Source: a virus. Taken from it: 64,000 nt of DNA. A program made the position numbers and the translations under genes. Position 1 is the stretch's first letter. Each line of letters begins with the position of its first letter. Location: positions 1 through 64,000 of the IMG/VR virus record IMGVR_UViG_3300044971_002301; one strand, given 5' to 3'. Of this stretch, positions 1-64,000 are shown in pieces. Below the pieces are notes generated by a model that did not search any database, had not been told where the DNA came from, and saw only the letters and a list, made by a program, of their open reading frames with translations.

Positions 1-18
1 CAATTTTAATTTTAGTTC

Positions 19-1023
19 GTGAAAAAAACACTACTTGTTGACGGAAACAATCTAATGAAAATTGGGTTTCATGGTGTGAAGGATTACTTCCACAATGGAG
101 AACACATTGGAGCGTTGTATCATTTTATGAATACACTTCGTAAATTCATTAACGAACAAAACTTTGATAAAGTAGTAGTATTATGGGATGGTGAAGATTC
201 CACGAGTTTACGTGGAATTCTTTATCCCAAATACAAACAAAACCGACGATTGGTTATGGAGGATGCTATCTTTATGTCCTATCTAAAACAAAAAAATCGT
301 ATCAAACAATATTTGGAAGAAGTCTATATAAGACAATTAGAGATTAGTGGAAGAGAAGCTGATGATTTAATTGCTTATTATTGTCAAGTATCTGAAAATG
401 AAGATAAATTAATTTTTTCATCAGACAGAGACTTAACACAACTTATTTCCGAAAACGTGTCCATATACTCACCATCAGTTAAAGCTACGTTTAAACAGGG
501 GGATAAGATTAAATTTGACGACTTTGAGTACCCACACTATAACGTAAAGACATTGAAGATATTAATTGGTGATAAATCAGATAATATTGAAGGCATCTAT
601 CTTTTGGGTGAAAAAACTTTAGTTAAATTTTTTCCTCAAATACTTGAAACAGAAGTTTCTTATAACGATATTTTAACAAGAGCTGAAAATTTATTAAAAG
701 AGAATAAAGACAATCAAGCTCTAAAGAATCTTTTAACAGGTAAAACAAAATCAGGTATTTTTGAAAAAGAATTTTTCCAAGTTAATGAACAGATTGTTGA
801 CTTATCTAATCCTTTATTGAGTGATGAAGACAAAGAAGAAATACTATCAATTGTTACCGAAAAATTAGATATTGAAGGTAGAAGTTACAAGAACTTAATT
901 AAGTATATGGTTCAAGACGGGTTATTTAAATACCTACCAAAGGGTGACGACTCATGGACATACTTCATCCAACCGTTCATGAAGTTAACAAGAAAAGAAA
1001 AAACAAAAACAAACAAAAAATAA
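19..1023 (+). CDS. rnh: T4 RNase H-like 5'-3' exonuclease/flap nuclease
   Basis: This is a member of the FEN1/T4 RNase H 5'-nuclease family, which removes RNA primers and 5' flaps during lagging-strand synthesis. The metal-binding acidic residues can be followed along the protein: D8 in LLVDGNN, D57 in VLWDGED, E113/D115/D116 in GREADDLIAYY, D136 and D138 in FSSDRDL, and D185/D188 in ILIGDKSDNIEG, which begins the helix-3-turn-helix DNA-binding part. The length of 334 aa is close to T4 RNase H. The start is a GTG; an in-frame TAG at 13-15 leaves no earlier start and no ribosome binding site is visible. It is the first gene of a replication/nucleotide block ending at the terminator near 6340. 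The family call is firm; strict orthology to T4 rnh is inferred. Confidence 0.9.
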   Translation: MKKTLLVDGNNLMKIGFHGVKDYFHNGEHIGALYHFMNTLRKFINEQNFDKVVVLWDGEDSTSLRGILYPKYKQNRRLVMEDAIFMSYLKQKNRIKQYLEEVYIRQLEISGREADDLIAYYCQVSENEDKLIFSSDRDLTQLISENVSIYSPSVKATFKQGDKIKFDDFEYPHYNVKTLKILIGDKSDNIEGIYLLGEKTLVKFFPQILETEVSYNDILTRAENLLKENKDNQALKNLLTGKTKSGIFEKEFFQVNEQIVDLSNPLLSDEDKEEILSIVTEKLDIEGRSYKNLIKYMVQDGLFKYLPKGDDSWTYFIQPFMKLTRKEKTKTNKK

Positions 1024-1031
1024 CATAAATT

Positions 1032-1484
1032 ATGAAAGAACAAGACATTACCAAACTGGAATTCTTGATGACGGTAAACAACAATTTTATCGTACAACGT
1101 TTTTTTAACGTTAAGGGGTATAGCCCAAAGGCTCACAACTCGGCTGAGTTGATTGATTTGATGGATGGTTTCATTTCAGAATTGAAAGAAAATTTCAAGA
1201 TGAAAACTGTAAACTATATGTTGGACAATCAATATCAGATTAGTGAAGACCCTGAGGTATTGAACACATCATTTACTGATGGACCTGAGTCGTTTAACAT
1301 CTATATCAAAAATGGTGATACGACAATGTGTCATTATACGTTTGATGCTAAACTTTATCCACCTAAGGTGAGATACACCGTAGACATACGCCCGTTCCTA
1401 AAAGGTATCCTTTTTGGTCTTACTGACGTGTTGTCATCTAGAAATTTAACACACGAATACATGGGTTATCAGCTGGCTCGTTGA
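1032..1484 (+). CDS. Conserved-looking phage protein of unknown function
   Basis: A 150-aa soluble protein starting at an ATG 8 bases after the RNase H-like gene. I do not recognise a family. It has an N-terminal helical stretch (about residues 1-60, with FIVQRFFNVKGYSP), a central beta-rich part (FNIYIKNGDTTMCHYTFDAK) and an Arg/Pro-containing C-terminal helix. There is no signal peptide, membrane segment or metal motif. Its place between the 5' nuclease and the replicative helicase suggests a role in DNA replication or its control, but this is context only. Ordinary base composition and tight spacing argue that it is a real gene. Confidence 0.75.
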   Translation: MKEQDITKLEFLMTVNNNFIVQRFFNVKGYSPKAHNSAELIDLMDGFISELKENFKMKTVNYMLDNQYQISEDPEVLNTSFTDGPESFNIYIKNGDTTMCHYTFDAKLYPPKVRYTVDIRPFLKGILFGLTDVLSSRNLTHEYMGYQLAR

Positions 1485-1491
1485 TATTTAT
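1485..1491 (+). promoter_or_regulatory. TATTTAT motif before helicase gene
   Basis: TATTTAT ends 18 bases before the helicase ATG. It is one of eleven copies found upstream of genes in this window, all on the coding strand of the downstream gene. Function as a promoter element is inferred from recurrence only. Confidence 0.4.
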
Positions 1492-1509
1492 TCTAAAAAC
1501 AAACATAAT

Positions 1510-2880
1510 ATGGCTGACAAAAATTTTGACTATTTGGGAGAGACCTTCCAATTACAACTTCTTAATCAAATGATACTTGATAAGGATTTTTCACACTCAA
1601 TTATTGAGGTGATGGAATCTACTTATTTTGAAAACAAATACTTTAGATTATTTGTTCAGATGGTAAAAGAATACTATTCAAAGTTTGAACACAGTCCTAG
1701 TTTTGAGACAATTCAACAAAAAGCTAAGAGTGAAATTAGTCAGGAGTTATTATTAAAGATAACTCTTGACACTATTTCTGATATACAGAATGTTACCGAA
1801 GAGGGTACTCAGTTTGTTCAGGAAAAGGCATTGAAGTTTTGTAAACAACAAGAACTTCAAAAAGTTATGGATAAAGCTAAGAAAATCATTGACCATGGTG
1901 AGTTTGAAAACTACGACACCTTGGAAGAAATGGTTAGAGGAGCTTTACAGGTTGGAAACGTGGATAGAGGAACGGGAGATGTGTTTCAAGACTTAGATGA
2001 GGTATTGGCGGATGATTATAGACATCCAATCCCTATGGGAATACCGGGTATTGACAATCTTTTGAAAGGTGGTTTGGCAAAAGGAGAAATTGGTGTTATA
2101 TTAGCACCCACTGGTGTTGGTAAATCAACACTGACAACAAAGATTGCTAATCACGCTTTTAATTTAGGGTTTAATGTTTTACAAATTTTCTTTGAGGATA
2201 ACTATAAGATTATTCAGAGAAAACACTTTACGTGTTGGACGGGTATAGCACCTGACGAACTTGGTAATCATAAAGAAAAGGTTATGGCTAAAATCTCAGA
2301 GATTAAAGAAACCATGCCAAACAAGTTGATTATGAAGAAGTTACCTTCGGACACATTAACTATGAATCAGATTAAGAATCAGATTAGAAAGTTGATTGCC
2401 GATGGGACAAGGATTGATGTGGTTATTTTGGATTATATTGATTGTGTAACACCTGAAAAGATGATGGACGATGAATGGAAATCTGAGGGTTCAGTTATGA
2501 GAGCATTTGAATCAATGTGTCATGAATTGGATATTGCAGGTTGGACGGCAACACAGGGTAATAGAAGTTCTATTTCATCTGATGTGGTAACAACTGACCA
2601 AATGGGTGGTTCTATTAAGAAAGCTCAGGTAGGACACGTTATCATCACGGTGGCTAAGTCATTACAACAAAAAGAATTAAATCTTGCAACTATTGCTATC
2701 ACAAAGTCAAGAATTGGTAAAGACGGGGTAGTATTTGAAAACTGTAAGTTCAATAACGAAATGTTAGAAATTGATACAGAAAGTACTACAACATTCTTAG
2801 GACTTGAAGAACAGAAGGAAGAAAGAAATAGAAGTAGAATTAAAGAAATTATGGAGAAAAGAAAACAAACAACAGTATAA
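1510..2880 (+). CDS. gp41: DnaB-family replicative helicase (T4 gp41-like)
   Basis: A 456-aa hexameric replicative DNA helicase of the DnaB/gp41 type that unwinds the fork 5'-3' on the lagging strand and partners the primase at 56150. Residues 1-150 form an alpha-helical N-terminal domain as in DnaB, and the RecA-like motor follows. It has Walker A APTGVGKST (199-207), Walker B VVILDY (304-309), a Gln sensor in TQGNR (348-352) and a basic ITKSRIGKDG segment (397-406) in the place of the arginine finger. The length matches T4 gp41 (about 475 aa). No intein is present. A TATTTAT motif lies 18 bases before the ATG, so it may be transcribed on its own as well as from upstream. Confidence 0.93.
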   Translation: MADKNFDYLGETFQLQLLNQMILDKDFSHSIIEVMESTYFENKYFRLFVQMVKEYYSKFEHSPSFETIQQKAKSEISQELLLKITLDTISDIQNVTEEGTQFVQEKALKFCKQQELQKVMDKAKKIIDHGEFENYDTLEEMVRGALQVGNVDRGTGDVFQDLDEVLADDYRHPIPMGIPGIDNLLKGGLAKGEIGVILAPTGVGKSTLTTKIANHAFNLGFNVLQIFFEDNYKIIQRKHFTCWTGIAPDELGNHKEKVMAKISEIKETMPNKLIMKKLPSDTLTMNQIKNQIRKLIADGTRIDVVILDYIDCVTPEKMMDDEWKSEGSVMRAFESMCHELDIAGWTATQGNRSSISSDVVTTDQMGGSIKKAQVGHVIITVAKSLQQKELNLATIAITKSRIGKDGVVFENCKFNNEMLEIDTESTTTFLGLEEQKEERNRSRIKEIMEKRKQTTV

Positions 2881-2893
2881 TTATTAAAACAAT

Positions 2894-3853
2894 ATGGAAC
2901 AAAAAATGGAAAAATTATTAGAAGAAAATCCAAATCGTTTTGTGATATTCCCAATCAAGTACAACGATATTTGGGAATATTATAAGATGCATCAAGCCGC
3001 GTTTTGGACGGCAGAAGAAATTGATTTAAGCGGTGACCTACGTGATTGGGAAAACTTATCAGAGAACGAACAGTATTTTGTGAAAAATATTTTATCGTTT
3101 TTTGCAGCATCAGATGGTATCGTAAATGAAAACTTGGCTGAGAATTTCTACAGAGAAGTACAATATCCTGAGGCAAAATTCTTTTATGGAATTCAGTTGG
3201 CTATGGAAAACATCCATAGTCTAATGTACTCACTTCTTATTGATACTTACGTGTCAAATGAGGATGAGAAGAACAAATGTTTCACTGCATTAGATAACCT
3301 ACCGGCAGTTCAAAAGAAGGCTAAATGGGCTTTGGATTGGATTGAAAACGCATCTTTTCAAGAAAGATTGGTTGCGTTTGCTGCAGTTGAGGGTATCTTC
3401 TTTTCAGGTTCATTCTGTTCTATCTTTTGGTTGAAATCAAGAGGTATCATGCAAGGATTGTGTAACGCTAATGCTTTGATTTTCAAAGATGAAAACTTAC
3501 ATTGTGACTTTGCAATTCATTTATTAAATAATCACATTGAAAACAAACCGAGTGAAAAGAGAATTAAAGAAATTCTACTTTCAGCTCTTGAAATTGAAAA
3601 AGAATTCATCACTGAATCACTACCTGTTTCTTTAATTGGTATGAACCAAAACTTAATGAAACAATATCTTGAGTTTGTGGTTGATGGATTATTGGTAAAG
3701 TTTGGATGTAAAAAACAATTTAATGTAGAACAACCGTTCAAATTCATGGAACAAATTGCAGTTGAAACAAAGGGTAATTTCTTTGAGTCACGTACCGTTG
3801 AATATCAAAAGGCCAAGTTAAATGAAACCCTATCCTTTACTGACGATTTTTAA
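2894..3853 (+). CDS. nrdB: Class Ia ribonucleotide reductase, small (radical) subunit
   Basis: The beta subunit carries the diiron-tyrosyl radical that activates NrdA for making deoxyribonucleotides. All expected ligands are visible: D74 in AASDG, E105 and H108 in ENIHSLMY, E166 in AAVEGIF, E200 and H203 in KDENLHCDF. The radical tyrosine is present as Y112, at the E-x-x-H-S-x-x-Y spacing seen in E. coli NrdB (E115-H118-Y122), so this is not one of the tyrosine-free variants. The 319-aa length is slightly shorter than bacterial NrdB. It lies 13 bases after the helicase and 19 bases before nrdA. A TAATTAT sequence covers the preceding stop codon, 9 bases before the ATG. Confidence 0.95.
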
Positions 3854-3872
3854 TTTATTATCTTTTTAAACT

Positions 3873-6305
3873 ATGATGTCACTTAAAATTAAAAAAAGAA
3901 GTGGAGATGATTCGTCATTTAATCCACAGAAAATTTATAACCGTATTAAAAGAGCTTCAAAGGGGTTGAGTGTCAACTCCGATGAAATCTTTATTAAGGT
4001 TATCACTTCAGTACCAACTGAAGGTATTATTACTACAAAAGAATTAGATAAGTTAATCTATGAAATTGCTGCGGCGTTTACAGGTAGTCATCACGATTAC
4101 TCAAGATTAGCGTCTTCAGTTGCTATTTCATCTTATCATAAAGAAACTAATCCAAGTTTTTGTCAAACAATTAGAGAGTTATATTCTGATGGAATTATCA
4201 ATGATGGTTTGATAGAAATAATTGAAAGATACGGAGAGGAAAATATTGATAATGTTATTAATCACGACAATGATTACAATTTTGACTATTTTGCTTGGAG
4301 GTCACTTGCTGAGATGTATCTTCTGAAATTGTCGGAAGGTAAAGTAGTTGAACGTCCACAACACATGTATATGAGAGTTGCTCTTTGGGTAACTAATACA
4401 TTTAAGGAAGCGGTTGAGTATTACCAAGCGTTATCAACTCAAAGAATATCTCCGGCAACACCAATTATGATTAATGCTGGTACTAAAACACCACAACTTG
4501 CTTCTTGTGTTCTTCATTACAATGATTCGGATTCTCGTGAAGGTTTGTTAAACACCATGAGAGATATTTCAACTTACTCATCTGATGCTGCGGGTATCGG
4601 ACTATCAATGTCTAACATTCGTAGTAAGGAGAGTCGTATTTCATCTTCAGGTGGACACGCTGGTGGACTTTTAAAGTATTTGAAGATTGTAAATGAGTCA
4701 CTTCGTTTCTTTAACCAACAAGGGCGTAGACCTGGTTCTGCGGCAATTTACTTGGAACCTTGGCATAAAGATATCTTTGACCTATTGGAAATTAAAAAGA
4801 ATACAGGCGCCGAGGAATTAAGAGCTCGTGATTTGTTTACCGCACTTTGGATTCCTGACAACTTTATGAACGCAGTTAAGAACAACGACGATTGGTATTT
4901 GTTCTGTCCTAATGATATAATTAAGGCGGGTATAAAACCATTACAAGAAAGTTACGGTGATGAATACGAAGAAAATTATAAATTAGCCGTAAGTATGGGT
5001 CTTGGTAAGAAAGTTAAGGCTCAGGAGATTTGGAATAAGATTATTGAATCACAAGTTGAAACAGGTGTTCCATATTTATGTTCTAAAGATAGTGCTAACA
5101 GAAAGACAAACCATCAGAACATTGGTGTTATTAAACAATCAAACCTTTGTAATGAAATCTATCAATACACTGACGAGAATATAACCGCAATCTGTACTCT
5201 TTCATCTATGGTGTTAAAGAACTATGTAAAAGATGGTGAGTTTGATTTTCAGGGATTGTATGAAGAAACTCGTAAGGTTGTAAGAGCGTTAAACAAAGTT
5301 GTTAACATCAACAATTACTCAACTGAAAAAGGACGTAAGGGTGGATTATACCAAAGAGCAATCGCTATTGGAACTCAAGGACTTGCAGACGTATTCTATT
5401 TGATGGATTACATTTTTACATCTGAGGAAGCTCGTAAATTAAATAAAGAAATTTTTGAAACAATCTATTTTGCGGCAATCACTGAAAGTAACAGATTGTG
5501 TATGGATGGTAAGTATGAACCGTATGCTTACTTTAAAGGGTCACCAATGTCACAAGGAGTATTCCAATTTGATATGTGGGGATTGAATGAAGATGAGTTA
5601 TCAGGAAGATGGCCTTGGTCAACTCTAAAAGAGAATGTTAGTAAGTACGGAGTTTGTAACTCATTATTCACAGCTCAAATGCCTGTGGCATCTTCAGCTA
5701 AGATTACAGGTTCATATGAAATGACAGAACCTGCTCATTCGGCAATTTTCAACAGACGTGTAATTGGTGGTGAGATTATGATTGTTAACAAGTATTTGAT
5801 TAGTGATTTTGAGAAGATTGGAATTTGGTCTGAGGACTTAAAGAATGAAATCATTATGAATGAAGGTTCAATTCAAGGAATTAACTTCTTGAATTATTTG
5901 GACCCTGAAGATAAAAGATATAACTTTAAAGTTAAGAGAATTGAAAGACTGATTGAAAAGTATAAAACAATTTGGGAAATATCACAAAAGGCATTGATTG
6001 AAATGGCGGCAGATAGAGCACCATTTATTGACCAATCACAATCAATGAATATCTACATGTCAAACCCAACATTATCAAAAATTTCATCATCACATTTCTA
6101 CGGATGGGAAAAAGGATTAAAAACACTTTGTTATTACGTTAGAACAAGAGCAATCTCAACGGGAGCTAAACACTTAGCTATGGACGTATCAAAAATTAAC
6201 AAACCAAAACCAACACCTGAACCACCAAAGGTTGATTACAGTTATATGAATTTACCTCCAAAACCTGAGAATAGTGAATTTGATTGTTTTGGTTGTTCAT
6301 CATAA
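3873..6305 (+). CDS. nrdA: Class Ia ribonucleotide reductase, large (catalytic) subunit
   Basis: The alpha subunit reduces ribonucleoside diphosphates to deoxy forms. Residues 4-95 look like an ATP-cone (KIKKRSGDDSSFNPQKI), the site of dATP/ATP activity control. The active site has C212 (ASCVLHY), N424/C426/E428 (SNLCNEI) and C441 (AICTLSS), matching E. coli C225, N437/C439/E441 and C462. The radical-transfer tyrosine pair is Y754/Y755 (LCYYVRTR). The C-terminal redox pair is C805/C808 (DCFGCSS), placed to reduce the active site. At 810 aa it is longer than T4 or E. coli NrdA (about 755-760). Two ATGs occur in tandem (3873, 3876); either could be used. Transcription should stop at the hairpin 21 bases downstream. 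Confidence 0.95.
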   Translation: MMSLKIKKRSGDDSSFNPQKIYNRIKRASKGLSVNSDEIFIKVITSVPTEGIITTKELDKLIYEIAAAFTGSHHDYSRLASSVAISSYHKETNPSFCQTIRELYSDGIINDGLIEIIERYGEENIDNVINHDNDYNFDYFAWRSLAEMYLLKLSEGKVVERPQHMYMRVALWVTNTFKEAVEYYQALSTQRISPATPIMINAGTKTPQLASCVLHYNDSDSREGLLNTMRDISTYSSDAAGIGLSMSNIRSKESRISSSGGHAGGLLKYLKIVNESLRFFNQQGRRPGSAAIYLEPWHKDIFDLLEIKKNTGAEELRARDLFTALWIPDNFMNAVKNNDDWYLFCPNDIIKAGIKPLQESYGDEYEENYKLAVSMGLGKKVKAQEIWNKIIESQVETGVPYLCSKDSANRKTNHQNIGVIKQSNLCNEIYQYTDENITAICTLSSMVLKNYVKDGEFDFQGLYEETRKVVRALNKVVNINNYSTEKGRKGGLYQRAIAIGTQGLADVFYLMDYIFTSEEARKLNKEIFETIYFAAITESNRLCMDGKYEPYAYFKGSPMSQGVFQFDMWGLNEDELSGRWPWSTLKENVSKYGVCNSLFTAQMPVASSAKITGSYEMTEPAHSAIFNRRVIGGEIMIVNKYLISDFEKIGIWSEDLKNEIIMNEGSIQGINFLNYLDPEDKRYNFKVKRIERLIEKYKTIWEISQKALIEMAADRAPFIDQSQSMNIYMSNPTLSKISSSHFYGWEKGLKTLCYYVRTRAISTGAKHLAMDVSKINKPKPTPEPPKVDYSYMNLPPKPENSEFDCFGCSS

Positions 6306-6325
6306 TTAACAATATCCGATGTGTT

Positions 6326-6350
6326 ATCCCGAGCTAGGTCGGGATTTTTT
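6326..6350 (+). terminator. Rho-independent terminator after nrdA
   Basis: A perfect 7-bp stem ATCCCGA / TCGGGAT with a 6-base loop (GCTAGG) is followed by a run of T. It closes the replication/nucleotide block and separates it from the late genes. It also argues against the longer reading of the next gene, whose upstream ATG at 6319 would put the hairpin inside the coding region. Confidence 0.9.
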
Positions 6351-6361
6351 ATTTAAAGAGG

Positions 6362-6368
6362 TATTTAT
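6362..6368 (+). promoter_or_regulatory. TATTTAT motif, candidate late promoter
   Basis: TATTTAT lies just after the nrdA terminator and 4 bases before the ATG at 6373. Its place between a terminator and a new coding region is what a promoter would need. If it acts as a -10 box the transcript would be leaderless or nearly so. Confidence 0.45.
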
Positions 6369-6372
6369 TATT

Positions 6373-7140
6373 ATGTCTAATATCATACAAGAAGAAATTG
6401 AAAAAATAAGAAAAATGATGCTCTCAGAGAACATGGTTCAGGAGGGTGGTGAAAAAAAGTTAAAACAAACTTTAGACATTCTAAAAAAGAAAAAGAAAGT
6501 TTTATTATTAAGTTGTTCAAATAGATATAATTGGGATGATAAAAATATTGATGTCCCTAAATCAAAAATCTTAGCAATGTATTTAAATGAAGAACTTGGG
6601 GATAAATCAGTTTTCATGGATGTTTCTGAATTAAAAATATTTCCTTGTGAAGGAAATGTGTCTAGAGAAGAAGGTAATAGTTGTGGACTTTTAAAATCTT
6701 TACTTAAAGATGATAAAAAAAATCCTTCAGGATACCATAGATGTTGGGCTAGTTTAAATAATAAGTCAGATGAACTATGGAAAGTATCTAAAGAACTTTT
6801 TGAAGCGGATGCTGTAATATTTTTTAGTTCAGTGAGATGGGGACAAGCAAATATGTTCTATCAAAATTTAATTGAGAGATTAACTTGGATTGAAAATAGA
6901 CATGCTACTTTAGGTGAAAAAAATATAGTTGAAGGCATTGAGACAGGATTTATCTGTGTTGGACAAAACTGGAATGGTGAAGATGTAACTAAAACCCAAA
7001 TGAAAGTTCATGAGTTTTACGGATTTGAACCAAATAAGAAACTATATTGGAATTGGCAATACACAACAGATGTTTATGACGAAAGTAAATCTTCTTACAA
7101 AAAATCCCACAAAAAGTTTATTGACGATATGGGATTATGA
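6373..7140 (+). CDS. Flavodoxin-fold / FMN reductase-like protein
   Basis: I place the start at the ATG at 6373 (255 aa) because the upstream ATG at 6319 precedes the nrdA terminator hairpin. After a basic, helical N-terminus (about residues 1-40) comes KKVLLLSCSNRYNW, a beta-strand plus phosphate-loop-like turn. Later comes ADAVIFFSSVRWGQANMFYQ, followed by LIERLTWIENR. This pattern matches NAD(P)H-dependent FMN reductases and flavodoxin-fold quinone reductases, where the SSVRWG.. loop contacts the flavin ring. Cysteines in FPCEGN and NSCGLL are notable. Why a phage carries it is unclear. It sits directly before the baseplate genes with a TATTTAT motif, so it is probably expressed late. The N-terminal IRKMMLSEN contains an L-x-E site like those cut by the T4 head protease (inference). 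Confidence 0.6.
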   Translation: MSNIIQEEIEKIRKMMLSENMVQEGGEKKLKQTLDILKKKKKVLLLSCSNRYNWDDKNIDVPKSKILAMYLNEELGDKSVFMDVSELKIFPCEGNVSREEGNSCGLLKSLLKDDKKNPSGYHRCWASLNNKSDELWKVSKELFEADAVIFFSSVRWGQANMFYQNLIERLTWIENRHATLGEKNIVEGIETGFICVGQNWNGEDVTKTQMKVHEFYGFEPNKKLYWNWQYTTDVYDESKSSYKKSHKKFIDDMGL

Positions 7141-7312
7141 AATTGGTTATTATAGGTACTCACCCAAAGGAAAACCAATAATTGATTGTATAAGTTACTA
7201 CCCTATTAATGATTTTATAAACGAATATCTACTTAAACAAGAATTTGTAGAATTTGAATATGAAAATGAAACTCCAAAAACTATTGAGGGTAAAATTATT
7301 GTTTTGATATAA
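7121..7312 (+). CDS. Small protein of unknown function, start uncertain
   Basis: A short reading frame encoding about 63 aa if the TTG at 7121 is used; ATGs at 7070 and 7076 would overlap the preceding gene much more. The product contains GKPIIDCISYYPINDFINEY followed by an acidic stretch and ends GKIIVLI. I recognise no family. A competing reading starts at the ATG overlapping the upstream stop (7137) and gives MKLVIIGTHPKENQ before a stop. That looks like a natural protein start, and a shift of one base near the A-run at 7181-7184 would join it to the longer frame. The gene may therefore be frameshifted, or may carry a sequencing error. Confidence 0.4.
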   Translation: MTIWDYEIGYYRYSPKGKPIIDCISYYPINDFINEYLLKQEFVEFEYENETPKTIEGKIIVLI

Positions 7313-7326
7313 ATTTAATTTTTCAG

Positions 7327-7333
7327 TATTTAT
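7327..7333 (+). promoter_or_regulatory. TATTTAT motif before gp25
   Basis: TATTTAT followed by TAATATG; it ends 5 bases before the gp25 ATG. It is one of five copies in the window at a 4-6 base spacing. Confidence 0.45.
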
Positions 7334-7338
7334 TTAAT

Positions 7339-7791
7339 ATGGCAAATGGTGTAACATACGGTATTACTTTTCCTTTTAAAGATTCGCTAAATGGTAAATT
7401 TTTGGATTTATCAGATACAAGTGAAGAAGAAATTAGAAGTAGTTTAATACATTTATTACTTACAAGAAAAGGTAGTAGATATTTTATGCCAAACTTTGGG
7501 ACAAGATTATATGAGTTTATTTTTGAACCACTTGATAGTCCTACTTTTGACCAAATAGAGACAGAAATAAAAGAAGCGGTTGAAACTTACATACCAGGAT
7601 TAACAATTACTTCAGTTAAAATTGAACCAGCGGTTGAGACTCAAGATACTTTACAAATAAATAATGAGTCGGCAACTGAATTTAATTTTACTAATACTCC
7701 TGAAATTGAATACACCGCAAAAGTAAGAATAAATTATAATATTACAAATAATGTATTTAATACCGCAGGATTTGTAATTATTAATATATAA
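7339..7791 (+). CDS. gp25: Baseplate wedge protein gp25-like
   Basis: A 150-aa GPW/gp25-family protein, the wedge component that bridges the tail tube/sheath base to the wedge arms in contractile tails. The family hallmark is clear: EEEIRSSLIHLLLTRKGSRY followed by FMPNFGTRLYEFIFEP, then helices to residue 95 and a C-terminal beta segment with NITNNVF. The length fits T4 gp25 (132 aa). It is followed 4 bases later by the gp6-like gene, the same order as in T4. Confidence 0.9.
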   Translation: MANGVTYGITFPFKDSLNGKFLDLSDTSEEEIRSSLIHLLLTRKGSRYFMPNFGTRLYEFIFEPLDSPTFDQIETEIKEAVETYIPGLTITSVKIEPAVETQDTLQINNESATEFNFTNTPEIEYTAKVRINYNITNNVFNTAGFVIINI

Positions 7792-7795
7792 AACT

Positions 7796-9667
7796 ATGAT
7801 ATCATATACTACAAGGGATTTTCAGGCAATTAGATTAGAGTTAATAAATTATGTTAGAACTTATTATCCTGATTTAATTCAAAACGTAAATGATGCTTCT
7901 GTTTTTTCTGTATTACTTGACTTAAACGCTGCGGTTACTGATAACTTAAATTATCATATTGATAGAAGTTTACAAGAAAGTGTTTTACAATTTGCACAAC
8001 AACCAAGTTCACTTTATAATATTGCTCGAACTTATGGATTAAAAATTCCTGGAATGAGACCATCGATTTCATTGGTTGATTTTTCAATACAAGTTCCACC
8101 TTTTGGTGACGCTCCTGCTGTACAATCTAGTACAGGTACATTACAACCACCAGACTCTGCTTATTTTGGAATTTTAGCTAAAGGTAGTCAGGTAATTGGT
8201 GCTGGTCAAACTTTTGAAACTTTATACGATGTTGATTTTGGTAATGATTTTAATAGTGAAGGAATGGTTAACAGAACAGTAATTCCTAACTTTAACGCTA
8301 ATAATATATTAATTAACTATACAATTACAAAAAGAGAAGTTGTTATTAATGGTATTACAAAAGTATTTAAGAGAGTTATTAATACTCCTGAAACAAGACC
8401 ATTTTTTGAATTTTTCTTACCTGAAAAAAACGTATTGGGTGTAACTGGTGTAATCTTAAAAGACGGTACTAATTACAACAACATTCCTTCAGCACAAGAG
8501 TTTATGGATACTACAAACTTAACTAATAAGTGGTTTGAAGTTGAGGCTTTAGCTCAGGACAATATTTTTATCGAAGACCCAACAAAACCACAGGATGAAA
8601 CAGGTATTAAGGTTGGTCGTTATTATAAAACAAACCAAAAGTTTATTACTGAATATACACCACAAGGATTTTTAAAATTAACTTTTGGTGGTGGAAATAC
8701 ATCCTCAGATGAACTATTAAGACAATTTACTACTAATGGTACTCCTTTAGACATATCGAAATATCAAAATAACTATTCTTTAGGTTCAACACTTAAAGGT
8801 AATTCAACATTATTTGTTCAGTATCGTGTTGGAGGTGGATTGGTAAGTAATCTTGGACCTGGTTCAATTACTCAACTTGGAACTGTGAACTTTAATGTAT
8901 ATGGTAGTGACCAAAATAAAGTTACTGCAGTAATTAATTCTTTATCTTGTAACAACATATTACCATCAATTGGTGGTGCAAATTATCCAAGCATTGAAGA
9001 AATTAGAAATTTAATAACATTTAACTTTGCCGCACAAAACAGAGCGGTAACTATTAATGATTACGAAGCGATTATTAGAAAAATGCCTTCAAGATTTGGA
9101 GCACCTGCTAAAGTTGCAATTACTGAGGTTGATAATAAAATAAACGTACAAATTTTGTCATACGATTCTACAGGAGCGTTAACTGAAGTAGTATCTGGTA
9201 CAATAAAAAATAATATTGCAACTTATTTGTCAAATTACAGAATGATGAATGATTATATCCAAGTTCTTTCGGCTCAAGTAATTGATTTAGCGTTTGACAT
9301 TTTTATTGTACTTAATAGTTCACAAAATCAGGGTGTTGTAATTTCAAATATAATATCAAGGATTAATACTTATATGAGTCCAAGTAATCGAGGTATGGGT
9401 GAAAATCTTTATATATCACAATTAAGAGCGTTAATACAAAGTGAAGAAGGTGTTATTACTGTTGCATCTATAAATGTGTATAACCGAGTTGGTGGATTAT
9501 ATTCATCATCACAAGTTTCTCAATCATATTCTAATACAACAACAAAAGAAATTAAGGTTATAGAAGATACTATTTACGCAGAACCAAATCAAATTTTTAA
9601 TATTAGATTCCCTGATAAGGACATTAAAGTGTCAGTTAAAAATCTAACAACAGTTAATTTCAGTTAA
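7796..9667 (+). CDS. gp6: Baseplate wedge protein gp6 / baseplate J-like
   Basis: A 623-aa protein of the gp6/baseplate J family, which forms the wedge ring and connects neighbouring wedges. The N-terminus is typical: MISYTTRDFQAIRLELINYV, then YPDLIQNVNDASVFSVLLDL and YNIARTYGLKIPG. The C-terminal half contains the J-like core with FNFAAQNRAVTINDYEAII (about 415-433) and the PSRFGAPAKVAIT strand. The length is close to T4 gp6 (660 aa). Starting 4 bases after gp25, it is probably translated with it. Family assignment rests on motif recognition; no alignment was run. Confidence 0.85.
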   Translation: MISYTTRDFQAIRLELINYVRTYYPDLIQNVNDASVFSVLLDLNAAVTDNLNYHIDRSLQESVLQFAQQPSSLYNIARTYGLKIPGMRPSISLVDFSIQVPPFGDAPAVQSSTGTLQPPDSAYFGILAKGSQVIGAGQTFETLYDVDFGNDFNSEGMVNRTVIPNFNANNILINYTITKREVVINGITKVFKRVINTPETRPFFEFFLPEKNVLGVTGVILKDGTNYNNIPSAQEFMDTTNLTNKWFEVEALAQDNIFIEDPTKPQDETGIKVGRYYKTNQKFITEYTPQGFLKLTFGGGNTSSDELLRQFTTNGTPLDISKYQNNYSLGSTLKGNSTLFVQYRVGGGLVSNLGPGSITQLGTVNFNVYGSDQNKVTAVINSLSCNNILPSIGGANYPSIEEIRNLITFNFAAQNRAVTINDYEAIIRKMPSRFGAPAKVAITEVDNKINVQILSYDSTGALTEVVSGTIKNNIATYLSNYRMMNDYIQVLSAQVIDLAFDIFIVLNSSQNQGVVISNIISRINTYMSPSNRGMGENLYISQLRALIQSEEGVITVASINVYNRVGGLYSSSQVSQSYSNTTTKEIKVIEDTIYAEPNQIFNIRFPDKDIKVSVKNLTTVNFS

Positions 9668-9699
9668 CATCATTTATTTTTTGAAAATCGTGTGTAAAC

Positions 9700-9706
9700 T
9701 ATTTAT
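9700..9706 (+). promoter_or_regulatory. TATTTAT motif before the 1,865-aa structural gene
   Basis: TATTTAT ends 12 bases before the ATG at 9719, inside a 51-base gap between gp6 and the next gene. Confidence 0.4.
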
Positions 9707-9718
9707 TAAAAAACACAC

Positions 9719-12700
9719 ATGTCTTCATCTTACAGAATTAGAACAGAGTTAGGGATTGATAAAGTAATTCAGGTAAAACTTGAACAAAATTTTGACACAC
9801 TTGAATTATTGTCTTTATCAATTAATCCAAATGATACTTACATTAGAGCTTGTGCTGACTATGGGGTGGTTGTTGGTAGAGTTTTCTGCAATAACGGATT
9901 TGGTTTACCTAACGCTAAAATATCTATTTTTATTGCTTTAGATGAGGCAGACATCAATGATACTGTAATTAGTACATTATATCCATACAGAACAATTAAT
10001 GACGTTAATGAAGATGGTTACAAATACAATTTATTACCTTATACACCCTCTTACACAGGACACATTCCTGTTGGGACTTTTCCTGATAGAAATGACGCTT
10101 TAACTAATAAGTCGGTAATTCAGGTTTACGACAAGTATTTTAAGTTTGTTGTTACCACAAATGGTTCGGGTGACTTTATGATATTAGGTGTACCACCAGG
10201 ACAGCATACTTTATTTATGCAAGTTGATTTGTCCGATATTGGTGAGTTTTCATTTACACCTGCGGATTTAATTAGAATTGGTAGAGCAACTGAATCACAA
10301 GTTAACGGGGCTCAGTTTAAGTTTTCTGAAAATTATAGTGAACTACCTCAAATTGTGACAATATCAAAAACAGTTCAAGTTGCACCATTTTATGGTGAAC
10401 AAGAAACTTGTGATTATTATATTGCAAGAACTGACTTTGACTTAACTGCTGAAGCTCAAGTTACTATTTTACCTACAGCAGTTTTTATGGGTTCATTGGT
10501 TTCAACAGTTGATGAAACTAAATTAGGGTATAATAATATCTATGACAAATGTAAAATCCCAAAAACAATGGGTGACTTGTGTGACTTGACTTCAGGTCCT
10601 GGGCAAATATTGGCGATAAGACAAAGTTATAGAACTGATAGTGACGGATTACCGATATTGGAAACAGTTGAATTAGAAAATGGTGGTAAAGTAATTGATG
10701 AAAATGGAGCTTGGTTACTAGAAGTTCCAATGAACCTTGATTATGTTTATACCGATGAAGAGGGTAATCAACAAATAACACAAAATCCTGAAGTTGGTAT
10801 ACCGACAAAAGGTAAGTACAGATTTAAAGTAAAATGGGAACAAGGCCCTGAAATTTCCGAACCTACTAAAAGAGCTTATTTTTTAGTTCCAAATATTAAA
10901 GAATATGGTTGGACTAATTCAGACGACCCATATTTGGATTACCAATTTAATGAACAGATTGGTATTCCTGTATCTATTTTCATACCATCAAATTCTCCAA
11001 ATGAGAATGGTGAGTATGTTTATTTATCAGACGCAGGTTTAAATCCTAATGAAACTAATCGAGTGTATAGATTAACAGGTACGTTAAATGTTGAAAACTT
11101 TCAAATATATTACTCTGATGGTACTCAATATCTTTCACAAAATATATATCCGCAAGATTTTACATCTTTATATTTTGTTTATGATAGAATAGATGATGGT
11201 TCAGATGCAATCATCAACTTCTTAAAAATTGATGAAGATAGATTTTTACTTGAACAGTCATATGCTTTTAGTTTAGATTGGACAGACTATGCTAATGTGT
11301 CAGCCGCAATTAATTGTGAAGATACATTTATGGAACTTAAATATAATAAAGTTTACACTGTTAGTCAGTTAATGGATAGATATGTTTCGGAAAGGAGACC
11401 GTGGAATACAACAGGTATTAAAAATATTTTAGATGATAAATGTACAGGTGAATATAACAAATTTCCAACCAATGATGCATTTTTTAGAGTAAATTTTACA
11501 TATATAGTGTACAACATATTCTTTGAAATTTTCAGATATATCGCAATGATTTTAATGATTATTGCTCACATTTTGGGATTTCTATGGTTAGTTGTCGGAC
11601 CAATTTTGGCGACAATTGTTTCATTAATTCAAACTCTTGTTTATGGAATATGTGTTTCGTTAAATTGGATTAGAAGAAGATTTGGTAGACCTGAAAGAAC
11701 ATGTAATACACCAATAGATGTTAGTGCATTTTTTACAGGTAATCCTTTTAAAAATCTTGGTTTACCTTTATTATTGTATACTGAAGATGGTTGTGAAAGA
11801 TGTAATTGTAGGTTAGATGACCAAAGAATTAATTTTGATTCTATTGGACAACCTAATTTATATACGTTACTTAATTCAAGTATTTTAATTGACTCAACCG
11901 ATTTTACACTCTATCGTAGTGATAATGTTGAATCTGAGTATATATCTGGTTTATATGCTGGTGACGTAAATCCAAGTCAATATTTTGAGTATAATAGATT
12001 TCCGTGGGTTATTGCTGAAATTGAAGTTGAAGTTGAGGTTAACAATAACGGAGATACTGATATTAGAACATTAACTAACTCTCATTTCTCAACGTCGCTA
12101 CCTTATTCTGAATATTTAAATTCTTGGAACAATAAAGGTAGATATTTTGATGGTACTGATATTGAAACTGATTTTGGTCTTCCAACTGACTTTTACGGTT
12201 CAACAAGAATGATAGTTTCAATTGAACCTGATTTTAACAATCCTCAAACAAAATATCATATGGATAATTTTACGGTATTGTTTATTGACCCGTCGGCTAG
12301 TCCGTTAGAAGCTGGTAAGATAGTATCATTTCAGGATAGAGATATGTCAATTGACCCGAATTATTTTTCTGAACAAAGACAAGTATATGCTACAGGTACA
12401 ACAATTAATTTATCACATATTAATGTACAATGGACAAACCCTACAACGGGGCCTAACCAAGCTAGTCAAATGATGACAACGTATAATATACCAGGATTTG
12501 ATAGTTTACCTAAGACAACAGGTTTTCCATCTGACATTGAATATTTCCAAGTAATTACGGGATGGACAGTTGGTCAATATAAAGAAATTATAGGTAACCC
12601 TTTTGGTGGTAAATTTGGACTCTTATATAATTACAGTATGACTCATTATGAATATAGTACAGGTAATAATATTGCGGGGTATAATGGAAGAATTAGGAGA

Positions 12701-15316
12701 TTTGAGAATCCACAAAACATTATTGGAATATCTAATTTAATATCAAATATTGATGATTATCAAATTGTTGTTTTAATGAGAGGTGTTGATGTTCACTCAC
12801 CTAGAGTAAAACAAAGAATTTATACTGACCCATTTTTTAATGCCTTTGGTTATGGTTATGGGTATGTTAATAACAATGGGTCTTTACCTCCATTAAATCA
12901 AGTTTTAGACAATCCAAGTGGTTATATTGAAGGTTATTACAAGTTAAATATACCCTTACAACCAAATGCGTATAATAATAAAACTTGTACAAGACATAAT
13001 CAACTGGGTACTAATACTGACGCTGACCAATGGGGTAGTACTGTATTTTATGATAGTTACGCCTTTTTATATAATACTAATTTATTTTCAGCGTATATTA
13101 CTAATATGTTAAATTACTATTCGTCTTTTGATATAACCACGTTTGGTCAAAATGGTAGTAATAGTCAAATACCACCTCAGTTTTCCGATGGTAGTTACAA
13201 TCCATTATACTTGAATTTTGATAATGGTTATACTAGAAATAGTACGTTAAATTTTATGGGAGGTTATTTTAGTGTACAACAACAAAATCCTGCGAGTGGG
13301 GCAGGAAACTGTAGTTTACCAAAACCGGTAACTCCCGTTTATACTTTAAATTATTGGAACTTTCCTGAGTTATATAGTGGGAATGGTTTAATTCCCTATC
13401 AAACATTAGAAGGACAGTCTTTGTATTATTTAAATATTGGTTATTCTTATTACAATTCAGATTGTGAATTTTGTAATGGAGGTCTCGGTGAACCATGTAG
13501 TTTACTAGTTAATAGTTACAGTAGTTTCCAAAGAGGCTTTATTTCACCTTCATACAATAGTACAAATTCATATGCTAATTCTAACGCCAATGGATATACA
13601 ATCTATTCAAGTATTAATATGAATAATAGTTCAAGAATTGTTGTAAGAACTGATAGGTTACCGACATCAACATCTGAGTCAATTAATGGTGGTAATAGTT
13701 ACTTGATGCACCAAAACCCAACATTTGCAATTTTCCAATACAACGACTCTGGTGAACAATCTGAACTAACTAATGTAACACAACAAGCATTTTCAATTAA
13801 TGATAGTACAAATCAATTTTTACCTTATGCTGAAGTCGCTGACTCTTTAGCTGATTGTGAAAAGGCGGTAATGTTAAAGTGTTATGAGTTAATTAATGGA
13901 GTGCCCACTATAAAACCTGATTGTGAGGAATTAATGAACCCAACATCGAGCAATAAAAAATTCTTTAATTATGGTACAGGATGTTATAATTTAGTTTCAA
14001 AATTAATTGCAACTATTCCTGATGACATAAGGTCGATTGTTGAATGGTCACAAAGAGTTAAAGTTAATAATGCGGTATGTTTCAATGTGTTTTCCCATTC
14101 ATTTTCAAATCAATGGATAAATGGTACTTTATACGCTTATCCATTCAACAATAAAAGAGTATTTACTGGTTCTGATAATAGACCGTACAGTATCTTTTGT
14201 AAGGATACAATATACTTCCATGAAACAAGTAATAATTTTTATTACAGAAGTTCTCCTTGGTCAGTGACTGAAGGATTTATTGGTAAAAATAATACAACTT
14301 TTGGTAACACTATTGACTTTGGAAATTATAAATTTTTACAGTCACCTACAACAATTTTAGATTTAGGGCCTAAAGCTTATTTCATTCAGGAGTTAGTAAA
14401 TAATGATGACTATGATGGTTATATTGTTTCTAAAATTAAATCTACAAGTTACAATAATGTTTCTGAAATTTTGAATTTGTTTATATTAAGTCGTTTAGTT
14501 AATCCAAATTTTTTACAATTTTTAATACCATCGACACCGGGTGTGAATGAAGGTTCGGACGACCCAACCGTAAGAGGTTTCTTTAAAAATAGAAGATGGG
14601 AAAATAACAATACTAGTACATTACCTGCATTAGTTGATGCTGATTATGCTCAGATGATATCAATTAACTCTGAGTTTGGTATAATACCATTTAGTGTTTC
14701 TAATTACGCTCAAACAGTAGATTCAGTATACCAACCTGTAATTTTAGGTGACGAAAATAATTTCCCATTTTTTGGATTGTTATTAACAGGTATTACCCAA
14801 GATAGAGATTATATATCACCAAGACGAACTATATGGAATCCACAGGCAACTATTGATACCCCACAACAATATAATTTTACTGAAATTCCTGTTAAGTCAC
14901 AAGAAGTACCATTTTATTTATGGAAACTTATAAAAATGAATAATGAAGAGACTGGACAACCTATGGACTATGGGACAATTTTTGGTTCACAAAATAATAA
15001 TTGGGTGACAAACTATCCTGATTCAACAGGGGAGTTTAATAATTCATTCTTCCAATACAAATATCAAAAATTAGATAGATTTAATAATGCTAGTCGATAT
15101 TTTCAGGTGGATGGAAACTTGGCGGCTAATTATAGAGGGACTTTAATAAACTTTGACTCAAATAATGTACCAACAGATACAATACCGACTCAAAACTTTA
15201 ATCCTCAATTTTTAGTAGGTGCTCCAAACCACTTCTATTTTGGATTAAAAAGAGGTGGAAGTGCGTTAGATAGATTTTTAATAAAATACGTAAATACAGA
15301 AGAAGTAATTGAATGA
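9719..15316 (+). CDS. Giant virion protein, probable baseplate wedge (gp7 position)
   Basis: A 1,865-aa protein in the place that gp7 occupies in T4. Residues 1-230 contain a transthyretin/carboxypeptidase-regulatory-like beta domain (GRVFCNNGFGLPNAKISIF, then NGSGDFMILGVPPGQHTL). About residues 600-650 are strongly hydrophobic (FRYIAMILMIIAHILGFLWL and LVVGPILATIVSLIQTLVYG), enough for two membrane helices, and are followed by a basic WIRRRFGR and a Cys cluster (DGCERCNC, about 695-705). The remaining 1,100 residues are Tyr/Asn/Ser-rich beta-type sequence. Membrane-like helices inside a tail protein are unusual. The overlap of its stop with the next start indicates translational coupling. 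A baseplate role is inferred from order; T4 gp7 similarity is not evident by eye. Confidence 0.65.
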   Translation: MSSSYRIRTELGIDKVIQVKLEQNFDTLELLSLSINPNDTYIRACADYGVVVGRVFCNNGFGLPNAKISIFIALDEADINDTVISTLYPYRTINDVNEDGYKYNLLPYTPSYTGHIPVGTFPDRNDALTNKSVIQVYDKYFKFVVTTNGSGDFMILGVPPGQHTLFMQVDLSDIGEFSFTPADLIRIGRATESQVNGAQFKFSENYSELPQIVTISKTVQVAPFYGEQETCDYYIARTDFDLTAEAQVTILPTAVFMGSLVSTVDETKLGYNNIYDKCKIPKTMGDLCDLTSGPGQILAIRQSYRTDSDGLPILETVELENGGKVIDENGAWLLEVPMNLDYVYTDEEGNQQITQNPEVGIPTKGKYRFKVKWEQGPEISEPTKRAYFLVPNIKEYGWTNSDDPYLDYQFNEQIGIPVSIFIPSNSPNENGEYVYLSDAGLNPNETNRVYRLTGTLNVENFQIYYSDGTQYLSQNIYPQDFTSLYFVYDRIDDGSDAIINFLKIDEDRFLLEQSYAFSLDWTDYANVSAAINCEDTFMELKYNKVYTVSQLMDRYVSERRPWNTTGIKNILDDKCTGEYNKFPTNDAFFRVNFTYIVYNIFFEIFRYIAMILMIIAHILGFLWLVVGPILATIVSLIQTLVYGICVSLNWIRRRFGRPERTCNTPIDVSAFFTGNPFKNLGLPLLLYTEDGCERCNCRLDDQRINFDSIGQPNLYTLLNSSILIDSTDFTLYRSDNVESEYISGLYAGDVNPSQYFEYNRFPWVIAEIEVEVEVNNNGDTDIRTLTNSHFSTSLPYSEYLNSWNNKGRYFDGTDIETDFGLPTDFYGSTRMIVSIEPDFNNPQTKYHMDNFTVLFIDPSASPLEAGKIVSFQDRDMSIDPNYFSEQRQVYATGTTINLSHINVQWTNPTTGPNQASQMMTTYNIPGFDSLPKTTGFPSDIEYFQVITGWTVGQYKEIIGNPFGGKFGLLYNYSMTHYEYSTGNNIAGYNGRIRRFENPQNIIGISNLISNIDDYQIVVLMRGVDVHSPRVKQRIYTDPFFNAFGYGYGYVNNNGSLPPLNQVLDNPSGYIEGYYKLNIPLQPNAYNNKTCTRHNQLGTNTDADQWGSTVFYDSYAFLYNTNLFSAYITNMLNYYSSFDITTFGQNGSNSQIPPQFSDGSYNPLYLNFDNGYTRNSTLNFMGGYFSVQQQNPASGAGNCSLPKPVTPVYTLNYWNFPELYSGNGLIPYQTLEGQSLYYLNIGYSYYNSDCEFCNGGLGEPCSLLVNSYSSFQRGFISPSYNSTNSYANSNANGYTIYSSINMNNSSRIVVRTDRLPTSTSESINGGNSYLMHQNPTFAIFQYNDSGEQSELTNVTQQAFSINDSTNQFLPYAEVADSLADCEKAVMLKCYELINGVPTIKPDCEELMNPTSSNKKFFNYGTGCYNLVSKLIATIPDDIRSIVEWSQRVKVNNAVCFNVFSHSFSNQWINGTLYAYPFNNKRVFTGSDNRPYSIFCKDTIYFHETSNNFYYRSSPWSVTEGFIGKNNTTFGNTIDFGNYKFLQSPTTILDLGPKAYFIQELVNNDDYDGYIVSKIKSTSYNNVSEILNLFILSRLVNPNFLQFLIPSTPGVNEGSDDPTVRGFFKNRRWENNNTSTLPALVDADYAQMISINSEFGIIPFSVSNYAQTVDSVYQPVILGDENNFPFFGLLLTGITQDRDYISPRRTIWNPQATIDTPQQYNFTEIPVKSQEVPFYLWKLIKMNNEETGQPMDYGTIFGSQNNNWVTNYPDSTGEFNNSFFQYKYQKLDRFNNASRYFQVDGNLAANYRGTLINFDSNNVPTDTIPTQNFNPQFLVGAPNHFYFGLKRGGSALDRFLIKYVNTEEVIE

Positions 15317-17111
15317 TAATTTTCAAATATTAAAAGGTACCGCTAGGTATGCGAGTGCTCCCGACATTGATAGTAAAATCAATGTTACTTTAGATAGTAC
15401 TCTGAAGGAACTTACTGAGTATGACAGAAATTTAGGAATTGATTTAGCCTTCAGATTTGATACTGAAAGACAACAATCAACAATTTTTAATTTTACCTGT
15501 AAGTTTACTCTTCTTTTTGAAAACGCTTATTCAGGATTAACACAACCAATTACAAATCCGTATTCACCAATCAATAGAAATTTATATTATGTAAGTCCTG
15601 AAACGTATAGAATTTTACAAAACAGTAATCCTGACCCTAGTTTTGAAATTGCTTGGGCTGGTTTACCACAATATCATGAGTTTGAGTTTATAAGAACGGA
15701 TTATAATGTTCCTGGATATACAACCATTCAAAATAACCAAACTCCACATGTACCATTTAATACTTTAGAGGCAACGTTTTACAATTGGTTTTTTTATCTA
15801 ACATATCCTTTTGAAAGTGATTATACAAAACAATTACAAATTTTATTAGATGATGGTAATACTTTTGATTGGATTATTGGGAATGGAATTCCATTTGTAG
15901 TAAGTAATGAATTTATAAATGGTAAACCTGTAATTCAATTTACGTGTCCATTTAATCATAATTTAAGTGAAGGTGATAGTGTTGAATTAACAATTTCTTG
16001 TAACACTAATAATACCTTTGATGTTTATACTTTAGGTGATTCATATGCGAATAATCAAGATAGAATATTCACAATATATAATTTAGGTTATGCTGATTGT
16101 GGTAATTTTTATGATGGGGCAATTGGATTAATGAAACGAATTACAACTAAAGGTAATCCTGAATCAAAATCAAAATATTATGTAAGAAGACACAAAGTTA
16201 TTACAAGTTATAATGATTCAGAATTAACAAAAACAGGTTTTGAAAATAATCCATTCGGTACAAACACAAAATATGAGTCAAAAGCTTTAACTCCAAATTT
16301 GAGTCCAAGAATTTCAATAAAAGAAGGTTCACAAAGTTATAACTTATCATTTAAAAACGATGTTGATATAAATAACCTTTTAGATAATTTAAATAGACCT
16401 GTTACTGAATTTTATACAACAGTAGTTAATAGAGGATATTTTGGATTTTTTAATAAACCAATTGTTAATGGGGTAGGGTTAAAACAGGGATGGGAGTTTA
16501 ATCTTGGGCCAAATTTAAATACATGGTGGAACGATACAAACACGTTAGCGTTAACAAACGTTCAAACTAATTTCTATGATAAAACATCACCTGGTGGTAC
16601 AATTTTAAGATTTTATTATAATTTACCATATAATGTTGGAGATACTCTTGATGGGGATATTTGTGAATGGAATGATATGACACAAACTGAAACTGTTTTG
16701 TCTGAATATTACCAAAAAATAAATTTTAATCAAAAAATATTTAGAACATCACCTATTGGTGAGTCAAATCCAAATACTGAAGGTTATTATTATAAACCAC
16801 ACTATAAATTCCAAATAAGGGTTTTTTCAGATTATGTTGAACAAAGTGACGAAAGTAATCCTCAAAATTTTCCTTTAGTTAATTTACCTACTTACGCTTT
16901 CTTTTCAAGTTACAATAATGATTTCAGATGGAGAGATATATATCCTTATGGTTTCATTGATGATATTGGACGAGGTGTTGATAGGCCTTTTTTAAATAAC
17001 AAACATTACGTACATGAAAACTTCATTTTTAGATTAATACCTGAAGGAAGTAATGTAACTAATATAAACACTACACAAGTTAACGACCCAATTACAGATG
17101 GTTGTGAATAA
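15309..17111 (+). CDS. Putative baseplate/tail structural protein (gp8 position)
   Basis: A 600-aa protein beginning at a TTG that overlaps the previous stop codon; the ATG at 15313 is out of frame and closes at once. Sequence is aromatic- and Asn-rich beta structure throughout, with no membrane segment or enzyme motif. The N-terminus reads NDNFQILKGTARYASAPDID, and a similar NFKILK opening occurs in the next gene, hinting at a shared attachment segment. Position after the gp7-like gene suggests a gp8-type wedge protein, but I cannot confirm homology. The downstream gene overlaps by 14 bases. Confidence 0.55.
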   Translation: MNDNFQILKGTARYASAPDIDSKINVTLDSTLKELTEYDRNLGIDLAFRFDTERQQSTIFNFTCKFTLLFENAYSGLTQPITNPYSPINRNLYYVSPETYRILQNSNPDPSFEIAWAGLPQYHEFEFIRTDYNVPGYTTIQNNQTPHVPFNTLEATFYNWFFYLTYPFESDYTKQLQILLDDGNTFDWIIGNGIPFVVSNEFINGKPVIQFTCPFNHNLSEGDSVELTISCNTNNTFDVYTLGDSYANNQDRIFTIYNLGYADCGNFYDGAIGLMKRITTKGNPESKSKYYVRRHKVITSYNDSELTKTGFENNPFGTNTKYESKALTPNLSPRISIKEGSQSYNLSFKNDVDINNLLDNLNRPVTEFYTTVVNRGYFGFFNKPIVNGVGLKQGWEFNLGPNLNTWWNDTNTLALTNVQTNFYDKTSPGGTILRFYYNLPYNVGDTLDGDICEWNDMTQTETVLSEYYQKINFNQKIFRTSPIGESNPNTEGYYYKPHYKFQIRVFSDYVEQSDESNPQNFPLVNLPTYAFFSSYNNDFRWRDIYPYGFIDDIGRGVDRPFLNNKHYVHENFIFRLIPEGSNVTNINTTQVNDPITDGCE

Positions 17112-17853
17112 TTTTAAAATATTAAAAACAAATATTGATAAGGGGATTAACATCCCAATCAATATAAATTGGGACTTTTTGGATAGGGAAGACGCTCTTA
17201 ATTTGTATGAGGAACAAATTATTACTGAAATAATTGGTGAACCTGAAAATTATGAAACTGCAAGATTTTCATATCCATATCCTTTTAGGTATGTTTTTAA
17301 TTTTAAAAACAGTGGTGATACCGATTGGGTAAATAGTTATGTTGAATCGGGTAGATTTACACAACCTCAAGTTTTAAATAAGACAACTGCGTTTATGAAA
17401 TCATTCTTCAAGATTGATTTTTACGATAGTCAAAATACTTTAAGAAGACGAAATTTTCTAACTGTTATTTTAAATAAAAAAAATGATACAACAGATGTTG
17501 ATTTGGGAAATAATCAAGGAACGGGTAAACTATCAATACCTCGATATAGTTTGAACCCATTAACTAATCCTGAAGGTTTTTATCTTTATTGGTTTGAAAA
17601 TCCTGAAATATTAAATTTAACAAAATTGTATATGACTGTTAAATTTTTTGATGGTTCTGATGGGACATTTACAACGTTTACCACAAAAAAACAAACCGAT
17701 TCATCGACACCTTATCGATTGACTACTGATTATTTTATGAGAGAAGTTAATTTTAATTTTACTCAACAGACATATACAATAAATAATCTTAATTCACAAA
17801 TTCCACTTTCAACAAATAATTGGTACGAGTATAAAAATCCACCTACAGTATAA
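17098..17853 (+). CDS. Tail/baseplate structural protein, unknown
   Basis: A 251-aa protein overlapping the previous gene; the ATG at 17098 and a GTG at 17104 are both possible starts. It opens with VNNFKILKTNIDKGINIPIN, resembling the start of the preceding protein. The rest is mixed alpha/beta with NFKNSGDTDWVNSY and FFKIDFYDSQNTLRRRNFLT. No known domain is recognised. Its setting in an unbroken run of structural genes makes a virion role likely. Confidence 0.5.
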   Translation: MVVNNFKILKTNIDKGINIPININWDFLDREDALNLYEEQIITEIIGEPENYETARFSYPYPFRYVFNFKNSGDTDWVNSYVESGRFTQPQVLNKTTAFMKSFFKIDFYDSQNTLRRRNFLTVILNKKNDTTDVDLGNNQGTGKLSIPRYSLNPLTNPEGFYLYWFENPEILNLTKLYMTVKFFDGSDGTFTTFTTKKQTDSSTPYRLTTDYFMREVNFNFTQQTYTINNLNSQIPLSTNNWYEYKNPPTV

Positions 17854-17855
17854 AA

Positions 17856-18941
17856 ATGGAAATAATTAAAATTAAAATATCTCCTGAATTTTTAGAATCA
17901 GATATTGTACAAGTAACATCTAGCGGGTATACTTTTGGGGTATATACTGGATTGACAAGTATATTACAAGGTAATACTGGTGGAACGTCATTACTTACAG
18001 GACTTACATTTCCTATTTTATTAAAACAAAAGTATCAAGATATTGGTTATTATGATGGATTTGATGGGAATATTACACAACAAGTTATTTCTGCTAACTT
18101 TTCATTTACCTCGTCAACAGAAAGTCCGTATACCGTTAGTTTATTTAATAATTCAAGTGAGGGTGCAGTTTATTTAATTGATTCGACATATACGATTGAT
18201 TGGGGTGATGGAAGTTCACAAGTTATAAACTCTTTTTATCCTGACTTTATAAATCACACTTATGGAAATCCTTTACCTAACCCAACAAGTTATACCATTA
18301 CATTAAGACAAGAAAACATGTGGGGTACTGTTACAACAACTAAAACAGTTAATGTACCTTACTCACCTGTGGATAATTCAAACCCATACGGAACTGTGAC
18401 TTTTGCAAATACAAGTGGAAGTTGGAGTGCTAGTCCTCAGACATATAATTTTATTTATACTGCAGATTCATATAATGAAATTGCGTATCAAATAGGTTCT
18501 TATTATGGACAGGTACCTTATTTTATTACAGGGGTAACAACGTCAAGATTAGAGGATTTATCATTGTATGGGCCAACACAATACCAAGTGGGTCAGACGG
18601 TTAATTTACCTGGAGGTGGGTATGGTGTTGTTAATTATTTAACATCACAACAAACAGGATATACTATAAACAATACAGACTATATTGACTTTTCGGGTGG
18701 GACATCAATTTTTGTCGTGGCTTCTTCAGGATTAACTTCAGATATGTTAGTTCAAAGTGCTATTACAAAGAATGAAGTTCTTATGAATGTAATAGACCAA
18801 CCTCAATTATTTTCAAGTGTTTTTGTTGAACGAGGTAAGAATTCCGCATTGGAAAACTTCAGAAGAATTGGTGAAGTTTCAACAATGTCAGATTTGGTAA
18901 ATTACGGATATAATTTTTTCAACATACAAAACAGTCAATAA
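17856..18941 (+). CDS. Virion protein with PKD-like domain
   Basis: A 361-aa protein with an ATG 2 bases after the previous stop. At about residues 90-170 it has the signature of a PKD (polycystic kidney disease) beta-sandwich: TYTIDWGDGSSQ followed by FINHTYGNPLPNPTSYTITL and TTTKTVNVPY. PKD domains are common spacers in surface and adhesion proteins of Bacteroidota and their phages. The C-terminal third (LVQSAITKNEVLMNVIDQPQ, then SVFVERGKNSALENFRRIGE) is helical and resembles an assembly or oligomerisation part. Probably a tail accessory or fibre-attachment protein. Confidence 0.6.
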   Translation: MEIIKIKISPEFLESDIVQVTSSGYTFGVYTGLTSILQGNTGGTSLLTGLTFPILLKQKYQDIGYYDGFDGNITQQVISANFSFTSSTESPYTVSLFNNSSEGAVYLIDSTYTIDWGDGSSQVINSFYPDFINHTYGNPLPNPTSYTITLRQENMWGTVTTTKTVNVPYSPVDNSNPYGTVTFANTSGSWSASPQTYNFIYTADSYNEIAYQIGSYYGQVPYFITGVTTSRLEDLSLYGPTQYQVGQTVNLPGGGYGVVNYLTSQQTGYTINNTDYIDFSGGTSIFVVASSGLTSDMLVQSAITKNEVLMNVIDQPQLFSSVFVERGKNSALENFRRIGEVSTMSDLVNYGYNFFNIQNSQ

Positions 18942-18954
18942 AACTAAAAATTAA

Positions 18955-18961
18955 TATTTAT
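18955..18961 (+). promoter_or_regulatory. TATTTAT motif
   Basis: TATTTAT ends 16 bases before the ATG at 18978, inside the 36-base gap between two structural genes. Confidence 0.4.
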
Positions 18962-18977
18962 ACTAATAAGGTAAAAA

Positions 18978-19883
18978 ATGGCAACAGGTAATTATGGAAC
19001 AGTAAGATTGGCGGATGTGAGTCCAGCTGATGTGGAAATAATAATGAATTATACACCATCAAGAGATTTCACTAATAATTTCATCTTGAAAAAATTAGAT
19101 GCTCTTGAGTTGTTACAACCTTATTTTAGTAATCCTGCTATTGGTGGGCAAACAAATGAAATTTTAGGTGGGATGTATAATTTAAAATTACCATCTTCAG
19201 AATTTAATAATCTTGGAATTTATAACCTATTAATTAGGCCAATTCAAATTAGAACTGAAATTCTTGATTGTGGTGTATTACAAGCACTACCAAATGTTAA
19301 GGGTATCATTATTGATTTGACAAATGTACCCCAAGAATTTTTAAACAGATTTGTTCCACAAGGACTAGTGGGTTATCGAATAGAATATTTGAATAGTGAT
19401 GGTACAAAAAATACTAATTTTTTTAGAATAATTACTTCTTCATTTTATTGTGAGGCGGTAGTTGCAAATACTAATAATACATCCGATAAAGCACAAAGAT
19501 GGGTTTATAGTGATGGTGAAACTAATCTTTTATTTTGTACGGTTTCACCAAGTTCATCACCCTCAAACAAACCAAATGCAACACCTTATATTGGTGCTGC
19601 GGGACAAAATATTATTTTAACAAATACCTTTTTTGACCCAATAATGATTGAAGTTGAAATTGTTGAAAATGATATATCAACGTTAGCAATCGCACTTTAC
19701 GGGAATCAAACTAAATCTATTGAAGATGGTATATATACCATTTATGATACTAATAACAACATTTACAAACAATACAACTTATATGAAATTAGAAGTCAAT
19801 TTAATGAGTTGTTATATGAGGTTAGACAAAATAGAGGAAGTAATCTTGATACAACTAAAATCTTTGATAATATCATAGCTTAA
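18978..19883 (+). CDS. Tail/baseplate structural protein, unknown
   Basis: A 301-aa protein. The first 90 residues are mixed (SPADVEIIMNYTPSRDFTNN, FILKKLDALELLQPYF). The middle contains ILDCGVLQALPNVKGIIIDL and a beta-rich stretch. The end is helical and charged (LYEIRSQFNELLYEVRQNRG). No family is recognised. Its last base is shared with the next gene through a TAATG stop/start overlap, so the two products are probably made together. An assembly role in the baseplate or tail tip is inferred from context. Confidence 0.5.
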   Translation: MATGNYGTVRLADVSPADVEIIMNYTPSRDFTNNFILKKLDALELLQPYFSNPAIGGQTNEILGGMYNLKLPSSEFNNLGIYNLLIRPIQIRTEILDCGVLQALPNVKGIIIDLTNVPQEFLNRFVPQGLVGYRIEYLNSDGTKNTNFFRIITSSFYCEAVVANTNNTSDKAQRWVYSDGETNLLFCTVSPSSSPSNKPNATPYIGAAGQNIILTNTFFDPIMIEVEIVENDISTLAIALYGNQTKSIEDGIYTIYDTNNNIYKQYNLYEIRSQFNELLYEVRQNRGSNLDTTKIFDNIIA

Positions 19884-22846
19884 TGGCAACTTATAAATGT
19901 CCACCACAAAATAGAAATTTTTCCGATAATTTTGTTGGTTTACAACTGACTGATGGTGGAGGACTTACGCTTGGTGGTTTTGAATTCTCAACTAGTATTA
20001 CCGAAAAGGTTAATAGAAATTTTGAAACTGGTACATTTTCATCATTATTTAATAATGATGATTTAAATTTAACACCCGAATTAGCTGCGTCTGTTTATAA
20101 CAATAATTTCAGATTGTACCCAAATTTTGATGAAACTGATGTTACAAATTTTGTATCCTATGGTTCATTAAGTAAACGATTAGAAGTTGCAATTAATAAT
20201 GTCTTAAATTATTTTCCAGCGGCGTTAGAAATAAGAAATTTTACATCAGGGTCAACAACTGCAAATACTGCGGTTAATATTAGTTATAATGGTAATTTAG
20301 ATGAAACAGTATTAACAATTCCTTGGCAAACAATAAGTAATCCTTTCAATATTGATTATAGAATTAATGCAACTGTTTATATCAGTAGTTTAGGATTTCC
20401 TGTTTCAAAATACAGAAACTTAACAAATCAATTTAGAAGTTATTCATTATTTCTTAGCGGACAAAGTTATGAACTAAATTATATTAATACAACCTCTGAT
20501 TTTTCAACCGATTTAACAATATATGTTAAAGGTAATCCATTTAGTGGGTTAACAACATATTCTCAAAATTTTGTTGTTAGACCAAATGATACAATAGTTA
20601 ATGAAGTTTTCAATCTTGAGTTAGGAGAAATTGAAGAAGCGTTATTAAATAGATACTCTAACCCAATATATACGTACCAATATCAAACACCATCTGAATC
20701 GGATGATGGTTACATTTCAAATGTTGTACGTTCAATTACTTGGCCATTAGGTGGTGTATGGAATATAGATATTAGTTCTTTTGGATATGAAAATTATATA
20801 TCTGAATTACAGATATTAGGTACAAGTTATGATGAAAATAAAACAAATTTAGTATCTAGATTTTATACGACAAATGCGTTAAAGGAATTTGATACTGTAG
20901 ATGAAAAGGTTGATAAGACTTTAAAAATTTATGGTAGAAGTTTTGATGAAACAAAAAAATATATTGATGGAATACAGTATGTTAATTCTGTAAATTACAA
21001 TATTGGAAATGATATACCTTCAGGTTTAGTTACTAATTTGGCTCAAACACTTGGTTGGTCAATCAGGATGTCCCCAATTGCAAATGCTGACTTTTTAGAG
21101 TCGGTTTATGGTACTACGGATAATGCGTTTCCTGCTTATTCGACAAGTCAAACAAAACAAGATTTAAATAATCAATATTTTAGAAATTTAATTCTTAATT
21201 CATCTTATTTGTACAGGTCAAAAGGAACAAGAAAGTCGATTGAATTTTTATTGGGTTTTATTGGGGCACCTGAAGCTCTTGTTGAGTTTAATGAGAATGT
21301 TTATTTGGCGGACACAAATATTAATATAGAAAAATTTAATTTATTATATTCACAAATTTCAGGTGGAACATATACCCCACAGTTTACGGTTTTAAATAGT
21401 GGTAATACCTATAATTTTCAGGGTGTAACATATACTGCATTTACACAATCAGGTGTTACAATTCCGACAAATACAACATTAACCGATTATCCTGTTGACA
21501 GTGAGGGTTATCCTGTAAATCCTGTGTTTACTCAAGGGACAACAAGTAGACCAAGTTTTTATTTTCAAAAAGGAGGTGGATGGATTGAGTCTACAGTACA
21601 ACATAGAACACCTGAAGAAGTTAATTATAGTACTAGTATCTACACTGGACAAAATGTTAATATCCAAACTAATTTAGAACCATTCACATATGGTCAAAAA
21701 TTCTTAGATAGATTTAGAAATTTCCCATTCATGGATATGGGTTTTAATCTTAAAAAAGTTCAGGATAATAAAAAGAGTTGGACTAATGAAGATATCGGGT
21801 TGAGAAAAAACATTGATAATTTATTTAATGCTTATTACCCAATCTCAACAGATAGATTATTACTTAATGTTAAGAATGTTGAAATATTCTTAAATCCTGC
21901 TCAAGCTCTTGCATATGATGTTTGGTATGTTTCGGCAACCAAAAATTACCCAATACCTTACACAGGATTATCTTCACCGTATCCACAGATAGGTGGTATT
22001 GATTGGACTTTTATTAATCCACAACCACAAAATAAAACTTTTTATGAGTTTTATAAAACTTTTTGGTTGAACATGATAAATGTTAGAAATCGACAATTTT
22101 CATCCGATGGAAAAACAAGTGGTTACCCAACATTACAGTCACTATTTTGGAAATACCTTACGATGTACCAAGATACAGGATTAACTAATTACAATTTTGG
22201 TTATCAAAATATGATTGAGTATATTAATGGACTAGGTGATTTTTGGATTAAATTAATTGAACAATTTGTTCCGGCAACAACTATTTGGAATACAGGAACA
22301 AAATTTGAAAATTCAATATTCCATAGACAAAAGTTTATTTATAGAAGACAAAGAGGTTGTCAGTTGGTACTACAAGAAGTTGTTGGGCCGGTTACAACTG
22401 GTACTCTCCAAACTAATGGTTGTGACTCATTTACTTTTGATATTGATGTACCATCAATTCAAAATATTGGAGATGGTTTACATGATGATGCACAAGTATT
22501 GGCGACTGAACAAGGGTTTACTGATGGTTATACAATTGTCAATGCAAGTTATGGATTTGGTTTTACATTAACACACATTAATACTGGTGAAGAATTTATA
22601 TTTGAGTATAATAATGGGCCAACCTATTATTACCCAAATTTATACCCAACTCAAACACAATGGATAAATACTATAAATCAAGGATTAGTTTACTTTTCAA
22701 ATAGTGGAATTAATAATCAAGCAGGTGTACAAATAGTTTATAACAGTAATACAAATCAATTACAATTAATATCGACAATATGTGGATTTGATGATGTTGT
22801 TATAAGTGATATAGTCGTAATAAATGATATACAGATACAAGGATAA
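19883..22846 (+). CDS. Large tail/baseplate protein with P2 gpI-like 'KGT' segment
   Basis: A 987-aa protein coupled to its neighbours by TAATG overlaps at both ends. Around residues 435-475 it contains LYRSKGTRKSIEFLLGFIGA. This resembles the conserved LxxxKGTxxxIexlL segment of tail protein I (P2 gpI) and related baseplate proteins that sit where fibres attach. Residues 590-780 are rich in aromatics (WLNMINVRNRQF, LFWKYLTMYQDTGL, GLGDFWIKLIEQFVP). The last 130 residues form a separate, probably beta-rich domain beginning at GCDSFTFDIDVPSIQ. It likely links the baseplate to the adhesins encoded next; this is inference from the motif and gene order. Confidence 0.6.
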   Translation: MATYKCPPQNRNFSDNFVGLQLTDGGGLTLGGFEFSTSITEKVNRNFETGTFSSLFNNDDLNLTPELAASVYNNNFRLYPNFDETDVTNFVSYGSLSKRLEVAINNVLNYFPAALEIRNFTSGSTTANTAVNISYNGNLDETVLTIPWQTISNPFNIDYRINATVYISSLGFPVSKYRNLTNQFRSYSLFLSGQSYELNYINTTSDFSTDLTIYVKGNPFSGLTTYSQNFVVRPNDTIVNEVFNLELGEIEEALLNRYSNPIYTYQYQTPSESDDGYISNVVRSITWPLGGVWNIDISSFGYENYISELQILGTSYDENKTNLVSRFYTTNALKEFDTVDEKVDKTLKIYGRSFDETKKYIDGIQYVNSVNYNIGNDIPSGLVTNLAQTLGWSIRMSPIANADFLESVYGTTDNAFPAYSTSQTKQDLNNQYFRNLILNSSYLYRSKGTRKSIEFLLGFIGAPEALVEFNENVYLADTNINIEKFNLLYSQISGGTYTPQFTVLNSGNTYNFQGVTYTAFTQSGVTIPTNTTLTDYPVDSEGYPVNPVFTQGTTSRPSFYFQKGGGWIESTVQHRTPEEVNYSTSIYTGQNVNIQTNLEPFTYGQKFLDRFRNFPFMDMGFNLKKVQDNKKSWTNEDIGLRKNIDNLFNAYYPISTDRLLLNVKNVEIFLNPAQALAYDVWYVSATKNYPIPYTGLSSPYPQIGGIDWTFINPQPQNKTFYEFYKTFWLNMINVRNRQFSSDGKTSGYPTLQSLFWKYLTMYQDTGLTNYNFGYQNMIEYINGLGDFWIKLIEQFVPATTIWNTGTKFENSIFHRQKFIYRRQRGCQLVLQEVVGPVTTGTLQTNGCDSFTFDIDVPSIQNIGDGLHDDAQVLATEQGFTDGYTIVNASYGFGFTLTHINTGEEFIFEYNNGPTYYYPNLYPTQTQWINTINQGLVYFSNSGINNQAGVQIVYNSNTNQLQLISTICGFDDVVISDIVVINDIQIQG

Positions 22847-25026
22847 TGGCGGAAAGTTCGTATTCAATAAGTTTAACAGGTGATTGTACAAATAGTTCAT
22901 TAGGAGCTGCGCTAATTACTTTAGTTGGCTCAAGTCCGTATACAATCTATTGGGTAAATAATGTATTACCATCGGCAACTTTTTCAGGAAGTTCTTATTC
23001 TGTAACAGGATTAAGTACGGGTACTTACGGATTTAATATTACAGCTTCAACTATTCCGATTAATGAAGTTATAGGACCTGTATATTTTAATATAGTTTCA
23101 GCAAGTACTGCATATATTAACACATCTGATTTTGTAACATGTCAACCTGATAGTTCATATTTAACAGTTGTAACCACAGGAACGACTAATGGGGTAATTG
23201 ACAATACTCAAGGAACATTTGTTGGGGCAACAATTAATTTATATAAAGACTATGTATACTATGCTTCCGCAACTTCGGTTAATACCGCATATTCTTTTAT
23301 AAATTTATCTGAAGGTATGTATTACGCTCAGGTAACAGGGGATGGTAATTGCCCTTGTGAAACAGAATCTGTGATAATACATACTAATCCAAATTTACTT
23401 GATTTTGGATTATATACAATTGATAATCCAGCATGTTCACAACAAAGTGGTAAAATATACGTTACAGGTTTAACAGGTGTTTCACCATTCATTTATCAGT
23501 GGTCACCTACTGTTGGTGGTACAGGTGATACATTTGTAACTGGGCTAACTCAAGGCTCGTACAATTTAACTGTTATAGATGCGAATGGGTGTAGTTTAAC
23601 TAAAATAACAACTATTACAAATGCTGAACCGATATCGTTTATATCTTATACAACCACACCACCAACTTGTTTTAATGCTGATGGGAGTATAACGTTTAAT
23701 ATTACAGGTGGAACGGCTCCGTATTTTTATTTATTAAGTAATGGTGATTCAGTTACAACATATGGTACATCTGTAACATTTAATAATATTGGGTCAGGAA
23801 GTTATACTTTAACAGTTACGGATGTTTCGTTATGTAGTCTCTCAACATCAGTTGATTTCTTAGTTCCAAGAAGTTTTTCATTGGTATCTGAAACAGTTTC
23901 AAACTCACAATGTTCGTATAATAGTGGGTCAATAACTGTTACATTATTAGGTGGGACACCTCCATTTATATATTCATTAAGTAATAATAGTGGTGTGACA
24001 ACAACTAATACGTCAACACTTCAAACCAATACATTTAACAGTTTAGAGTCGGGTACATATACTTTAACAATTAATGATAGTAGTAGTGCTTGTACTTATA
24101 CTAATAATATTACAGTATTAAATGATACATCATTTAATTTTTCTATTACAGGAAATAGTACTTATTGTGGTCTTAATGATGGTTCTATCAATATATCTGT
24201 AACTCCAAGTTATACATCTTCAACATTTTATACGTATTCACTATCAAACGGGGCTAGCTCATACCCGACAACTTCAACGACATATACCTTTACTAGTTTA
24301 CCTGCAGGTAATTACGATGTAACTATTGAAAATCTTTCAGGATGTACTCAAACTACATCAACTACAATTGATTATTTGGCACCTTATCAATTTGCGTTAT
24401 ATGGTACTGATTGTATAAATGGTAGTGGTGGTACGATAAGTGTTTTATTAAATGAAAGTACTGGGCCTTTTAACTTTATTTGGAGTGATAATGTTAATGG
24501 TCAAATTGGTACATATATTACAGGTTTAACTGCTGGTACTTATGTATTAACTGTTAGCGGTACAAGTAATTGTGAAACAACTAAATCAATTGATATTAGT
24601 TGTAACCCATTAAGAACTGCTAGCTCAACTTACAAGTATACGATTGGTAATAAAACATATCTACCTTCATCAATATTTAATTTTACAAAAATGTTAAATG
24701 AGGGATATTCTTCATTAACAACAGGACATGAGGATTGTAAACTTAAATATGCTAAATTTAATTGTGATATAGAACTTGACGGAACGGTTTATTCAGGTAC
24801 TTTCTTTACAACAACATCTTTATCTAATTCACCGACAGTAAACGCATTTAAGACAGTTATTGATGCATTAATCAATACTATACCTGATATTAAATCTTAT
24901 GAGGTTAATTTATTGACAAATACCATCAGTATTGAATCAGATGTTGTTGGTGGTGTTGAAGTTTATAAAGATGATGTATTAACTATATCGGTAAGAATGG
25001 ATTATAGTATATCTTGTCGCACTTAA
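22846..25026 (+). CDS. Adhesin with SprB-like repeats
   Basis: A 726-aa virion protein built mostly of tandem beta-sandwich repeats of about 65-75 residues. Each has a Cys early, a G-S/K-I strand, GGTxP(F/Y)xY, a T-x-L-x-x-G-x-Y turn and a (V/I)-x-D/N-x-x-x-C ending. Examples are GKIYVTGLTGVSPFIYQWSP with TQGSYNLTVIDANGCS, and GSITFNITGGTAPYFYLLSN with GSGSYTLTVTD. About six copies are visible before residue 585. The pattern matches the SprB repeat of Bacteroidota gliding-motility adhesins. The C-terminal 140 residues are a different domain (TYKYTIGNKTYLPSSIFN onward). There is no signal peptide, which fits a phage particle rather than a secreted protein. It is coupled by TAATG to the tail protein before it. 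Confidence 0.75.
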   Translation: MAESSYSISLTGDCTNSSLGAALITLVGSSPYTIYWVNNVLPSATFSGSSYSVTGLSTGTYGFNITASTIPINEVIGPVYFNIVSASTAYINTSDFVTCQPDSSYLTVVTTGTTNGVIDNTQGTFVGATINLYKDYVYYASATSVNTAYSFINLSEGMYYAQVTGDGNCPCETESVIIHTNPNLLDFGLYTIDNPACSQQSGKIYVTGLTGVSPFIYQWSPTVGGTGDTFVTGLTQGSYNLTVIDANGCSLTKITTITNAEPISFISYTTTPPTCFNADGSITFNITGGTAPYFYLLSNGDSVTTYGTSVTFNNIGSGSYTLTVTDVSLCSLSTSVDFLVPRSFSLVSETVSNSQCSYNSGSITVTLLGGTPPFIYSLSNNSGVTTTNTSTLQTNTFNSLESGTYTLTINDSSSACTYTNNITVLNDTSFNFSITGNSTYCGLNDGSINISVTPSYTSSTFYTYSLSNGASSYPTTSTTYTFTSLPAGNYDVTIENLSGCTQTTSTTIDYLAPYQFALYGTDCINGSGGTISVLLNESTGPFNFIWSDNVNGQIGTYITGLTAGTYVLTVSGTSNCETTKSIDISCNPLRTASSTYKYTIGNKTYLPSSIFNFTKMLNEGYSSLTTGHEDCKLKYAKFNCDIELDGTVYSGTFFTTTSLSNSPTVNAFKTVIDALINTIPDIKSYEVNLLTNTISIESDVVGGVEVYKDDVLTISVRMDYSISCRT

Positions 25027-25040
25027 AATAGTTGAAAAAC

Positions 25041-25047
25041 TATTTAT
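25041..25047 (+). promoter_or_regulatory. TATTTAT motif before first adhesin cassette
   Basis: TATTTAT ends 6 bases before the ATG at 25054. Confidence 0.45.
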
Positions 25048-25053
25048 CATTAA

Positions 25054-26058
25054 ATGAGTTTAGTAACAATAAATAGTTTGGGAGGAATACCTCCTTATGT
25101 TATTTCAGTTTGTGACATATTTCAATACTCTTGTCAAACTGTGACAACAATATATGATTATATTCCACCATCTGTTAGTTTTAATATTCCGAGTCCATAT
25201 TCATCGGCTCCAAAAGTTTTAATTAAAATAGTCGATTCTACAGGATGTATTTTCACACAAGAATATATGTGTGTAACACCTACTCCAACCCCAAGTATTA
25301 CTCCAAGTGTCACCCCGACAATTTCTTTAACTCCTTCAAATACTCCAACACCAAGTATTACACCATCATTTACACCTACACCGAGTATCACACCAAGTAT
25401 TACACCTACACAAACAGTTACACCATCACATACCCCAACACAAACAATTACTCCAACAGTTACAAGAACTCCAACACCTACAGTTACACCTGACACTCCT
25501 ATTTATGCTTATTTGTTCATTGAACCATACTCAGGTTCTGCTAGTGTTGGTTCTTACATGAATTCACTTGGTTCTAATTTTTATGGATTTACAAATACTA
25601 CTAAACCAAGTAGTTCGGCTAGTACATTTGATTTAGACATGAACAAATATGTTAACTTCTCAGGATGGACAACAGGATTATTTCCAAATATTATAAAACA
25701 ATTAGTACCATCGGCAAGTAGTGGACTTGATTCATACGGTAACCCATATCTTAAATATAATTTCCCAACAACAAAAGTACCTGAAAATACGGTTGGATGT
25801 AAAGCTTGGTACACTTGGATAATACCAATTAGCAGAACCAATAATCAATACCAAGTTGAGATTGATTTGGGAATAGTTAATCCAAATGTCTTTACAAGTG
25901 TAAAGACGGAACCGACAATTTACGCTAATACATTTACTTATACAGGTAGTACTATTGCAAATACAACATACAGGGTTTACACAACATACCCATCAAATAC
26001 ATTTGAATTGGATAATACTTATGACCTTTATTTTAGAGGAAGTAAGGTTGATATATAA
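25054..26058 (+). CDS. TPT-linker adhesin (type A base domain + linker + distal domain)
   Basis: A 334-aa three-part protein. Residues 1-73 are a small Cys-containing base domain ([20 protein letters not shown] ... KIVDSTGC), also encoded alone at 48181 and at 55854 on the minus strand. Residues 74-148 are a Thr/Pro linker of repeated TPTPSITPS/TPTxT units. Residues 150-334 are a distal domain ([20 protein letters not shown] ... [10 protein letters not shown] ... [15 protein letters not shown]) that recurs in the protein at 36271 behind a different base domain. It is followed by a collagen-like fibre gene, the same pair order as at 36271/37510. The linker is mucin-like and would be a good O-glycosylation target. 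Receptor binding is inferred. Confidence 0.7.
25276..25497 (+). repeat. Thr/Pro linker coding repeat (TPTPS-type)
   Basis: In-frame degenerate repeats encoding TPTPSITP-like units within the type A adhesin. Similar linkers occur in the genes at 28065, 36271 and 53375. Confidence 0.85.
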
Positions 26059-26067
26059 TTATAGTAA

Positions 26068-28065
26068 ATGAGTTTCCCATATAAAAATCCAATATCGTCT
26101 ATCCAACTAAATGGAACACAAAGTGTACCAAGAAACAATACGTATGGTACTACTTTCAGTGTTAATAATACGGGTGGTTATATGGAGGTTTTCAGTTTAT
26201 CTGACCTTTATTATACAATACCATCGGGAACAACGGGAAGTATTGAATATTCGGGTAATACTATTCCTATTGAGTTTACAAAAGGAACGGGAACAGCTTG
26301 GTCACCTGATGTAATTACTTTGGCTTCAGATAATATTTCATCAGGTAGAAGACGACTTGGTATGTTGGCTTATGTTTATGAGGTTGACCAAGTTTACCAA
26401 TATCATATTAATGATTACGAGACGTTATTTAATGCTGCGACTGCTAGTACGGGATGCGCTCAAGTATCTGATTTTGGAACAACGATAAATAATAAAACTG
26501 CTGCGGGTCAGTCGTTTATTAATTCTTGGACTGCTAACACTATTGAAGATGTTAGTGGTGCAACATATAGTACTGCGGCATGGAGAAAGTTTTCGACAGG
26601 AACTGGAGGAGGTTCAGGATTTACGTCAGTTAGAATAAATAATGTTAGTCAATTTACGTCATCACCATATAGTTATATTAATTTTAGTGGTGTTAATGTT
26701 GATATATCATCAGTTGGAAACAATACGATTGTATTATCGGCAAGTACTAGCGGAGGTGGTGGAGGAAGTGGTTCGTCAGGTAGTAGTGGTAGTTCAGGAA
26801 CATCGGGAACTAATGGTAGTTCAGGTTCTAGCGGGATTAGTGGTTCTTCAGGTACTAGTGGTAGTTCAGGTTCTGCAGGAACATCGGGGAGTTCGGGTTC
26901 TACAGGTTCGTCAGGAACAAGTGGTAGTAGTGGAACTTCAGGTAGTTCTGGTACATCTGGTTCAAGTGGTAGTAGTGGTTCTTTAGGAACATCAGGAAGT
27001 AGTGGTACCTCAGGTAATGGTGGGTCATCGGGAACAAGTGGTTTAGATGGGATAAGTGGAACGTCAGGTTCTTCAGGGTCAAGTGGAAGTACTGGCTCTT
27101 CAGGAACTAGCGGAACATCAGGTTTAAGTGGTTCTTCAGGAACTTCAGGTAGTTCTGGTACATCAGGTTCATCGGGTAGTTCCGGTTCTGCCGGAACATC
27201 AGGTACAGGATTTACCACAATCACAAGTCCGGGTAGTAATAGAGTATTAACATCTGATGGGACATCTAATGCTGCGGTTGCTCAGGCTAGAATGACTTTT
27301 GATGGTACTACATTATCAGTTACAGGTAATACAAGTGTTAATGGTAATATAAGTACTACAGGTGTAACATCTTTTGGTAACGGAACATTTACAAAGGCGG
27401 GGTCAGCTACTGGTGATGTTCTTCTTGATAATAATAGTACAGATACTCCGGGTGTTTTGTTTTATTATGCTAATAATTCAAACTTTGGTATTGATAGTTT
27501 TAATGGGTCATTTGATGTTCTAAGTGGACAGTTAGTTCGTATCACAAATAATTTAAATGAAGCAGGAGGTGCGGTAAAAATGGCTATAGATACCACAGGT
27601 AATGTGGTATTTACAGGATTTATAAAGGCTAATGCGTGGAGAGCCGGTCAGGTAATTAACGATATTATTTTGAGTAATACTGAGGTAACTGTTAGTACTA
27701 CAACTATAGCTACCAGTAATTCGGATACTGATTTTGTTACTTATAGTTATACACCATTAAGTTCTACAAGTTATTTAGTAATACATTATCATTTAGCATC
27801 TTTTGATTTTACTTCTGGTACAGGTAATGATTCATACATATCTAGAATAAAGGTTGATGGTGGTGAAATAACCTATTCAGTACAAAGCACGGTTAATGGA
27901 TTTCGTACAGGTGTTTTATTTCCATTAACGGGTAGATACACTAACTCTAATACTACCGCAAAATCGATAGTAGTTGCATGTCGTAGAAGTTTTGCGGATG
28001 ATAATATCACAATAGTAAATTCATCTACTTCAATGTGGTTAAGAATAACAGAAGTTGCAAGATAA
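26068..28065 (+). CDS. Collagen-like tail fibre, short stalk
   Basis: A 665-aa fibre. Residues 1-185 are an N-terminal attachment domain (SFPYKNPISSIQLNGTQSVP; DNISSGRRRLGMLAYVYEVD) clearly related to the start of the 2,435-aa protein at 37510. Residues about 235-380 are Gly-x-y triplets, nearly all GSS, GTS, GSA or GST, with one GLDGISGTSG interruption. The part after the stalk (VLTSDGTSNAAVAQARMTFD; GNVVFTGFIKANAWRAGQVI) resembles trimeric fibre shaft sequence. The last 120 residues form a compact beta domain ending MWLRITEVAR, probably the receptor-binding tip. A TAATTAT sequence lies 5 bases before the ATG. The stop overlaps the next start (TAATG). Confidence 0.75.
   Translation: MSFPYKNPISSIQLNGTQSVPRNNTYGTTFSVNNTGGYMEVFSLSDLYYTIPSGTTGSIEYSGNTIPIEFTKGTGTAWSPDVITLASDNISSGRRRLGMLAYVYEVDQVYQYHINDYETLFNAATASTGCAQVSDFGTTINNKTAAGQSFINSWTANTIEDVSGATYSTAAWRKFSTGTGGGSGFTSVRINNVSQFTSSPYSYINFSGVNVDISSVGNNTIVLSASTSGGGGGSGSSGSSGSSGTSGTNGSSGSSGISGSSGTSGSSGSAGTSGSSGSTGSSGTSGSSGTSGSSGTSGSSGSSGSLGTSGSSGTSGNGGSSGTSGLDGISGTSGSSGSSGSTGSSGTSGTSGLSGSSGTSGSSGTSGSSGSSGSAGTSGTGFTTITSPGSNRVLTSDGTSNAAVAQARMTFDGTTLSVTGNTSVNGNISTTGVTSFGNGTFTKAGSATGDVLLDNNSTDTPGVLFYYANNSNFGIDSFNGSFDVLSGQLVRITNNLNEAGGAVKMAIDTTGNVVFTGFIKANAWRAGQVINDIILSNTEVTVSTTTIATSNSDTDFVTYSYTPLSSTSYLVIHYHLASFDFTSGTGNDSYISRIKVDGGEITYSVQSTVNGFRTGVLFPLTGRYTNSNTTAKSIVVACRRSFADDNITIVNSSTSMWLRITEVAR
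26770..27205 (+). repeat. Collagen-like Gly-Ser-Ser/Gly-Thr-Ser coding repeat
   Basis: About 48 in-frame Gly-x-y triplets with mixed Ser codons (TCA, TCT, AGT, AGC). This is the smaller relative of the 6.2-kb repeat at 38130. Confidence 0.9.
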
Positions 28066-29912
28066 TGCCAATCCCACCGAATAAAATAAAATACTCAACG
28101 TCCTTTCATCCTAATACGATTAAAGTTAAGGATTGGGTTTTGGGTATTAATGAAGGTGCGGAATACGGGCCAACAAGTGTTACAGGATTTTGGAATTCTA
28201 TTATACCACCATCAGGTGGTTATACCATGTATGGAAACAAGGCAGTTGCTGGACCATCCATAGTGGTTGCTCAAAACGACTCAGAACTTATTGGTTTTAC
28301 ACAAGGATTTGCGGGACAAACATTTAATACTGCTAACGAAGCGTTAGGATGGTACACAGGACAAACAGGTCTTATTTGTGTTAACCTTGATTACCCTGAT
28401 ATTATAACTGACGGATTAACATTATTACTTGATGCTGGTTATGTTTCATCATACCCAAGAAGTGGTTCACGATGGGATGATTTAAGTTTTAGTGGTAACA
28501 ACGGAACACTAATTAATACTCCAACATTCAATTCAAGTAACAACGGATACCTCACATTTAACGGAAGTAATCAATATGTTAATGTTGCAGGTACTCCTGT
28601 TGGAATAACGGCATATACCAAAAACATTTGGTTTTATCTAAACTCAACGGCTGATAATAATTTATTAAGTAGTGATACTGGTGGACACTTTATGTTCTTT
28701 GCAGGTTCAAATAAATTATATTGTGGACATTCTGATTGGGGTAATTATACGGTTTTCCCATCGGTCACTAACTTTAGTAATGGGGTGTGGTATAATGCGT
28801 GTGTAACTTTTGATACCATAAATGGATTTGTATTGTATGTTAATGGTGTTCAGGATAGTACATACACCACTCAAAAGACACCTATAGGGGGTAATGGTTC
28901 AACAAGGATAGGAGCGTTTGGTGATGGAGGTAATCTATTAAATGGTAGGGTTTCAGTTGCTATGACTTACAATAGAGTATTAAGTTCTACTGAAGTATTA
29001 AAAAATTACAATTCATTTTCGTCAAGATTTATTTCACCATCACCTACTCCGACAACAACAATAACCCCTACACCTACAATGACAGTTACCCCGACGATAA
29101 CTCCAACAAATACTCAAACACCGACAAATACAATTACTCCAACACCTTCCATAACTCCGACTAGAACTGTAACACCTACCCAAACACAGACACCGACAAA
29201 TACGATTACTCCAACACCAACAAGTGTGGGTGGGGTAATTAGTGGTAATTTATTTATGAAGTTAGATGCTACTAATTATGTTAGTGGTACTTGGACTGAT
29301 GAAACGGGAAATGGAAATAATGCAACTATTAATGGTGCCACTTGGTTGTCTACTGACGGAGGTATTTTTGATTTAAATGGGACTAGTAATACAATAAGTA
29401 TACCTCATACTGCTAATCTTAGTTTAAATACTACAACCCAAAGAACAATACAAGTTTGGGTTAAATTTGACGTTTTACCTAGTTCAGGTCAACAAGTTCC
29501 GGTCTTTGGAAAACTATCCAGTTCATTTGGATTTGATGGGTATTGGGGTGGGTTATTCTCGAATGCTGGCGTTGTGAGGGTAGTTACAAATGGAACGGGG
29601 GTTCAAAAAATATCCGACTCTACGTTAACCGTTTCAATTAATACTTGGTATTTATTTACATTTGTTTCACGAATTACCTCAACTGCTAATACCACCAAAG
29701 TGTATATTAATAATACCGAATATATAACAACCGCTCATGGTACTGATACATATAGTGAAACTAACCCTCTTTATTTGGGTTACATTGGTACTGGTATATC
29801 ATCACTTTATTTAAATGGTAAAATAGGTGCCTGTTATTTTTATACCACAGGATTAACCGCCAGTGATGTAACAACAAACTATAATAATACTAAATCAAAA
29901 TATGGATTATAA
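28065..29912 (+). CDS. Adhesin with two LamG-like lectin domains
   Basis: I use the ATG at 28065, which overlaps the previous stop (TAATG); an earlier start would overlap the fibre gene by 31 bases. The 615-aa product has an N-terminal attachment part (residues 1-110; IPPSGGYTMYGNKAVAGPSI; TANEALGWYTGQTG). It is followed by a LamG/concanavalin A-like jelly roll (GLTLLLDAGYVSSYPRSGSR, YLTFNGSNQYVNV, VLYVNGVQDSTYTT), a TPT linker near residues 325-387, and a second LamG-like domain (KLDATNYVSGTWTDETGNGN, FDLNGTSNTISIPHTANLSL, KVYINNTEY). LamG folds usually bind glycans or proteins, so a host-surface binding role is likely. The two lectin domains are diverged, not a recent copy. Confidence 0.75.
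   Translation: MPIPPNKIKYSTSFHPNTIKVKDWVLGINEGAEYGPTSVTGFWNSIIPPSGGYTMYGNKAVAGPSIVVAQNDSELIGFTQGFAGQTFNTANEALGWYTGQTGLICVNLDYPDIITDGLTLLLDAGYVSSYPRSGSRWDDLSFSGNNGTLINTPTFNSSNNGYLTFNGSNQYVNVAGTPVGITAYTKNIWFYLNSTADNNLLSSDTGGHFMFFAGSNKLYCGHSDWGNYTVFPSVTNFSNGVWYNACVTFDTINGFVLYVNGVQDSTYTTQKTPIGGNGSTRIGAFGDGGNLLNGRVSVAMTYNRVLSSTEVLKNYNSFSSRFISPSPTPTTTITPTPTMTVTPTITPTNTQTPTNTITPTPSITPTRTVTPTQTQTPTNTITPTPTSVGGVISGNLFMKLDATNYVSGTWTDETGNGNNATINGATWLSTDGGIFDLNGTSNTISIPHTANLSLNTTTQRTIQVWVKFDVLPSSGQQVPVFGKLSSSFGFDGYWGGLFSNAGVVRVVTNGTGVQKISDSTLTVSINTWYLFTFVSRITSTANTTKVYINNTEYITTAHGTDTYSETNPLYLGYIGTGISSLYLNGKIGACYFYTTGLTASDVTTNYNNTKSKYGL
29037..29225 (+). repeat. Thr/Pro linker coding repeat between LamG-like domains
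   Basis: In-frame repeats encoding [15 protein letters not shown]-like units that join two lectin-like domains. Confidence 0.85.
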
Positions 29913-29917
29913 ATAAA

Positions 29918-30781
29918 ATGGCAACATCACGACCTTTTGCATATAATACAGGCTCAACAATTTCAGGGACAGAACAAGTTGGAAGTATTGCTATTGGATA
30001 CCCAACAAGTGGTTTTACATCCACAGGTTTAAGATGGTGGAATGGGCCTGATGAAGATTTGGGATATGTTATTGCTCACACCGTACCGTCAGGAACACAA
30101 CCAAATCCTGTTGGAGTTCCTGCTTATATCGGTTTTTGGAGAACACCAAGTAAGACAGATAATAACTTTATTAGTTTATCTCAGTATGTATCAAGTTTTA
30201 CCGGAACACCACAAACATTTGCAAGTGCTTCAGCGGCTAAGACATGGTTAAACTCGGCGGGATATTGGACATCTTGGGATTTAAGTTATACTGCAGGAGT
30301 ATTTAAAACAACTTATAGTGGGTACTTTAATGATAATGTTAATTTCTTTGCAACCGCAACTCCCGCATCAGTAGGTGGAAATCCTGCGACTTCAGTACAA
30401 ACCACCGAGATAACAGAACCCCCAACCAGTGACGGTGAGAATTTCAGTTGTCAATGGTTAGGTTATTTCAAACCAACTACTACAGAAACTTACACATTCT
30501 TTACTTCATCTGATGATGCTTCCTATGTTTGGGTTGGTAGTAATAGTATTTCAGGATTTACAACAACAAACTCAACAGTTAATAACGGTGGATTACATGG
30601 GACACAAGAACGTTCAGGTACAATTGCCTTAACTGCTGGTACATATTATCCGTTACGAGTACAATTTGGAGAACTAAGTGGTGGTGACGTGATGACTTTT
30701 AGTTATTCAACTCCGACTATAACAAAAACAACCAACGTAACAGGTTTAATTTTTTATAATTTGGTAACAAGCGGATTTTAA
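29918..30781 (+). CDS. Virion protein with PA14/GLEYA-like domain
   Basis: A 287-aa protein with an N-terminal attachment part (ATSRPFAYNTGSTISGTEQV; RWWNGPDEDLGYVIAH) and a C-terminal PA14-like beta-barrel from about residue 135. The PA14 signs are a YFNDNVNFF opening, CQWLGYFKPTTTETYTFFTS, SDDASYVWVG (the double Asp typical of calcium- and sugar-binding PA14/GLEYA lectins), and LTAGTYYPLRVQFGE. Such domains bind carbohydrates, so it probably touches the host surface. It is the last gene before the 70-base AT-rich gap that precedes the glycosyltransferase block. Confidence 0.7.
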   Translation: MATSRPFAYNTGSTISGTEQVGSIAIGYPTSGFTSTGLRWWNGPDEDLGYVIAHTVPSGTQPNPVGVPAYIGFWRTPSKTDNNFISLSQYVSSFTGTPQTFASASAAKTWLNSAGYWTSWDLSYTAGVFKTTYSGYFNDNVNFFATATPASVGGNPATSVQTTEITEPPTSDGENFSCQWLGYFKPTTTETYTFFTSSDDASYVWVGSNSISGFTTTNSTVNNGGLHGTQERSGTIALTAGTYYPLRVQFGELSGGDVMTFSYSTPTITKTTNVTGLIFYNLVTSGF

Positions 30782-30807
30782 AAACTAAAACTTATTAATT
30801 TATTTCT

Positions 30808-30838
30808 TTAATTTTTATTTAAAATTAATACTTTTTGT
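30808..30838 (+). terminator. Possible weak terminator, A/T hairpin plus T-run
   Basis: An 8-bp inverted repeat, TTAATTTT / AAAATTAA, with a 5-base loop is followed by TACTTTTTG. The stem has no G or C, so it is weak. The tail also comes within one base of the Bacteroidota -7 element TAnnTTTG. The gap 30782-30851 therefore holds either a terminator or a promoter for the glycosyltransferases. Confidence 0.3.
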
Positions 30839-30851
30839 GTAAAACATTTAC

Positions 30852-32096
30852 ATGAAAATTTTTATACAAGTTGCCTCTTACAGAGACCCCCAACTAATCC
30901 CAACTATACAGTCAGCATTGGAAAATGCTAAACGACCTGAAAACTTAGTTTTTGGTATTGCTCGTCAGTTTCATCCTGATGATAATTTTGATAATTTAGA
31001 TGAATATAGGAATGATGAAAGATTTAGAATAATCGATATTCCATACACCGAATCCAAAGGAGCTTGTTGGGCAAGAAATCAAATACAACAAGTATATGGT
31101 AAGGAAACTTACACTCTTCAAATTGACTCACACATGAGGTTTGCTCAAAATTGGGATGATGAGATGATTAAGATGGTTAAACAACTTCAAAAGAAAGGAT
31201 ATAAGAAACCTTTATTAACAGGTTATGTTTCATCCTTTGACCCTGACAATGACCCCAACCTACGTGTTAACGAACCATGGAGAATGGCGTTTGATAGATT
31301 TATTCCTGAAGGTGCGGTTTTCTTTTTACCTGAAACAATTCCTGGTTGGCAAAATTTAACTGAACCTGTTACCGCAAGATTTTACTCGGCTCACTTCTGT
31401 TTTACTCTTGGAAAATTTGCTAAAGAAGTTCAACACGACCCTGAGTTTTATTTTCATGGTGAAGAGATTTCAATCGCTGCAAGAGCATACACTCATGGAT
31501 ATGATTTATTCCACCCACATAAAGTTTTAATTTGGCATGAATATACTCGTAAGGGTAGAACTAAACAATGGGATGACGATAAACAATGGGTTGATAAGAA
31601 TAATTTTGCTCATAAGAAAAATCGTTCTCTATTCGGTATGGATGGTGAGGAAGATATGAATCACGGGAAGTATGGGTTTGGTAAAGTTAGAACTTTAAGA
31701 GATTATGAAAAATATTCAGGTCTTTTATTTTCAAAGAGAGCCGTTCAACAATATACGTTAGATAAAGGTTATCCACCAAATCCAAATAACTTCAATTCAG
31801 AAGAAGAATGGTTAAAGTCATTTACATCGGTATTCAAACATTGTATTGATATTGGGTTTACTCAAGTACCTGAAAAGGATTATGACTTTTGGGTTGTTGC
31901 GTTCCATAATGAATTAGATGAAACCATTTACAGACAAGATGCTGATAAAGGTGAGGTTGATAGAATGTTAAGAGACCCTGATGGTTATTGTAAAGTTTGG
32001 AGAGAGTTCTTAACTGATTCAAAACCTAAATATTGGGTTGTTTGGCCTCACTCGGAATCTAAAGGATGGTGTGATAGAATAACAGGAAATTTATAA
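30852..32096 (+). CDS. GlcNAc-transferase-like glycosyltransferase
   Basis: A 414-aa GT-A-type enzyme resembling the Skp1-type (hydroxyproline) N-acetylglucosaminyltransferase family. It opens MKIFIQVASYRDPQLIPTIQ, has KGACWARNQIQQVYGKETYT, and the metal/nucleotide-sugar motif D92-S-H94 (LQIDSHMRF), as that family does. ARFYSAHFCF and DPEFYFHGEEISIAARAYTH would form the acceptor side. It acts in the cytoplasm; there is no signal or membrane segment. It is the first of five glycosyltransferase genes. The target may be phage fibres or host glycans; the family's known acceptors are protein side chains, which favours a protein target (inference). Confidence 0.8.
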   Translation: MKIFIQVASYRDPQLIPTIQSALENAKRPENLVFGIARQFHPDDNFDNLDEYRNDERFRIIDIPYTESKGACWARNQIQQVYGKETYTLQIDSHMRFAQNWDDEMIKMVKQLQKKGYKKPLLTGYVSSFDPDNDPNLRVNEPWRMAFDRFIPEGAVFFLPETIPGWQNLTEPVTARFYSAHFCFTLGKFAKEVQHDPEFYFHGEEISIAARAYTHGYDLFHPHKVLIWHEYTRKGRTKQWDDDKQWVDKNNFAHKKNRSLFGMDGEEDMNHGKYGFGKVRTLRDYEKYSGLLFSKRAVQQYTLDKGYPPNPNNFNSEEEWLKSFTSVFKHCIDIGFTQVPEKDYDFWVVAFHNELDETIYRQDADKGEVDRMLRDPDGYCKVWREFLTDSKPKYWVVWPHSESKGWCDRITGNL

Positions 32097-32099
32097 GAT

Positions 32100-32810
32100 A
32101 TGAAATTTACATTTGCTACTTTTTGTTTTGGTGAAAGATATTATAACCAAGTTAATAGATTTATTGGTGATATCGTAGAATCGGATTATAAAACAAATTT
32201 GGTTGTTATTACCGATGACCCAAGTAAGATTAATAATCAAGAATTTGTTCACACTTTCAACATTAATGATTTTAATCCAAATTATTTGGAGTATGCTAAA
32301 AACTACTATGATTTTGATTTTTCAGTTAAGAGATATTCGTTAAGAGCTGCTTTAAGTATTGGTTTTACTAAAATGATTTTAGTTGATTGTGATATGAGAG
32401 TTAACCCATCTTTCTTTAATGAAGAAAAGATTTTAGGAGCGTTTGATGAGAATTGTTTATCAGGGCCAGTAACATATAATTTTAACGAACAAGTTCATAC
32501 CAATAGTGAATTAGGTAGACGATTACTTGAGTATGAAAAGTATTTCAATCATGAGGTTAATAAAGATAAGTTGGAGGTTATGCCTGAAGATTGTATCCAA
32601 TACTTGAGTATTGATGAAGATAAGTTTAATAGTTTTTTAGATACTTGGGACAAGTGTATCGAATATAAAAAAGAAAAAGGTTTGAGAAACATACCCGCAG
32701 GTAACATAGACGAGATGTGTTTCTCGGCGTTATCTAATGGAATTGAAATAAAAAATAACGCTTATAAAGCATCAAATATAATATACGCAGAACATGACAA
32801 ATGGTACTAA
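32100..32810 (+). CDS. Putative GT-A-fold glycosyltransferase
   Basis: A 236-aa protein starting 3 bases after the previous gene. It has a typical GT-A beginning (FTFATFCFGERYYNQVNRFI; NLVVITDDPSKI) and a DxD motif, D96-C-D98, in FTKMILVDCDMRVNPSFF. An IPAGNIDEMCFSALSNGIEI segment later resembles the acceptor-site helix of GT-A enzymes. I cannot assign a CAZy family. It overlaps the next gene by 17 bases. Confidence 0.65.
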   Translation: MKFTFATFCFGERYYNQVNRFIGDIVESDYKTNLVVITDDPSKINNQEFVHTFNINDFNPNYLEYAKNYYDFDFSVKRYSLRAALSIGFTKMILVDCDMRVNPSFFNEEKILGAFDENCLSGPVTYNFNEQVHTNSELGRRLLEYEKYFNHEVNKDKLEVMPEDCIQYLSIDEDKFNSFLDTWDKCIEYKKEKGLRNIPAGNIDEMCFSALSNGIEIKNNAYKASNIIYAEHDKWY

Positions 32811-33648
32811 AATAATTTCAGCAATTTATGAATTAAAATATGTTGAAGGGATTAATAGTGAAAGATATAAAAATTTTCCATTATTGGTTGCAACGATTAA
32901 AAACATAATTTATCCTGAATATCGTTACGTAATTTATACTGACCAAAATTCATATGATAAGTTTAATTTAAAGTATGAATTTAATTTCCCAAATGTTGAA
33001 TTTAAATTTAAAGAATTAAATACATCTGAAACTTGTGAATTAATTGACAGAATTAGAACTCAAGAATTATCAGGTGGAATTAACTATGATAGAATTTATT
33101 GTGTAAACAATTATTTGGAAGTTGTTTTAAATAAACTTCAATTCTTAATTGATGAGTCACATGATTGTGATAATATCTTTTGGATTGATGCTGGTTTGAT
33201 TGGAACATCTTGTCATGACGGGTGGAGAGATTATATGGCTCCGTTAATTAACTCAAAAAACTTTTTGGATAAGGTGGTTGATAAGATAAATCAACATGGA
33301 TTTATCCATTTAAAAGGTAATTCAATTGTCATGAATTATGAAACGGTTGCTAAGTTTAACGACCTATTTGGTGTTGAATTAAAGGTTGTTCCTGGATGTC
33401 TATTTGGTGGAACATCAGAAAAAGTTAGACATATTTTAGACGGATATTTAGACATTTTTAATCAATACTTAACCACACATAACCAACTTATTAGTGAACA
33501 AGAGGTTCTTACGGCTATTACAGGTAAACATTCGGATGAATGTCACGCTTTTGAATTTGGTGATTGGTTAGACTTACAAAAAGCGTTTTTAGACATTTTA
33601 GACATTTATGATGAGACAAAATATGTAAGGGAGAAGTGTTATGTTTAG
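32794..33648 (+). CDS. HtrL/YibB-like putative glycosyltransferase
   Basis: A 284-aa protein with the WIDAGL box (residues 130-135) in DNIFWIDAGLIGTSCHDGW, preceded by YRYVIYTDQ and followed by VVPGCLFGGTSEKV. This arrangement is that of the HtrL/YibB family, GT-A-like proteins in surface polysaccharide loci. It overlaps the preceding gene by 17 bases and the next by 8. The same WIDAGL domain forms the first half of the protein at 34201, so the block contains two relatives. Activity and substrate are unknown. Confidence 0.6.
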   Translation: MTNGTKIISAIYELKYVEGINSERYKNFPLLVATIKNIIYPEYRYVIYTDQNSYDKFNLKYEFNFPNVEFKFKELNTSETCELIDRIRTQELSGGINYDRIYCVNNYLEVVLNKLQFLIDESHDCDNIFWIDAGLIGTSCHDGWRDYMAPLINSKNFLDKVVDKINQHGFIHLKGNSIVMNYETVAKFNDLFGVELKVVPGCLFGGTSEKVRHILDGYLDIFNQYLTTHNQLISEQEVLTAITGKHSDECHAFEFGDWLDLQKAFLDILDIYDETKYVREKCYV

Positions 33649-34204
33649 TCTTAACATTGTTTGTACTTCAATTGGGAGAGAAACTCTACCAAGATTAATT
33701 GAGTCATTCAAAGACCAATTAGACCCAACAGATATTTTTACAATAATCTCAGATATTAATCACGACTTTGTTTCAGAAGTATTATCAAGATATGAGTTTA
33801 AATTCAAAGTTAATCACATATTAAATCAAGGGGAACAAAAATGGAAATACGGACATCCGTTAATTAATGAAAACATTAATTCATTAGAAGGTGATTTTAT
33901 AATGTTTGCCGATGATGATGATAGATACACTGAAGACGCATTTAAAGTAATCAAAGAAACTATTAAAGATAAAAACAAATTATACATATTCAAACACAAT
34001 TGGTTAGGTGATATTAATTGGAGATTAAAAGATTTCACAAGAGGTAATGTAGGGAAATGTATGGGAGTGATTCCAAACACACATAATTTACCGATGTTCC
34101 AAGAAGATGTTTTTGGGGATGTTATTTTTTATGAAGAGATAGGTCAAATGTTTGAAAGTGAATTTGTTGATTACATAATCTATAAAGTTAGACATACGGA
34201 ATGA
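33641..34204 (+). CDS. Short family 2-like glycosyltransferase
   Basis: A 187-aa GT-A domain: FSLNIVCTSIGRETLPRLIE (nucleotide-binding start), DIFTIISDINHDFVSEVL, then GDFIMFADDDDRYTEDAFKV with the acidic metal motif D91-D94. It resembles the catalytic half of family 2 enzymes and is shorter than most (usually 230 aa or more), ending soon after FQEDVFGDVIFYEEIGQMF. It overlaps both neighbours by a few bases, so the whole block is probably translated as a coupled series. Confidence 0.7.
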   Translation: MFSLNIVCTSIGRETLPRLIESFKDQLDPTDIFTIISDINHDFVSEVLSRYEFKFKVNHILNQGEQKWKYGHPLINENINSLEGDFIMFADDDDRYTEDAFKVIKETIKDKNKLYIFKHNWLGDINWRLKDFTRGNVGKCMGVIPNTHNLPMFQEDVFGDVIFYEEIGQMFESEFVDYIIYKVRHTE

Positions 34205-35871
34205 GTAATATTACATTAGTTACAGGATTGTGGAATATTGGAAGAGAAAATCTTGAAGAAGGTTGGTCTCGTTCTTTTTCACATTATTTAGAAAAATTTG
34301 AACAACTATTAAAAGTTGAAGAAAACTTAATAATTTTTGGTGAAAAGGAATTGGAGGAATTTGTTTGGGAAAGAAGAGACCAAAGTAATACCCAATTTAT
34401 TTTAAGAGATAAGAGTTGGTTTGTTGAAAATGACTTTTACAATAAAATACAAGAAATTAGAAATAATCCTGAATGGTATAATCAATCAGGGTGGTTAAAA
34501 GAATCAACACAAGGTAGATTGGAAATATACAATCCACTTGTTATGTCAAAAATGTTTATATTAAATGATGCAAGGATTTTTGATAAGTTTAATTCAGAGT
34601 TTTTATTTTGGATTGACGCTGGACTTACAAATACTGTTCACCCCGGATATTTCACACATGATAAGGTGTTAGATAATTTAAGTAAGTATATAGATAAGTT
34701 TACATTTGTTTGTTTTCCATACGATGCAAGTAATGAGATACACGGATTTTCATATCCAAAGATTAATCAGTGGGCTGAAGATGATGTAAAAAAAGTTGCT
34801 CGTGGTGGATTTTTTGGAGGTCCTAAAGAAACCATATCACAGATGAATGGTGAATACTATAACCTATTGAATGATACACTATCAAGTGGGTACATGGGAA
34901 CGGAAGAGTCAATATTTTCAATAATGGTTTATAAGTTAAGTGAATACATAAATTATTTTGAAATTGAATATAATGGTTTATTTGGGAAATTCTTTGAGGA
35001 TTTAAAAGATGATGTTTTAGTTAAAAAGACAGAGTTTGTTAAAATTCAAAATGATTTAGATATAGATAAAGTTGCGTTGTATGTAATAACATTCAATTCA
35101 CCAAAACAATTTGAAACATTAATTAAATCTATGATTGAATATGATAGGGATTTCTTGGAAAAACCAAAGAAATTTTTATTGGATAACTCTACAGATTTAT
35201 CAACAACTGAAGAATACTTAAAACTTTGTAAAGAATATGACTTTGAACATATTAAAAAAGATAACATAGGTATTACAGGTGGAAGACAATGGACTGCGGA
35301 ACACTTTGATGAAACGGGGTTGGACTATATGTTATTCTTTGAGGATGATATGTTTTTTTACTCACAAAAAAATGAAGTGTGTAGAAATGGGTTTAACAGA
35401 TATGTAAGTAATCTATATCAAAAAAGTTTAGAGATAGTTAACAAAGAAAACTTTGATTTTTTAAAATTAAATTTTTCAGAGTTTTATGGTGATAATAGTA
35501 CTCAGTGGAGTTGGTATAATGTTCCACAAAATTTCAGAGAACAACATTGGCCAAAAAATCCAAGATTACCTCAACAGGGTTTAGACCCAAATGCTCCAAA
35601 AACAAAATTCAACGAGATTAAAACACATAAAGGTTTACCATACGCTTCAGGTGAAATTTATTTGTGTAACTGGCCAATAATCCTTTCAAAAAGTGGGAGT
35701 TATAAATGTTATTTGGAAACAAAATATCAACACCCATATGAACAAACTTTAATGTCTCATAACTTCCAAAACACAATTAAAGGTAAATTAAAACCAGGTA
35801 TTTTATTACTCACTCCTACCGAACATGATAGATTTGAACATTATGATAGTAATTTAAGAAAAGAATGTTGA
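34201..35871 (+). CDS. Two-domain glycosyltransferase (HtrL-like + GT-A)
   Basis: A 556-aa fusion. The N-terminal half carries WIDAGLTNTVHPGYF (W137, D139) and RGGFFGGPKETISQMNGEYY, related to the HtrL/YibB-like protein at 32794. The C-terminal half begins near residue 285 with VALYVITFNSPKQFETLIKS and has YMLFFEDDMFF (E381-D382-D383), the acidic motif of a family 2-like GT-A domain. LPYASGEIYLCNWPIILSKS is a likely acceptor-site segment. Two active centres in one chain suggest that it adds two sugars in sequence, or the same sugar repeatedly; this is inference. It ends the glycosyltransferase block. Confidence 0.65.
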   Translation: MSNITLVTGLWNIGRENLEEGWSRSFSHYLEKFEQLLKVEENLIIFGEKELEEFVWERRDQSNTQFILRDKSWFVENDFYNKIQEIRNNPEWYNQSGWLKESTQGRLEIYNPLVMSKMFILNDARIFDKFNSEFLFWIDAGLTNTVHPGYFTHDKVLDNLSKYIDKFTFVCFPYDASNEIHGFSYPKINQWAEDDVKKVARGGFFGGPKETISQMNGEYYNLLNDTLSSGYMGTEESIFSIMVYKLSEYINYFEIEYNGLFGKFFEDLKDDVLVKKTEFVKIQNDLDIDKVALYVITFNSPKQFETLIKSMIEYDRDFLEKPKKFLLDNSTDLSTTEEYLKLCKEYDFEHIKKDNIGITGGRQWTAEHFDETGLDYMLFFEDDMFFYSQKNEVCRNGFNRYVSNLYQKSLEIVNKENFDFLKLNFSEFYGDNSTQWSWYNVPQNFREQHWPKNPRLPQQGLDPNAPKTKFNEIKTHKGLPYASGEIYLCNWPIILSKSGSYKCYLETKYQHPYEQTLMSHNFQNTIKGKLKPGILLLTPTEHDRFEHYDSNLRKEC

Positions 35872-35879
35872 TTTTTTGA

Positions 35880-35886
35880 TATTTAT
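35880..35886 (+). promoter_or_regulatory. TATTTAT motif before second adhesin cassette
   Basis: TATTTAT ends 14 bases before the ATG at 35901, right after the glycosyltransferase block. Confidence 0.4.
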
Positions 35887-35900
35887 TTAAAAAACTATTA

Positions 35901-36269
35901 ATGGAATTTTTTATTAACAAAGGTGCAACACTGCCTGTTCTTAAAATGCAAGTGGTTAAAGATGGTATTGCTGACATAACAGAGTTTATGTCATTAATAG
36001 AAAACTCGTTGATTTATTTTTCCATGATAGATGTTAAAACGGGAGGTTACAAGATTCTGAATAAGAAAGGAGGGTTTGTTGAAAAGACATTTATTGACCC
36101 AAACGCTGAGACAGAGTACTATGTTTATTATAAATTCACTTCAAGCGATACAAGTAGAGAGGGACTTTATGAAGGAGAGTTTGTTTTTATCACTGATACA
36201 GGAACTTATATTTTACCAATCAGAGAAAAACTTACGATAAAAATTGGTAATAGTTACGTATCTATTTAA
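35901..36269 (+). CDS. Stand-alone type B base domain
   Basis: A 122-aa beta-rich protein (MEFFINKGATLPVLKMQVVK; YYVYYKFTSSDTSREGLYEG). It is clearly related to the first 130 residues of the next gene (MEWFIKKNSTLPVFQVEISK; YYVNYQFTSRETKNEGKFLV). The fold looks immunoglobulin-like, as in the N-terminal domains of some phage receptor-binding or fibre-adaptor proteins (BppU-type), but this is a visual impression. It starts 29 bases after the glycosyltransferases and 1 base separates it from the next gene. Likely an adaptor subunit or the remnant of a duplicated base domain. Confidence 0.6.
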   Translation: MEFFINKGATLPVLKMQVVKDGIADITEFMSLIENSLIYFSMIDVKTGGYKILNKKGGFVEKTFIDPNAETEYYVYYKFTSSDTSREGLYEGEFVFITDTGTYILPIREKLTIKIGNSYVSI

Positions 36270-36270
36270 T

Positions 36271-37479
36271 ATGGAATGGTTTATTAAGAAAAATTCAACG
36301 TTACCAGTTTTCCAAGTTGAGATATCAAAAGACGGAAGAAGTGATTTTGGTTTAGATGAAAATATTTCGGGTAATACAATTTTAATTTCGGTATATGATG
36401 AAGTTAATAAGAAATATATTGTAGCGTCTAAAGAATGTTATATTACAACAAGTGCGTCTACTGTTAATCCTTTAGATATTACTTATTATGTAAACTATCA
36501 ATTTACAAGTAGAGAAACTAAAAATGAGGGTAAGTTTTTAGTTCAGTTTTTAAAACAATCATCTCAGGGTATTGTTATTATACCATTACCTCAAAAAATT
36601 TATGTAAGTGTTCTTAGTAGTTTTAGTTTAAACTCTTACTCTTATCCGACTAATAATCCTTACATTATTGATAGACCATGTTGTAACGCACCAGCTCTAC
36701 CTGCAACACCTACACCAACACCATCTATTACTCCAAGTGTTACTCCAACAATGTCTTTAACACCATCACTAACTCCAACTCTCACACCTACAACAACTAC
36801 AACACCTACATTTACTCCTACACCATCTATTACAACACCACAATATTATGCTTATGTATTCGCAGAACCACAAGATTCTTCGGCAAGTGGTTCGTTGTAT
36901 GGATTAGGAAGTTATATGTATTACTTATCGGATGGTATAACACCTGATACTAATGTTAATTGGTACGGATGGGGTAACTCGGGAGCTCTTCCATTACCAA
37001 CAAATCCAAACTACAGTTATATGATGAACAAATACTCATCATACTCAGGATTTACAGGTGGAACAGGAAACTTTGTTAAACCTACAGACTTAAAAGGTGC
37101 GTTAAATCAATTCCCAAATACTATCAATGATAGTTTTGGATGTTTAATTAACCAATACACTTTTGAAACAATAGAAGTTAATAATAGTGATATTAACACT
37201 AGTTTACAGTACATGTATACGATTTGGATACCACTTGATGGTGTCGGAGGAACTTTAAATAATATGAGTGTAAATGTTGGTTATCAATCACAACCTTGTG
37301 ACTTTGATATTTTAGCAACTCCTGACCCTAAAATTTCGGTTGGGGATATTACAATAACTCCAGGTGGAGCGATACCTGCGGGAACTTATAGAGTATTATA
37401 CTTATCAAACGATGGATTGTTACCTCCAAAACTTCCTGATAATAACAATTATTATTTCAAAGGGGTGTATAAAACCTAA
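36271..37479 (+). CDS. TPT-linker adhesin (type B base domain + linker + distal domain)
   Basis: The ATG at 36271 immediately follows the previous stop and gives 402 aa; the shared MEWFIKK/MEFFINK start with the preceding protein supports it. Residues 1-145 form the type B base domain. Residues 146-190 form a TPT linker ([20 protein letters not shown]). Residues 192-402 are a distal domain (YAYVFAEPQDSSASGSLYGL; MMNKYSSYSGF; GGAIPAGTYRVLYLSNDG) related to the distal domain of the protein at 25054. The same distal module has thus been joined to two different base domains. It precedes the giant collagen-like gene, repeating the order at 25054/26068. Confidence 0.7.
   Translation: MEWFIKKNSTLPVFQVEISKDGRSDFGLDENISGNTILISVYDEVNKKYIVASKECYITTSASTVNPLDITYYVNYQFTSRETKNEGKFLVQFLKQSSQGIVIIPLPQKIYVSVLSSFSLNSYSYPTNNPYIIDRPCCNAPALPATPTPTPSITPSVTPTMSLTPSLTPTLTPTTTTTPTFTPTPSITTPQYYAYVFAEPQDSSASGSLYGLGSYMYYLSDGITPDTNVNWYGWGNSGALPLPTNPNYSYMMNKYSSYSGFTGGTGNFVKPTDLKGALNQFPNTINDSFGCLINQYTFETIEVNNSDINTSLQYMYTIWIPLDGVGGTLNNMSVNVGYQSQPCDFDILATPDPKISVGDITITPGGAIPAGTYRVLYLSNDGLLPPKLPDNNNYYFKGVYKT
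36702..36840 (+). repeat. Thr/Pro linker coding repeat
   Basis: In-frame TPTPS-type repeats within the type B adhesin, similar in amino-acid pattern to those at 25276, 29037 and 55130. Confidence 0.85.
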
Positions 37480-37509
37480 AAAAAAGATAATTATTAGTAA
37501 GTAAAAAAA

Positions 37510-40500
37510 ATGGCAATACCGTATCAAAATCCAATAAGTGCGTCCCAAATTACAGGACCTTTCAGTGTAGCGAGAACAAGTCCATACGGAACCAATTTTA
37601 ATGTTTTAAATGTTGGTGGATGGCAAGAGGCGGCATACCTTACTAATTTAGGTTTAACATTTAGTGGGCAAGGACAACAACAATTAAGTGTTAATAATAT
37701 ACCTATTAATATTAACATTGGTAACGGTACATTTTCTCCAACATATTTAACTTTAAATTCTGACAATTTCTCTTCGGGTAGAAGAAGATTGGGTATGATT
37801 GTTTGGGTTAATGAAACTGAAACGGCATATCAATATCAAATAGACAATTACAATGATTTATGGGATGCTGCAGTAAGTGCTAATTCTGTAACTCAATTAT
37901 CTTACGAAACTATTATAAAGAATAATACACCTGAAGGTCAGGCATTTATTAATGCTTGGACAGGCTCAACTATTGAAGGTGTTAGTGGTGTTACAAGAGA
38001 AAATGCGAGATGGAGAGTTTTTGCTCAAGGTACTGAATTAACGGGTGGTACTTATTTTTCAGGTACAAGTACATTAGAATTATATAATAGTGATGGAACT
38101 ATTATTTCTGTAACAGGTATTACGGCATCTGGTTCTAATGGTAGTTCTGGAACATCAGGTTCTGCGGGTACAAGTGGTTCTTCAGGAAGTGCTGGTTCTT
38201 CAGGTAACTCTGGTTCTTCAGGTTCAGCAGGTACAAGTGGAACTTCAGGTAGTTCTGGTTCATCAGGTAGTTCTGGTTCTGCGGGTACATCAGGAACAAG
38301 TGGAACGTCTGGTTCATCAGGGGATAGCGGTTCTTCGGGAAGTGCTGGAACTAGCGGTAGTTCAGGTAGTGCTGGAACATCAGGTATTAATGGTGTTGAT
38401 GGTGCAAGTGGAACATCAGGTACAAGTGGTTCATCAGGACTATCAGGTACTGGAGGTTCTTCGGGTACATCAGGAACATCTGGCTCCTCAGGTTCATCAG
38501 GTTCTTCAGGAAGTGTGGGAACAAGTGGAACGTCAGGTTCTTCGGGAAGTTCTGGTACAAGCGGAACTTCAGGAACTTCAGGTTCAAGTGGTTCATCGGG
38601 AAGTTCAGGTTCAAGTGGTTCATCGGGTACATCAGGTAGTACTGGTACTAGTGGTAGTAGTGGAACAAGCGGAACGTCGGGTTCATCAGGTTCTGCGGGA
38701 AGTAGTGGTTTATCAGGTAGTGTTGGAACATCTGGCTCAAGTGGTAGTTCAGGTAGTTCTGGTTCATCAGGTACATCTGGCTCAAGTGGTAGCTCTGGTT
38801 CAACAGGTTCGTCAGGTAGTAGTGGTATAACTGGGTCTTCAGGTACGAGTGGTAGTTCTGGCACATCAGGTTCATCTGGTAGTTCAGGTTCTTCAGGTTC
38901 ATCTGGTAGTTCAGGTTCTTCAGGTAGTACTGGTTCATCAGGAACTAGCGGAACATCAGGAACATCAGGTACAAGTGGTAGTTCAGGTTCTACAGGAACA
39001 TCGGGTTCTACAGGAACATCGGGTTCATCAGGTAGTAGTGGCTCAAGTGGAAGTTCAGGATTGACAGGTTCATCAGGAACATCGGGTTCATCAGGGACAT
39101 CGGGTTCATCAGGTAGTTCTGGTTCAAGTGGTAGTAGCGGAAGTACAGGGTCTTCGGGCACAAGTGGTAGTTCTGGTACATCAGGTTCATCAGGAAGTTC
39201 AGGTTCATCAGGTTCTAGCGGTAGTGTTGGAACTTCGGGAACAAGTGGTTCAAGTGGAAGTTCAGGTTCTTCAGGAAGTGTAGGAACATCAGGTACAAGT
39301 GGAAGTTCAGGTTCGTCTGGCTCAAGTGGAAATACAGGTTCAAGTGGAACGAGTGGTTCATCAGGTACATCTGGCTCAAGTGGTAGTTCAGGTTCGTCTG
39401 GCTCAAGTGGTTCAAGTGGAAGTTCAGGTTCATCTGGAAGTGTAGGAACATCAGGTACAAGTGGTAGTTCAGGTTCTTCAGGTAGTTCAGGTGTTAATGG
39501 TTCTTCAGGGACTAGTGGTAGTTCGGGAACATCTGGTTCTTCAGGAAGTTCGGGTTCATCAGGTTCTAGTGGTAGTTCAGGAACATCTGGCTCAAGCGGG
39601 TCTTCTGGTTCAAGTGGAAGTACTGGTTCTTCAGGAAGTGCAGGTACATCGGGTAGTGTAGGAACTAGCGGTAGTTCTGGTTCATCTGGTTCTTCAGGTA
39701 GTACTGGCTCAAGTGGTACTTCAGGTTCTTCGGGAAGTTCTGGTACTAGTGGTTCATCAGGTAGTGTAGGTACTAGTGGTTCATCAGGTAGTTCTGGTTC
39801 AAGTGGTAGTAGCGGAAGTACAGGGTCTTCTGGTACAAGTGGGAGCTCAGGAACATCTGGTACAAGCGGTAGTTCTGGGTCATCTGGTTCAGTTGGTACA
39901 AGCGGTTCATCAGGTAGTGTTGGAACATCTGGTTCATCAGGTTCTGTTGGTACTTCAGGAACATCGGGTTCATCAGGTAGTACTGGTTCAAGTGGAAGTT
40001 CAGGAAGTAGTGGTAGTGTAGGAACAAGTGGTTCTTCAGGGACATCTGGCTCAACAGGTACTTCAGGAACATCAGGTTCAAGTGGGTCTTCAGGTAGTTC
40101 GGGTTCATCAGGAAGTTCAGGTACAAGCGGAACATCAGGTTCAGTAGGAACAAGTGGTTCATCGGGAAGTTCAGGGTCAACAGGAACTTCAGGTTCAAGT
40201 GGGTCTTCAGGTAGTTCAGGAAGTAGCGGAACATCTGGTTCTAGTGGAAGTGTTGGAACTTCTGGTACATCAGGAACAAGTGGTTCATCGGGAAGTTCTG
40301 GTTCTGCCGGTACAAGTGGAAGTGTAGGAACAAGTGGTACTTCAGGTTCATCTGGCTCAAGTGGAAGTTCAGGTTCAACAGGTAGTTCAGGTACTAGCGG
40401 TTCATCTGGAAGTTCTGGTTCTGCAGGTACAAGTGGAAGTTCTGGTTCTTCAGGTAGTACGGGTTCAAGAGGAACTAGCGGAACATCAGGAAGTTCTGGT

Positions 40501-43500
40501 TCTGTTGGAACTAGTGGAACGTCTGGTTCAGTAGGAACTAGCGGAACATCTGGAACAAGTGGTTCATCAGGTTCTAGCGGTAGCGCTGGAAGCTCAGGAA
40601 CGTCAGGTTCTAGCGGTAGCACAGGTTCAAGTGGTTCTACTGGCACGTCAGGTTCTTCAGGAACAAGTGGTTCTGTAGGTACAAGCGGAACATCTGGTTC
40701 CTCAGGAAGTGTAGGTACTTCAGGTACTAGTGGAAGCTCAGGAAGTGTAGGAACATCTGGTTCAAGTGGTACTACTGGTACCTCAGGAACATCAGGTAGT
40801 TCAGGTTCTAGCGGAAGTTCAGGTTCAAGTGGAACTAGTGGTAGTTCAGGAAGTTCTGGTTCATCGGGTAGTAGCGGTAGTTCTGGTAGTGTAGGAACAT
40901 CTGGTTCTTCAGGAAGTTCTGGTTCAAGTGGTTCATCCGGAAGTTCAGGTTCTACAGGTTCAAGAGGAACATCGGGTACTTCAGGAACTAGCGGTTCAAG
41001 TGGAAGTACAGGAACTAGTGGTACATCAGGTTCAACGGGGACTTCAGGAACAAGTGGTTCAACTGGAACATCAGGTACAAGTGGAAGTACAGGGTCTTCA
41101 GGAAGCTCTGGTACGTCGGGTAGTGTAGGTACTAGCGGTAGTTCAGGCTCTAGCGGAAGTACAGGAACTAGTGGAACCTCTGGTTCAACAGGGACTAGCG
41201 GTTCATCAGGTAGTTCAGGTTCAAGTGGAAGTTCAGGTAGTAGTGGTAGCGTTGGAACTTCTGGTACATCAGGTTCAAGTGGTTCTTCAGGAAGTGCAGG
41301 TTCTAGTGGAAGTACTGGAACCTCAGGAACATCAGGTAGTTCTGGTTCTTCAGGTAGTTCAGGTTCAAGTGGTAGTGTTGGAACATCAGGTTCATCGGGT
41401 AGTGTAGGTACTAGCGGTTCTTCTGGTTCAAGTGGAAGTTCAGGTTCTAGCGGAAGTACAGGGTCAAGCGGAACTAGTGGTAATTCAGGTTCGTCTGGTT
41501 CAAGTGGAAGTTCAGGTTCATCTGGAAGTGTAGGAACAAGTGGAACCTCAGGTTCAGTAGGTACAAGTGGTACATCAGGAAGTTCAGGCTCAAGTGGTAG
41601 TACGGGTTCATCTGGTACTAGCGGCTCTTCGGGAAGTACTGGGTCATCTGGAAGTTCAGGTTCAACAGGAACTAGCGGTTCTTCAGGAACATCAGGTAGT
41701 AGCGGTTCTAGTGGTAGTGCTGGAACAAGTGGTAGTTCTGGTTCTGTTGGTACATCTGGGTCAAGCGGAAGTAGTGGTTCATCGGGAAGTGTAGGCACAT
41801 CCGGTTCTTCAGGCTCTAGCGGTAGTGCTGGAAGTTCAGGAAGTGTTGGTACATCAGGGACTAGTGGTAGTTCAGGTTCTTCTGGTTCAAGTGGTAGTGT
41901 TGGTACATCAGGTACTAGCGGTTCATCAGGTACTAGCGGTTCATCAGGGTCAAGCGGAACTAGCGGTAGTTCAGGTTCTAGCGGTTCTTCAGGAAGTTCT
42001 GGGTCATCTGGCTCTTCAGGTAGTACAGGTTCAAGAGGAACTAGCGGTACTTCAGGAACTAGTGGTAGTGTAGGTACATCCGGTTCTTCAGGTAGTTCGG
42101 GAACATCAGGAAGTAGTGGAAGTTCAGGTTCTGCAGGTACAAGTGGAAGTGTAGGAACATCTGGAACTTCTGGTTCAAGTGGGTCATCAGGTTCAAGTGG
42201 TAGTGTTGGAACTAGCGGTTCATCAGGAACAAGTGGTTCGTCAGGTTCTAGCGGTAGTGCTGGAAGCTCAGGAAGTACTGGTTCATCAGGTTCTGCGGGA
42301 AGTGCTGGTACATCAGGGGTTAATGGTTCTTCAGGAACATCAGGTTCTGCTGGCTCAAGTGGAAGTTCAGGTTCTTCAGGTAGTTCGGGTTCAGTAGGTA
42401 CAAGCGGAACTTCAGGTTCATCAGGTAGTGCTGGCTCGTCAGGGTCTAGCGGTTCTGTTGGTACTTCAGGTAGTAGTGGAACATCTGGAAGCTCTGGCTC
42501 AAGTGGTAGTGCGGGTTCATCAGGGAGTAGTGGAACTTCAGGTTCATCAGGAAGTTCAGGTTCAAGTGGTAGTACGGGGTCTTCAGGAAGTTCTGGTTCA
42601 ACAGGTTCTAGAGGAACTAGCGGAACATCAGGTTCATCTGGAAGTGTTGGTACTTCAGGAACGTCAGGTTCAGTAGGTTCGTCTGGTTCTTCAGGAACTT
42701 CAGGTTCAGTAGGTACTAGTGGAACATCTGGAAGCTCTGGCTCAAGTGGTAGTGCGGGGTCATCAGGGAGTACTGGTACAAGTGGAAGTTCGGGTTCAAC
42801 TGGTACTTCAGGTTCAAGTGGAAGTAGTGGCTCATCAGGTTCTTCAGGGAGTACTGGTACAAGTGGAACATCAGGTTCTAGTGGAAGTAGTGGTAGTTCA
42901 GGGTCATCTGGTTCTGCAGGTACATCAGGAAGTAGTGGAAGTTCAGGGTCTAGCGGTAGTTCTGGTTCATCAGGTACATCGGGAACTAGCGGAAGTTCAG
43001 GAACTTCAGGTAGTAGTGGGTCATCAGGTTCAACGGGTAGTTCAGGAAGTAGTGGAACAAGTGGTTCATCTGGTACTTCAGGTTCATCTGGCTCAAGTGG
43101 TAGTACGGGTTCTTCAGGAAGCTCAGGCTCAAGCGGAAGTTCTGGTTCAACAGGTTCTAGAGGAACAAGTGGAACTTCTGGTTCGTCAGGAACTAGCGGA
43201 ACGTCAGGAACATCAGGCTCAAGCGGAAGTGTTGGAACATCTGGTTCGTCAGGAAGTACAGGAACATCAGGTAGTGCTGGTTCTTCTGGCTCAAGTGGTA
43301 GTTCAGGTTCAAGTGGAAGTACTGGAACATCAGGTTCATCAGGTTCTAGCGGTAGTACTGGAAGCTCAGGAACGTCAGGTTCTGTAGGTACAAGCGGGAC
43401 ATCAGGAACTTCGGGAAGTACTGGTTCTAGTGGTAGTTCAGGAAGTTCTGGTTCATCGGGTAGTACAGGTACTTCAGGAAGCTCAGGTTCAAGTGGAACT

Positions 43501-44817
43501 AGTGGTTCTTCAGGGTCTAGCGGTTCATCGGGTTCTAGTGGAAGTTCAGGGTCATCTGGTAGTACAGGTTCAAGAGGAACTAGCGGTACTTCAGGAACTA
43601 GTGGTAGCTCAGGAACATCTGGTTCTTCGGGTACATCAGGGTCAGGTGGTTCTTCAGGAAGTAGTGGTAGTTCTGGAACTTCAGGTTCTTCAGGAACAAG
43701 CGGAAGCTCAGGAACATCAGGTTCAAGTGGAAGCACGGGTAGTTCAGGCTCGTCAGGTAATACTGGAAGTTCTGGTACATCGGGTTCTTCGGGTACAAGT
43801 GGTTCTTCTGGGTCATCAGGCTCAAGTGGGAATACTGGTTCTTCGGGAACTTCTGGTTCATCAGGAACTAGCGGTTCTTCAGGAAGTTCAGGTTCAAGTG
43901 GTAATACAGGTTCTTCGGGTACTAGCGGTTCATCAGGTTCTTCTGGCTCATCAGGTTCAAGTGGAAGCTCAGGTTCTTCAGGTATTACAGGAAGTAGTGG
44001 AACTAGCGGTTCTTCAGGAAGTGCTGGTTCATCAGGTAGCTCAGGTTCAGGTTCATCAGGAACAAGCGGATTAGATGGTATTAGTGGAACATCTGGTTCA
44101 TCAGGTACATCTGGCTCAAGTGGTAGCTCTGGTTCAACAGGTTCGTCAGGTAGTAGTGGTATAACTGGGTCTTCAGGTACGAGTGGTAGTTCGGGAACAT
44201 CAGGTTCATCGGGAACAAGTGGTTCTAGTGGAAGTTCGGGTTCTTCAGGTAGTTCGGGGTCTAGCGGAAGTACGGGTTCAAGAGGAACAAGTGGTTCATC
44301 AGGCACATCAGGTAGTCAAGGTAATAAAGGTGGTCTTCAATACCAATACGGTGGTGGGACAGGAGGTGCACCTGCTTCAGGTCAATTTACTTATCAAGGA
44401 GCGGGTGTAGCGGTGTATGATTTGAAATTTGACGTAGTAACTGCTGACTCAGCAGATTTAAGTGATTATTTTTTAAACTTAGTTGGAACACAAGGGATTG
44501 TATATTTAATTTTTAATTTAAATGGTTCAAATAAAATTGATATTTACTACTTCAACAATGTAAGTGTAAGTGGTAGTGATTATTTGTTTACAGGTGCATT
44601 ATATACAAATGGTGGTGATACAACACTTACAGTAAATGACGTATGTGCAGTTACTATTATTGTTAACGGTACATCTGGAACATCAGGTTCATCAGGTACT
44701 TCAGGTTCATCGGGTATTACTGGTTCATCAGGTACCTCAGGAGCTGCAGGAGCTGCGGGTGGAACATTCACATTAGGACTTGTTTATACAACAGCAAACA
44801 ATTTTAACTTTATATAA
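37510..44817 (+). CDS. Giant collagen-like tail fibre (2,435 aa)
   Basis: Residues 1-180 are an attachment domain related to that of the fibre at 26068 (AIPYQNPISASQITGPFSVA; DNFSSGRRRLGMIVWVNETE). From about residue 207 to 2268 nearly every third residue is Gly, in triplets GSS, GTS, GST, GSV and GSA, with no proline stretch. This gives about 690 triplets, far longer than typical phage collagen-like stalks. Seven arginines, each in STGSRGTSG, are the main charged residues of the stalk (987, 1152, 1509, 1701, 1884, 2022, 2258). After QGNKGG comes a beta domain (about 2275-2385), a short second GTSG run and a hydrophobic tip ending TANNFNFI. If extended like collagen (about 0.29 nm per residue) the stalk would reach roughly 0.6 micrometre. 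Folding as a triple helix or polyglycine-II bundle is inferred. Confidence 0.8.
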   Translation: MAIPYQNPISASQITGPFSVARTSPYGTNFNVLNVGGWQEAAYLTNLGLTFSGQGQQQLSVNNIPININIGNGTFSPTYLTLNSDNFSSGRRRLGMIVWVNETETAYQYQIDNYNDLWDAAVSANSVTQLSYETIIKNNTPEGQAFINAWTGSTIEGVSGVTRENARWRVFAQGTELTGGTYFSGTSTLELYNSDGTIISVTGITASGSNGSSGTSGSAGTSGSSGSAGSSGNSGSSGSAGTSGTSGSSGSSGSSGSAGTSGTSGTSGSSGDSGSSGSAGTSGSSGSAGTSGINGVDGASGTSGTSGSSGLSGTGGSSGTSGTSGSSGSSGSSGSVGTSGTSGSSGSSGTSGTSGTSGSSGSSGSSGSSGSSGTSGSTGTSGSSGTSGTSGSSGSAGSSGLSGSVGTSGSSGSSGSSGSSGTSGSSGSSGSTGSSGSSGITGSSGTSGSSGTSGSSGSSGSSGSSGSSGSSGSTGSSGTSGTSGTSGTSGSSGSTGTSGSTGTSGSSGSSGSSGSSGLTGSSGTSGSSGTSGSSGSSGSSGSSGSTGSSGTSGSSGTSGSSGSSGSSGSSGSVGTSGTSGSSGSSGSSGSVGTSGTSGSSGSSGSSGNTGSSGTSGSSGTSGSSGSSGSSGSSGSSGSSGSSGSVGTSGTSGSSGSSGSSGVNGSSGTSGSSGTSGSSGSSGSSGSSGSSGTSGSSGSSGSSGSTGSSGSAGTSGSVGTSGSSGSSGSSGSTGSSGTSGSSGSSGTSGSSGSVGTSGSSGSSGSSGSSGSTGSSGTSGSSGTSGTSGSSGSSGSVGTSGSSGSVGTSGSSGSVGTSGTSGSSGSTGSSGSSGSSGSVGTSGSSGTSGSTGTSGTSGSSGSSGSSGSSGSSGTSGTSGSVGTSGSSGSSGSTGTSGSSGSSGSSGSSGTSGSSGSVGTSGTSGTSGSSGSSGSAGTSGSVGTSGTSGSSGSSGSSGSTGSSGTSGSSGSSGSAGTSGSSGSSGSTGSRGTSGTSGSSGSVGTSGTSGSVGTSGTSGTSGSSGSSGSAGSSGTSGSSGSTGSSGSTGTSGSSGTSGSVGTSGTSGSSGSVGTSGTSGSSGSVGTSGSSGTTGTSGTSGSSGSSGSSGSSGTSGSSGSSGSSGSSGSSGSVGTSGSSGSSGSSGSSGSSGSTGSRGTSGTSGTSGSSGSTGTSGTSGSTGTSGTSGSTGTSGTSGSTGSSGSSGTSGSVGTSGSSGSSGSTGTSGTSGSTGTSGSSGSSGSSGSSGSSGSVGTSGTSGSSGSSGSAGSSGSTGTSGTSGSSGSSGSSGSSGSVGTSGSSGSVGTSGSSGSSGSSGSSGSTGSSGTSGNSGSSGSSGSSGSSGSVGTSGTSGSVGTSGTSGSSGSSGSTGSSGTSGSSGSTGSSGSSGSTGTSGSSGTSGSSGSSGSAGTSGSSGSVGTSGSSGSSGSSGSVGTSGSSGSSGSAGSSGSVGTSGTSGSSGSSGSSGSVGTSGTSGSSGTSGSSGSSGTSGSSGSSGSSGSSGSSGSSGSTGSRGTSGTSGTSGSVGTSGSSGSSGTSGSSGSSGSAGTSGSVGTSGTSGSSGSSGSSGSVGTSGSSGTSGSSGSSGSAGSSGSTGSSGSAGSAGTSGVNGSSGTSGSAGSSGSSGSSGSSGSVGTSGTSGSSGSAGSSGSSGSVGTSGSSGTSGSSGSSGSAGSSGSSGTSGSSGSSGSSGSTGSSGSSGSTGSRGTSGTSGSSGSVGTSGTSGSVGSSGSSGTSGSVGTSGTSGSSGSSGSAGSSGSTGTSGSSGSTGTSGSSGSSGSSGSSGSTGTSGTSGSSGSSGSSGSSGSAGTSGSSGSSGSSGSSGSSGTSGTSGSSGTSGSSGSSGSTGSSGSSGTSGSSGTSGSSGSSGSTGSSGSSGSSGSSGSTGSRGTSGTSGSSGTSGTSGTSGSSGSVGTSGSSGSTGTSGSAGSSGSSGSSGSSGSTGTSGSSGSSGSTGSSGTSGSVGTSGTSGTSGSTGSSGSSGSSGSSGSTGTSGSSGSSGTSGSSGSSGSSGSSGSSGSSGSTGSRGTSGTSGTSGSSGTSGSSGTSGSGGSSGSSGSSGTSGSSGTSGSSGTSGSSGSTGSSGSSGNTGSSGTSGSSGTSGSSGSSGSSGNTGSSGTSGSSGTSGSSGSSGSSGNTGSSGTSGSSGSSGSSGSSGSSGSSGITGSSGTSGSSGSAGSSGSSGSGSSGTSGLDGISGTSGSSGTSGSSGSSGSTGSSGSSGITGSSGTSGSSGTSGSSGTSGSSGSSGSSGSSGSSGSTGSRGTSGSSGTSGSQGNKGGLQYQYGGGTGGAPASGQFTYQGAGVAVYDLKFDVVTADSADLSDYFLNLVGTQGIVYLIFNLNGSNKIDIYYFNNVSVSGSDYLFTGALYTNGGDTTLTVNDVCAVTIIVNGTSGTSGSSGTSGSSGITGSSGTSGAAGAAGGTFTLGLVYTTANNFNFI
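38758..38858 (+). repeat. 101-bp exact direct repeat, copy 1
   Basis: Identical base for base to 44092-44192, including all synonymous codon choices. It lies near the 5' end of the collagen-like repeat and is in the same frame. Confidence 0.9.
43756..43971 (+). repeat. Three 72-bp higher-order units with GNTG spacing
   Basis: Asn codons at 43759, 43831 and 43903 mark three consecutive 24-residue units of the form GNTGSSGTSGSSGTSG..., conserved at the protein level but with different synonymous codons. Confidence 0.8.
44092..44192 (+). repeat. 101-bp exact direct repeat, copy 2
   Basis: Second copy of the 101-bp repeat, 5,334 bp from the first. Recombination between the copies would remove 1,778 codons in frame. 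Confidence 0.9.
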
Positions 44818-44824
44818 TATTTAT
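44818..44824 (+). promoter_or_regulatory. TATTTAT motif
   Basis: TATTTAT begins right after the giant fibre's stop codon and ends 29 bases before the ATG at 44854, in an A/T-only gap. Confidence 0.35.
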
Positions 44825-44853
44825 AATAAACTAAATTAAATTATTATAATACT

Positions 44854-45273
44854 ATGCCAGCAAATACAGCACCAATTTTTACACTAAGACCTGAGATTAT
44901 GTGGAATGTTAGCATTACGGCTGCGAATAATACGGGAGATTTAACCTCAGGTACAGTTTATCCTGTTTTTACCGCAGGTACCGAAGGGAGTTATGTACAA
45001 AAAATAAGATTTAGACATACAGGTGCAAATTCGGCGGCAACTGTTGGTCGTGTTTGGATTAATAATGGTTCAACAACTACTACCGCAGCTAATAACACTT
45101 TATTTGATGAAATAACAATTGCGGCAAATGCAACATTTGTTACCAACGCAGCGTCAACCAACTATGAATTACCACTTATGTTTGCTTTACCTCCTAATTA
45201 TATAATTTATGTAACAATCGGTGCCGCAGCCGCTGGTGGTATTGACGCAACGGTTATAGGAGGGGACTACTAA
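44854..45273 (+). CDS. Small virion-type protein, unknown
   Basis: A 139-aa beta-rich protein (PANTAPIFTLRPEIMWNVSI; GSYVQKIRFRHTGANSAATV; GRVWINNGS; FALPPNYIIYVTIGAAAAGG). It looks like the small head/tail decoration or fibre-associated proteins seen in many tailed phages, with Ala/Thr-rich strands and no enzyme motif. Its stop overlaps the next start (TAATG). Its placement after the giant fibre and before the glycine-rich proteins suggests a tail-fibre component. Confidence 0.55.
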   Translation: MPANTAPIFTLRPEIMWNVSITAANNTGDLTSGTVYPVFTAGTEGSYVQKIRFRHTGANSAATVGRVWINNGSTTTTAANNTLFDEITIAANATFVTNAASTNYELPLMFALPPNYIIYVTIGAAAAGGIDATVIGGDY

Positions 45274-45458
45274 TGTTAATATATCAATTAATACAATTTG
45301 ACTATGGTTCGCCAGTATCTATGGGATATATGGAAATAGATTGGATGGCAGGACAATGTTTAAGATTAACCGATTTAGACGGTAATACTTTAGATTTGAC
45401 AATAAATTTCGGATACCGAGTTGTTGATTCAAACCCTCCAAGACCATCATGGGCTTAA
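45273..45458 (+). CDS. Very small protein, unknown
   Basis: A 61-aa protein coupled to the preceding gene by TAATG, with 6 bases between its stop and the next ATG. It contains YMEIDWMAGQCLRLTDLDGN and ends SNPPRPSWA. I recognise no domain. The tight coupling on both sides supports a real gene, possibly a fibre assembly factor or small adaptor. Confidence 0.5.
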   Translation: MLIYQLIQFDYGSPVSMGYMEIDWMAGQCLRLTDLDGNTLDLTINFGYRVVDSNPPRPSWA

Positions 45459-45464
45459 AAAAAT

Positions 45465-46367
45465 ATGATTGACTATTACAATTTAGCTGACAATCAATAT
45501 CACAATCAAGTCTATACTGGACCAATAGGTACCAGTGCCTCTTTAAGTACTTTTTATTGGGTTAAACCAAGAGGTATTACTATGGTACATATTACCGCTA
45601 TTGGTGCCGGAGGTGGAGGAGCTTCGGGTAACCAATCTACGGGTACTGCGGCTTCAGGCGGTAGTGGTGGTGGTTCGGGGGCAATAACTCGATTAACAAT
45701 ACCTGCTATTTTATTATCTGAAAGTTTAAAAGTAACTGTTGGTGCTGGAGGTACGGGTGGTACAGGAGGTTCAGGAGGCACGAATGGTGCGTCGACATAT
45801 GTTGATATCGCAAGAGGGGATACGACTGCTATCCAAACTCGTGTAGTATTCGCGGCCGCGGGTTCCGGTGGAAACGTAGGTTTGGCTGGTGGAGCCTCTG
45901 CCGGTGGAGGTGCAGGAGCAATTGCAACTCAAGGAAACGCAATTTATCTAACAATGGGTACTTTTGTGTCTATCGCTGGACAAGCAGGTGCGGGAGGTGT
46001 CAATGCTGCCGCTGGAGGTTCAATAACTGTTACGTCGTCAGGATTACCAATAACAGGTGGGGCTGCCGGTGGTGGAAAAAGTGCCGCTGACGGGAATTTT
46101 GCTGGTGGTAGTATAACTGGAAGTGGAACAATACCTACAATCTCAGGAGGTGCTGGTGGTGCGACAAATAATGGGGCAAGTGGTATTTTTATAAACTTAC
46201 CTTTTTTCTCATTAGGAGGAGCTGGTGGTGGTTCTTTTGCTCTTGGAACTGCTGGTAATGGTGGAAAAGGTGGAATTGGTTGTGGAGGAGGAGGTGGGGG
46301 TTCAGGAACCACACGTGGTAGTGGTGGAGATGGAGGACCTGGGATGGTAATAATAACTTGTTGGTAA
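45465..46367 (+). CDS. Glycine-rich virion protein, paralogue 1
   Basis: A 300-aa protein, the first of three tandem relatives. It starts with a short beta segment (DYYNLADNQYHNQVY) and the shared KPRGITMVHITAIGAGGGG motif, typical of the glycine-rich domain of phage tail proteins. It continues with stretches of Gly, Ala, Ser and Thr and ends with the shared GGPGMVIITCW. An added GPIGTSASLSTFY makes its N-terminus longer than its relatives. The glycine-rich body could form polyglycine-II helices, as in some phage tail-tip adhesins (inference). No membrane or signal segment. Confidence 0.7.
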   Translation: MIDYYNLADNQYHNQVYTGPIGTSASLSTFYWVKPRGITMVHITAIGAGGGGASGNQSTGTAASGGSGGGSGAITRLTIPAILLSESLKVTVGAGGTGGTGGSGGTNGASTYVDIARGDTTAIQTRVVFAAAGSGGNVGLAGGASAGGGAGAIATQGNAIYLTMGTFVSIAGQAGAGGVNAAAGGSITVTSSGLPITGGAAGGGKSAADGNFAGGSITGSGTIPTISGGAGGATNNGASGIFINLPFFSLGGAGGGSFALGTAGNGGKGGIGCGGGGGGSGTTRGSGGDGGPGMVIITCW

Positions 46368-46379
46368 TTTGTATGTAAT

Positions 46380-47252
46380 ATGAGTTTTGTATATGATTTA
46401 GCGGATACTAGTTATAAGACACAAGTGTTCTATCAGTCGGGAAGTTGGATAAAACCTCAAGGTATAACTATGATATCCATTACTGCTATTAGTGCTGGTG
46501 GTGGGGGAGCTGGTGGTGCTACTAACTCATCTGCAAATAATAGGTCAGGAGGTGGAGGTGGTGGAGGTGGATGTTTAACTAGATTAATTATTCCTGAAAT
46601 TTTTATAACAGATTCTTTGATAATAAATGTAGGTACTGGAGGTGCTGGGGGAGTATCGAGTGGAGGAGCTGGAAGTAATGGAGGTCCTACATTTGTTGAT
46701 ATGCCTGTTCCTGGTAATACTGATATATATACACGTATTATAACCACTTCAGGTGGTACTGGAGGTAATGGAGCAACTGCTGGTAATGGAGGCTCCACCG
46801 CTAACGTTGCAGACGCATTATACTCAACGATTGGAGTTTGGACAACAATTGCAGGCCTTGGTGGAGGTGCAGGGACAACAACTAATGGAACTTCACTTAC
46901 ATGGGGTTCTCTTGGTATGTTATATGGGGGTGCTGGTGGAGGGGGTATGGCGGCAGGAGCTACCACACCAACAAATGGAGGAAATTTAACAGGTGCAGGT
47001 ATAGTCCCTACAAATACTGGAGGACAGTCAGGTGGTGCAGGTAGTGTAGGGGTATTTTCATTAACCCCATTCTATTCTATTGCAGGAAGTGGTGGTGGAG
47101 GAGGTGGTACTACACCTGCTTCAGGTGGAGCAGGTGGTGATGGAAACATTGGTACTGGTGGTGGAGGTGGTGGTGCTGGTACCACACCTACAGGTGTTGG
47201 AGGGACAGGAGGACGTGGAGGTGATGGTTTAGTAATAATACAGTGTTGGTAA
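46380..47252 (+). CDS. Glycine-rich virion protein, paralogue 2
   Basis: A 290-aa relative of its two neighbours: SFVYDLADTSYKTQVFYQSG, then KPQGITMISITAISAGGGG and the terminal GGDGLVIIQCW. The body differs from paralogue 1 mainly in loop regions (VDMPVPGNTDIYTRII; SLGMLYGGAGGG). Conserved ends and variable middles are what one expects of tip proteins under selection for receptor choice. It lies 12 bases after paralogue 1. Confidence 0.7.
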   Translation: MSFVYDLADTSYKTQVFYQSGSWIKPQGITMISITAISAGGGGAGGATNSSANNRSGGGGGGGGCLTRLIIPEIFITDSLIINVGTGGAGGVSSGGAGSNGGPTFVDMPVPGNTDIYTRIITTSGGTGGNGATAGNGGSTANVADALYSTIGVWTTIAGLGGGAGTTTNGTSLTWGSLGMLYGGAGGGGMAAGATTPTNGGNLTGAGIVPTNTGGQSGGAGSVGVFSLTPFYSIAGSGGGGGGTTPASGGAGGDGNIGTGGGGGGAGTTPTGVGGTGGRGGDGLVIIQCW

Positions 47253-47262
47253 AAATTTAATT

Positions 47263-48171
47263 ATGGATTTTGCATATAATTTAACAAATAACGCTCACAA
47301 AACGCAAATATATTATACTGCGGGTCAATATGCTTACACTTTACCTAAAGGTATAACTATGGTCTATATCTTATGTATGGGTGCAGGAGGTGGAGGAGGA
47401 GGTGGATTTACTCGAGCCGCTGGTTCAGCTGGTGGTGGAGGTGGAGGTGGAGGAACAGGTGCTCTTACTCGTGTAGTTATACCTAAAATTTTTCTATCAG
47501 ATAGTTTACTCATATTGGTTGGTACGGGAGGACCAGGTGGTGCTGGTGGTAATCCTGCAACTGCGGGTACTGCTGGTGGTCAATCAATTGTTAGTACTAA
47601 CTTAGGTGGTACGGTGGCATTAAACAATTTATATATTGCTCAGGCTAATGGTGGTAGTGCCGGAAATCCTGGAACAGGTGCTGCGGGTGGTACAGGAGGT
47701 GCGGGAGGTACCGCGACAACTAATACAGGTATGGGTATGGTGTCATTAGGAACATTTACAAATAGAATTGGTATAACAGGTGGAGATGGTAACGCAACTG
47801 CTTCACCACTTGCTGGTGTATATGGAACAGGTTCTATACCATTTTCTGCTGGACGAGGTGGAGGTGGTATAAATGCGGCAAACCCTGGTACAAGTGCAAA
47901 TGGTGGGTCAATATCGGGTAGAGGTTTTGTTGTTGATGTTGTTGGAGGAGCCGCGGCTGGTGGGGCAGGTGTTAATGGAATGTTTATGATGAAACCATTT
48001 GTTAGTCTTGGAGGTACAGGTGGTGCTAGTAACAATGCTGGTGTGGGAGGTGTTGGTGGTAAAGGGGGTCCTGGGTGCGGAGGTGGGGGAGGAGGTGCTG
48101 GAACATCTCTATCTGCTGGTGGTGCTGGAGGTCCTGGTGGTGATGGTTTAGTAATTGTAACTTGTTGGTAA
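47263..48171 (+). CDS. Glycine-rich virion protein, paralogue 3
   Basis: A 302-aa third copy: DFAYNLTNNAHKTQIYYTAG, LPKGITMVYILCMGAGGGGG, and the terminal GGDGLVIVTCW. It has a long central insert relative to the others (INAANPGTSANGGSISGRGF). All three end in a conserved ...I(T/Q)CW, so the C-terminal Cys-Trp probably serves a structural purpose. It is followed 9 bases later by a small domain gene. Confidence 0.7.
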   Translation: MDFAYNLTNNAHKTQIYYTAGQYAYTLPKGITMVYILCMGAGGGGGGGFTRAAGSAGGGGGGGGTGALTRVVIPKIFLSDSLLILVGTGGPGGAGGNPATAGTAGGQSIVSTNLGGTVALNNLYIAQANGGSAGNPGTGAAGGTGGAGGTATTNTGMGMVSLGTFTNRIGITGGDGNATASPLAGVYGTGSIPFSAGRGGGGINAANPGTSANGGSISGRGFVVDVVGGAAAGGAGVNGMFMMKPFVSLGGTGGASNNAGVGGVGGKGGPGCGGGGGGAGTSLSAGGAGGPGGDGLVIVTCW

Positions 48172-48180
48172 TTATATAAT

Positions 48181-48402
48181 ATGACATACGTTGAAATTTC
48201 AAATATTAATGGTGTACCACCCTTTCAAATTTACTTATGTGATTTTGCGGAAAACAATTGTTCTTTAGTTCAGACAGAGTATGACCCTGTTTATTGGCCC
48301 GTTATTGTTAATTTACCTGTATCCCTTACAGGTTCAACTACAGTGTTTTGTAAAGTAGTTGATGGTAATTCTTGTGAGACAACTCAAATACTTTCATGTT
48401 AA
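48181..48402 (+). CDS. Stand-alone type A base domain
   Basis: A 73-aa protein: VEISNINGVPPFQIYLCDFA, ENNCSLVQTEYD, and VFCKVVDGNSCETTQILSC. It matches residues 1-73 of the TPT adhesin at 25054 and the minus-strand protein at 55854 in length, Cys positions and the G-x-PP(F/Y) and K(V/I)VD-x-x-x-C motifs. Four cysteines may pair or bind metal. As an independent subunit it may cap or anchor a fibre. The type C-domain gene follows it 46 bases later, the same order as in the minus-strand operon. Confidence 0.65.
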   Translation: MTYVEISNINGVPPFQIYLCDFAENNCSLVQTEYDPVYWPVIVNLPVSLTGSTTVFCKVVDGNSCETTQILSC

Positions 48403-48436
48403 ATGAATTAACTGTGTATAAAAACAGATTTTTTGT

Positions 48437-48443
48437 TATTTAT
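48437..48443 (+). promoter_or_regulatory. TATTTAT motif
   Basis: TATTTAT ends 5 bases before the ATG at 48449. Confidence 0.45.
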
Positions 48444-48448
48444 AAGTA

Positions 48449-50479
48449 ATGGCTTTAGGATTTCAAAATTGTTGTGACATTGAGGACTATTTTTATGTAA
48501 ATGGTATTCCTGGTTCTGTTTCAGAATATGAGATATATTATATTGAAACAACACAAGGTGATACGTTATGTGGAACATATGTTGAATTACCTGAATTATT
48601 TTATGAACCTTTGGTTTATGATTTAGTTGGAATGACTGGACAAACAAGTTGTACTACTTGTAAATTATTAAATCCTTGTCCTACAGGTATTACTATTGAT
48701 TTTAGTAGTCAGAGTACAGGTATTTTTACAACAGTAAATGAATGTACTATTAAAACAATTTTTCCATTCTATGTTGAATGTGATAGTGTGTTCCCAACAT
48801 TAGATGAGTCAACAACTGGTTCAGTTAGTTTATTTGTCACGGGTGGTACACCACCATATAGTTTTTACAGTGCGGGAACTGAAACTCAAATTGGTCAAGC
48901 TATAGAACCAACAAATAATACTTATTTGTTGTATACTGACGTTATACCTGGTACATATTCAACAACTGTTGTTGACTATTATGGTGATAATGTACAAGAT
49001 ATTGACTGTGTTATTCCTGAACTACCTGATTATATTTATGCTGAGTGTCAGGTTACAAATCCAACTATTAATGGATTTAATGATGGTAGTTTAACATTGT
49101 ATGTAACAGGTGGAACACCACCATATAATTACTATTATTCAGGTTCTTCAATAACATTACCACTTACTAATTTAAGTGCTGGGACGTACAACATTACAGT
49201 TGTTGATAGTGGAGTTGGAATTTATTCACAAACTGCAACAACATCTTGTTTAGTTGAAAATCCTGCTGAAATAATTTATCCTAATAAATTATGTATGAAT
49301 TTTGATTATTGTGGTGTTGAATTTTATTTAAATTTTACAAGTGCGTCAACCTACAATTTAAGACCGTTATATACTCTTGATAATCCTTCTGAGATTTCTG
49401 TCACAGGAATGAGTTTATTTTGGAATACAAGTTGGGTAAGTTCAGTTGAAAATCACAATTCACCATTACCAATACCAACACAATGTCAACAAGAACAAAC
49501 TTGTTCATTTACTATTCAAAATCCTTTTGCAATTAAACCACAAGACAGTGGTTGGTACGGTTCAGGTACATTTACACCTGGACCAAGTATATCATCAATT
49601 ATTGTAACTTCAGGTGTTTGTTCGGCGATAACACCAACATTAACAGTACAAGTTGAAAATTATTGTGATAATTCAACACAGTGTCAAGGAGGTGTAACTT
49701 TAATACCTAGCTCATCATTTGGTGGGCCATACACGTATTTTGTTGATGATGTTGAACAAAACTCACCTGTATTTTTTGGATTATGTAGTGGAGGTCACAC
49801 GGCACAAGTAATAGATGGCGATGGTAATTTAAGTGATATTGTTTCATTTAATATTACATCAACAACACCCTCAACTATTGGTTATTCAAATTGTGTATTT
49901 TCTGCTGGAGATATTGTTAATTTAAATTCAGGTGGTAATAAAAAATGGAATTTTAAAACTGTAATATCTAATATACCGTCATCATGTCAACTAATTGGTA
50001 AAGTTAGAATAACTTATCAATATCTTTTCTCAGGTGTGACGGCAAATATTGGAATATCTCCAATATTACCATCGGGTACTTGGAATTTAATTATTAACCA
50101 ATTAACAACACAACCTGCGGTTGGTAATTGTCCGGCATATGTTATTTATACTCAAGTTTACGAGTCAACAAATTATACTATAAATGTGTTTTCATCTACA
50201 ATACAAATAAATAATTGTGGGTTCAGTTGGTTTTTTAATAATCCAGTAGGATTATGTACTAATAAAGATGTACGAGGTATTGTGACAGTTCAAATGTATT
50301 CAATCACTCCTAGTGGAGCTCAGTGTTGTATAACTATACCTCCGACTTATACTATTGGAACGTCTACTGTCCATATTAGATATAATAAAACAACACCGCC
50401 ATCTGAAATTACATTAACTAATACAAGTCTTCTATGTAATCCAAGTACACCTTCACCACCGGCAGAAAACATACAATAA
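48449..50479 (+). CDS. Adhesin with type C base domain and SprB-like repeats
   Basis: A 676-aa protein. Residues 1-80 (MALGFQNCCDIEDYFYVNGI ... TSCTTCKLLNPCPTG) form a Cys-rich base domain also found at the start of the 824-aa minus-strand adhesin. Next come SprB-like repeats with SLFVTGGTPPYSFYSAGTET and SLTLYVTGGTPPYNYYYSGS, each closed by PGTYSTTVVD or AGTYNITVVD. A longer Cys-rich region follows (CMNFDYCGVEFYLNFTSAST; GGVTLIPSSSFGGPYTYFVD) and a distal part ending SPPAENIQ. Many cysteines suggest disulfides in the finished virion. Likely a host-surface binding protein; the receptor is unknown. Confidence 0.65.
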   Translation: MALGFQNCCDIEDYFYVNGIPGSVSEYEIYYIETTQGDTLCGTYVELPELFYEPLVYDLVGMTGQTSCTTCKLLNPCPTGITIDFSSQSTGIFTTVNECTIKTIFPFYVECDSVFPTLDESTTGSVSLFVTGGTPPYSFYSAGTETQIGQAIEPTNNTYLLYTDVIPGTYSTTVVDYYGDNVQDIDCVIPELPDYIYAECQVTNPTINGFNDGSLTLYVTGGTPPYNYYYSGSSITLPLTNLSAGTYNITVVDSGVGIYSQTATTSCLVENPAEIIYPNKLCMNFDYCGVEFYLNFTSASTYNLRPLYTLDNPSEISVTGMSLFWNTSWVSSVENHNSPLPIPTQCQQEQTCSFTIQNPFAIKPQDSGWYGSGTFTPGPSISSIIVTSGVCSAITPTLTVQVENYCDNSTQCQGGVTLIPSSSFGGPYTYFVDDVEQNSPVFFGLCSGGHTAQVIDGDGNLSDIVSFNITSTTPSTIGYSNCVFSAGDIVNLNSGGNKKWNFKTVISNIPSSCQLIGKVRITYQYLFSGVTANIGISPILPSGTWNLIINQLTTQPAVGNCPAYVIYTQVYESTNYTINVFSSTIQINNCGFSWFFNNPVGLCTNKDVRGIVTVQMYSITPSGAQCCITIPPTYTIGTSTVHIRYNKTTPPSEITLTNTSLLCNPSTPSPPAENIQ

Positions 50480-50505
50480 AAATGAAACGAAGATAATTAT
50501 AAACA

Positions 50506-52677
50506 ATGGGATATATTATAAAAGAAAATCAAGGATTATTAATTACAAGATTAACGGACACTGGACGTAAAAAAATATCTGAAGGTAATTTTAATGTTTC
50601 TTATTTTCAAATTGGAGACAGTGAGGTTAATTATACCTCAATTGCAAATTACGATATATCTAGTTTTCAAATACTTGAACCATCATATAACGCTCAAAAT
50701 TCAACAGGAGTTCCTAACTCAACTAAAAATAATGTTAAATATCCTTTTTATTTACAAGGCTCTTCAGGGTTAACTTATGGTATTCCATTTATGGCATCTT
50801 CGGATGAGTCAGTATTTAATACTGCGTCACCTAACGGTTTCTTTGTAACCGCGAGTACTGCATCTACTTGTTTTAGTCCTTATCATACAAGTGCATACAC
50901 TTACAACTCACAATATGTTGTTAATTTATCAGGATTAACTGGTAACACTTCAGTTTTAACACTTATTTCCAATCCTTGTCCTGATTCTGTATCAGCGACA
51001 ACTATTTCTGCGGGAACTCTTGTAACTATTTTTATGAGTGGTGGAAGTTCATGTGGATGTATCGATTCTTGTTATCCTGTATTAACTTACCAAGTTCAGA
51101 GTTGGAATTCAGGAACAACACAACTTGTTGTTGATAGACTATTACCTAATTTATCAGGTAATACTGGTCAAGCTAGATTATTTTTCTACCCATCAGGTAT
51201 GACAGGTTATGATTTACCGACACCTATGAACTATTGGAGTGATAGTGTTATTAATTATGAATCAGTTTGTACACCTGAAGATGGGTTAGTTAAAATTTGG
51301 AATATGAATATTCCGTGGTCTGAAAGTCCTGCGGGATTAATTTCGACATTATATAGTCAATATGGTGAATTTGGTTCCAAAGATTATATCAGTACAAAAG
51401 AATACTACGGATATATGTCGTCAAGTGGACAAACAGATACATCAGGTGTTACATATTATAATTCATACGGTGAACAAATATTAGTGACCCCTGAAGAACA
51501 AAAAGCAATTTCAATTGTTCACTACACAAACAATACAATAATTAATTTTTATGGTGAAAAATTTGCTTGTGAAGCATATGACACAACAAATCCTGGTGAT
51601 ACAGGACAAGCAAGAAATTTTACAATTAACCTGCCTTGGTTAATGTGGCATAAAAATCCAATTAGTTGTTGTAGTGGTGAAACATTTTGGATTGACCCAC
51701 CTGGATTTAATGGGTACGATTTATTAACACCATACTATATTCAATCAAATGAAAATCTTGATATGAATAATCCGGGTATTAGATATTTTCATTTATATGA
51801 TACTCACCCAAATCCTGATGGACGACCAAGTAGGGTTGGTAAAGTATTTCCTGATGATAAGGTAATTGTTTTTGATGATGAGGAAATTATTGCCGCAATG
51901 ACTTATGTTGCTAATAGAAACTATACACTACCTGCCCCAAAACTTGGATATAGTGCACCTGGACTTTGTAACGATACATCAACTGATGGATTACTTGATA
52001 ATGATAACCAATGTGTGTGGGTAACTTATGGTTTTGATGGGCCTTGGACTGGAATGCATTGTAATTATTATCAGAAAATAATTGGCCCTGTAACAGGTTG
52101 TAGTTTAACTGAACAAAACGTAACAGTTAAATTCGGAAATGAATTTAAATGTATGAAAACAGGTACTACACAAGGATTTTCAGCGACTGACTTTTACATT
52201 TTAGCACAAACAGGAACAACATCACAGAATAGACCTAATCCAAATAATTGGGTTAGAATGAATTATTCTACCGCATTATCAGGTGGTTATATTAATCCAT
52301 CAGGTCTTACGGCAACAACATTTACAATTACACCTACAACTTATGCTAATGGAACAACATATAATTTAGGTAATCAATTAGAGTTACCAACTATTAGTAG
52401 TAGTTCATCAACATTATATTTTGGTGATGAATATTTCTTCTACGGGAATGTTAATACTGATATTCAGGCAACAATTTACGAAATGAGATATCTTATAAAT
52501 TTACCTAACGCACAATTTGTAAATTCATCAAATCCTACTTGGACACAAGGTATAACTCCTTATATGTCTGAAATAGGATTATATGACGCTAATAAAAACT
52601 TACTTGTATTATCTAAATTCCAATCACCTCAAGTTAGACAAGGTATACAACAAGCGGTTGTTAAGTTAGATTTCTAA
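50506..52677 (+). CDS. Tail fibre/collar-like protein
   Basis: A 723-aa protein whose start, NQGLLITRLTDTGRKKISEG then FNVSYFQIGDSEVNY, resembles the N-terminal domain of phage tail-collar/fibre proteins (L-T-x-x-G-R...I-G-D pattern). The remainder is beta-rich with WSESPAGLISTLYSQYGEFG, LPWLMWHKNPISCCSGETFW and YLPNLSGNTG-type strands. It ends LSKFQSPQVRQGIQQAVVKL. That ending (a protein-binding-like helix with basic residues) is common where a fibre docks. It is the last + strand structural gene before the RuvC-like gene. Function inferred from N-terminus and place. Confidence 0.55.
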   Translation: MGYIIKENQGLLITRLTDTGRKKISEGNFNVSYFQIGDSEVNYTSIANYDISSFQILEPSYNAQNSTGVPNSTKNNVKYPFYLQGSSGLTYGIPFMASSDESVFNTASPNGFFVTASTASTCFSPYHTSAYTYNSQYVVNLSGLTGNTSVLTLISNPCPDSVSATTISAGTLVTIFMSGGSSCGCIDSCYPVLTYQVQSWNSGTTQLVVDRLLPNLSGNTGQARLFFYPSGMTGYDLPTPMNYWSDSVINYESVCTPEDGLVKIWNMNIPWSESPAGLISTLYSQYGEFGSKDYISTKEYYGYMSSSGQTDTSGVTYYNSYGEQILVTPEEQKAISIVHYTNNTIINFYGEKFACEAYDTTNPGDTGQARNFTINLPWLMWHKNPISCCSGETFWIDPPGFNGYDLLTPYYIQSNENLDMNNPGIRYFHLYDTHPNPDGRPSRVGKVFPDDKVIVFDDEEIIAAMTYVANRNYTLPAPKLGYSAPGLCNDTSTDGLLDNDNQCVWVTYGFDGPWTGMHCNYYQKIIGPVTGCSLTEQNVTVKFGNEFKCMKTGTTQGFSATDFYILAQTGTTSQNRPNPNNWVRMNYSTALSGGYINPSGLTATTFTITPTTYANGTTYNLGNQLELPTISSSSSTLYFGDEYFFYGNVNTDIQATIYEMRYLINLPNAQFVNSSNPTWTQGITPYMSEIGLYDANKNLLVLSKFQSPQVRQGIQQAVVKLDF

Positions 52678-52733
52678 ATTATTTACAATTAAGTTAATTA
52701 ATTTAATATTATGACTAATAACTAATATTAGAT

Positions 52734-53327
52734 ATGGCAAAAAGTATTAAAAATTCACCTAAAATTTTGGGTTTAGACGTTTCAACCAAAACAATTGGTG
52801 TAGCATTGTTTGATTTATCTTCAAGGGATTTATTGGAATTAACTCATGTTTCACCACAACCAAAACCAACACCTGAAACCAAGATTGAGGAAATGTTATT
52901 AAAATCTGCAACATTCAGAAAGAAATTGGAGGAATACAAAGGAGTTGGTGTCGTTAGATGTGTAATTGAAGAACCTTTGTTGAATAGTAATAATGCTTAT
53001 ACTATCGGAACACTATTGAGATATAATACATTGATTACTAAAGAAGTTTATGATGTGTTGGGTATTGTTCCTGAATATGTTTCAACATATAACTCAAGAA
53101 AAGAAGCGTGGCCTGAATTGGTAAAGAAAAACGAGAAAGGTAAATATGTTTTGTTTGGAGGTTATCCTAAAGATTGTGATAAAAAGATGATTATATGGGA
53201 ACTTGTTGCTAAAAGAGAACCTCAAATTAATTGGTTGTATACAAGAAACAATACATTAAAGAAAGAAAACTTTGATATGACAGATGCTTATACTGTTGTA
53301 TTAAGTTATCTAAATGCTAAAAAATAA
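52734..53327 (+). CDS. RuvC-like RNase H-fold nuclease
   Basis: A 197-aa protein with the RuvC/RNase H-fold signature. D15 lies in ILGLDVSTKTIGVALFD, acidic E79/E80 in RCVIEEPLL, and D181/D184 in NFDMTDAYTVVL, matching the D-E-D-D metal centre of RuvC-type Holliday junction resolvases. T4 uses endonuclease VII (gp49), a different fold, for junction resolution; this gene may do that job here (inference). It is isolated between structural genes and the minus-strand operon, with a 56-base AT-rich leader containing a 10-bp palindrome CTAATATTAG (52722-52731), and is followed by a good terminator. Confidence 0.75.
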   Translation: MAKSIKNSPKILGLDVSTKTIGVALFDLSSRDLLELTHVSPQPKPTPETKIEEMLLKSATFRKKLEEYKGVGVVRCVIEEPLLNSNNAYTIGTLLRYNTLITKEVYDVLGIVPEYVSTYNSRKEAWPELVKKNEKGKYVLFGGYPKDCDKKMIIWELVAKREPQINWLYTRNNTLKKENFDMTDAYTVVLSYLNAKK

Positions 53328-53349
53328 TAAGATTTTTATTTTAAAATTT

Positions 53350-53373
53350 AAGGTGTCGTTTGACACCTTTTTT
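53350..53373 (+). terminator. Rho-independent terminator between convergent genes
   Basis: An AGGTGTC / GACACCT stem (8 bp with the flanking A-T pair), GTTT loop and T6 run end the RuvC-like gene. It lies 6 bases past the end of the minus-strand adhesin, so the same hairpin may also stop the opposing transcript, although the T-rich tail on that side is weaker. Confidence 0.85.
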
Positions 53374-53374
53374 G

Positions 53375-55849
53375 TTATGTACATAATACCACTACACTAC
53401 CTGATATACCATTACTTGCATAAACTTTAGTAGTTGTGGTATCATAATCAATACCTGATGCTCCACCACCAATACTACTTATTGTTTTAACAACTGTATT
53501 AGTTGTTGTGTTAATTACACTTATAGTAGAATCAAATGAATTTGTAACATATAATCTATTAGACGAATCTATTGTCATATCATATGGAGCACTACCCACT
53601 GAAATTGTTGAACCTGTTGATAATGTTATTGTGTTAACAGGGACAATTAAATCACTATTTTGAAGTGCTACGTACACTGTATTATTTGATATATTGACTT
53701 TACATGTTCTTGGATATAACGAACCTGGTAAACCAACAAACGAAACTGTTGAAATTACAGTATTTGTGAATACATCAATAACTGACATAGTGTTGTCGTT
53801 AGCATTTGGTACAAATACTCGACCTAATGTTGGGTCAAATGATGGGTTAATTGGAGCATTACCAACAGATATTGTTGATGTTATTGTGTTAGTTAAAGTG
53901 TTAATTACGCTAACATTTGCAGTATTAAAGTTTGTCACATACATTTGATTATTAATAGAATCAAAACATATTCCTACTGGACCACCCGCACCAATAATTG
54001 TTGTTATTGGTGAATTTGTGTCACCATCTAATACGACAATAGTTGATGAATTATAATATGTGATATAAATATTGTTATTCAAAGTATCTAGAGCCATTCC
54101 TTGAGGACCAATTTGTCCTGTTGAAATACTCAAATATGATGTATTATTTGTTTTGTCAATAACTTCAATATTGTTGAAAGGTGTGCTTGAAACATATGCG
54201 TAATCTGTTGATGGGTTTGATAACATATTATATAATGTGAAACCAGGTGTTATTGAAATTGTTGTTGTAACAAATGGACAATAAGGTGTTGTTGTTGGTG
54301 TCGGAGTAGGTGTTGGAGTAGGCGTTGCAGTTGTAACTGGGATACAAAATTCACAATCAAATAAATTACCACTCTCAATAGATTGGAGTGTGTTAGTAGG
54401 TGAACCTAAAATATCTGAATTGTAAGTTACACAAACAGATTTAAAGTCAATCACAGCACTAAATGTTGAACCTGTGTTAAACGGTATTATTTCACCAACA
54501 ATATATTTTTCGGGTGAGTTACAATCCAAAAGTAATTTTGAATATAAACTTGTAAATTTAGATGAGAATGTATCATAAGATACTGAACCACTTACAACAA
54601 CACTTTTAACAGCATTTGTTGGAGTAACACTTGGTGTTGGTGAAGGACCTGGATAACTGTAATTAACACCACTAAACGATAATGATTTACCGTTACACAA
54701 TGGTGTAGGTGTTGGGGTAGTTGTTGGTGTTAATGTCGGTGTTATACTAGGTGTTGGTGTTGGAGTTGCTCCTGAAGTAATATTACAATCAAATACTGCT
54801 GTAAAATCAAAAGTATTACATGCGTCAGTGTTTGATGGTGTTGGTGTAGGACATGAAGACCCAAAATATGTTACGTCTAAATCAGGACAAACAGTATTAC
54901 TTCCTGTTGGACCAAATAATTTACACTCACCATTTACACAAGTTGATAAACACCACTTTGTTTCACCAGTGTTGTAATATATGTAATAAGGATTAGTTAC
55001 GTCTGGCTTATAAAAAACATTTCTTCCTCCAAATACTCCATAGTTGTAATAAGTTCCATCATAATTTGTATAACCGTCTAAATTTGTGAATACACAATAA
55101 CTTGATTGAGGACATGCGGTATAAGTTGGCGTTGCCGTTGGTGTTGTTGAAGGTGTTTGTGAAATACTTGGTGTTGGCGTATTACAAAATGTTGGTAGTG
55201 GGGTCTTTGTAATTGTTGGAGTTGGAGTTGTGGTTGGTGTTATTGATAATGTAGGGGTTGGAGTTGATGTTGTTGTCGGTGATGGTGTAATAGTTGGTGT
55301 AATACTTGGAGTAGGTGTAACCGTTCTTGTTGGAGTATGTGTTGGAGTAATACTTGGAGTTGGAGTATTTGTTGAGGTAACGGTAACTGTTGGTGTTATG
55401 GTTGGAGTAATACTTGGTGTTGGTGTTATGGTTGGTGTAACACTTGATGTTGGTGTTTGAGTTTGTGTTTTTGTTGGAGTATTTGTTGGTGTTTTTGTTG
55501 GAGTGGTACTTGGTGTAACAGTTTTTGTTGGAGTGTTTGTTGGTGTTTTTGTTGGAGTAGCACTTGGTGCAGGTGTTGAAGTAGGTGTTGGTGTTGGGCC
55601 AGGAACACAAGGGTTCACGGTTGTACATGCGGTACAAGATGAATATGATGTTAAATTTATTGTTAATATGTTATAGATTGGAGTACCTGTAACAAATCCT
55701 GTTGTTAAATGTTGAGAACAACCTGAATAAAAATCAGTCTCCAAATAATAAGAGTTTCCGACAGTAAATGTTCCTGCAGAGTAAGTTGATTGAATTTGAA
55801 ACGTAGTTCCACTACAACAACCTGAAAATGAATACCAACTTAAAGCCAA
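53375..55849 (-). CDS. Minus-strand adhesin: type C base, TPT linkers, beta-propeller
   Basis: An 824-aa protein and, with its neighbour, the only minus-strand gene set. Residues 1-82 ([20 protein letters not shown] ... [11 protein letters not shown]) are the type C base domain shared with 48449. Residues 85-240 are a long TPT linker. A Cys-rich domain follows with [21 protein letters not shown] and [12 protein letters not shown], reminiscent of sugar-binding modules in phage adhesins. More TPT spacers come next, then a [14 protein letters not shown] domain. The last 290 residues are YVTN-type beta-propeller repeats ([54 protein letters not shown]). Propeller and lectin-like domains on a stiff linker indicate a receptor-binding protein (inference). 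Confidence 0.7.
55130..55605 (-). repeat. Long Thr/Pro linker coding repeat (minus strand)
   Basis: In-frame repeats encoding [16 protein letters not shown] and [13 protein letters not shown]-type units, the longest TPT linker in the window (about 150 residues). Confidence 0.85.
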
Positions 55850-55853
55850 TTTT

Positions 55854-56075
55854 TTATATACTTGTGCAACCTGTTATTATGCAACCATTTGCATCTACAA
55901 CCTTCATACAATAGTGTGAAAACATTTCTATTGGAGAAGGTACTGTAAAATTATATGGTAAACTACCACTTCCAATACTTGTAATATAATAACATGGACT
56001 ACCACCTGAAAGACATATATAAACGTCAAACGGAGTGGAACCTGTAATATTATTAACCGTAATTGTTGTTGGCAT
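55854..56075 (-). CDS. Stand-alone type A base domain, minus strand
   Basis: A 73-aa protein ([48 protein letters not shown]). It aligns with the small protein at 48181 and with the start of the adhesin at 25054 through the Cys positions, the G-x-(T/P)P(F/Y) turn and KVVD-x-x-GC. It is first in the minus-strand operon, with 4 bases before the 824-aa adhesin. This repeats the order small domain then type C adhesin seen at 48181/48449, in the opposite orientation. Confidence 0.65.
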
Positions 56076-56080
56076 ATGAT

Positions 56081-56087
56081 ATAAATA
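56081..56087 (-). promoter_or_regulatory. TATTTAT motif on the minus strand
   Basis: ATAAATA on the + strand reads TATTTAT in the direction of the minus operon and ends 5 bases before its first ATG. Keeping the same orientation and spacing relative to the gene on the other strand is the best evidence that the motif is functional. Confidence 0.5.
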
Positions 56088-56149
56088 TAAAAGGGATTAA
56101 AACTTTGTGAAGTTTGACAACAATAAGTTTTTATCTTATTATTAAGGTA

Positions 56150-57046
56150 ATGGACGAAGACGAAATTTTACTTGAAATTATTAGGGACTTATTTGGTAAA
56201 GAGAAACATTATTATGCTTCCAAAGGTCAGATTTCAATAAATTGTCCGTATTGTGATGAGGGTAGAAACAAAGGTAACCTTGAAATTAATATCAACGAAC
56301 ACGTATATAAATGCTGGTCGTGTTCAGACTCAAATGGAACACACGGAGTTTTAGGTAAGTTAATTGATATTTTTGGAACCAAAAACCAAAAGAAAACTTA
56401 CGATATATTTAAACCCGAAGAACATAAGTCAAAACATGTTGAACTAAAAAAGTTAAAACTTCCCAAAGAATTTATTTCAATTAAAGATGCTAATCCCCTT
56501 CATATACCACACAGAGAAGTTTTAAAATATATTAAAACACGTGGTATTACTGATGAGATGATTGATAAGTTTAATATTGGATTTGCAACCGATGGTGACT
56601 ACGGAGGTAGGATTATTATACCTTCATATGGTATGGACGATGAGATTAACTACTTCATATCAAGGGCGTGGTTTAAAACGAAGAACAAGTATAAAAATCC
56701 TGAATACCCAAAGGAAACAATTATATTCAACGAGAAGTTGATTGATTGGGAAAAACCAATTTACCTATGTGAGGGTGCTATTGACGGGTTCTTTACACCC
56801 AATCCAGTTGTTCTACTTGGGAAGGTATTACATGAATTATTGTTTGAAACGATATATACCAAGGCTAAGTCAGATGTTATTATATGTTTGGATGCTGATG
56901 CTTGGAAAGATGCTCAAAAACTTTACAACCAACTAAATGGTGGGAAGTTAAGGGGACGAGTGAAGATTCTAAAATTACCAAAAGACTCTGATATTGCAGA
57001 TTTGAAAGGTAAGATAGATGATTATTTTTATGAAATGAGTTATTAA
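56150..57046 (+). CDS. gp61: DNA primase (T4 gp61-like, zinc finger + TOPRIM)
   Basis: I start at the ATG at 56150 (298 aa); the upstream alternative is a TTG at 56114 within the leader. The CHC2-type zinc finger has C32 and C35 (INCPYCDEG) and C55 and C58 (YKCWSCSD). A helical part is followed by a TOPRIM core with E208 (IYLCEGAIDGF) and D248-A-D250 (VIICLDADAWKDAQK), the metal-binding residues for primer synthesis. It lays down RNA primers and works with the gp41-like helicase at 1510. The leader at 56088-56149 is AT-rich and contains TTTGACAA and TATCTTAT, a poor promoter match. The next gene starts 1 base after its stop. Confidence 0.88.
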   Translation: MDEDEILLEIIRDLFGKEKHYYASKGQISINCPYCDEGRNKGNLEININEHVYKCWSCSDSNGTHGVLGKLIDIFGTKNQKKTYDIFKPEEHKSKHVELKKLKLPKEFISIKDANPLHIPHREVLKYIKTRGITDEMIDKFNIGFATDGDYGGRIIIPSYGMDDEINYFISRAWFKTKNKYKNPEYPKETIIFNEKLIDWEKPIYLCEGAIDGFFTPNPVVLLGKVLHELLFETIYTKAKSDVIICLDADAWKDAQKLYNQLNGGKLRGRVKILKLPKDSDIADLKGKIDDYFYEMSY

Positions 57047-57047
57047 A

Positions 57048-57902
57048 ATGGAATTAAAAGAAATTGCTTTAGAATTACGAGAAATTTTAGAGAACAAAAG
57101 ACAAGAGTTGGAGTTAACCTTTATTGAGGATACCCACACGTATTTTATGAAAGATGTGGATGGTGTTGTTAAAAACAATTTCCCATCAGTATCAAAGGTG
57201 TTGAAGAAGTTTTACCCTGAGTTTCCAACTGACGAAGCTGCTGAAAGGAAATCAAAAGGAAACCCTGTAATTAAACAATCACTGATTGAAGAATGGGCAG
57301 CCGCTGGTGATTATTCTACCAATATGGGTAGTAGGGTTCACTTCTTTTTGGAGAAGAAGTTGATTGAAAGTAGTGGAAGTTATAAAGAAGTCCGTCAACC
57401 AATTTTTGATTGTGATGTTACACAGATTCTAAAGGGTGATAGTATGATTACCGCTGGTTCCAAATTTCTAAAACTAATGAAGGAACGTGAAGTTGTTTTG
57501 TTGGATACAGAGATTGTTTTGGGTCATCCTGAATTAGGATATACGGGACAACCCGATAAGGTGTGGTTGGTGATAAACAAGAAGAAAGATGGGTTTGGGT
57601 TATTAATAACTGACTGGAAGACAAACAAACCTAAAAACTTTGAAAGTAATAGTTTTACAAAACCTATGTATAAACCATTCCAAAACCTACCAAATACCGC
57701 TCTTGGACACTACTATGTTCAACTACCTTTATACGGTAAGTTAATCTTAAAAATGTTGGAAGGAACAAAATACGAAAACATGAAATTATATGGATGTATT
57801 GTCGTATTATTGCAAGAGGATTCAGAGTTCAAAGAGTTCAGAGTACCACAAGATGTGATAGATACTGTGATGACTATGAATGTAAAAGACTATCTGAATT
57901 GA
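57048..57902 (+). CDS. PD-(D/E)XK nuclease (RecB/Cas4-like)
   Basis: A 284-aa protein with the core of a RecB-type PD-(D/E)XK nuclease: a GSRVHFFLEKKL helix motif (H98, E102), E155 in LLDTEIVLG, D170 in GYTGQPDKVW, D189-W-K191 in LLITDWKTNKPKN, and the QLPLYGKLI motif (Q225, Y229). Such enzymes trim or cut DNA ends during recombination or degrade host DNA. The extra motifs H...E and Q-x-x-x-Y fit the RecB/AddB/Cas4 nuclease branch rather than restriction enzymes. No Cys cluster typical of Cas4 iron-sulfur enzymes is visible. It is coupled to the primase (1-base gap). Confidence 0.78.
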   Translation: MELKEIALELREILENKRQELELTFIEDTHTYFMKDVDGVVKNNFPSVSKVLKKFYPEFPTDEAAERKSKGNPVIKQSLIEEWAAAGDYSTNMGSRVHFFLEKKLIESSGSYKEVRQPIFDCDVTQILKGDSMITAGSKFLKLMKEREVVLLDTEIVLGHPELGYTGQPDKVWLVINKKKDGFGLLITDWKTNKPKNFESNSFTKPMYKPFQNLPNTALGHYYVQLPLYGKLILKMLEGTKYENMKLYGCIVVLLQEDSEFKEFRVPQDVIDTVMTMNVKDYLN

Positions 57903-57929
57903 CAACAAACAAAAAAAATACTATATTTG
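57899..57929 (+). promoter_or_regulatory. Bacteroidota-type promoter (TTG ... TATATTTG)
   Basis: TTG at 57899-57901 and TATATTTG at 57922-57929, 20 bases apart, match the Bacteroidota housekeeping promoter (TTTG/TTG at -33, TAnnTTTG at -7). Transcription would start at or next to the ATG at 57934, giving a leaderless message. Confidence 0.55.
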
Positions 57930-57933
57930 AACT

Positions 57934-58131
57934 ATGATAAAACTAACATTTAACACAACAGACAAAACAGTAAGCGTTGATTTAGGTCAACTTCATTTTG
58001 AGGATTACTTAAACGTATCAACAGTACAGGTGAGAGAAGGTTACTACGAAGTAATGACTAAAACTGATGAGAAATCTAAACCAGTACTTAGAGTACCGAT
58101 TAGTAATACAATAATGTTTATACAAGAATAA
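57934..58131 (+). CDS. Small protein of unknown function
   Basis: A 65-aa acidic/basic mixed protein: KLTFNTTDKTVSVDLGQLHF, VREGYYEVMTKTDEKSKPVL, ending NTIMFIQE. It probably folds as a small beta sheet. I recognise no family. It is first after a host-type promoter and 1 base before the zinc-ribbon gene, so it heads an early operon leading to gp47 and gp46. Confidence 0.6.
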   Translation: MIKLTFNTTDKTVSVDLGQLHFEDYLNVSTVQVREGYYEVMTKTDEKSKPVLRVPISNTIMFIQE

Positions 58132-58132
58132 T

Positions 58133-58366
58133 ATGCAATTAGAAAAACCAAAAATTAATTTAAGAGACATGGACTTCATTGTCTGTGACAAATGTGAACA
58201 TAACGAGTTCAAAGAAATTACGTATCTAAAACGAGTACCAAAGTTATTAACTGGTTCACCTGACGATACCGTTGTTCCATTCCCAACATACGCTTGTTTG
58301 GCTTGTGGACATGTGAATGAAGAGTTAAACCCATTTCATACTGAATCTCCGAAATTAGAACTATGA
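58133..58366 (+). CDS. Zinc-ribbon protein
   Basis: A 77-aa protein with two CxxC knuckles, VCDKCEHNEF and YACLACGHVNEE, about 35 residues apart, the pattern of a zinc ribbon. Between them is a basic LKRVPKLLTG loop. Small ribbons of this type often sit in phage DNA-metabolism operons and bind nucleic acid or RNA polymerase; which applies here is unknown. It overlaps the gp47 start by 4 bases. Confidence 0.7.
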   Translation: MQLEKPKINLRDMDFIVCDKCEHNEFKEITYLKRVPKLLTGSPDDTVVPFPTYACLACGHVNEELNPFHTESPKLEL

Positions 58367-59142
58367 TAAAAAAGTTAGTTCATTTTTCTGATTTACACAT
58401 TAGGTTGTTTAAAGACCACCAGTTATATAAAACAATATTGGAGGATGCATTTAAACAATGGAAAGATATTGCACCTGATAGAATTGTATTTACGGGGGAT
58501 TTGGTTCACTCAAAGAATCAGATGACACCTGAACTTGTTGAGTTTATCGCTTGGGTATTGACAGAGTGTTCAAAGATTGCTAAGACGGTATTAATACCTG
58601 GTAATCACGACTTCCTTGAAAATAACATGGAACGATTGGATGCTCTAACACCTGTGGTTGATTCACTTAAAAATGACATGGTAGTTTACTACAAGAACAG
58701 GGGTGTGTATCAGGATGAAAATATTGATTGGTGTGTGTATTCACTTATGGACCATAACATCCCACCTACGATTGAAAAATCTGATAGAGTTAAAATTGGA
58801 TTATTTCACGGACCAGTTCAGGGACTTACAACCAACTTAGGATTTAAGTTTGAAGATGGGTTTGAAACATCAAAGTTTGATGGATGTGATTTGGTACTAT
58901 GTGGTGATATTCATAAGAGACAAATCTTTGATATACCGGGTGGTAAGAAGGCTTACATGATTGGTTCAACCGTTGGACAGAACTATGGTGAAACGGTAAC
59001 CAAACACGGATATGGAATTTATGATGTGGAAAAGGATGAGTATACGACAGTGGATTTATTCAACCCAAAACCTTTCATATCATTTAGAATAAACTCATAC
59101 GAAGATATTGAAAATGGAACAGAAAAATTCGTTAACTATTGA
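58363..59142 (+). CDS. gp47: Recombination nuclease subunit gp47 (Mre11-like)
   Basis: A 259-aa member of the Mre11/SbcD/gp47 calcineurin-like phosphoesterase family. Motifs in order: HFSDLHI (D10, H12), VFTGDLVHS (D46), IPGNHDF (N81, H82, D83), GLFHGPV and LCGDIHK, with GSTVGQNYGE close behind. With gp46 it resects DNA ends for recombination-dependent replication. It is shorter than T4 gp47 (339 aa), mainly at the C-terminus, where it ends soon after the nuclease core. The gp46-binding region may therefore be reduced. The next gene starts inside its last 29 bases. Confidence 0.9.
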   Translation: MIKKLVHFSDLHIRLFKDHQLYKTILEDAFKQWKDIAPDRIVFTGDLVHSKNQMTPELVEFIAWVLTECSKIAKTVLIPGNHDFLENNMERLDALTPVVDSLKNDMVVYYKNRGVYQDENIDWCVYSLMDHNIPPTIEKSDRVKIGLFHGPVQGLTTNLGFKFEDGFETSKFDGCDLVLCGDIHKRQIFDIPGGKKAYMIGSTVGQNYGETVTKHGYGIYDVEKDEYTTVDLFNPKPFISFRINSYEDIENGTEKFVNY

Positions 59143-59566
59143 GTTAACCAAACAAGACGTTGAAGACTTCAATTCATTCTGTAAGATTAATGAAATAACC
59201 GACCCTAATGGTTTTGTTAAACTATGTTTCCGTAAAGGATACTATATTGAAAAATATGGTTTATTGAATCAGGGTAATCTTCCTGAGGTTATTGACAGAG
59301 AATTTGAAAAGGAAGTTATTGTTGAAGATAACTCAAAGATTGAAGAACTACAAAATGAAATTTACATTCTTAAAGGTAAATTGGAAGATAAAAAGGAAGT
59401 GGAATGTGGTAAACTACAAGAAACCCTTTTTGAACTAAACAGACAATTAAGTGATAAAAATAACACAATAAAAGAATTAACAAGAAAGGTGAATGAGCTT
59501 GAAGATATGACAAAAACTTCTTATGCTTTCTACCTACAGAATTCAAACTTAAAAAACAGAATATGA
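59114..59566 (+). CDS. Coiled-coil protein of unknown function
   Basis: The ATG at 59114 (150 aa) is preferred over the TTG two codons upstream. Residues 1-55 form a small globular part (TKQDVEDFNSFCKINEITDP; FVKLCFRKGYYIEKYGLL). Residues 75-135 are a charged heptad-like coiled coil (KIEELQNEIYILKGKLEDKK ... ELTRKVNELEDM). Lying between gp47 and gp46 it may help that complex or act as a small DNA-associated factor; there is no direct evidence. It overlaps gp47 by 29 bases and the next gene by 4. Confidence 0.65.
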   Translation: MEQKNSLTIELTKQDVEDFNSFCKINEITDPNGFVKLCFRKGYYIEKYGLLNQGNLPEVIDREFEKEVIVEDNSKIEELQNEIYILKGKLEDKKEVECGKLQETLFELNRQLSDKNNTIKELTRKVNELEDMTKTSYAFYLQNSNLKNRI

Positions 59567-59913
59567 CACAGTTAGTATTATTTATGATTTTAGCCTACGG
59601 GTTTTCAACAATTATGGTTTATGGAACCATCTTCAAAGGAATGAGAGATTTCATCAAAGCTTATGGAAACTCCGATTTAATTTTTTCAAACACATTCAAT
59701 TTCATTTCAGGTATTTTATCCTGTATGATGTGTTGTTCCACTTGGATAGGGTTCTTCTTAGGAACAGTTTTATTCTCACCGACTTATCAGTTTTTCGGAA
59801 CAAGTCCATACATTTCATGGTTCTTTGATGGGTTATTCGCGTCAGGAGCGGTATGGGCAATCAACGCTTTCATTGAATGGTTTGAAGTAAACCGACCAGC
59901 TAAAATAGATTAA
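59563..59913 (+). CDS. Small integral membrane protein
   Basis: A 116-aa protein with about three membrane helices: residues 3-24 (QLVLFMILAYGFSTIMVYGT), about 45-70 (FNFISGILSCMMCCSTWIGF, FLGTVLF) and about 85-103 (ISWFFDGLFASGAVWAINAF). The cysteines in SCMMCCSTW lie at a membrane face, as in several small phage/bacterial membrane proteins of unknown role. It would sit in the host inner membrane. It is coupled by ATGA overlap to the coiled-coil gene. Confidence 0.65.
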   Translation: MTQLVLFMILAYGFSTIMVYGTIFKGMRDFIKAYGNSDLIFSNTFNFISGILSCMMCCSTWIGFFLGTVLFSPTYQFFGTSPYISWFFDGLFASGAVWAINAFIEWFEVNRPAKID

Positions 59914-59933
59914 TTTAAAAACCAAATAAATAT

Positions 59934-60116
59934 ATGCCAAAGTCAAGATTAAGACCAAACCACAAGCAGAAGGTTGCTGCGTGGAAATTAAAAAACGCTC
60001 ATGCTGAAAGACGCTACCAAAGAACAATGTCAGATTTGTTTGAAAAGATGAGACAAACAGCTTCTGAAAAGACAGAAGAAGTAGAAACAAATGAACCTGT
60101 TCAGCCCGCAAATTAA
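59934..60116 (+). CDS. Small basic protein of unknown function
   Basis: A 60-aa protein: very basic first half (PKSRLRPNHKQKVAAWKLKN, AHAERRYQRTMSD), acidic second half (ASEKTEEVETNEP). It could bind nucleic acid. I count it as a gene because it fills the space between the membrane protein and gp46 in a compact operon and has an ATG start, but the support is modest. Confidence 0.5.
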   Translation: MPKSRLRPNHKQKVAAWKLKNAHAERRYQRTMSDLFEKMRQTASEKTEEVETNEPVQPAN

Positions 60117-60132
60117 TTTCACAAAAGTTAGA

Positions 60133-62460
60133 ATGATAAAAGATTTAGATTTTTCAAAACTTGAAAATCCTTACGTACAAGTAGTATGGGAAGATACCCC
60201 AGAGAATTTTACACAAGAAAAGTTAAAAAGTGTGAAAGCGTACTTTCAAAAAAAGTATTCAACTACAAGCGTAAATGTTATTACCAAGTTAAAGAAAACA
60301 GAAGAGGTACAAGACAATGTTGATGTTACTATCAACATTATGGACGAGAACTATCAACACGATTTGATTAAGTCCATCCTTCAATCTAAATCCCAAGAAA
60401 ACCTTTACGAAGATATACTGAAGATTGACTCAGCGGTAAATAATAAGATGATTGCCGAACAAGATGAGATTGCTTCATTTAAGAAGTGGTATATTAAGAA
60501 GATTGAGTTTTCTAACTTTCTATCTTATGGTGAAAACCAACATATAAACTTTGAAAAGTTGGGTGGGATTACTGTAATTGAATCAGACCCACCTAACTTT
60601 GGAGGTAAAACTGTGTTGTCTGTGGATTTGTTGATGTTCTTGTTTTTTAATACAACAACAAAGACAAACAAAGCTGAAGAAATATTTAACAGATATTCTG
60701 ACAAAGATAAAGTATCTGTTAGAGGGGAAATTGTTATTGATGGTGAAGATTACATTATTGTTCGTGAACTTGAACGTAAGAAATCTAAGTCAGGTGATTG
60801 GAATGTTAAAACAGAATTAGACTTCTTTAAGAAGTTTCCTGATGGTTCATTGGTTAAATTTACAGGTGAACAACGACGTGAAACTGAAAAGTTTATTAAG
60901 ACATCAATTGGAAGTTATGAAGACTTCTTGATGACGATATTAACCACTGGTACTAACCTTGAGGACTTGTTGGAAGCAAAACCAACAGCTCGTGGACAAG
61001 TCTTATCAAGATTTTTAGGTTTAGATTTTCTTAAAAGAAAAGAAGAGACTGGTAAAGAAATCTATTCAGAGTTCTCCAAGTCAATGATTTCAAACATTTA
61101 CAATACTGAAACATTGAAGAATGAGAACGAAGAACTATTGGTTAAAAACCAAGAGTTTGATAAGAATATTGTAGAAAGTGAAGTTAAAATTGAAGATGTT
61201 AAGGGTAGGATTGTTAAAGGACAAGAATATCGTGATAACCTTTTAAAATCAAAGGTTGTTGTTGATAGAGAAATTTCATTACTTAATCCTGACAATACAA
61301 AGAAAGAAGTGGGAAACTTTGAACACCAAATCAAACAGAATGTTCAGTTAAGAGATGGTGTTAAGATTGTTGAACCTTCAGAGTTTTATTATGAAAATGA
61401 ACATGATAAGGTTAAGGAAGAGTACCAAAAGACTTACAAACAAAAGGTTGAGTTAGATACTAACATATCATCCATCCAAAAATTAAAGAGTTCAGTAAGT
61501 GGTGGAATTAAGTGTGAACATTGTGGCATTGAACTTATGAACGCAACAATTACACAATCAAGAATTGCGGAACTTGACGGACTTATCGGGCAAAAAACCA
61601 AGATTGAGGGGTTAATACAAGAATTATCGGACAAAGAACAAGGTTTTGTTAAACTTAAAAAAGACTTTGACGAGTACGAAAGAAACAAACTTGTCTATGA
61701 AAAATACCAAGCAACAATTGAAAACTTTGAATTGAAGAAAGAAAGTTTGTTAGATAAGTTAAAAAGATATGATGATGTACAAGATGTAATCAAATCTAAC
61801 GAACAAATTGAAAGTCAAATCATTAAGGCTAACTTACGATTGGAAGATTTAAAACGAGAGGAACAACTTGTCCAACAGGAAGTGACCAATTCAAGATTTA
61901 AGATAACTAATAATCTTGAAAAGATTAATTCTAATAACAACTTAATTATTAAAATTTCTGAGGAACAACAAAAGGAAGTTAAGTATAAAGTTTATTTAGA
62001 GTTGTTTGGCAAGAACGGTATCTCAAAAAGAATTATGAAGAGTATGATGCCTTTGATTAACTCCGAACTTCAACGACTATTACAGGATTCTTGTTACTTC
62101 AGATTGGAAATTCGTATTAGTGAAAAGAATGAGGTAGAATTTTGGATGATAGACAATAATACTCAAATTGAAAAGTTAATGACTTCAGGTTCGGGATATG
62201 AGAAGACAATTGCTTCACTGGCACTAAGAGCGGTGATGGCTAAAGTGTGTTCATTACCTAAACCAAATATTACAGTATTTGATGAGGTGTTCGGTAAGAT
62301 TTCTAATGATAACTTGGAAATGGTTTATGAGTTCTTTATTAAGATTAAAGAATACTTTGAAAACATACTTGTTATTACTCACAACCCTATGATTTCAAAC
62401 TGGTCTGATAACATTATCAAGATTACGAAAACTGACAACATTTCTAAAGTTTCACATTAA
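60133..62460 (+). CDS. gp46: Recombination ATPase subunit gp46 (Rad50-like)
   Basis: I choose the ATG at 60133 (775 aa), because the ATG at 60091 overlaps the small gene before it. About 118 N-terminal residues precede the Rad50-like ATPase, which begins at WYIKKIEFSNFLSYG. The P-loop reads SDPPNFGGKT (151-160), unusual in having Pro where the first Gly is expected. Long coiled coils flank a zinc hook C461-E-H-C464 (GIKCEHCGIEL). The C-terminal lobe has a signature-like SGSGYEKTIASLALRAVM, Walker B TVFDEVFG (D717, E718) and the ILVITHNPM switch. With gp47 it processes DNA ends; ATP-driven hook opening and closing controls the nuclease. Family call is firm. Confidence 0.88.
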   Translation: MIKDLDFSKLENPYVQVVWEDTPENFTQEKLKSVKAYFQKKYSTTSVNVITKLKKTEEVQDNVDVTINIMDENYQHDLIKSILQSKSQENLYEDILKIDSAVNNKMIAEQDEIASFKKWYIKKIEFSNFLSYGENQHINFEKLGGITVIESDPPNFGGKTVLSVDLLMFLFFNTTTKTNKAEEIFNRYSDKDKVSVRGEIVIDGEDYIIVRELERKKSKSGDWNVKTELDFFKKFPDGSLVKFTGEQRRETEKFIKTSIGSYEDFLMTILTTGTNLEDLLEAKPTARGQVLSRFLGLDFLKRKEETGKEIYSEFSKSMISNIYNTETLKNENEELLVKNQEFDKNIVESEVKIEDVKGRIVKGQEYRDNLLKSKVVVDREISLLNPDNTKKEVGNFEHQIKQNVQLRDGVKIVEPSEFYYENEHDKVKEEYQKTYKQKVELDTNISSIQKLKSSVSGGIKCEHCGIELMNATITQSRIAELDGLIGQKTKIEGLIQELSDKEQGFVKLKKDFDEYERNKLVYEKYQATIENFELKKESLLDKLKRYDDVQDVIKSNEQIESQIIKANLRLEDLKREEQLVQQEVTNSRFKITNNLEKINSNNNLIIKISEEQQKEVKYKVYLELFGKNGISKRIMKSMMPLINSELQRLLQDSCYFRLEIRISEKNEVEFWMIDNNTQIEKLMTSGSGYEKTIASLALRAVMAKVCSLPKPNITVFDEVFGKISNDNLEMVYEFFIKIKEYFENILVITHNPMISNWSDNIIKITKTDNISKVSH

Positions 62461-62461
62461 G

Positions 62462-62492
62462 TTTGGTAAATTAAAAAATTGTATTATCTTTG
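62462..62492 (+). promoter_or_regulatory. Bacteroidota-type promoter (TTTG-N19-TATCTTTG)
   Basis: TTTG at 62462-62465 and TATCTTTG at 62485-62492, separated by 19 bases, fit the Bacteroidota housekeeping consensus fully. It lies after the gp46 stop and 7 bases before the next ATG. It shows that the in-frame codons from 62479 are promoter, not coding sequence. Confidence 0.75.
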
Positions 62493-62499
62493 TAAGACT

Positions 62500-63054
62500 A
62501 TGATTATGAATTATATATTATTTGCATTCGGGGAATATAAAGAAAACCCACAGGCTTTAAACCTTTTAACTGAAACGGTATCACAAATATCAAAAGGTGA
62601 TATAAAATTCCAACATGGAGACAGTGGTGTCATAATAACATTTGGCACGAAGTTGGATTGGGAAGATATAGACGACTATATGAAAAAAAATATTGTTAAA
62701 TTAACGGCAATGTATTTTGTTTTCCCTATTGAATCTGACATGATATATTCTATGGACGAAGATATTAAAAAACATTTGTTTGAAAACACTGACATTTTGA
62801 CAGAAAATGAAGAATTAAATCAGACTAGATACGTAAGTGATAATACAGGAGTTCCTGAATTTTTAAAGGGTATACATATTCACAGGGGTAGTCCTTTTGA
62901 TGATATTCTTAAAATTCTTAATGAAGAAGTTATTCAAGATGTACCAGTTATGACACTTAATGATTTATTGGATAAGATAAAAGAAAAAGGTATAGATAGT
63001 TTGTCAGAAATTCAGTTAAAACAATTAGAAATTTACTCAAAACAAATAATATGA
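62500..63054 (+). CDS. Unknown protein with Bacteroidota-type C-terminal motif
   Basis: Start at the ATG at 62500 or at the ATG at 62506 (184 or 182 aa), downstream of a clear promoter. The first 95 residues are alpha/beta (YILFAFGEYKENPQALNLLT; FQHGDSGVIITFGTKLDWED). A linker follows. The last 35 residues (TLNDLLDKIKEKGIDSLSEI, QLKQLEIYSKQ) match a short helical motif of the form L-xx-LLDKI-xx-KG-xx-SL-xxx-xxxxL, which ends many unrelated Bacteroidota proteins. The role of that tail is not established. Its stop overlaps the sigma-factor start, so both are made from one message. Confidence 0.65.
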   Translation: MIMNYILFAFGEYKENPQALNLLTETVSQISKGDIKFQHGDSGVIITFGTKLDWEDIDDYMKKNIVKLTAMYFVFPIESDMIYSMDEDIKKHLFENTDILTENEELNQTRYVSDNTGVPEFLKGIHIHRGSPFDDILKILNEEVIQDVPVMTLNDLLDKIKEKGIDSLSEIQLKQLEIYSKQII

Positions 63055-63851
63055 TGGAAAAAAACCAAGTTATCCCGATTAATCAAGACGAAGTACAAAT
63101 CTACCTTAAAGAACTTAGACGTATTAAGGTAATGACTCCTGAAAGAGAAAGGGAACTGTCGGCTAAGATGCAAACCCCCGAAACATCTGATAGTGAAAAG
63201 GCACGTATTTGTAAAGAATTGTTAGAGGGTAACCTACGATTTGTCATCACTGTTGCTAAACAGTATCAGGGACAAGGTGTTGATTTCAGTGATTTAGTTG
63301 CGGAAGGGAATATCGGACTTATGAAAGCTATTCAAAGTTTTGATTGGACAAAGAACCTTCGTTTTATATCATACGCAGTGTGGTGGATTAGACAATCTAT
63401 TCTACAGTCTTTGAACGAACACTCAAGAACAATCCGTATCCCTGTGAATGTTATTCAAGACCTATATAAAGAGAAGAAACGAACAGACAAGACAGGTGAG
63501 AGAATTGATGACCGATTTGCTAATCTACCATCAACAATTAACCTACAAACTCAGATTAATGAAGATGGTGATACACTGATTGATTTGATTGTAAACAAAG
63601 ACAGTGATATGCCTGATGAGGTATTCAATAATGGAGAACAACTTAAAGACGGATTATTCAACATCATGAATATTTTGGATGAACGTGAAAGACAGATTAT
63701 TGAAGACTACTATGGTATCTCAGGTACCCCAAGAACACTTGAAGATATAGGTTCAGATTTCAGTTTAACTAAAGAAAGAGTTAGACAAATCAAAGAAAAA
63801 GCTCTTCGTAAGTTACGTAATGAGAGTGTTACCTTGTTCGATTATATGTAA
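63051..63851 (+). CDS. Sigma-70 family factor (gp55 position)
   Basis: A 266-aa sigma factor with all the main regions: 1.2 (EVQIYLKELRRIKVMTPERE), 2 (NLRFVITVAKQYQGQGVDFS to FISYAVWWIRQSILQSLNEH, residues 61-124), 3 (RTIRIPVNVIQDLYKEKK), and 4 (LDERERQIIEDYYGISGTPR; TKERVRQIKEKALRKLRNE). The near-complete primary-sigma layout and WWIRQSI box resemble Bacteroidota RpoD, which is itself short. This is quite unlike the small, divergent T4 gp55. It would turn host RNA polymerase to phage promoters, perhaps the TATTTAT ones. Starts at 63051 or 63054 (ATGATGG). Expressed from the host-type promoter at 62462. Confidence 0.88.
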   Translation: MMEKNQVIPINQDEVQIYLKELRRIKVMTPERERELSAKMQTPETSDSEKARICKELLEGNLRFVITVAKQYQGQGVDFSDLVAEGNIGLMKAIQSFDWTKNLRFISYAVWWIRQSILQSLNEHSRTIRIPVNVIQDLYKEKKRTDKTGERIDDRFANLPSTINLQTQINEDGDTLIDLIVNKDSDMPDEVFNNGEQLKDGLFNIMNILDERERQIIEDYYGISGTPRTLEDIGSDFSLTKERVRQIKEKALRKLRNESVTLFDYM

Positions 63852-63856
63852 TCAAC

Positions 63857-63863
63857 TATTTAT
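63857..63863 (+). promoter_or_regulatory. TATTTAT motif
   Basis: TATTTAT begins 5 bases after the sigma gene and ends 38 bases before the ATG at 63902. Confidence 0.35.
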
Positions 63864-63901
63864 TGTTATAAATTTAATTTTAAATTAGATAAAAAAACAT
63901 T

Positions 63902-64000
63902 ATGGAAAAATTACAGAAATACTTTATTCCCGCGATTTTGGTAATCGTATTATTATCCTTCTTTAAAGGATGTGGAACCTCAACCCAAGTTAAAACGACT
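63902..64000 (+). CDS. Membrane-anchored protein, N-terminal part only
   Basis: The window ends inside this gene. The 33 visible residues begin MEKLQKYFIPAILVIVLLSF and continue FKGCGTSTQ. One hydrophobic helix follows a short basic start and is followed by Cys, which could be a lipid-attachment site or simply an anchor; the lipobox is poor because Lys precedes Gly-Cys. Similar short proteins in phages can be spanins or small membrane factors, but too little is visible to choose. Confidence 0.6.
   Translation, partial: MEKLQKYFIPAILVIVLLSFFKGCGTSTQVKTT

What the first reader, a model, noticed from the sequence alone, without database searches (positions are those of the whole stretch)
30852..35871. 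Five-gene glycosyltransferase block inserted between the two fibre cassettes
Five consecutive, overlapping or nearly touching GT-A-type genes (one resembling hydroxyproline/protein GlcNAc transferases, one a double-domain enzyme) lie exactly between the two cassettes. Around them are thousands of Ser/Thr residues in TPT linkers and Gly-Ser/Thr-Ser stalks. A phage-encoded system that glycosylates its own fibres, for stiffness, protease resistance or immune and receptor masking, would explain both the location and the composition. Host surface modification is the alternative.
Basis: partly seen in the sequence, partly recalled or inferred. Interest (0 to 1): 0.85.

Follow-up and report, generated by a model that had tools for sequence, protein, structure and literature searches.

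The report
Swappable sugar-coating genes for phage fibres
A large phage carries, between its fibre genes, a set of sugar-attaching enzymes whose first and last members are kept while the middle ones are swapped between related phages, which probably lets each phage dress its own Thr/Ser-Pro-rich fibres with a different sugar coat.

Summary
Four of five are supported as glycosyltransferases by profiles or a predicted fold; the second has only a conserved DxD motif. New result: gene 1 (PF11397) and gene 5 (two GT-A-like domains) are fixed bookends of an exchangeable island. Of 82 gene-1 loci, 70 have a full gene 5 downstream; these blocks hold 66 interior gene families in 29 arrangements (other transferases, methyltransferases, UDP-galactopyranose mutase, carbamoyltransferase). 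One of 396 block proteins passes a membrane-span threshold. The recurring neighbour is not the Gly-Ser/Thr stalk (12 of 82 loci) but a protein with Thr/Ser-Pro repeats (69 of 82). The same gene pair sits beside a repeat protein with a Tat-like leader in two bacterial chromosomes, and a few kb from a repeat-bearing protein in Xanthomonas phage XacN1 and Stenotrophomonas phage RAS14. The XacN1 authors report at least two glycoproteins, but also no visible tail fibres. Best reading: cytoplasmic O-glycosylation of the phage's own repeat-bearing virion proteins, gene 1 initiating and the interior setting a variable outer glycan. Acceptor, sugars and effect are inferred. Phage-encoded virion glycosylation is known, so this is a new variant of a known kind.

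The parts
30852..32096 (+). GT1, PF11397-type glycosyltransferase, first bookend; proposed initiating protein O-glycosyltransferase
   Evidence: PF11397 232 bits, phrog_24687 E 5.4e-170; D92-S93-H94 invariant in 20 of 20 aligned
32100..32810 (+). GT2, interior gene, probable glycosyltransferase without a family
   Evidence: No Pfam, PHROGs or NCBIfam match; D96 and D98 invariant in 9 of 9
32794..33648 (+). GT3, interior gene, HtrL_YibB-like glycosyltransferase
   Evidence: No Pfam match; hhalign to GT5 N-terminal half, probability 89.5, E 2e-6, and to interior cluster 2, probability 98.0
33641..34204 (+). GT4, interior gene, small GT2-family (SpsA-like) transferase
   Evidence: PF00535 24.8 bits over cut-off 23.3; profile matches SpsA chain 1h7l, E 9e-4
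34201..35871 (+). GT5, two-domain glycosyltransferase, last bookend
   Evidence: PF09612 in the first half; model pLDDT 77.7, N-domain like GT6 enzymes, C-domain like B4GALNT1
35901..36269 (+). Small gene that follows GT5; homologues follow GT5 in many other blocks
   Evidence: Gene orders; no family
25054..26058 (+). Thr/Ser-Pro repeat fibre protein, proposed acceptor
   Evidence: Run of [ST]P; 29% identical to 36244 product over 251 positions
28035..29912 (+). Laminin-G-like fibre protein with a Thr-Pro linker, proposed acceptor
   Evidence: PF13385 E 9.4e-26; Thr/Ser-Pro run
36244..37479 (+). Thr/Ser-Pro repeat fibre protein of the second cassette, proposed acceptor
   Evidence: Thr/Ser-Pro run
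53375..55849 (-). Thr/Ser-Pro repeat protein with beta-propeller repeats, proposed acceptor
   Evidence: 61 [ST]P dipeptides; TIGR02276; homologues are neighbours of GT1 in L525, L528, L529 and L530
26068..28065 (+). Gly-X-Y stalk protein of the first cassette, alternative acceptor
   Evidence: 153 residues in Gly-X-Y triplets
37510..44817 (+). Long Gly-X-Y (Gly-Ser/Thr) stalk protein of the second cassette, alternative acceptor
   Evidence: 2,100 of 2,435 residues in Gly-X-Y triplets; N-terminus 45% identical to 26068 product

Best explanation
The block is a phage-encoded protein O-glycosylation island that modifies the phage's own virion proteins. GT1 (PF11397 family) attaches the first sugar to Thr/Ser in Thr/Ser-Pro repeat linkers of fibres, in the infected cell's cytoplasm and from nucleotide sugars. 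The interior enzymes extend and cap the glycan, and the two-domain GT5 adds further residues. GT1 and GT5 are retained while the interior is exchanged between phages, so related phages would carry similar fibre linkers with different outer glycans. Shown: gene content, bookend architecture, interior diversity, near-absence of predicted membrane spans, recurrent neighbourhood with Thr/Ser-Pro repeat proteins. Inferred: acceptor, order of action, sugars, and the purpose (extended protease-resistant linkers and surface variation).
For: 70 of 82 GT1 loci have a full GT5 downstream, with 66 interior clusters in 29 arrangements whose families are sugar transfer and decoration. One of 396 block proteins passes a simple hydrophobicity threshold. 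Thr/Ser-Pro runs in 69 of 82 GT1 loci; with one locus per arrangement, 33 of 127 flanking genes against 4 of 187 other genes carry one. GT1 and GT5 beside a repeat protein with a Tat-like leader in Jiulongibacter sediminis and a Saprospiraceae MAG. Repeat-bearing C-terminus of a long protein a few kb from the block in XacN1 and RAS14. GT1 without GT5 next to, or one gene from, a repeat protein in four loci of a divergent phage group. XacN1 authors report at least two glycoproteins by proteomics (passage of PMC5852040). Records drawn by the repeat pattern carry GT1 in 12 of 42, by the reversed pattern in 1 of 35.
Against: No glycan was observed here. 13 of 82 GT1 loci have no run in the held stretch, and 6 of 14 further loci have none. 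Repeats occur without GT1: 30 of 42 repeat-drawn records lack it, and among 27 records with a shared structural marker, 6 of the 7 without GT1 still have the repeat pattern. At 60 kb or more the enrichment is not significant (9 of 21 against 1 of 9, p 0.20). The arrangements share ancestry, so the flank statistics are not independent. The XacN1 authors saw no tail fibres and found no fibre homologues (passage), so there the acceptor would be another virion protein, and the glycoproteins are not identified in the passages seen. In two Proteobacteria GT1 homologues sit in type VI secretion clusters without such repeats nearby in L197 and L200. In 13 of the 15 cellular loci the pair is not beside a repeat protein.
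Confidence: 0.65

Rival explanations
1. The block remodels the host's surface polysaccharide during infection to keep other phages from adsorbing, as Iyer and colleagues propose for cyanophage glycosyltransferase clusters.
For: The interior resembles O-antigen or capsule loci: GT25, GT10, GT11, UDP-galactopyranose mutase, methyltransferases, and interiors are polymorphic. A paper proposes surface-polysaccharide diversification for cyanophage clusters (passage of PMC7824862).
Against: One of 396 block proteins has a predicted membrane span, so no obvious flippase, lipid-linked initiator or ligase. Enriched beside Thr/Ser-Pro repeat proteins, also in chromosomes. Soluble transferases could still feed a host pathway, so it is not excluded.
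Confidence: 0.17
2. The acceptor is the Gly-X-Y (Gly-Ser/Thr) stalk: GT1 and GT5 glycosylate Thr/Ser in the collagen-like triplets and thereby stiffen a proline-free stalk.
For: The block lies between the two stalk genes; 2,100 of 2,435 residues are Gly-X-Y with 208 Thr at X and 58 at Y. GT5's best whole-length Foldseek matches include the collagen-modifying enzyme LH3; interiors include GT25 and GT_PLOD matches.
Against: Stalks found in 12 of 82 GT1 loci, 11 of them near-identical relatives of the window by GT1. LH3 similarity reflects two GT-A domains and other two-domain enzymes match as well.
Confidence: 0.1
3. The enzymes glycosylate modified bases of the phage's DNA.
For: GT5's C-terminal half has weak matches to TAGT (E 0.031) and to phrog_842, an HMC glucosyltransferase family (E 5.1e-5). 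Thymidylate-synthase-family genes occur in 14 of 21 records, mostly one per record.
Against: TAGT match is 14.6 bits against a cut-off of 27.5. 7 of 21 records have no thymidylate-synthase-family gene, though records may be fragments. TET/JBP in 0 of 21, but the control was silent too. The pair also occurs in bacterial chromosomes beside a repeat protein.
Confidence: 0.04
4. GT1 acts on hydroxyproline, as the eukaryotic Skp1 enzymes of its Pfam family do (recalled), after a prolyl hydroxylase modifies the repeats.
For: GT1 belongs to PF11397 and the repeats are proline-rich; 6 of 18 records encode a PF13640 oxygenase.
Against: 12 of 18 records, among them this one (a possible fragment) and XacN1 and RAS14, have none; PF03171 absent here. 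A host enzyme is not excluded.
Confidence: 0.04

Closest known systems
Virion glycosylation of mycobacteriophages (Freeman et al. 2023; paper not held; known here through a passage of PMC12619734)
   Same: Phage-encoded glycosyltransferases are held to decorate virion proteins
   Different: There capsid and tail-tube C-termini; here the proposed acceptors are Thr/Ser-Pro repeat proteins, with fixed bookends and an exchangeable interior
Xanthomonas phage XacN1 glycosyltransferases and glycoproteins (PMC5852040, passages)
   Same: Its ORF334 is a GT1 homologue and ORF330 a GT5 homologue; the authors propose phage enzymes for its glycoproteins
   Different: They name ORF328 and ORF334 only; in the passages seen the block, its bookends and the repeats are not described; no tail fibres were seen there
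Cyanophage polysaccharide gene clusters (PMC7824862, passage)
   Same: Phage-borne glycosyltransferase clusters, polymorphic between relatives
   Different: Proposed there to alter the host's outer polysaccharide; here fixed bookends, almost no predicted membrane spans, and repeat-protein neighbours
Chlorella virus PBCV-1 capsid glycosylation (named in PMC5852040; details recalled)
   Same: Virus encodes its own cytoplasmic machinery to glycosylate a structural protein
   Different: A eukaryotic virus with another acceptor; no sequence comparison was made here

Membership tests
PF11397 GlcNAc-transferase (GT1) | Profile score above Pfam's cut-off | tested here: met
   232.4 bits against 21
PF11397 GlcNAc-transferase (GT1) | GlcNAc transfer to hydroxyproline (recalled for the Skp1 enzymes), hence a prolyl hydroxylase | tested here: inconclusive
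   PF13640 in 6 of 18 records, none in this one, which may be a fragment
HtrL_YibB (GT5, first half) | Pfam profile above cut-off | tested here: met
   PF09612 49.7 bits against 24.1
YibB equivalog (GT5) | NCBIfam equivalog cut-off | tested here: not met
   TIGR02192 60.6 bits against 264.9
Phage-encoded virion glycosylation | Glycosyltransferase genes carried by the phage next to virion genes | tested here: met
   Block between paralogous fibre cassettes
Phage-encoded virion glycosylation | Glycans on virion proteins that depend on these genes | not testable with these tools
   Only the XacN1 report of at least two glycoproteins
GtrABC-type host seroconversion | Membrane flippase and membrane-anchored transferase (recalled) | tested here: not met
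   1 of 396 block proteins has a 19-residue window over 1.6 in hydropathy
DNA base glycosyltransferases (TAGT / HMC-GT) | Profile above cut-off and a base hydroxylase in the genome | tested here: inconclusive
   TAGT 14.6 bits against 27.5; TET/JBP 0 of 21 with a silent control; thymidylate-synthase family 14 of 21

The most novel reading that the evidence does not exclude
A mucin-like virion: a portable O-glycosylation cassette for Thr/Ser-Pro repeat proteins, used by phages for their fibres and by some Bacteroidota for an exported surface protein. Its fixed first and last enzymes and exchangeable interior would give phages a serotype-like variety of fibre sugars, shuffled much as capsule loci are.
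Probability: 0.4. Interest if true: 0.8.

Novelty: new variant of a known kind. Interest (0 to 1): 0.62.

Why it matters
If right, a broad group of jumbo phages varies the sugar coat of its fibres by gene exchange, a layer of virion identity that sequence-based host-range prediction ignores. It gives a marker pair (GT1 plus GT5) and a candidate acceptor repeat, so protein O-glycosylation in phages becomes testable by mass spectrometry. The same pair in bacterial chromosomes suggests a shared cytoplasmic O-glycosylation system for proline-rich surface proteins.

Tried and rejected
Hydroxyproline route as a general rule: PF13640 in 6 of 18 records, PF03171 in 0 of 1. Gly-Ser/Thr stalks as the common partner: 12 of 82 loci. 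A near-identity DNA search of the block region in named phages found nothing; a protein search with GT1 found 3 of 50,697 records. Solved-structure searches by sequence with GT1 and GT5, single and as profiles, gave no relatives (one search listed one chance-level match at E 0.91). The GT1 model was poor (pLDDT 54.1) and was not used. A control on 27 records sharing a structural marker did not separate repeats from GT1. Sampling Bacteroidota genomes found GT1 only in the centre genome, 1 of 395, and in 2 of 398 of the family of the Saprospiraceae MAG (one is the centre, the other agrees in contig number and length with locus L190), so GT1 is rare in cells and the chromosomal association rests on two genomes. 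A BLAST comparison of the two whole stalk proteins found only a chance match; their N-terminal 200 residues alone are clearly related. Paper searches with phage, virion, glycosylation, tail fiber, tail tube, jumbo phage, threonine-proline, phage-encoded glycosyltransferase and PF11397 terms: in the listings seen I found no paper on this bookended island; one search matched 5,091 papers of which 12 were listed, and the library holds open-licence papers only. Of papers, only found passages were seen (PMC5852040, PMC7824862, PMC12619734); Freeman 2023 is not held.

Rows dropped before counts: of the 80 loci listed, the 42 on distinct contigs of 30 kb or more were given; of the rows listed, the 35 of 30 kb or more, with L326 left out because it is in both sets and L481 because it repeats a contig. 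The split at 60 kb was counted by hand from the listings. In one search one locus per arrangement was used (29). The best 80 of 400 GT1 relatives and of 566 GT5 relatives were kept by the tool. The GT1 and GT5 sets share contigs.
Full report
What is there. Five same-strand ORFs lie at 30852-35871 with one 3-base gap and three short overlaps. GT1 is a strong PF11397 member; GT4 is GT family 2; GT5 has HtrL_YibB in its first half. GT3 is related to that first half of GT5 and to interior cluster 2 of other blocks. GT2 matches nothing in Pfam, PHROGs or NCBIfam and rests on an invariant D-x-D. The GT5 model (pLDDT 77.7, pTM 0.59) shows two GT-A-like domains: the first most like GT6 enzymes (Z about 13, 191-198 residues, rmsd 3.1-3.5), the second most like B4GALNT1 (Z 14, 195-203 residues, rmsd 3.5-4.3); LARGE1, LH3 and Mimivirus R699 match across both at large rmsd. 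Domain orientation is uncertain at that pTM. Acidic motifs are invariant in the aligned relatives, consistent with active enzymes. The block lies between two paralogous fibre cassettes.

The island architecture. A scan of viral contigs with GT1 found 400 relatives, of which the best 80 were kept; with two named phages this makes 82 loci. In 70 of 82 a full GT5 homologue lies downstream within 10 kb. Of the other 12, eight have only partial GT5 matches in the held stretch and four (L038, L042, L043, L044) have none. In 69 of the 70 blocks no opposite-strand ORF was called between the bookends; L006 has one of 61 codons. Clustering the 70 blocks gives one GT1 cluster, one GT5 cluster and 66 interior clusters in 29 arrangements. 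The 66 representatives match, at E 0.01 or better, families of transfer and decoration: FkbM methyltransferases (6), GT25 (4), GT10 (3), GT2 (3), GT11, UDP-galactopyranose mutase, carbamoyltransferase, nucleotidyl transferase, GT_PLOD, RXYLT1_C and others; 25 of 51 matched families were shown. Only 1 of 396 proteins passes a simple hydrophobicity threshold for a membrane span, which speaks against flippase- or ligase-dependent polysaccharide systems. The window's own interior gene GT3 gave only 21 loci where GT1 gave 400 and GT5 566; the search patterns differ, so this is only in keeping with an exchangeable interior.

What it sits beside. I defined a Thr/Ser-Pro run (40 residues, at least 28 S/T/P and 7 [ST]P). 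Runs occur within the held stretch in 69 of 82 GT1 loci and 63 of 80 GT5 loci. In 67 of 82 GT1 loci a run lies within two genes upstream of GT1 or three downstream of GT5. With one locus per arrangement, 25 of 29 have a run in that flank, and 33 of 127 flanking genes carry one against 4 of 187 other genes (odds ratio 16). The arrangements share ancestry, so the p-value there (9e-11) overstates independence. By contrast the Gly-Ser/Thr stalk is present in 12 of 82 loci. The stalk itself is collagen-like in periodicity: 2,100 of 2,435 residues in Gly-X-Y triplets, Thr mostly at X (208 at X, 58 at Y).

Independent contexts. XacN1 and RAS14 carry the same bookends (GT1 47% and 45%, GT5 43% and 41%); a few kb from the block each encodes a protein of over 3,100 residues with C-terminal Thr/Ser-Pro repeats. 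The XacN1 repeat falls below my run criterion; the RAS14 one passes it. [quoted passage not shown] the supplementary figure was not seen, the proteins are not named in the passages, and the same paper saw no tail fibres and found no fibre homologues. In a divergent phage group GT1 (about 40% identity), with no GT5 in the 20 kb held, lies next to or one gene from a repeat protein in L525, L528, L529 and L530. Of the 14 extra loci fetched, 8 have a run and 6 (L524, L526, L527, L531, L532, L537) do not; these were mostly chosen from records already known to carry the pattern. Among 15 loci from bacterial and archaeal genomes, six (L188 to L193) have an ORF of over 500 codons matching GT5 next to or near GT1. 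In two of them, Jiulongibacter sediminis (1.3-Mb contig) and a Saprospiraceae MAG (neighbours include uvrB and an Omp85 protein), the pair is directly beside a repeat protein with an RR-hydrophobic leader that looks like a Tat signal (recalled motif). The Jiulongibacter locus also has a carbamoyltransferase between GT1 and GT5, and a UDP-sugar dehydrogenase and an epimerase nearby. A Tat-type leader would fit modification in the cytoplasm before export; that is inference.

Controls. Viral contigs drawn only by an ACNCC repeat pattern: 12 of 42 records of 30 kb or more carry GT1; drawn by the reversed pattern: 1 of 35, a partial match. Fisher p 0.004; with full-length matches only, 11 of 42 against 0 of 35, p 0.0007; restricted to 60 kb or more, 9 of 21 against 1 of 9, p 0.20, or full-length 8 of 21 against 0 of 9, p 0.07. 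Length and lineage differ between the sets. Within the window's wider lineage repeats are nearly universal: of 27 records with a shared marker, the pattern is in 19 of 20 with GT1 and in 6 of 7 without, so repeats do not depend on GT1.

Mechanism. GT1 beside a repeat protein without GT5 suggests GT1 as the initiating protein transferase; the constant GT1 with a changing interior suggests a constant core and variable outer glycan; GT5 may add a conserved element. None of this was assayed. Rivals are host-surface modification, the Gly-X-Y stalk as acceptor, DNA glycosylation and hydroxyproline glycosylation, with the tests given above.

Novelty. Phage-encoded virion glycosylation is known for mycobacteriophages (through PMC12619734) and was proposed for XacN1. 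PMC12619734 also reports four glycosyltransferase groups among the core groups of the aquatic moraphages, predicted to infect mostly Bacteroidota; they may be related to this phage, but I had no sequences to test it. What I did not find in the listings of the searched library is the bookended exchangeable island, its tie to Thr/Ser-Pro repeats, and the chromosomal version.

Noticed in passing
L003:9986-17672 and on into L004 (record positions about 72986-82826, outside the window): A second sugar cluster: GT1-group transferase with FkbM methyltransferase, DegT aminotransferase, hexapeptide transferase, MaoC-like and GT2 genes. In L070 homologues of two of its genes lie just upstream of the repeat protein and GT1.
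   Followed up: partly
L197:9989-11353 and L200:9971-11383: GT1 homologues (45-48% identical) sit in type VI secretion clusters of a Neisseriaceae bacterium and Paraburkholderia, right after a fimbrial-adhesin-like gene; role unknown. Other Burkholderiales loci (L198, L199, L201) were not tested by profile.
   Followed up: partly
37510-44817: A 2,435-residue protein with 2,100 residues in proline-poor Gly-X-Y triplets of Ser and Thr; NCBIfam matches collagen-like adhesins, perhaps by composition.
   Followed up: partly
25054-28065 and 36244-44817: The two fibre cassettes are paralogous, so the block sits between duplicated modules.
   Followed up: yes
L188:6349-8424: A sulfotransferase-domain gene lies beside the repeat protein of the Saprospiraceae GT1/GT5 locus, possibly another glycan modification.
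   Followed up: no
45465-48171: Three Gly-rich paralogues (29-31% Gly); homologues lie directly upstream of GT1 in L033, L036 and L059, loci without Thr/Ser-Pro runs, so they might be alternative acceptors.
   Followed up: no
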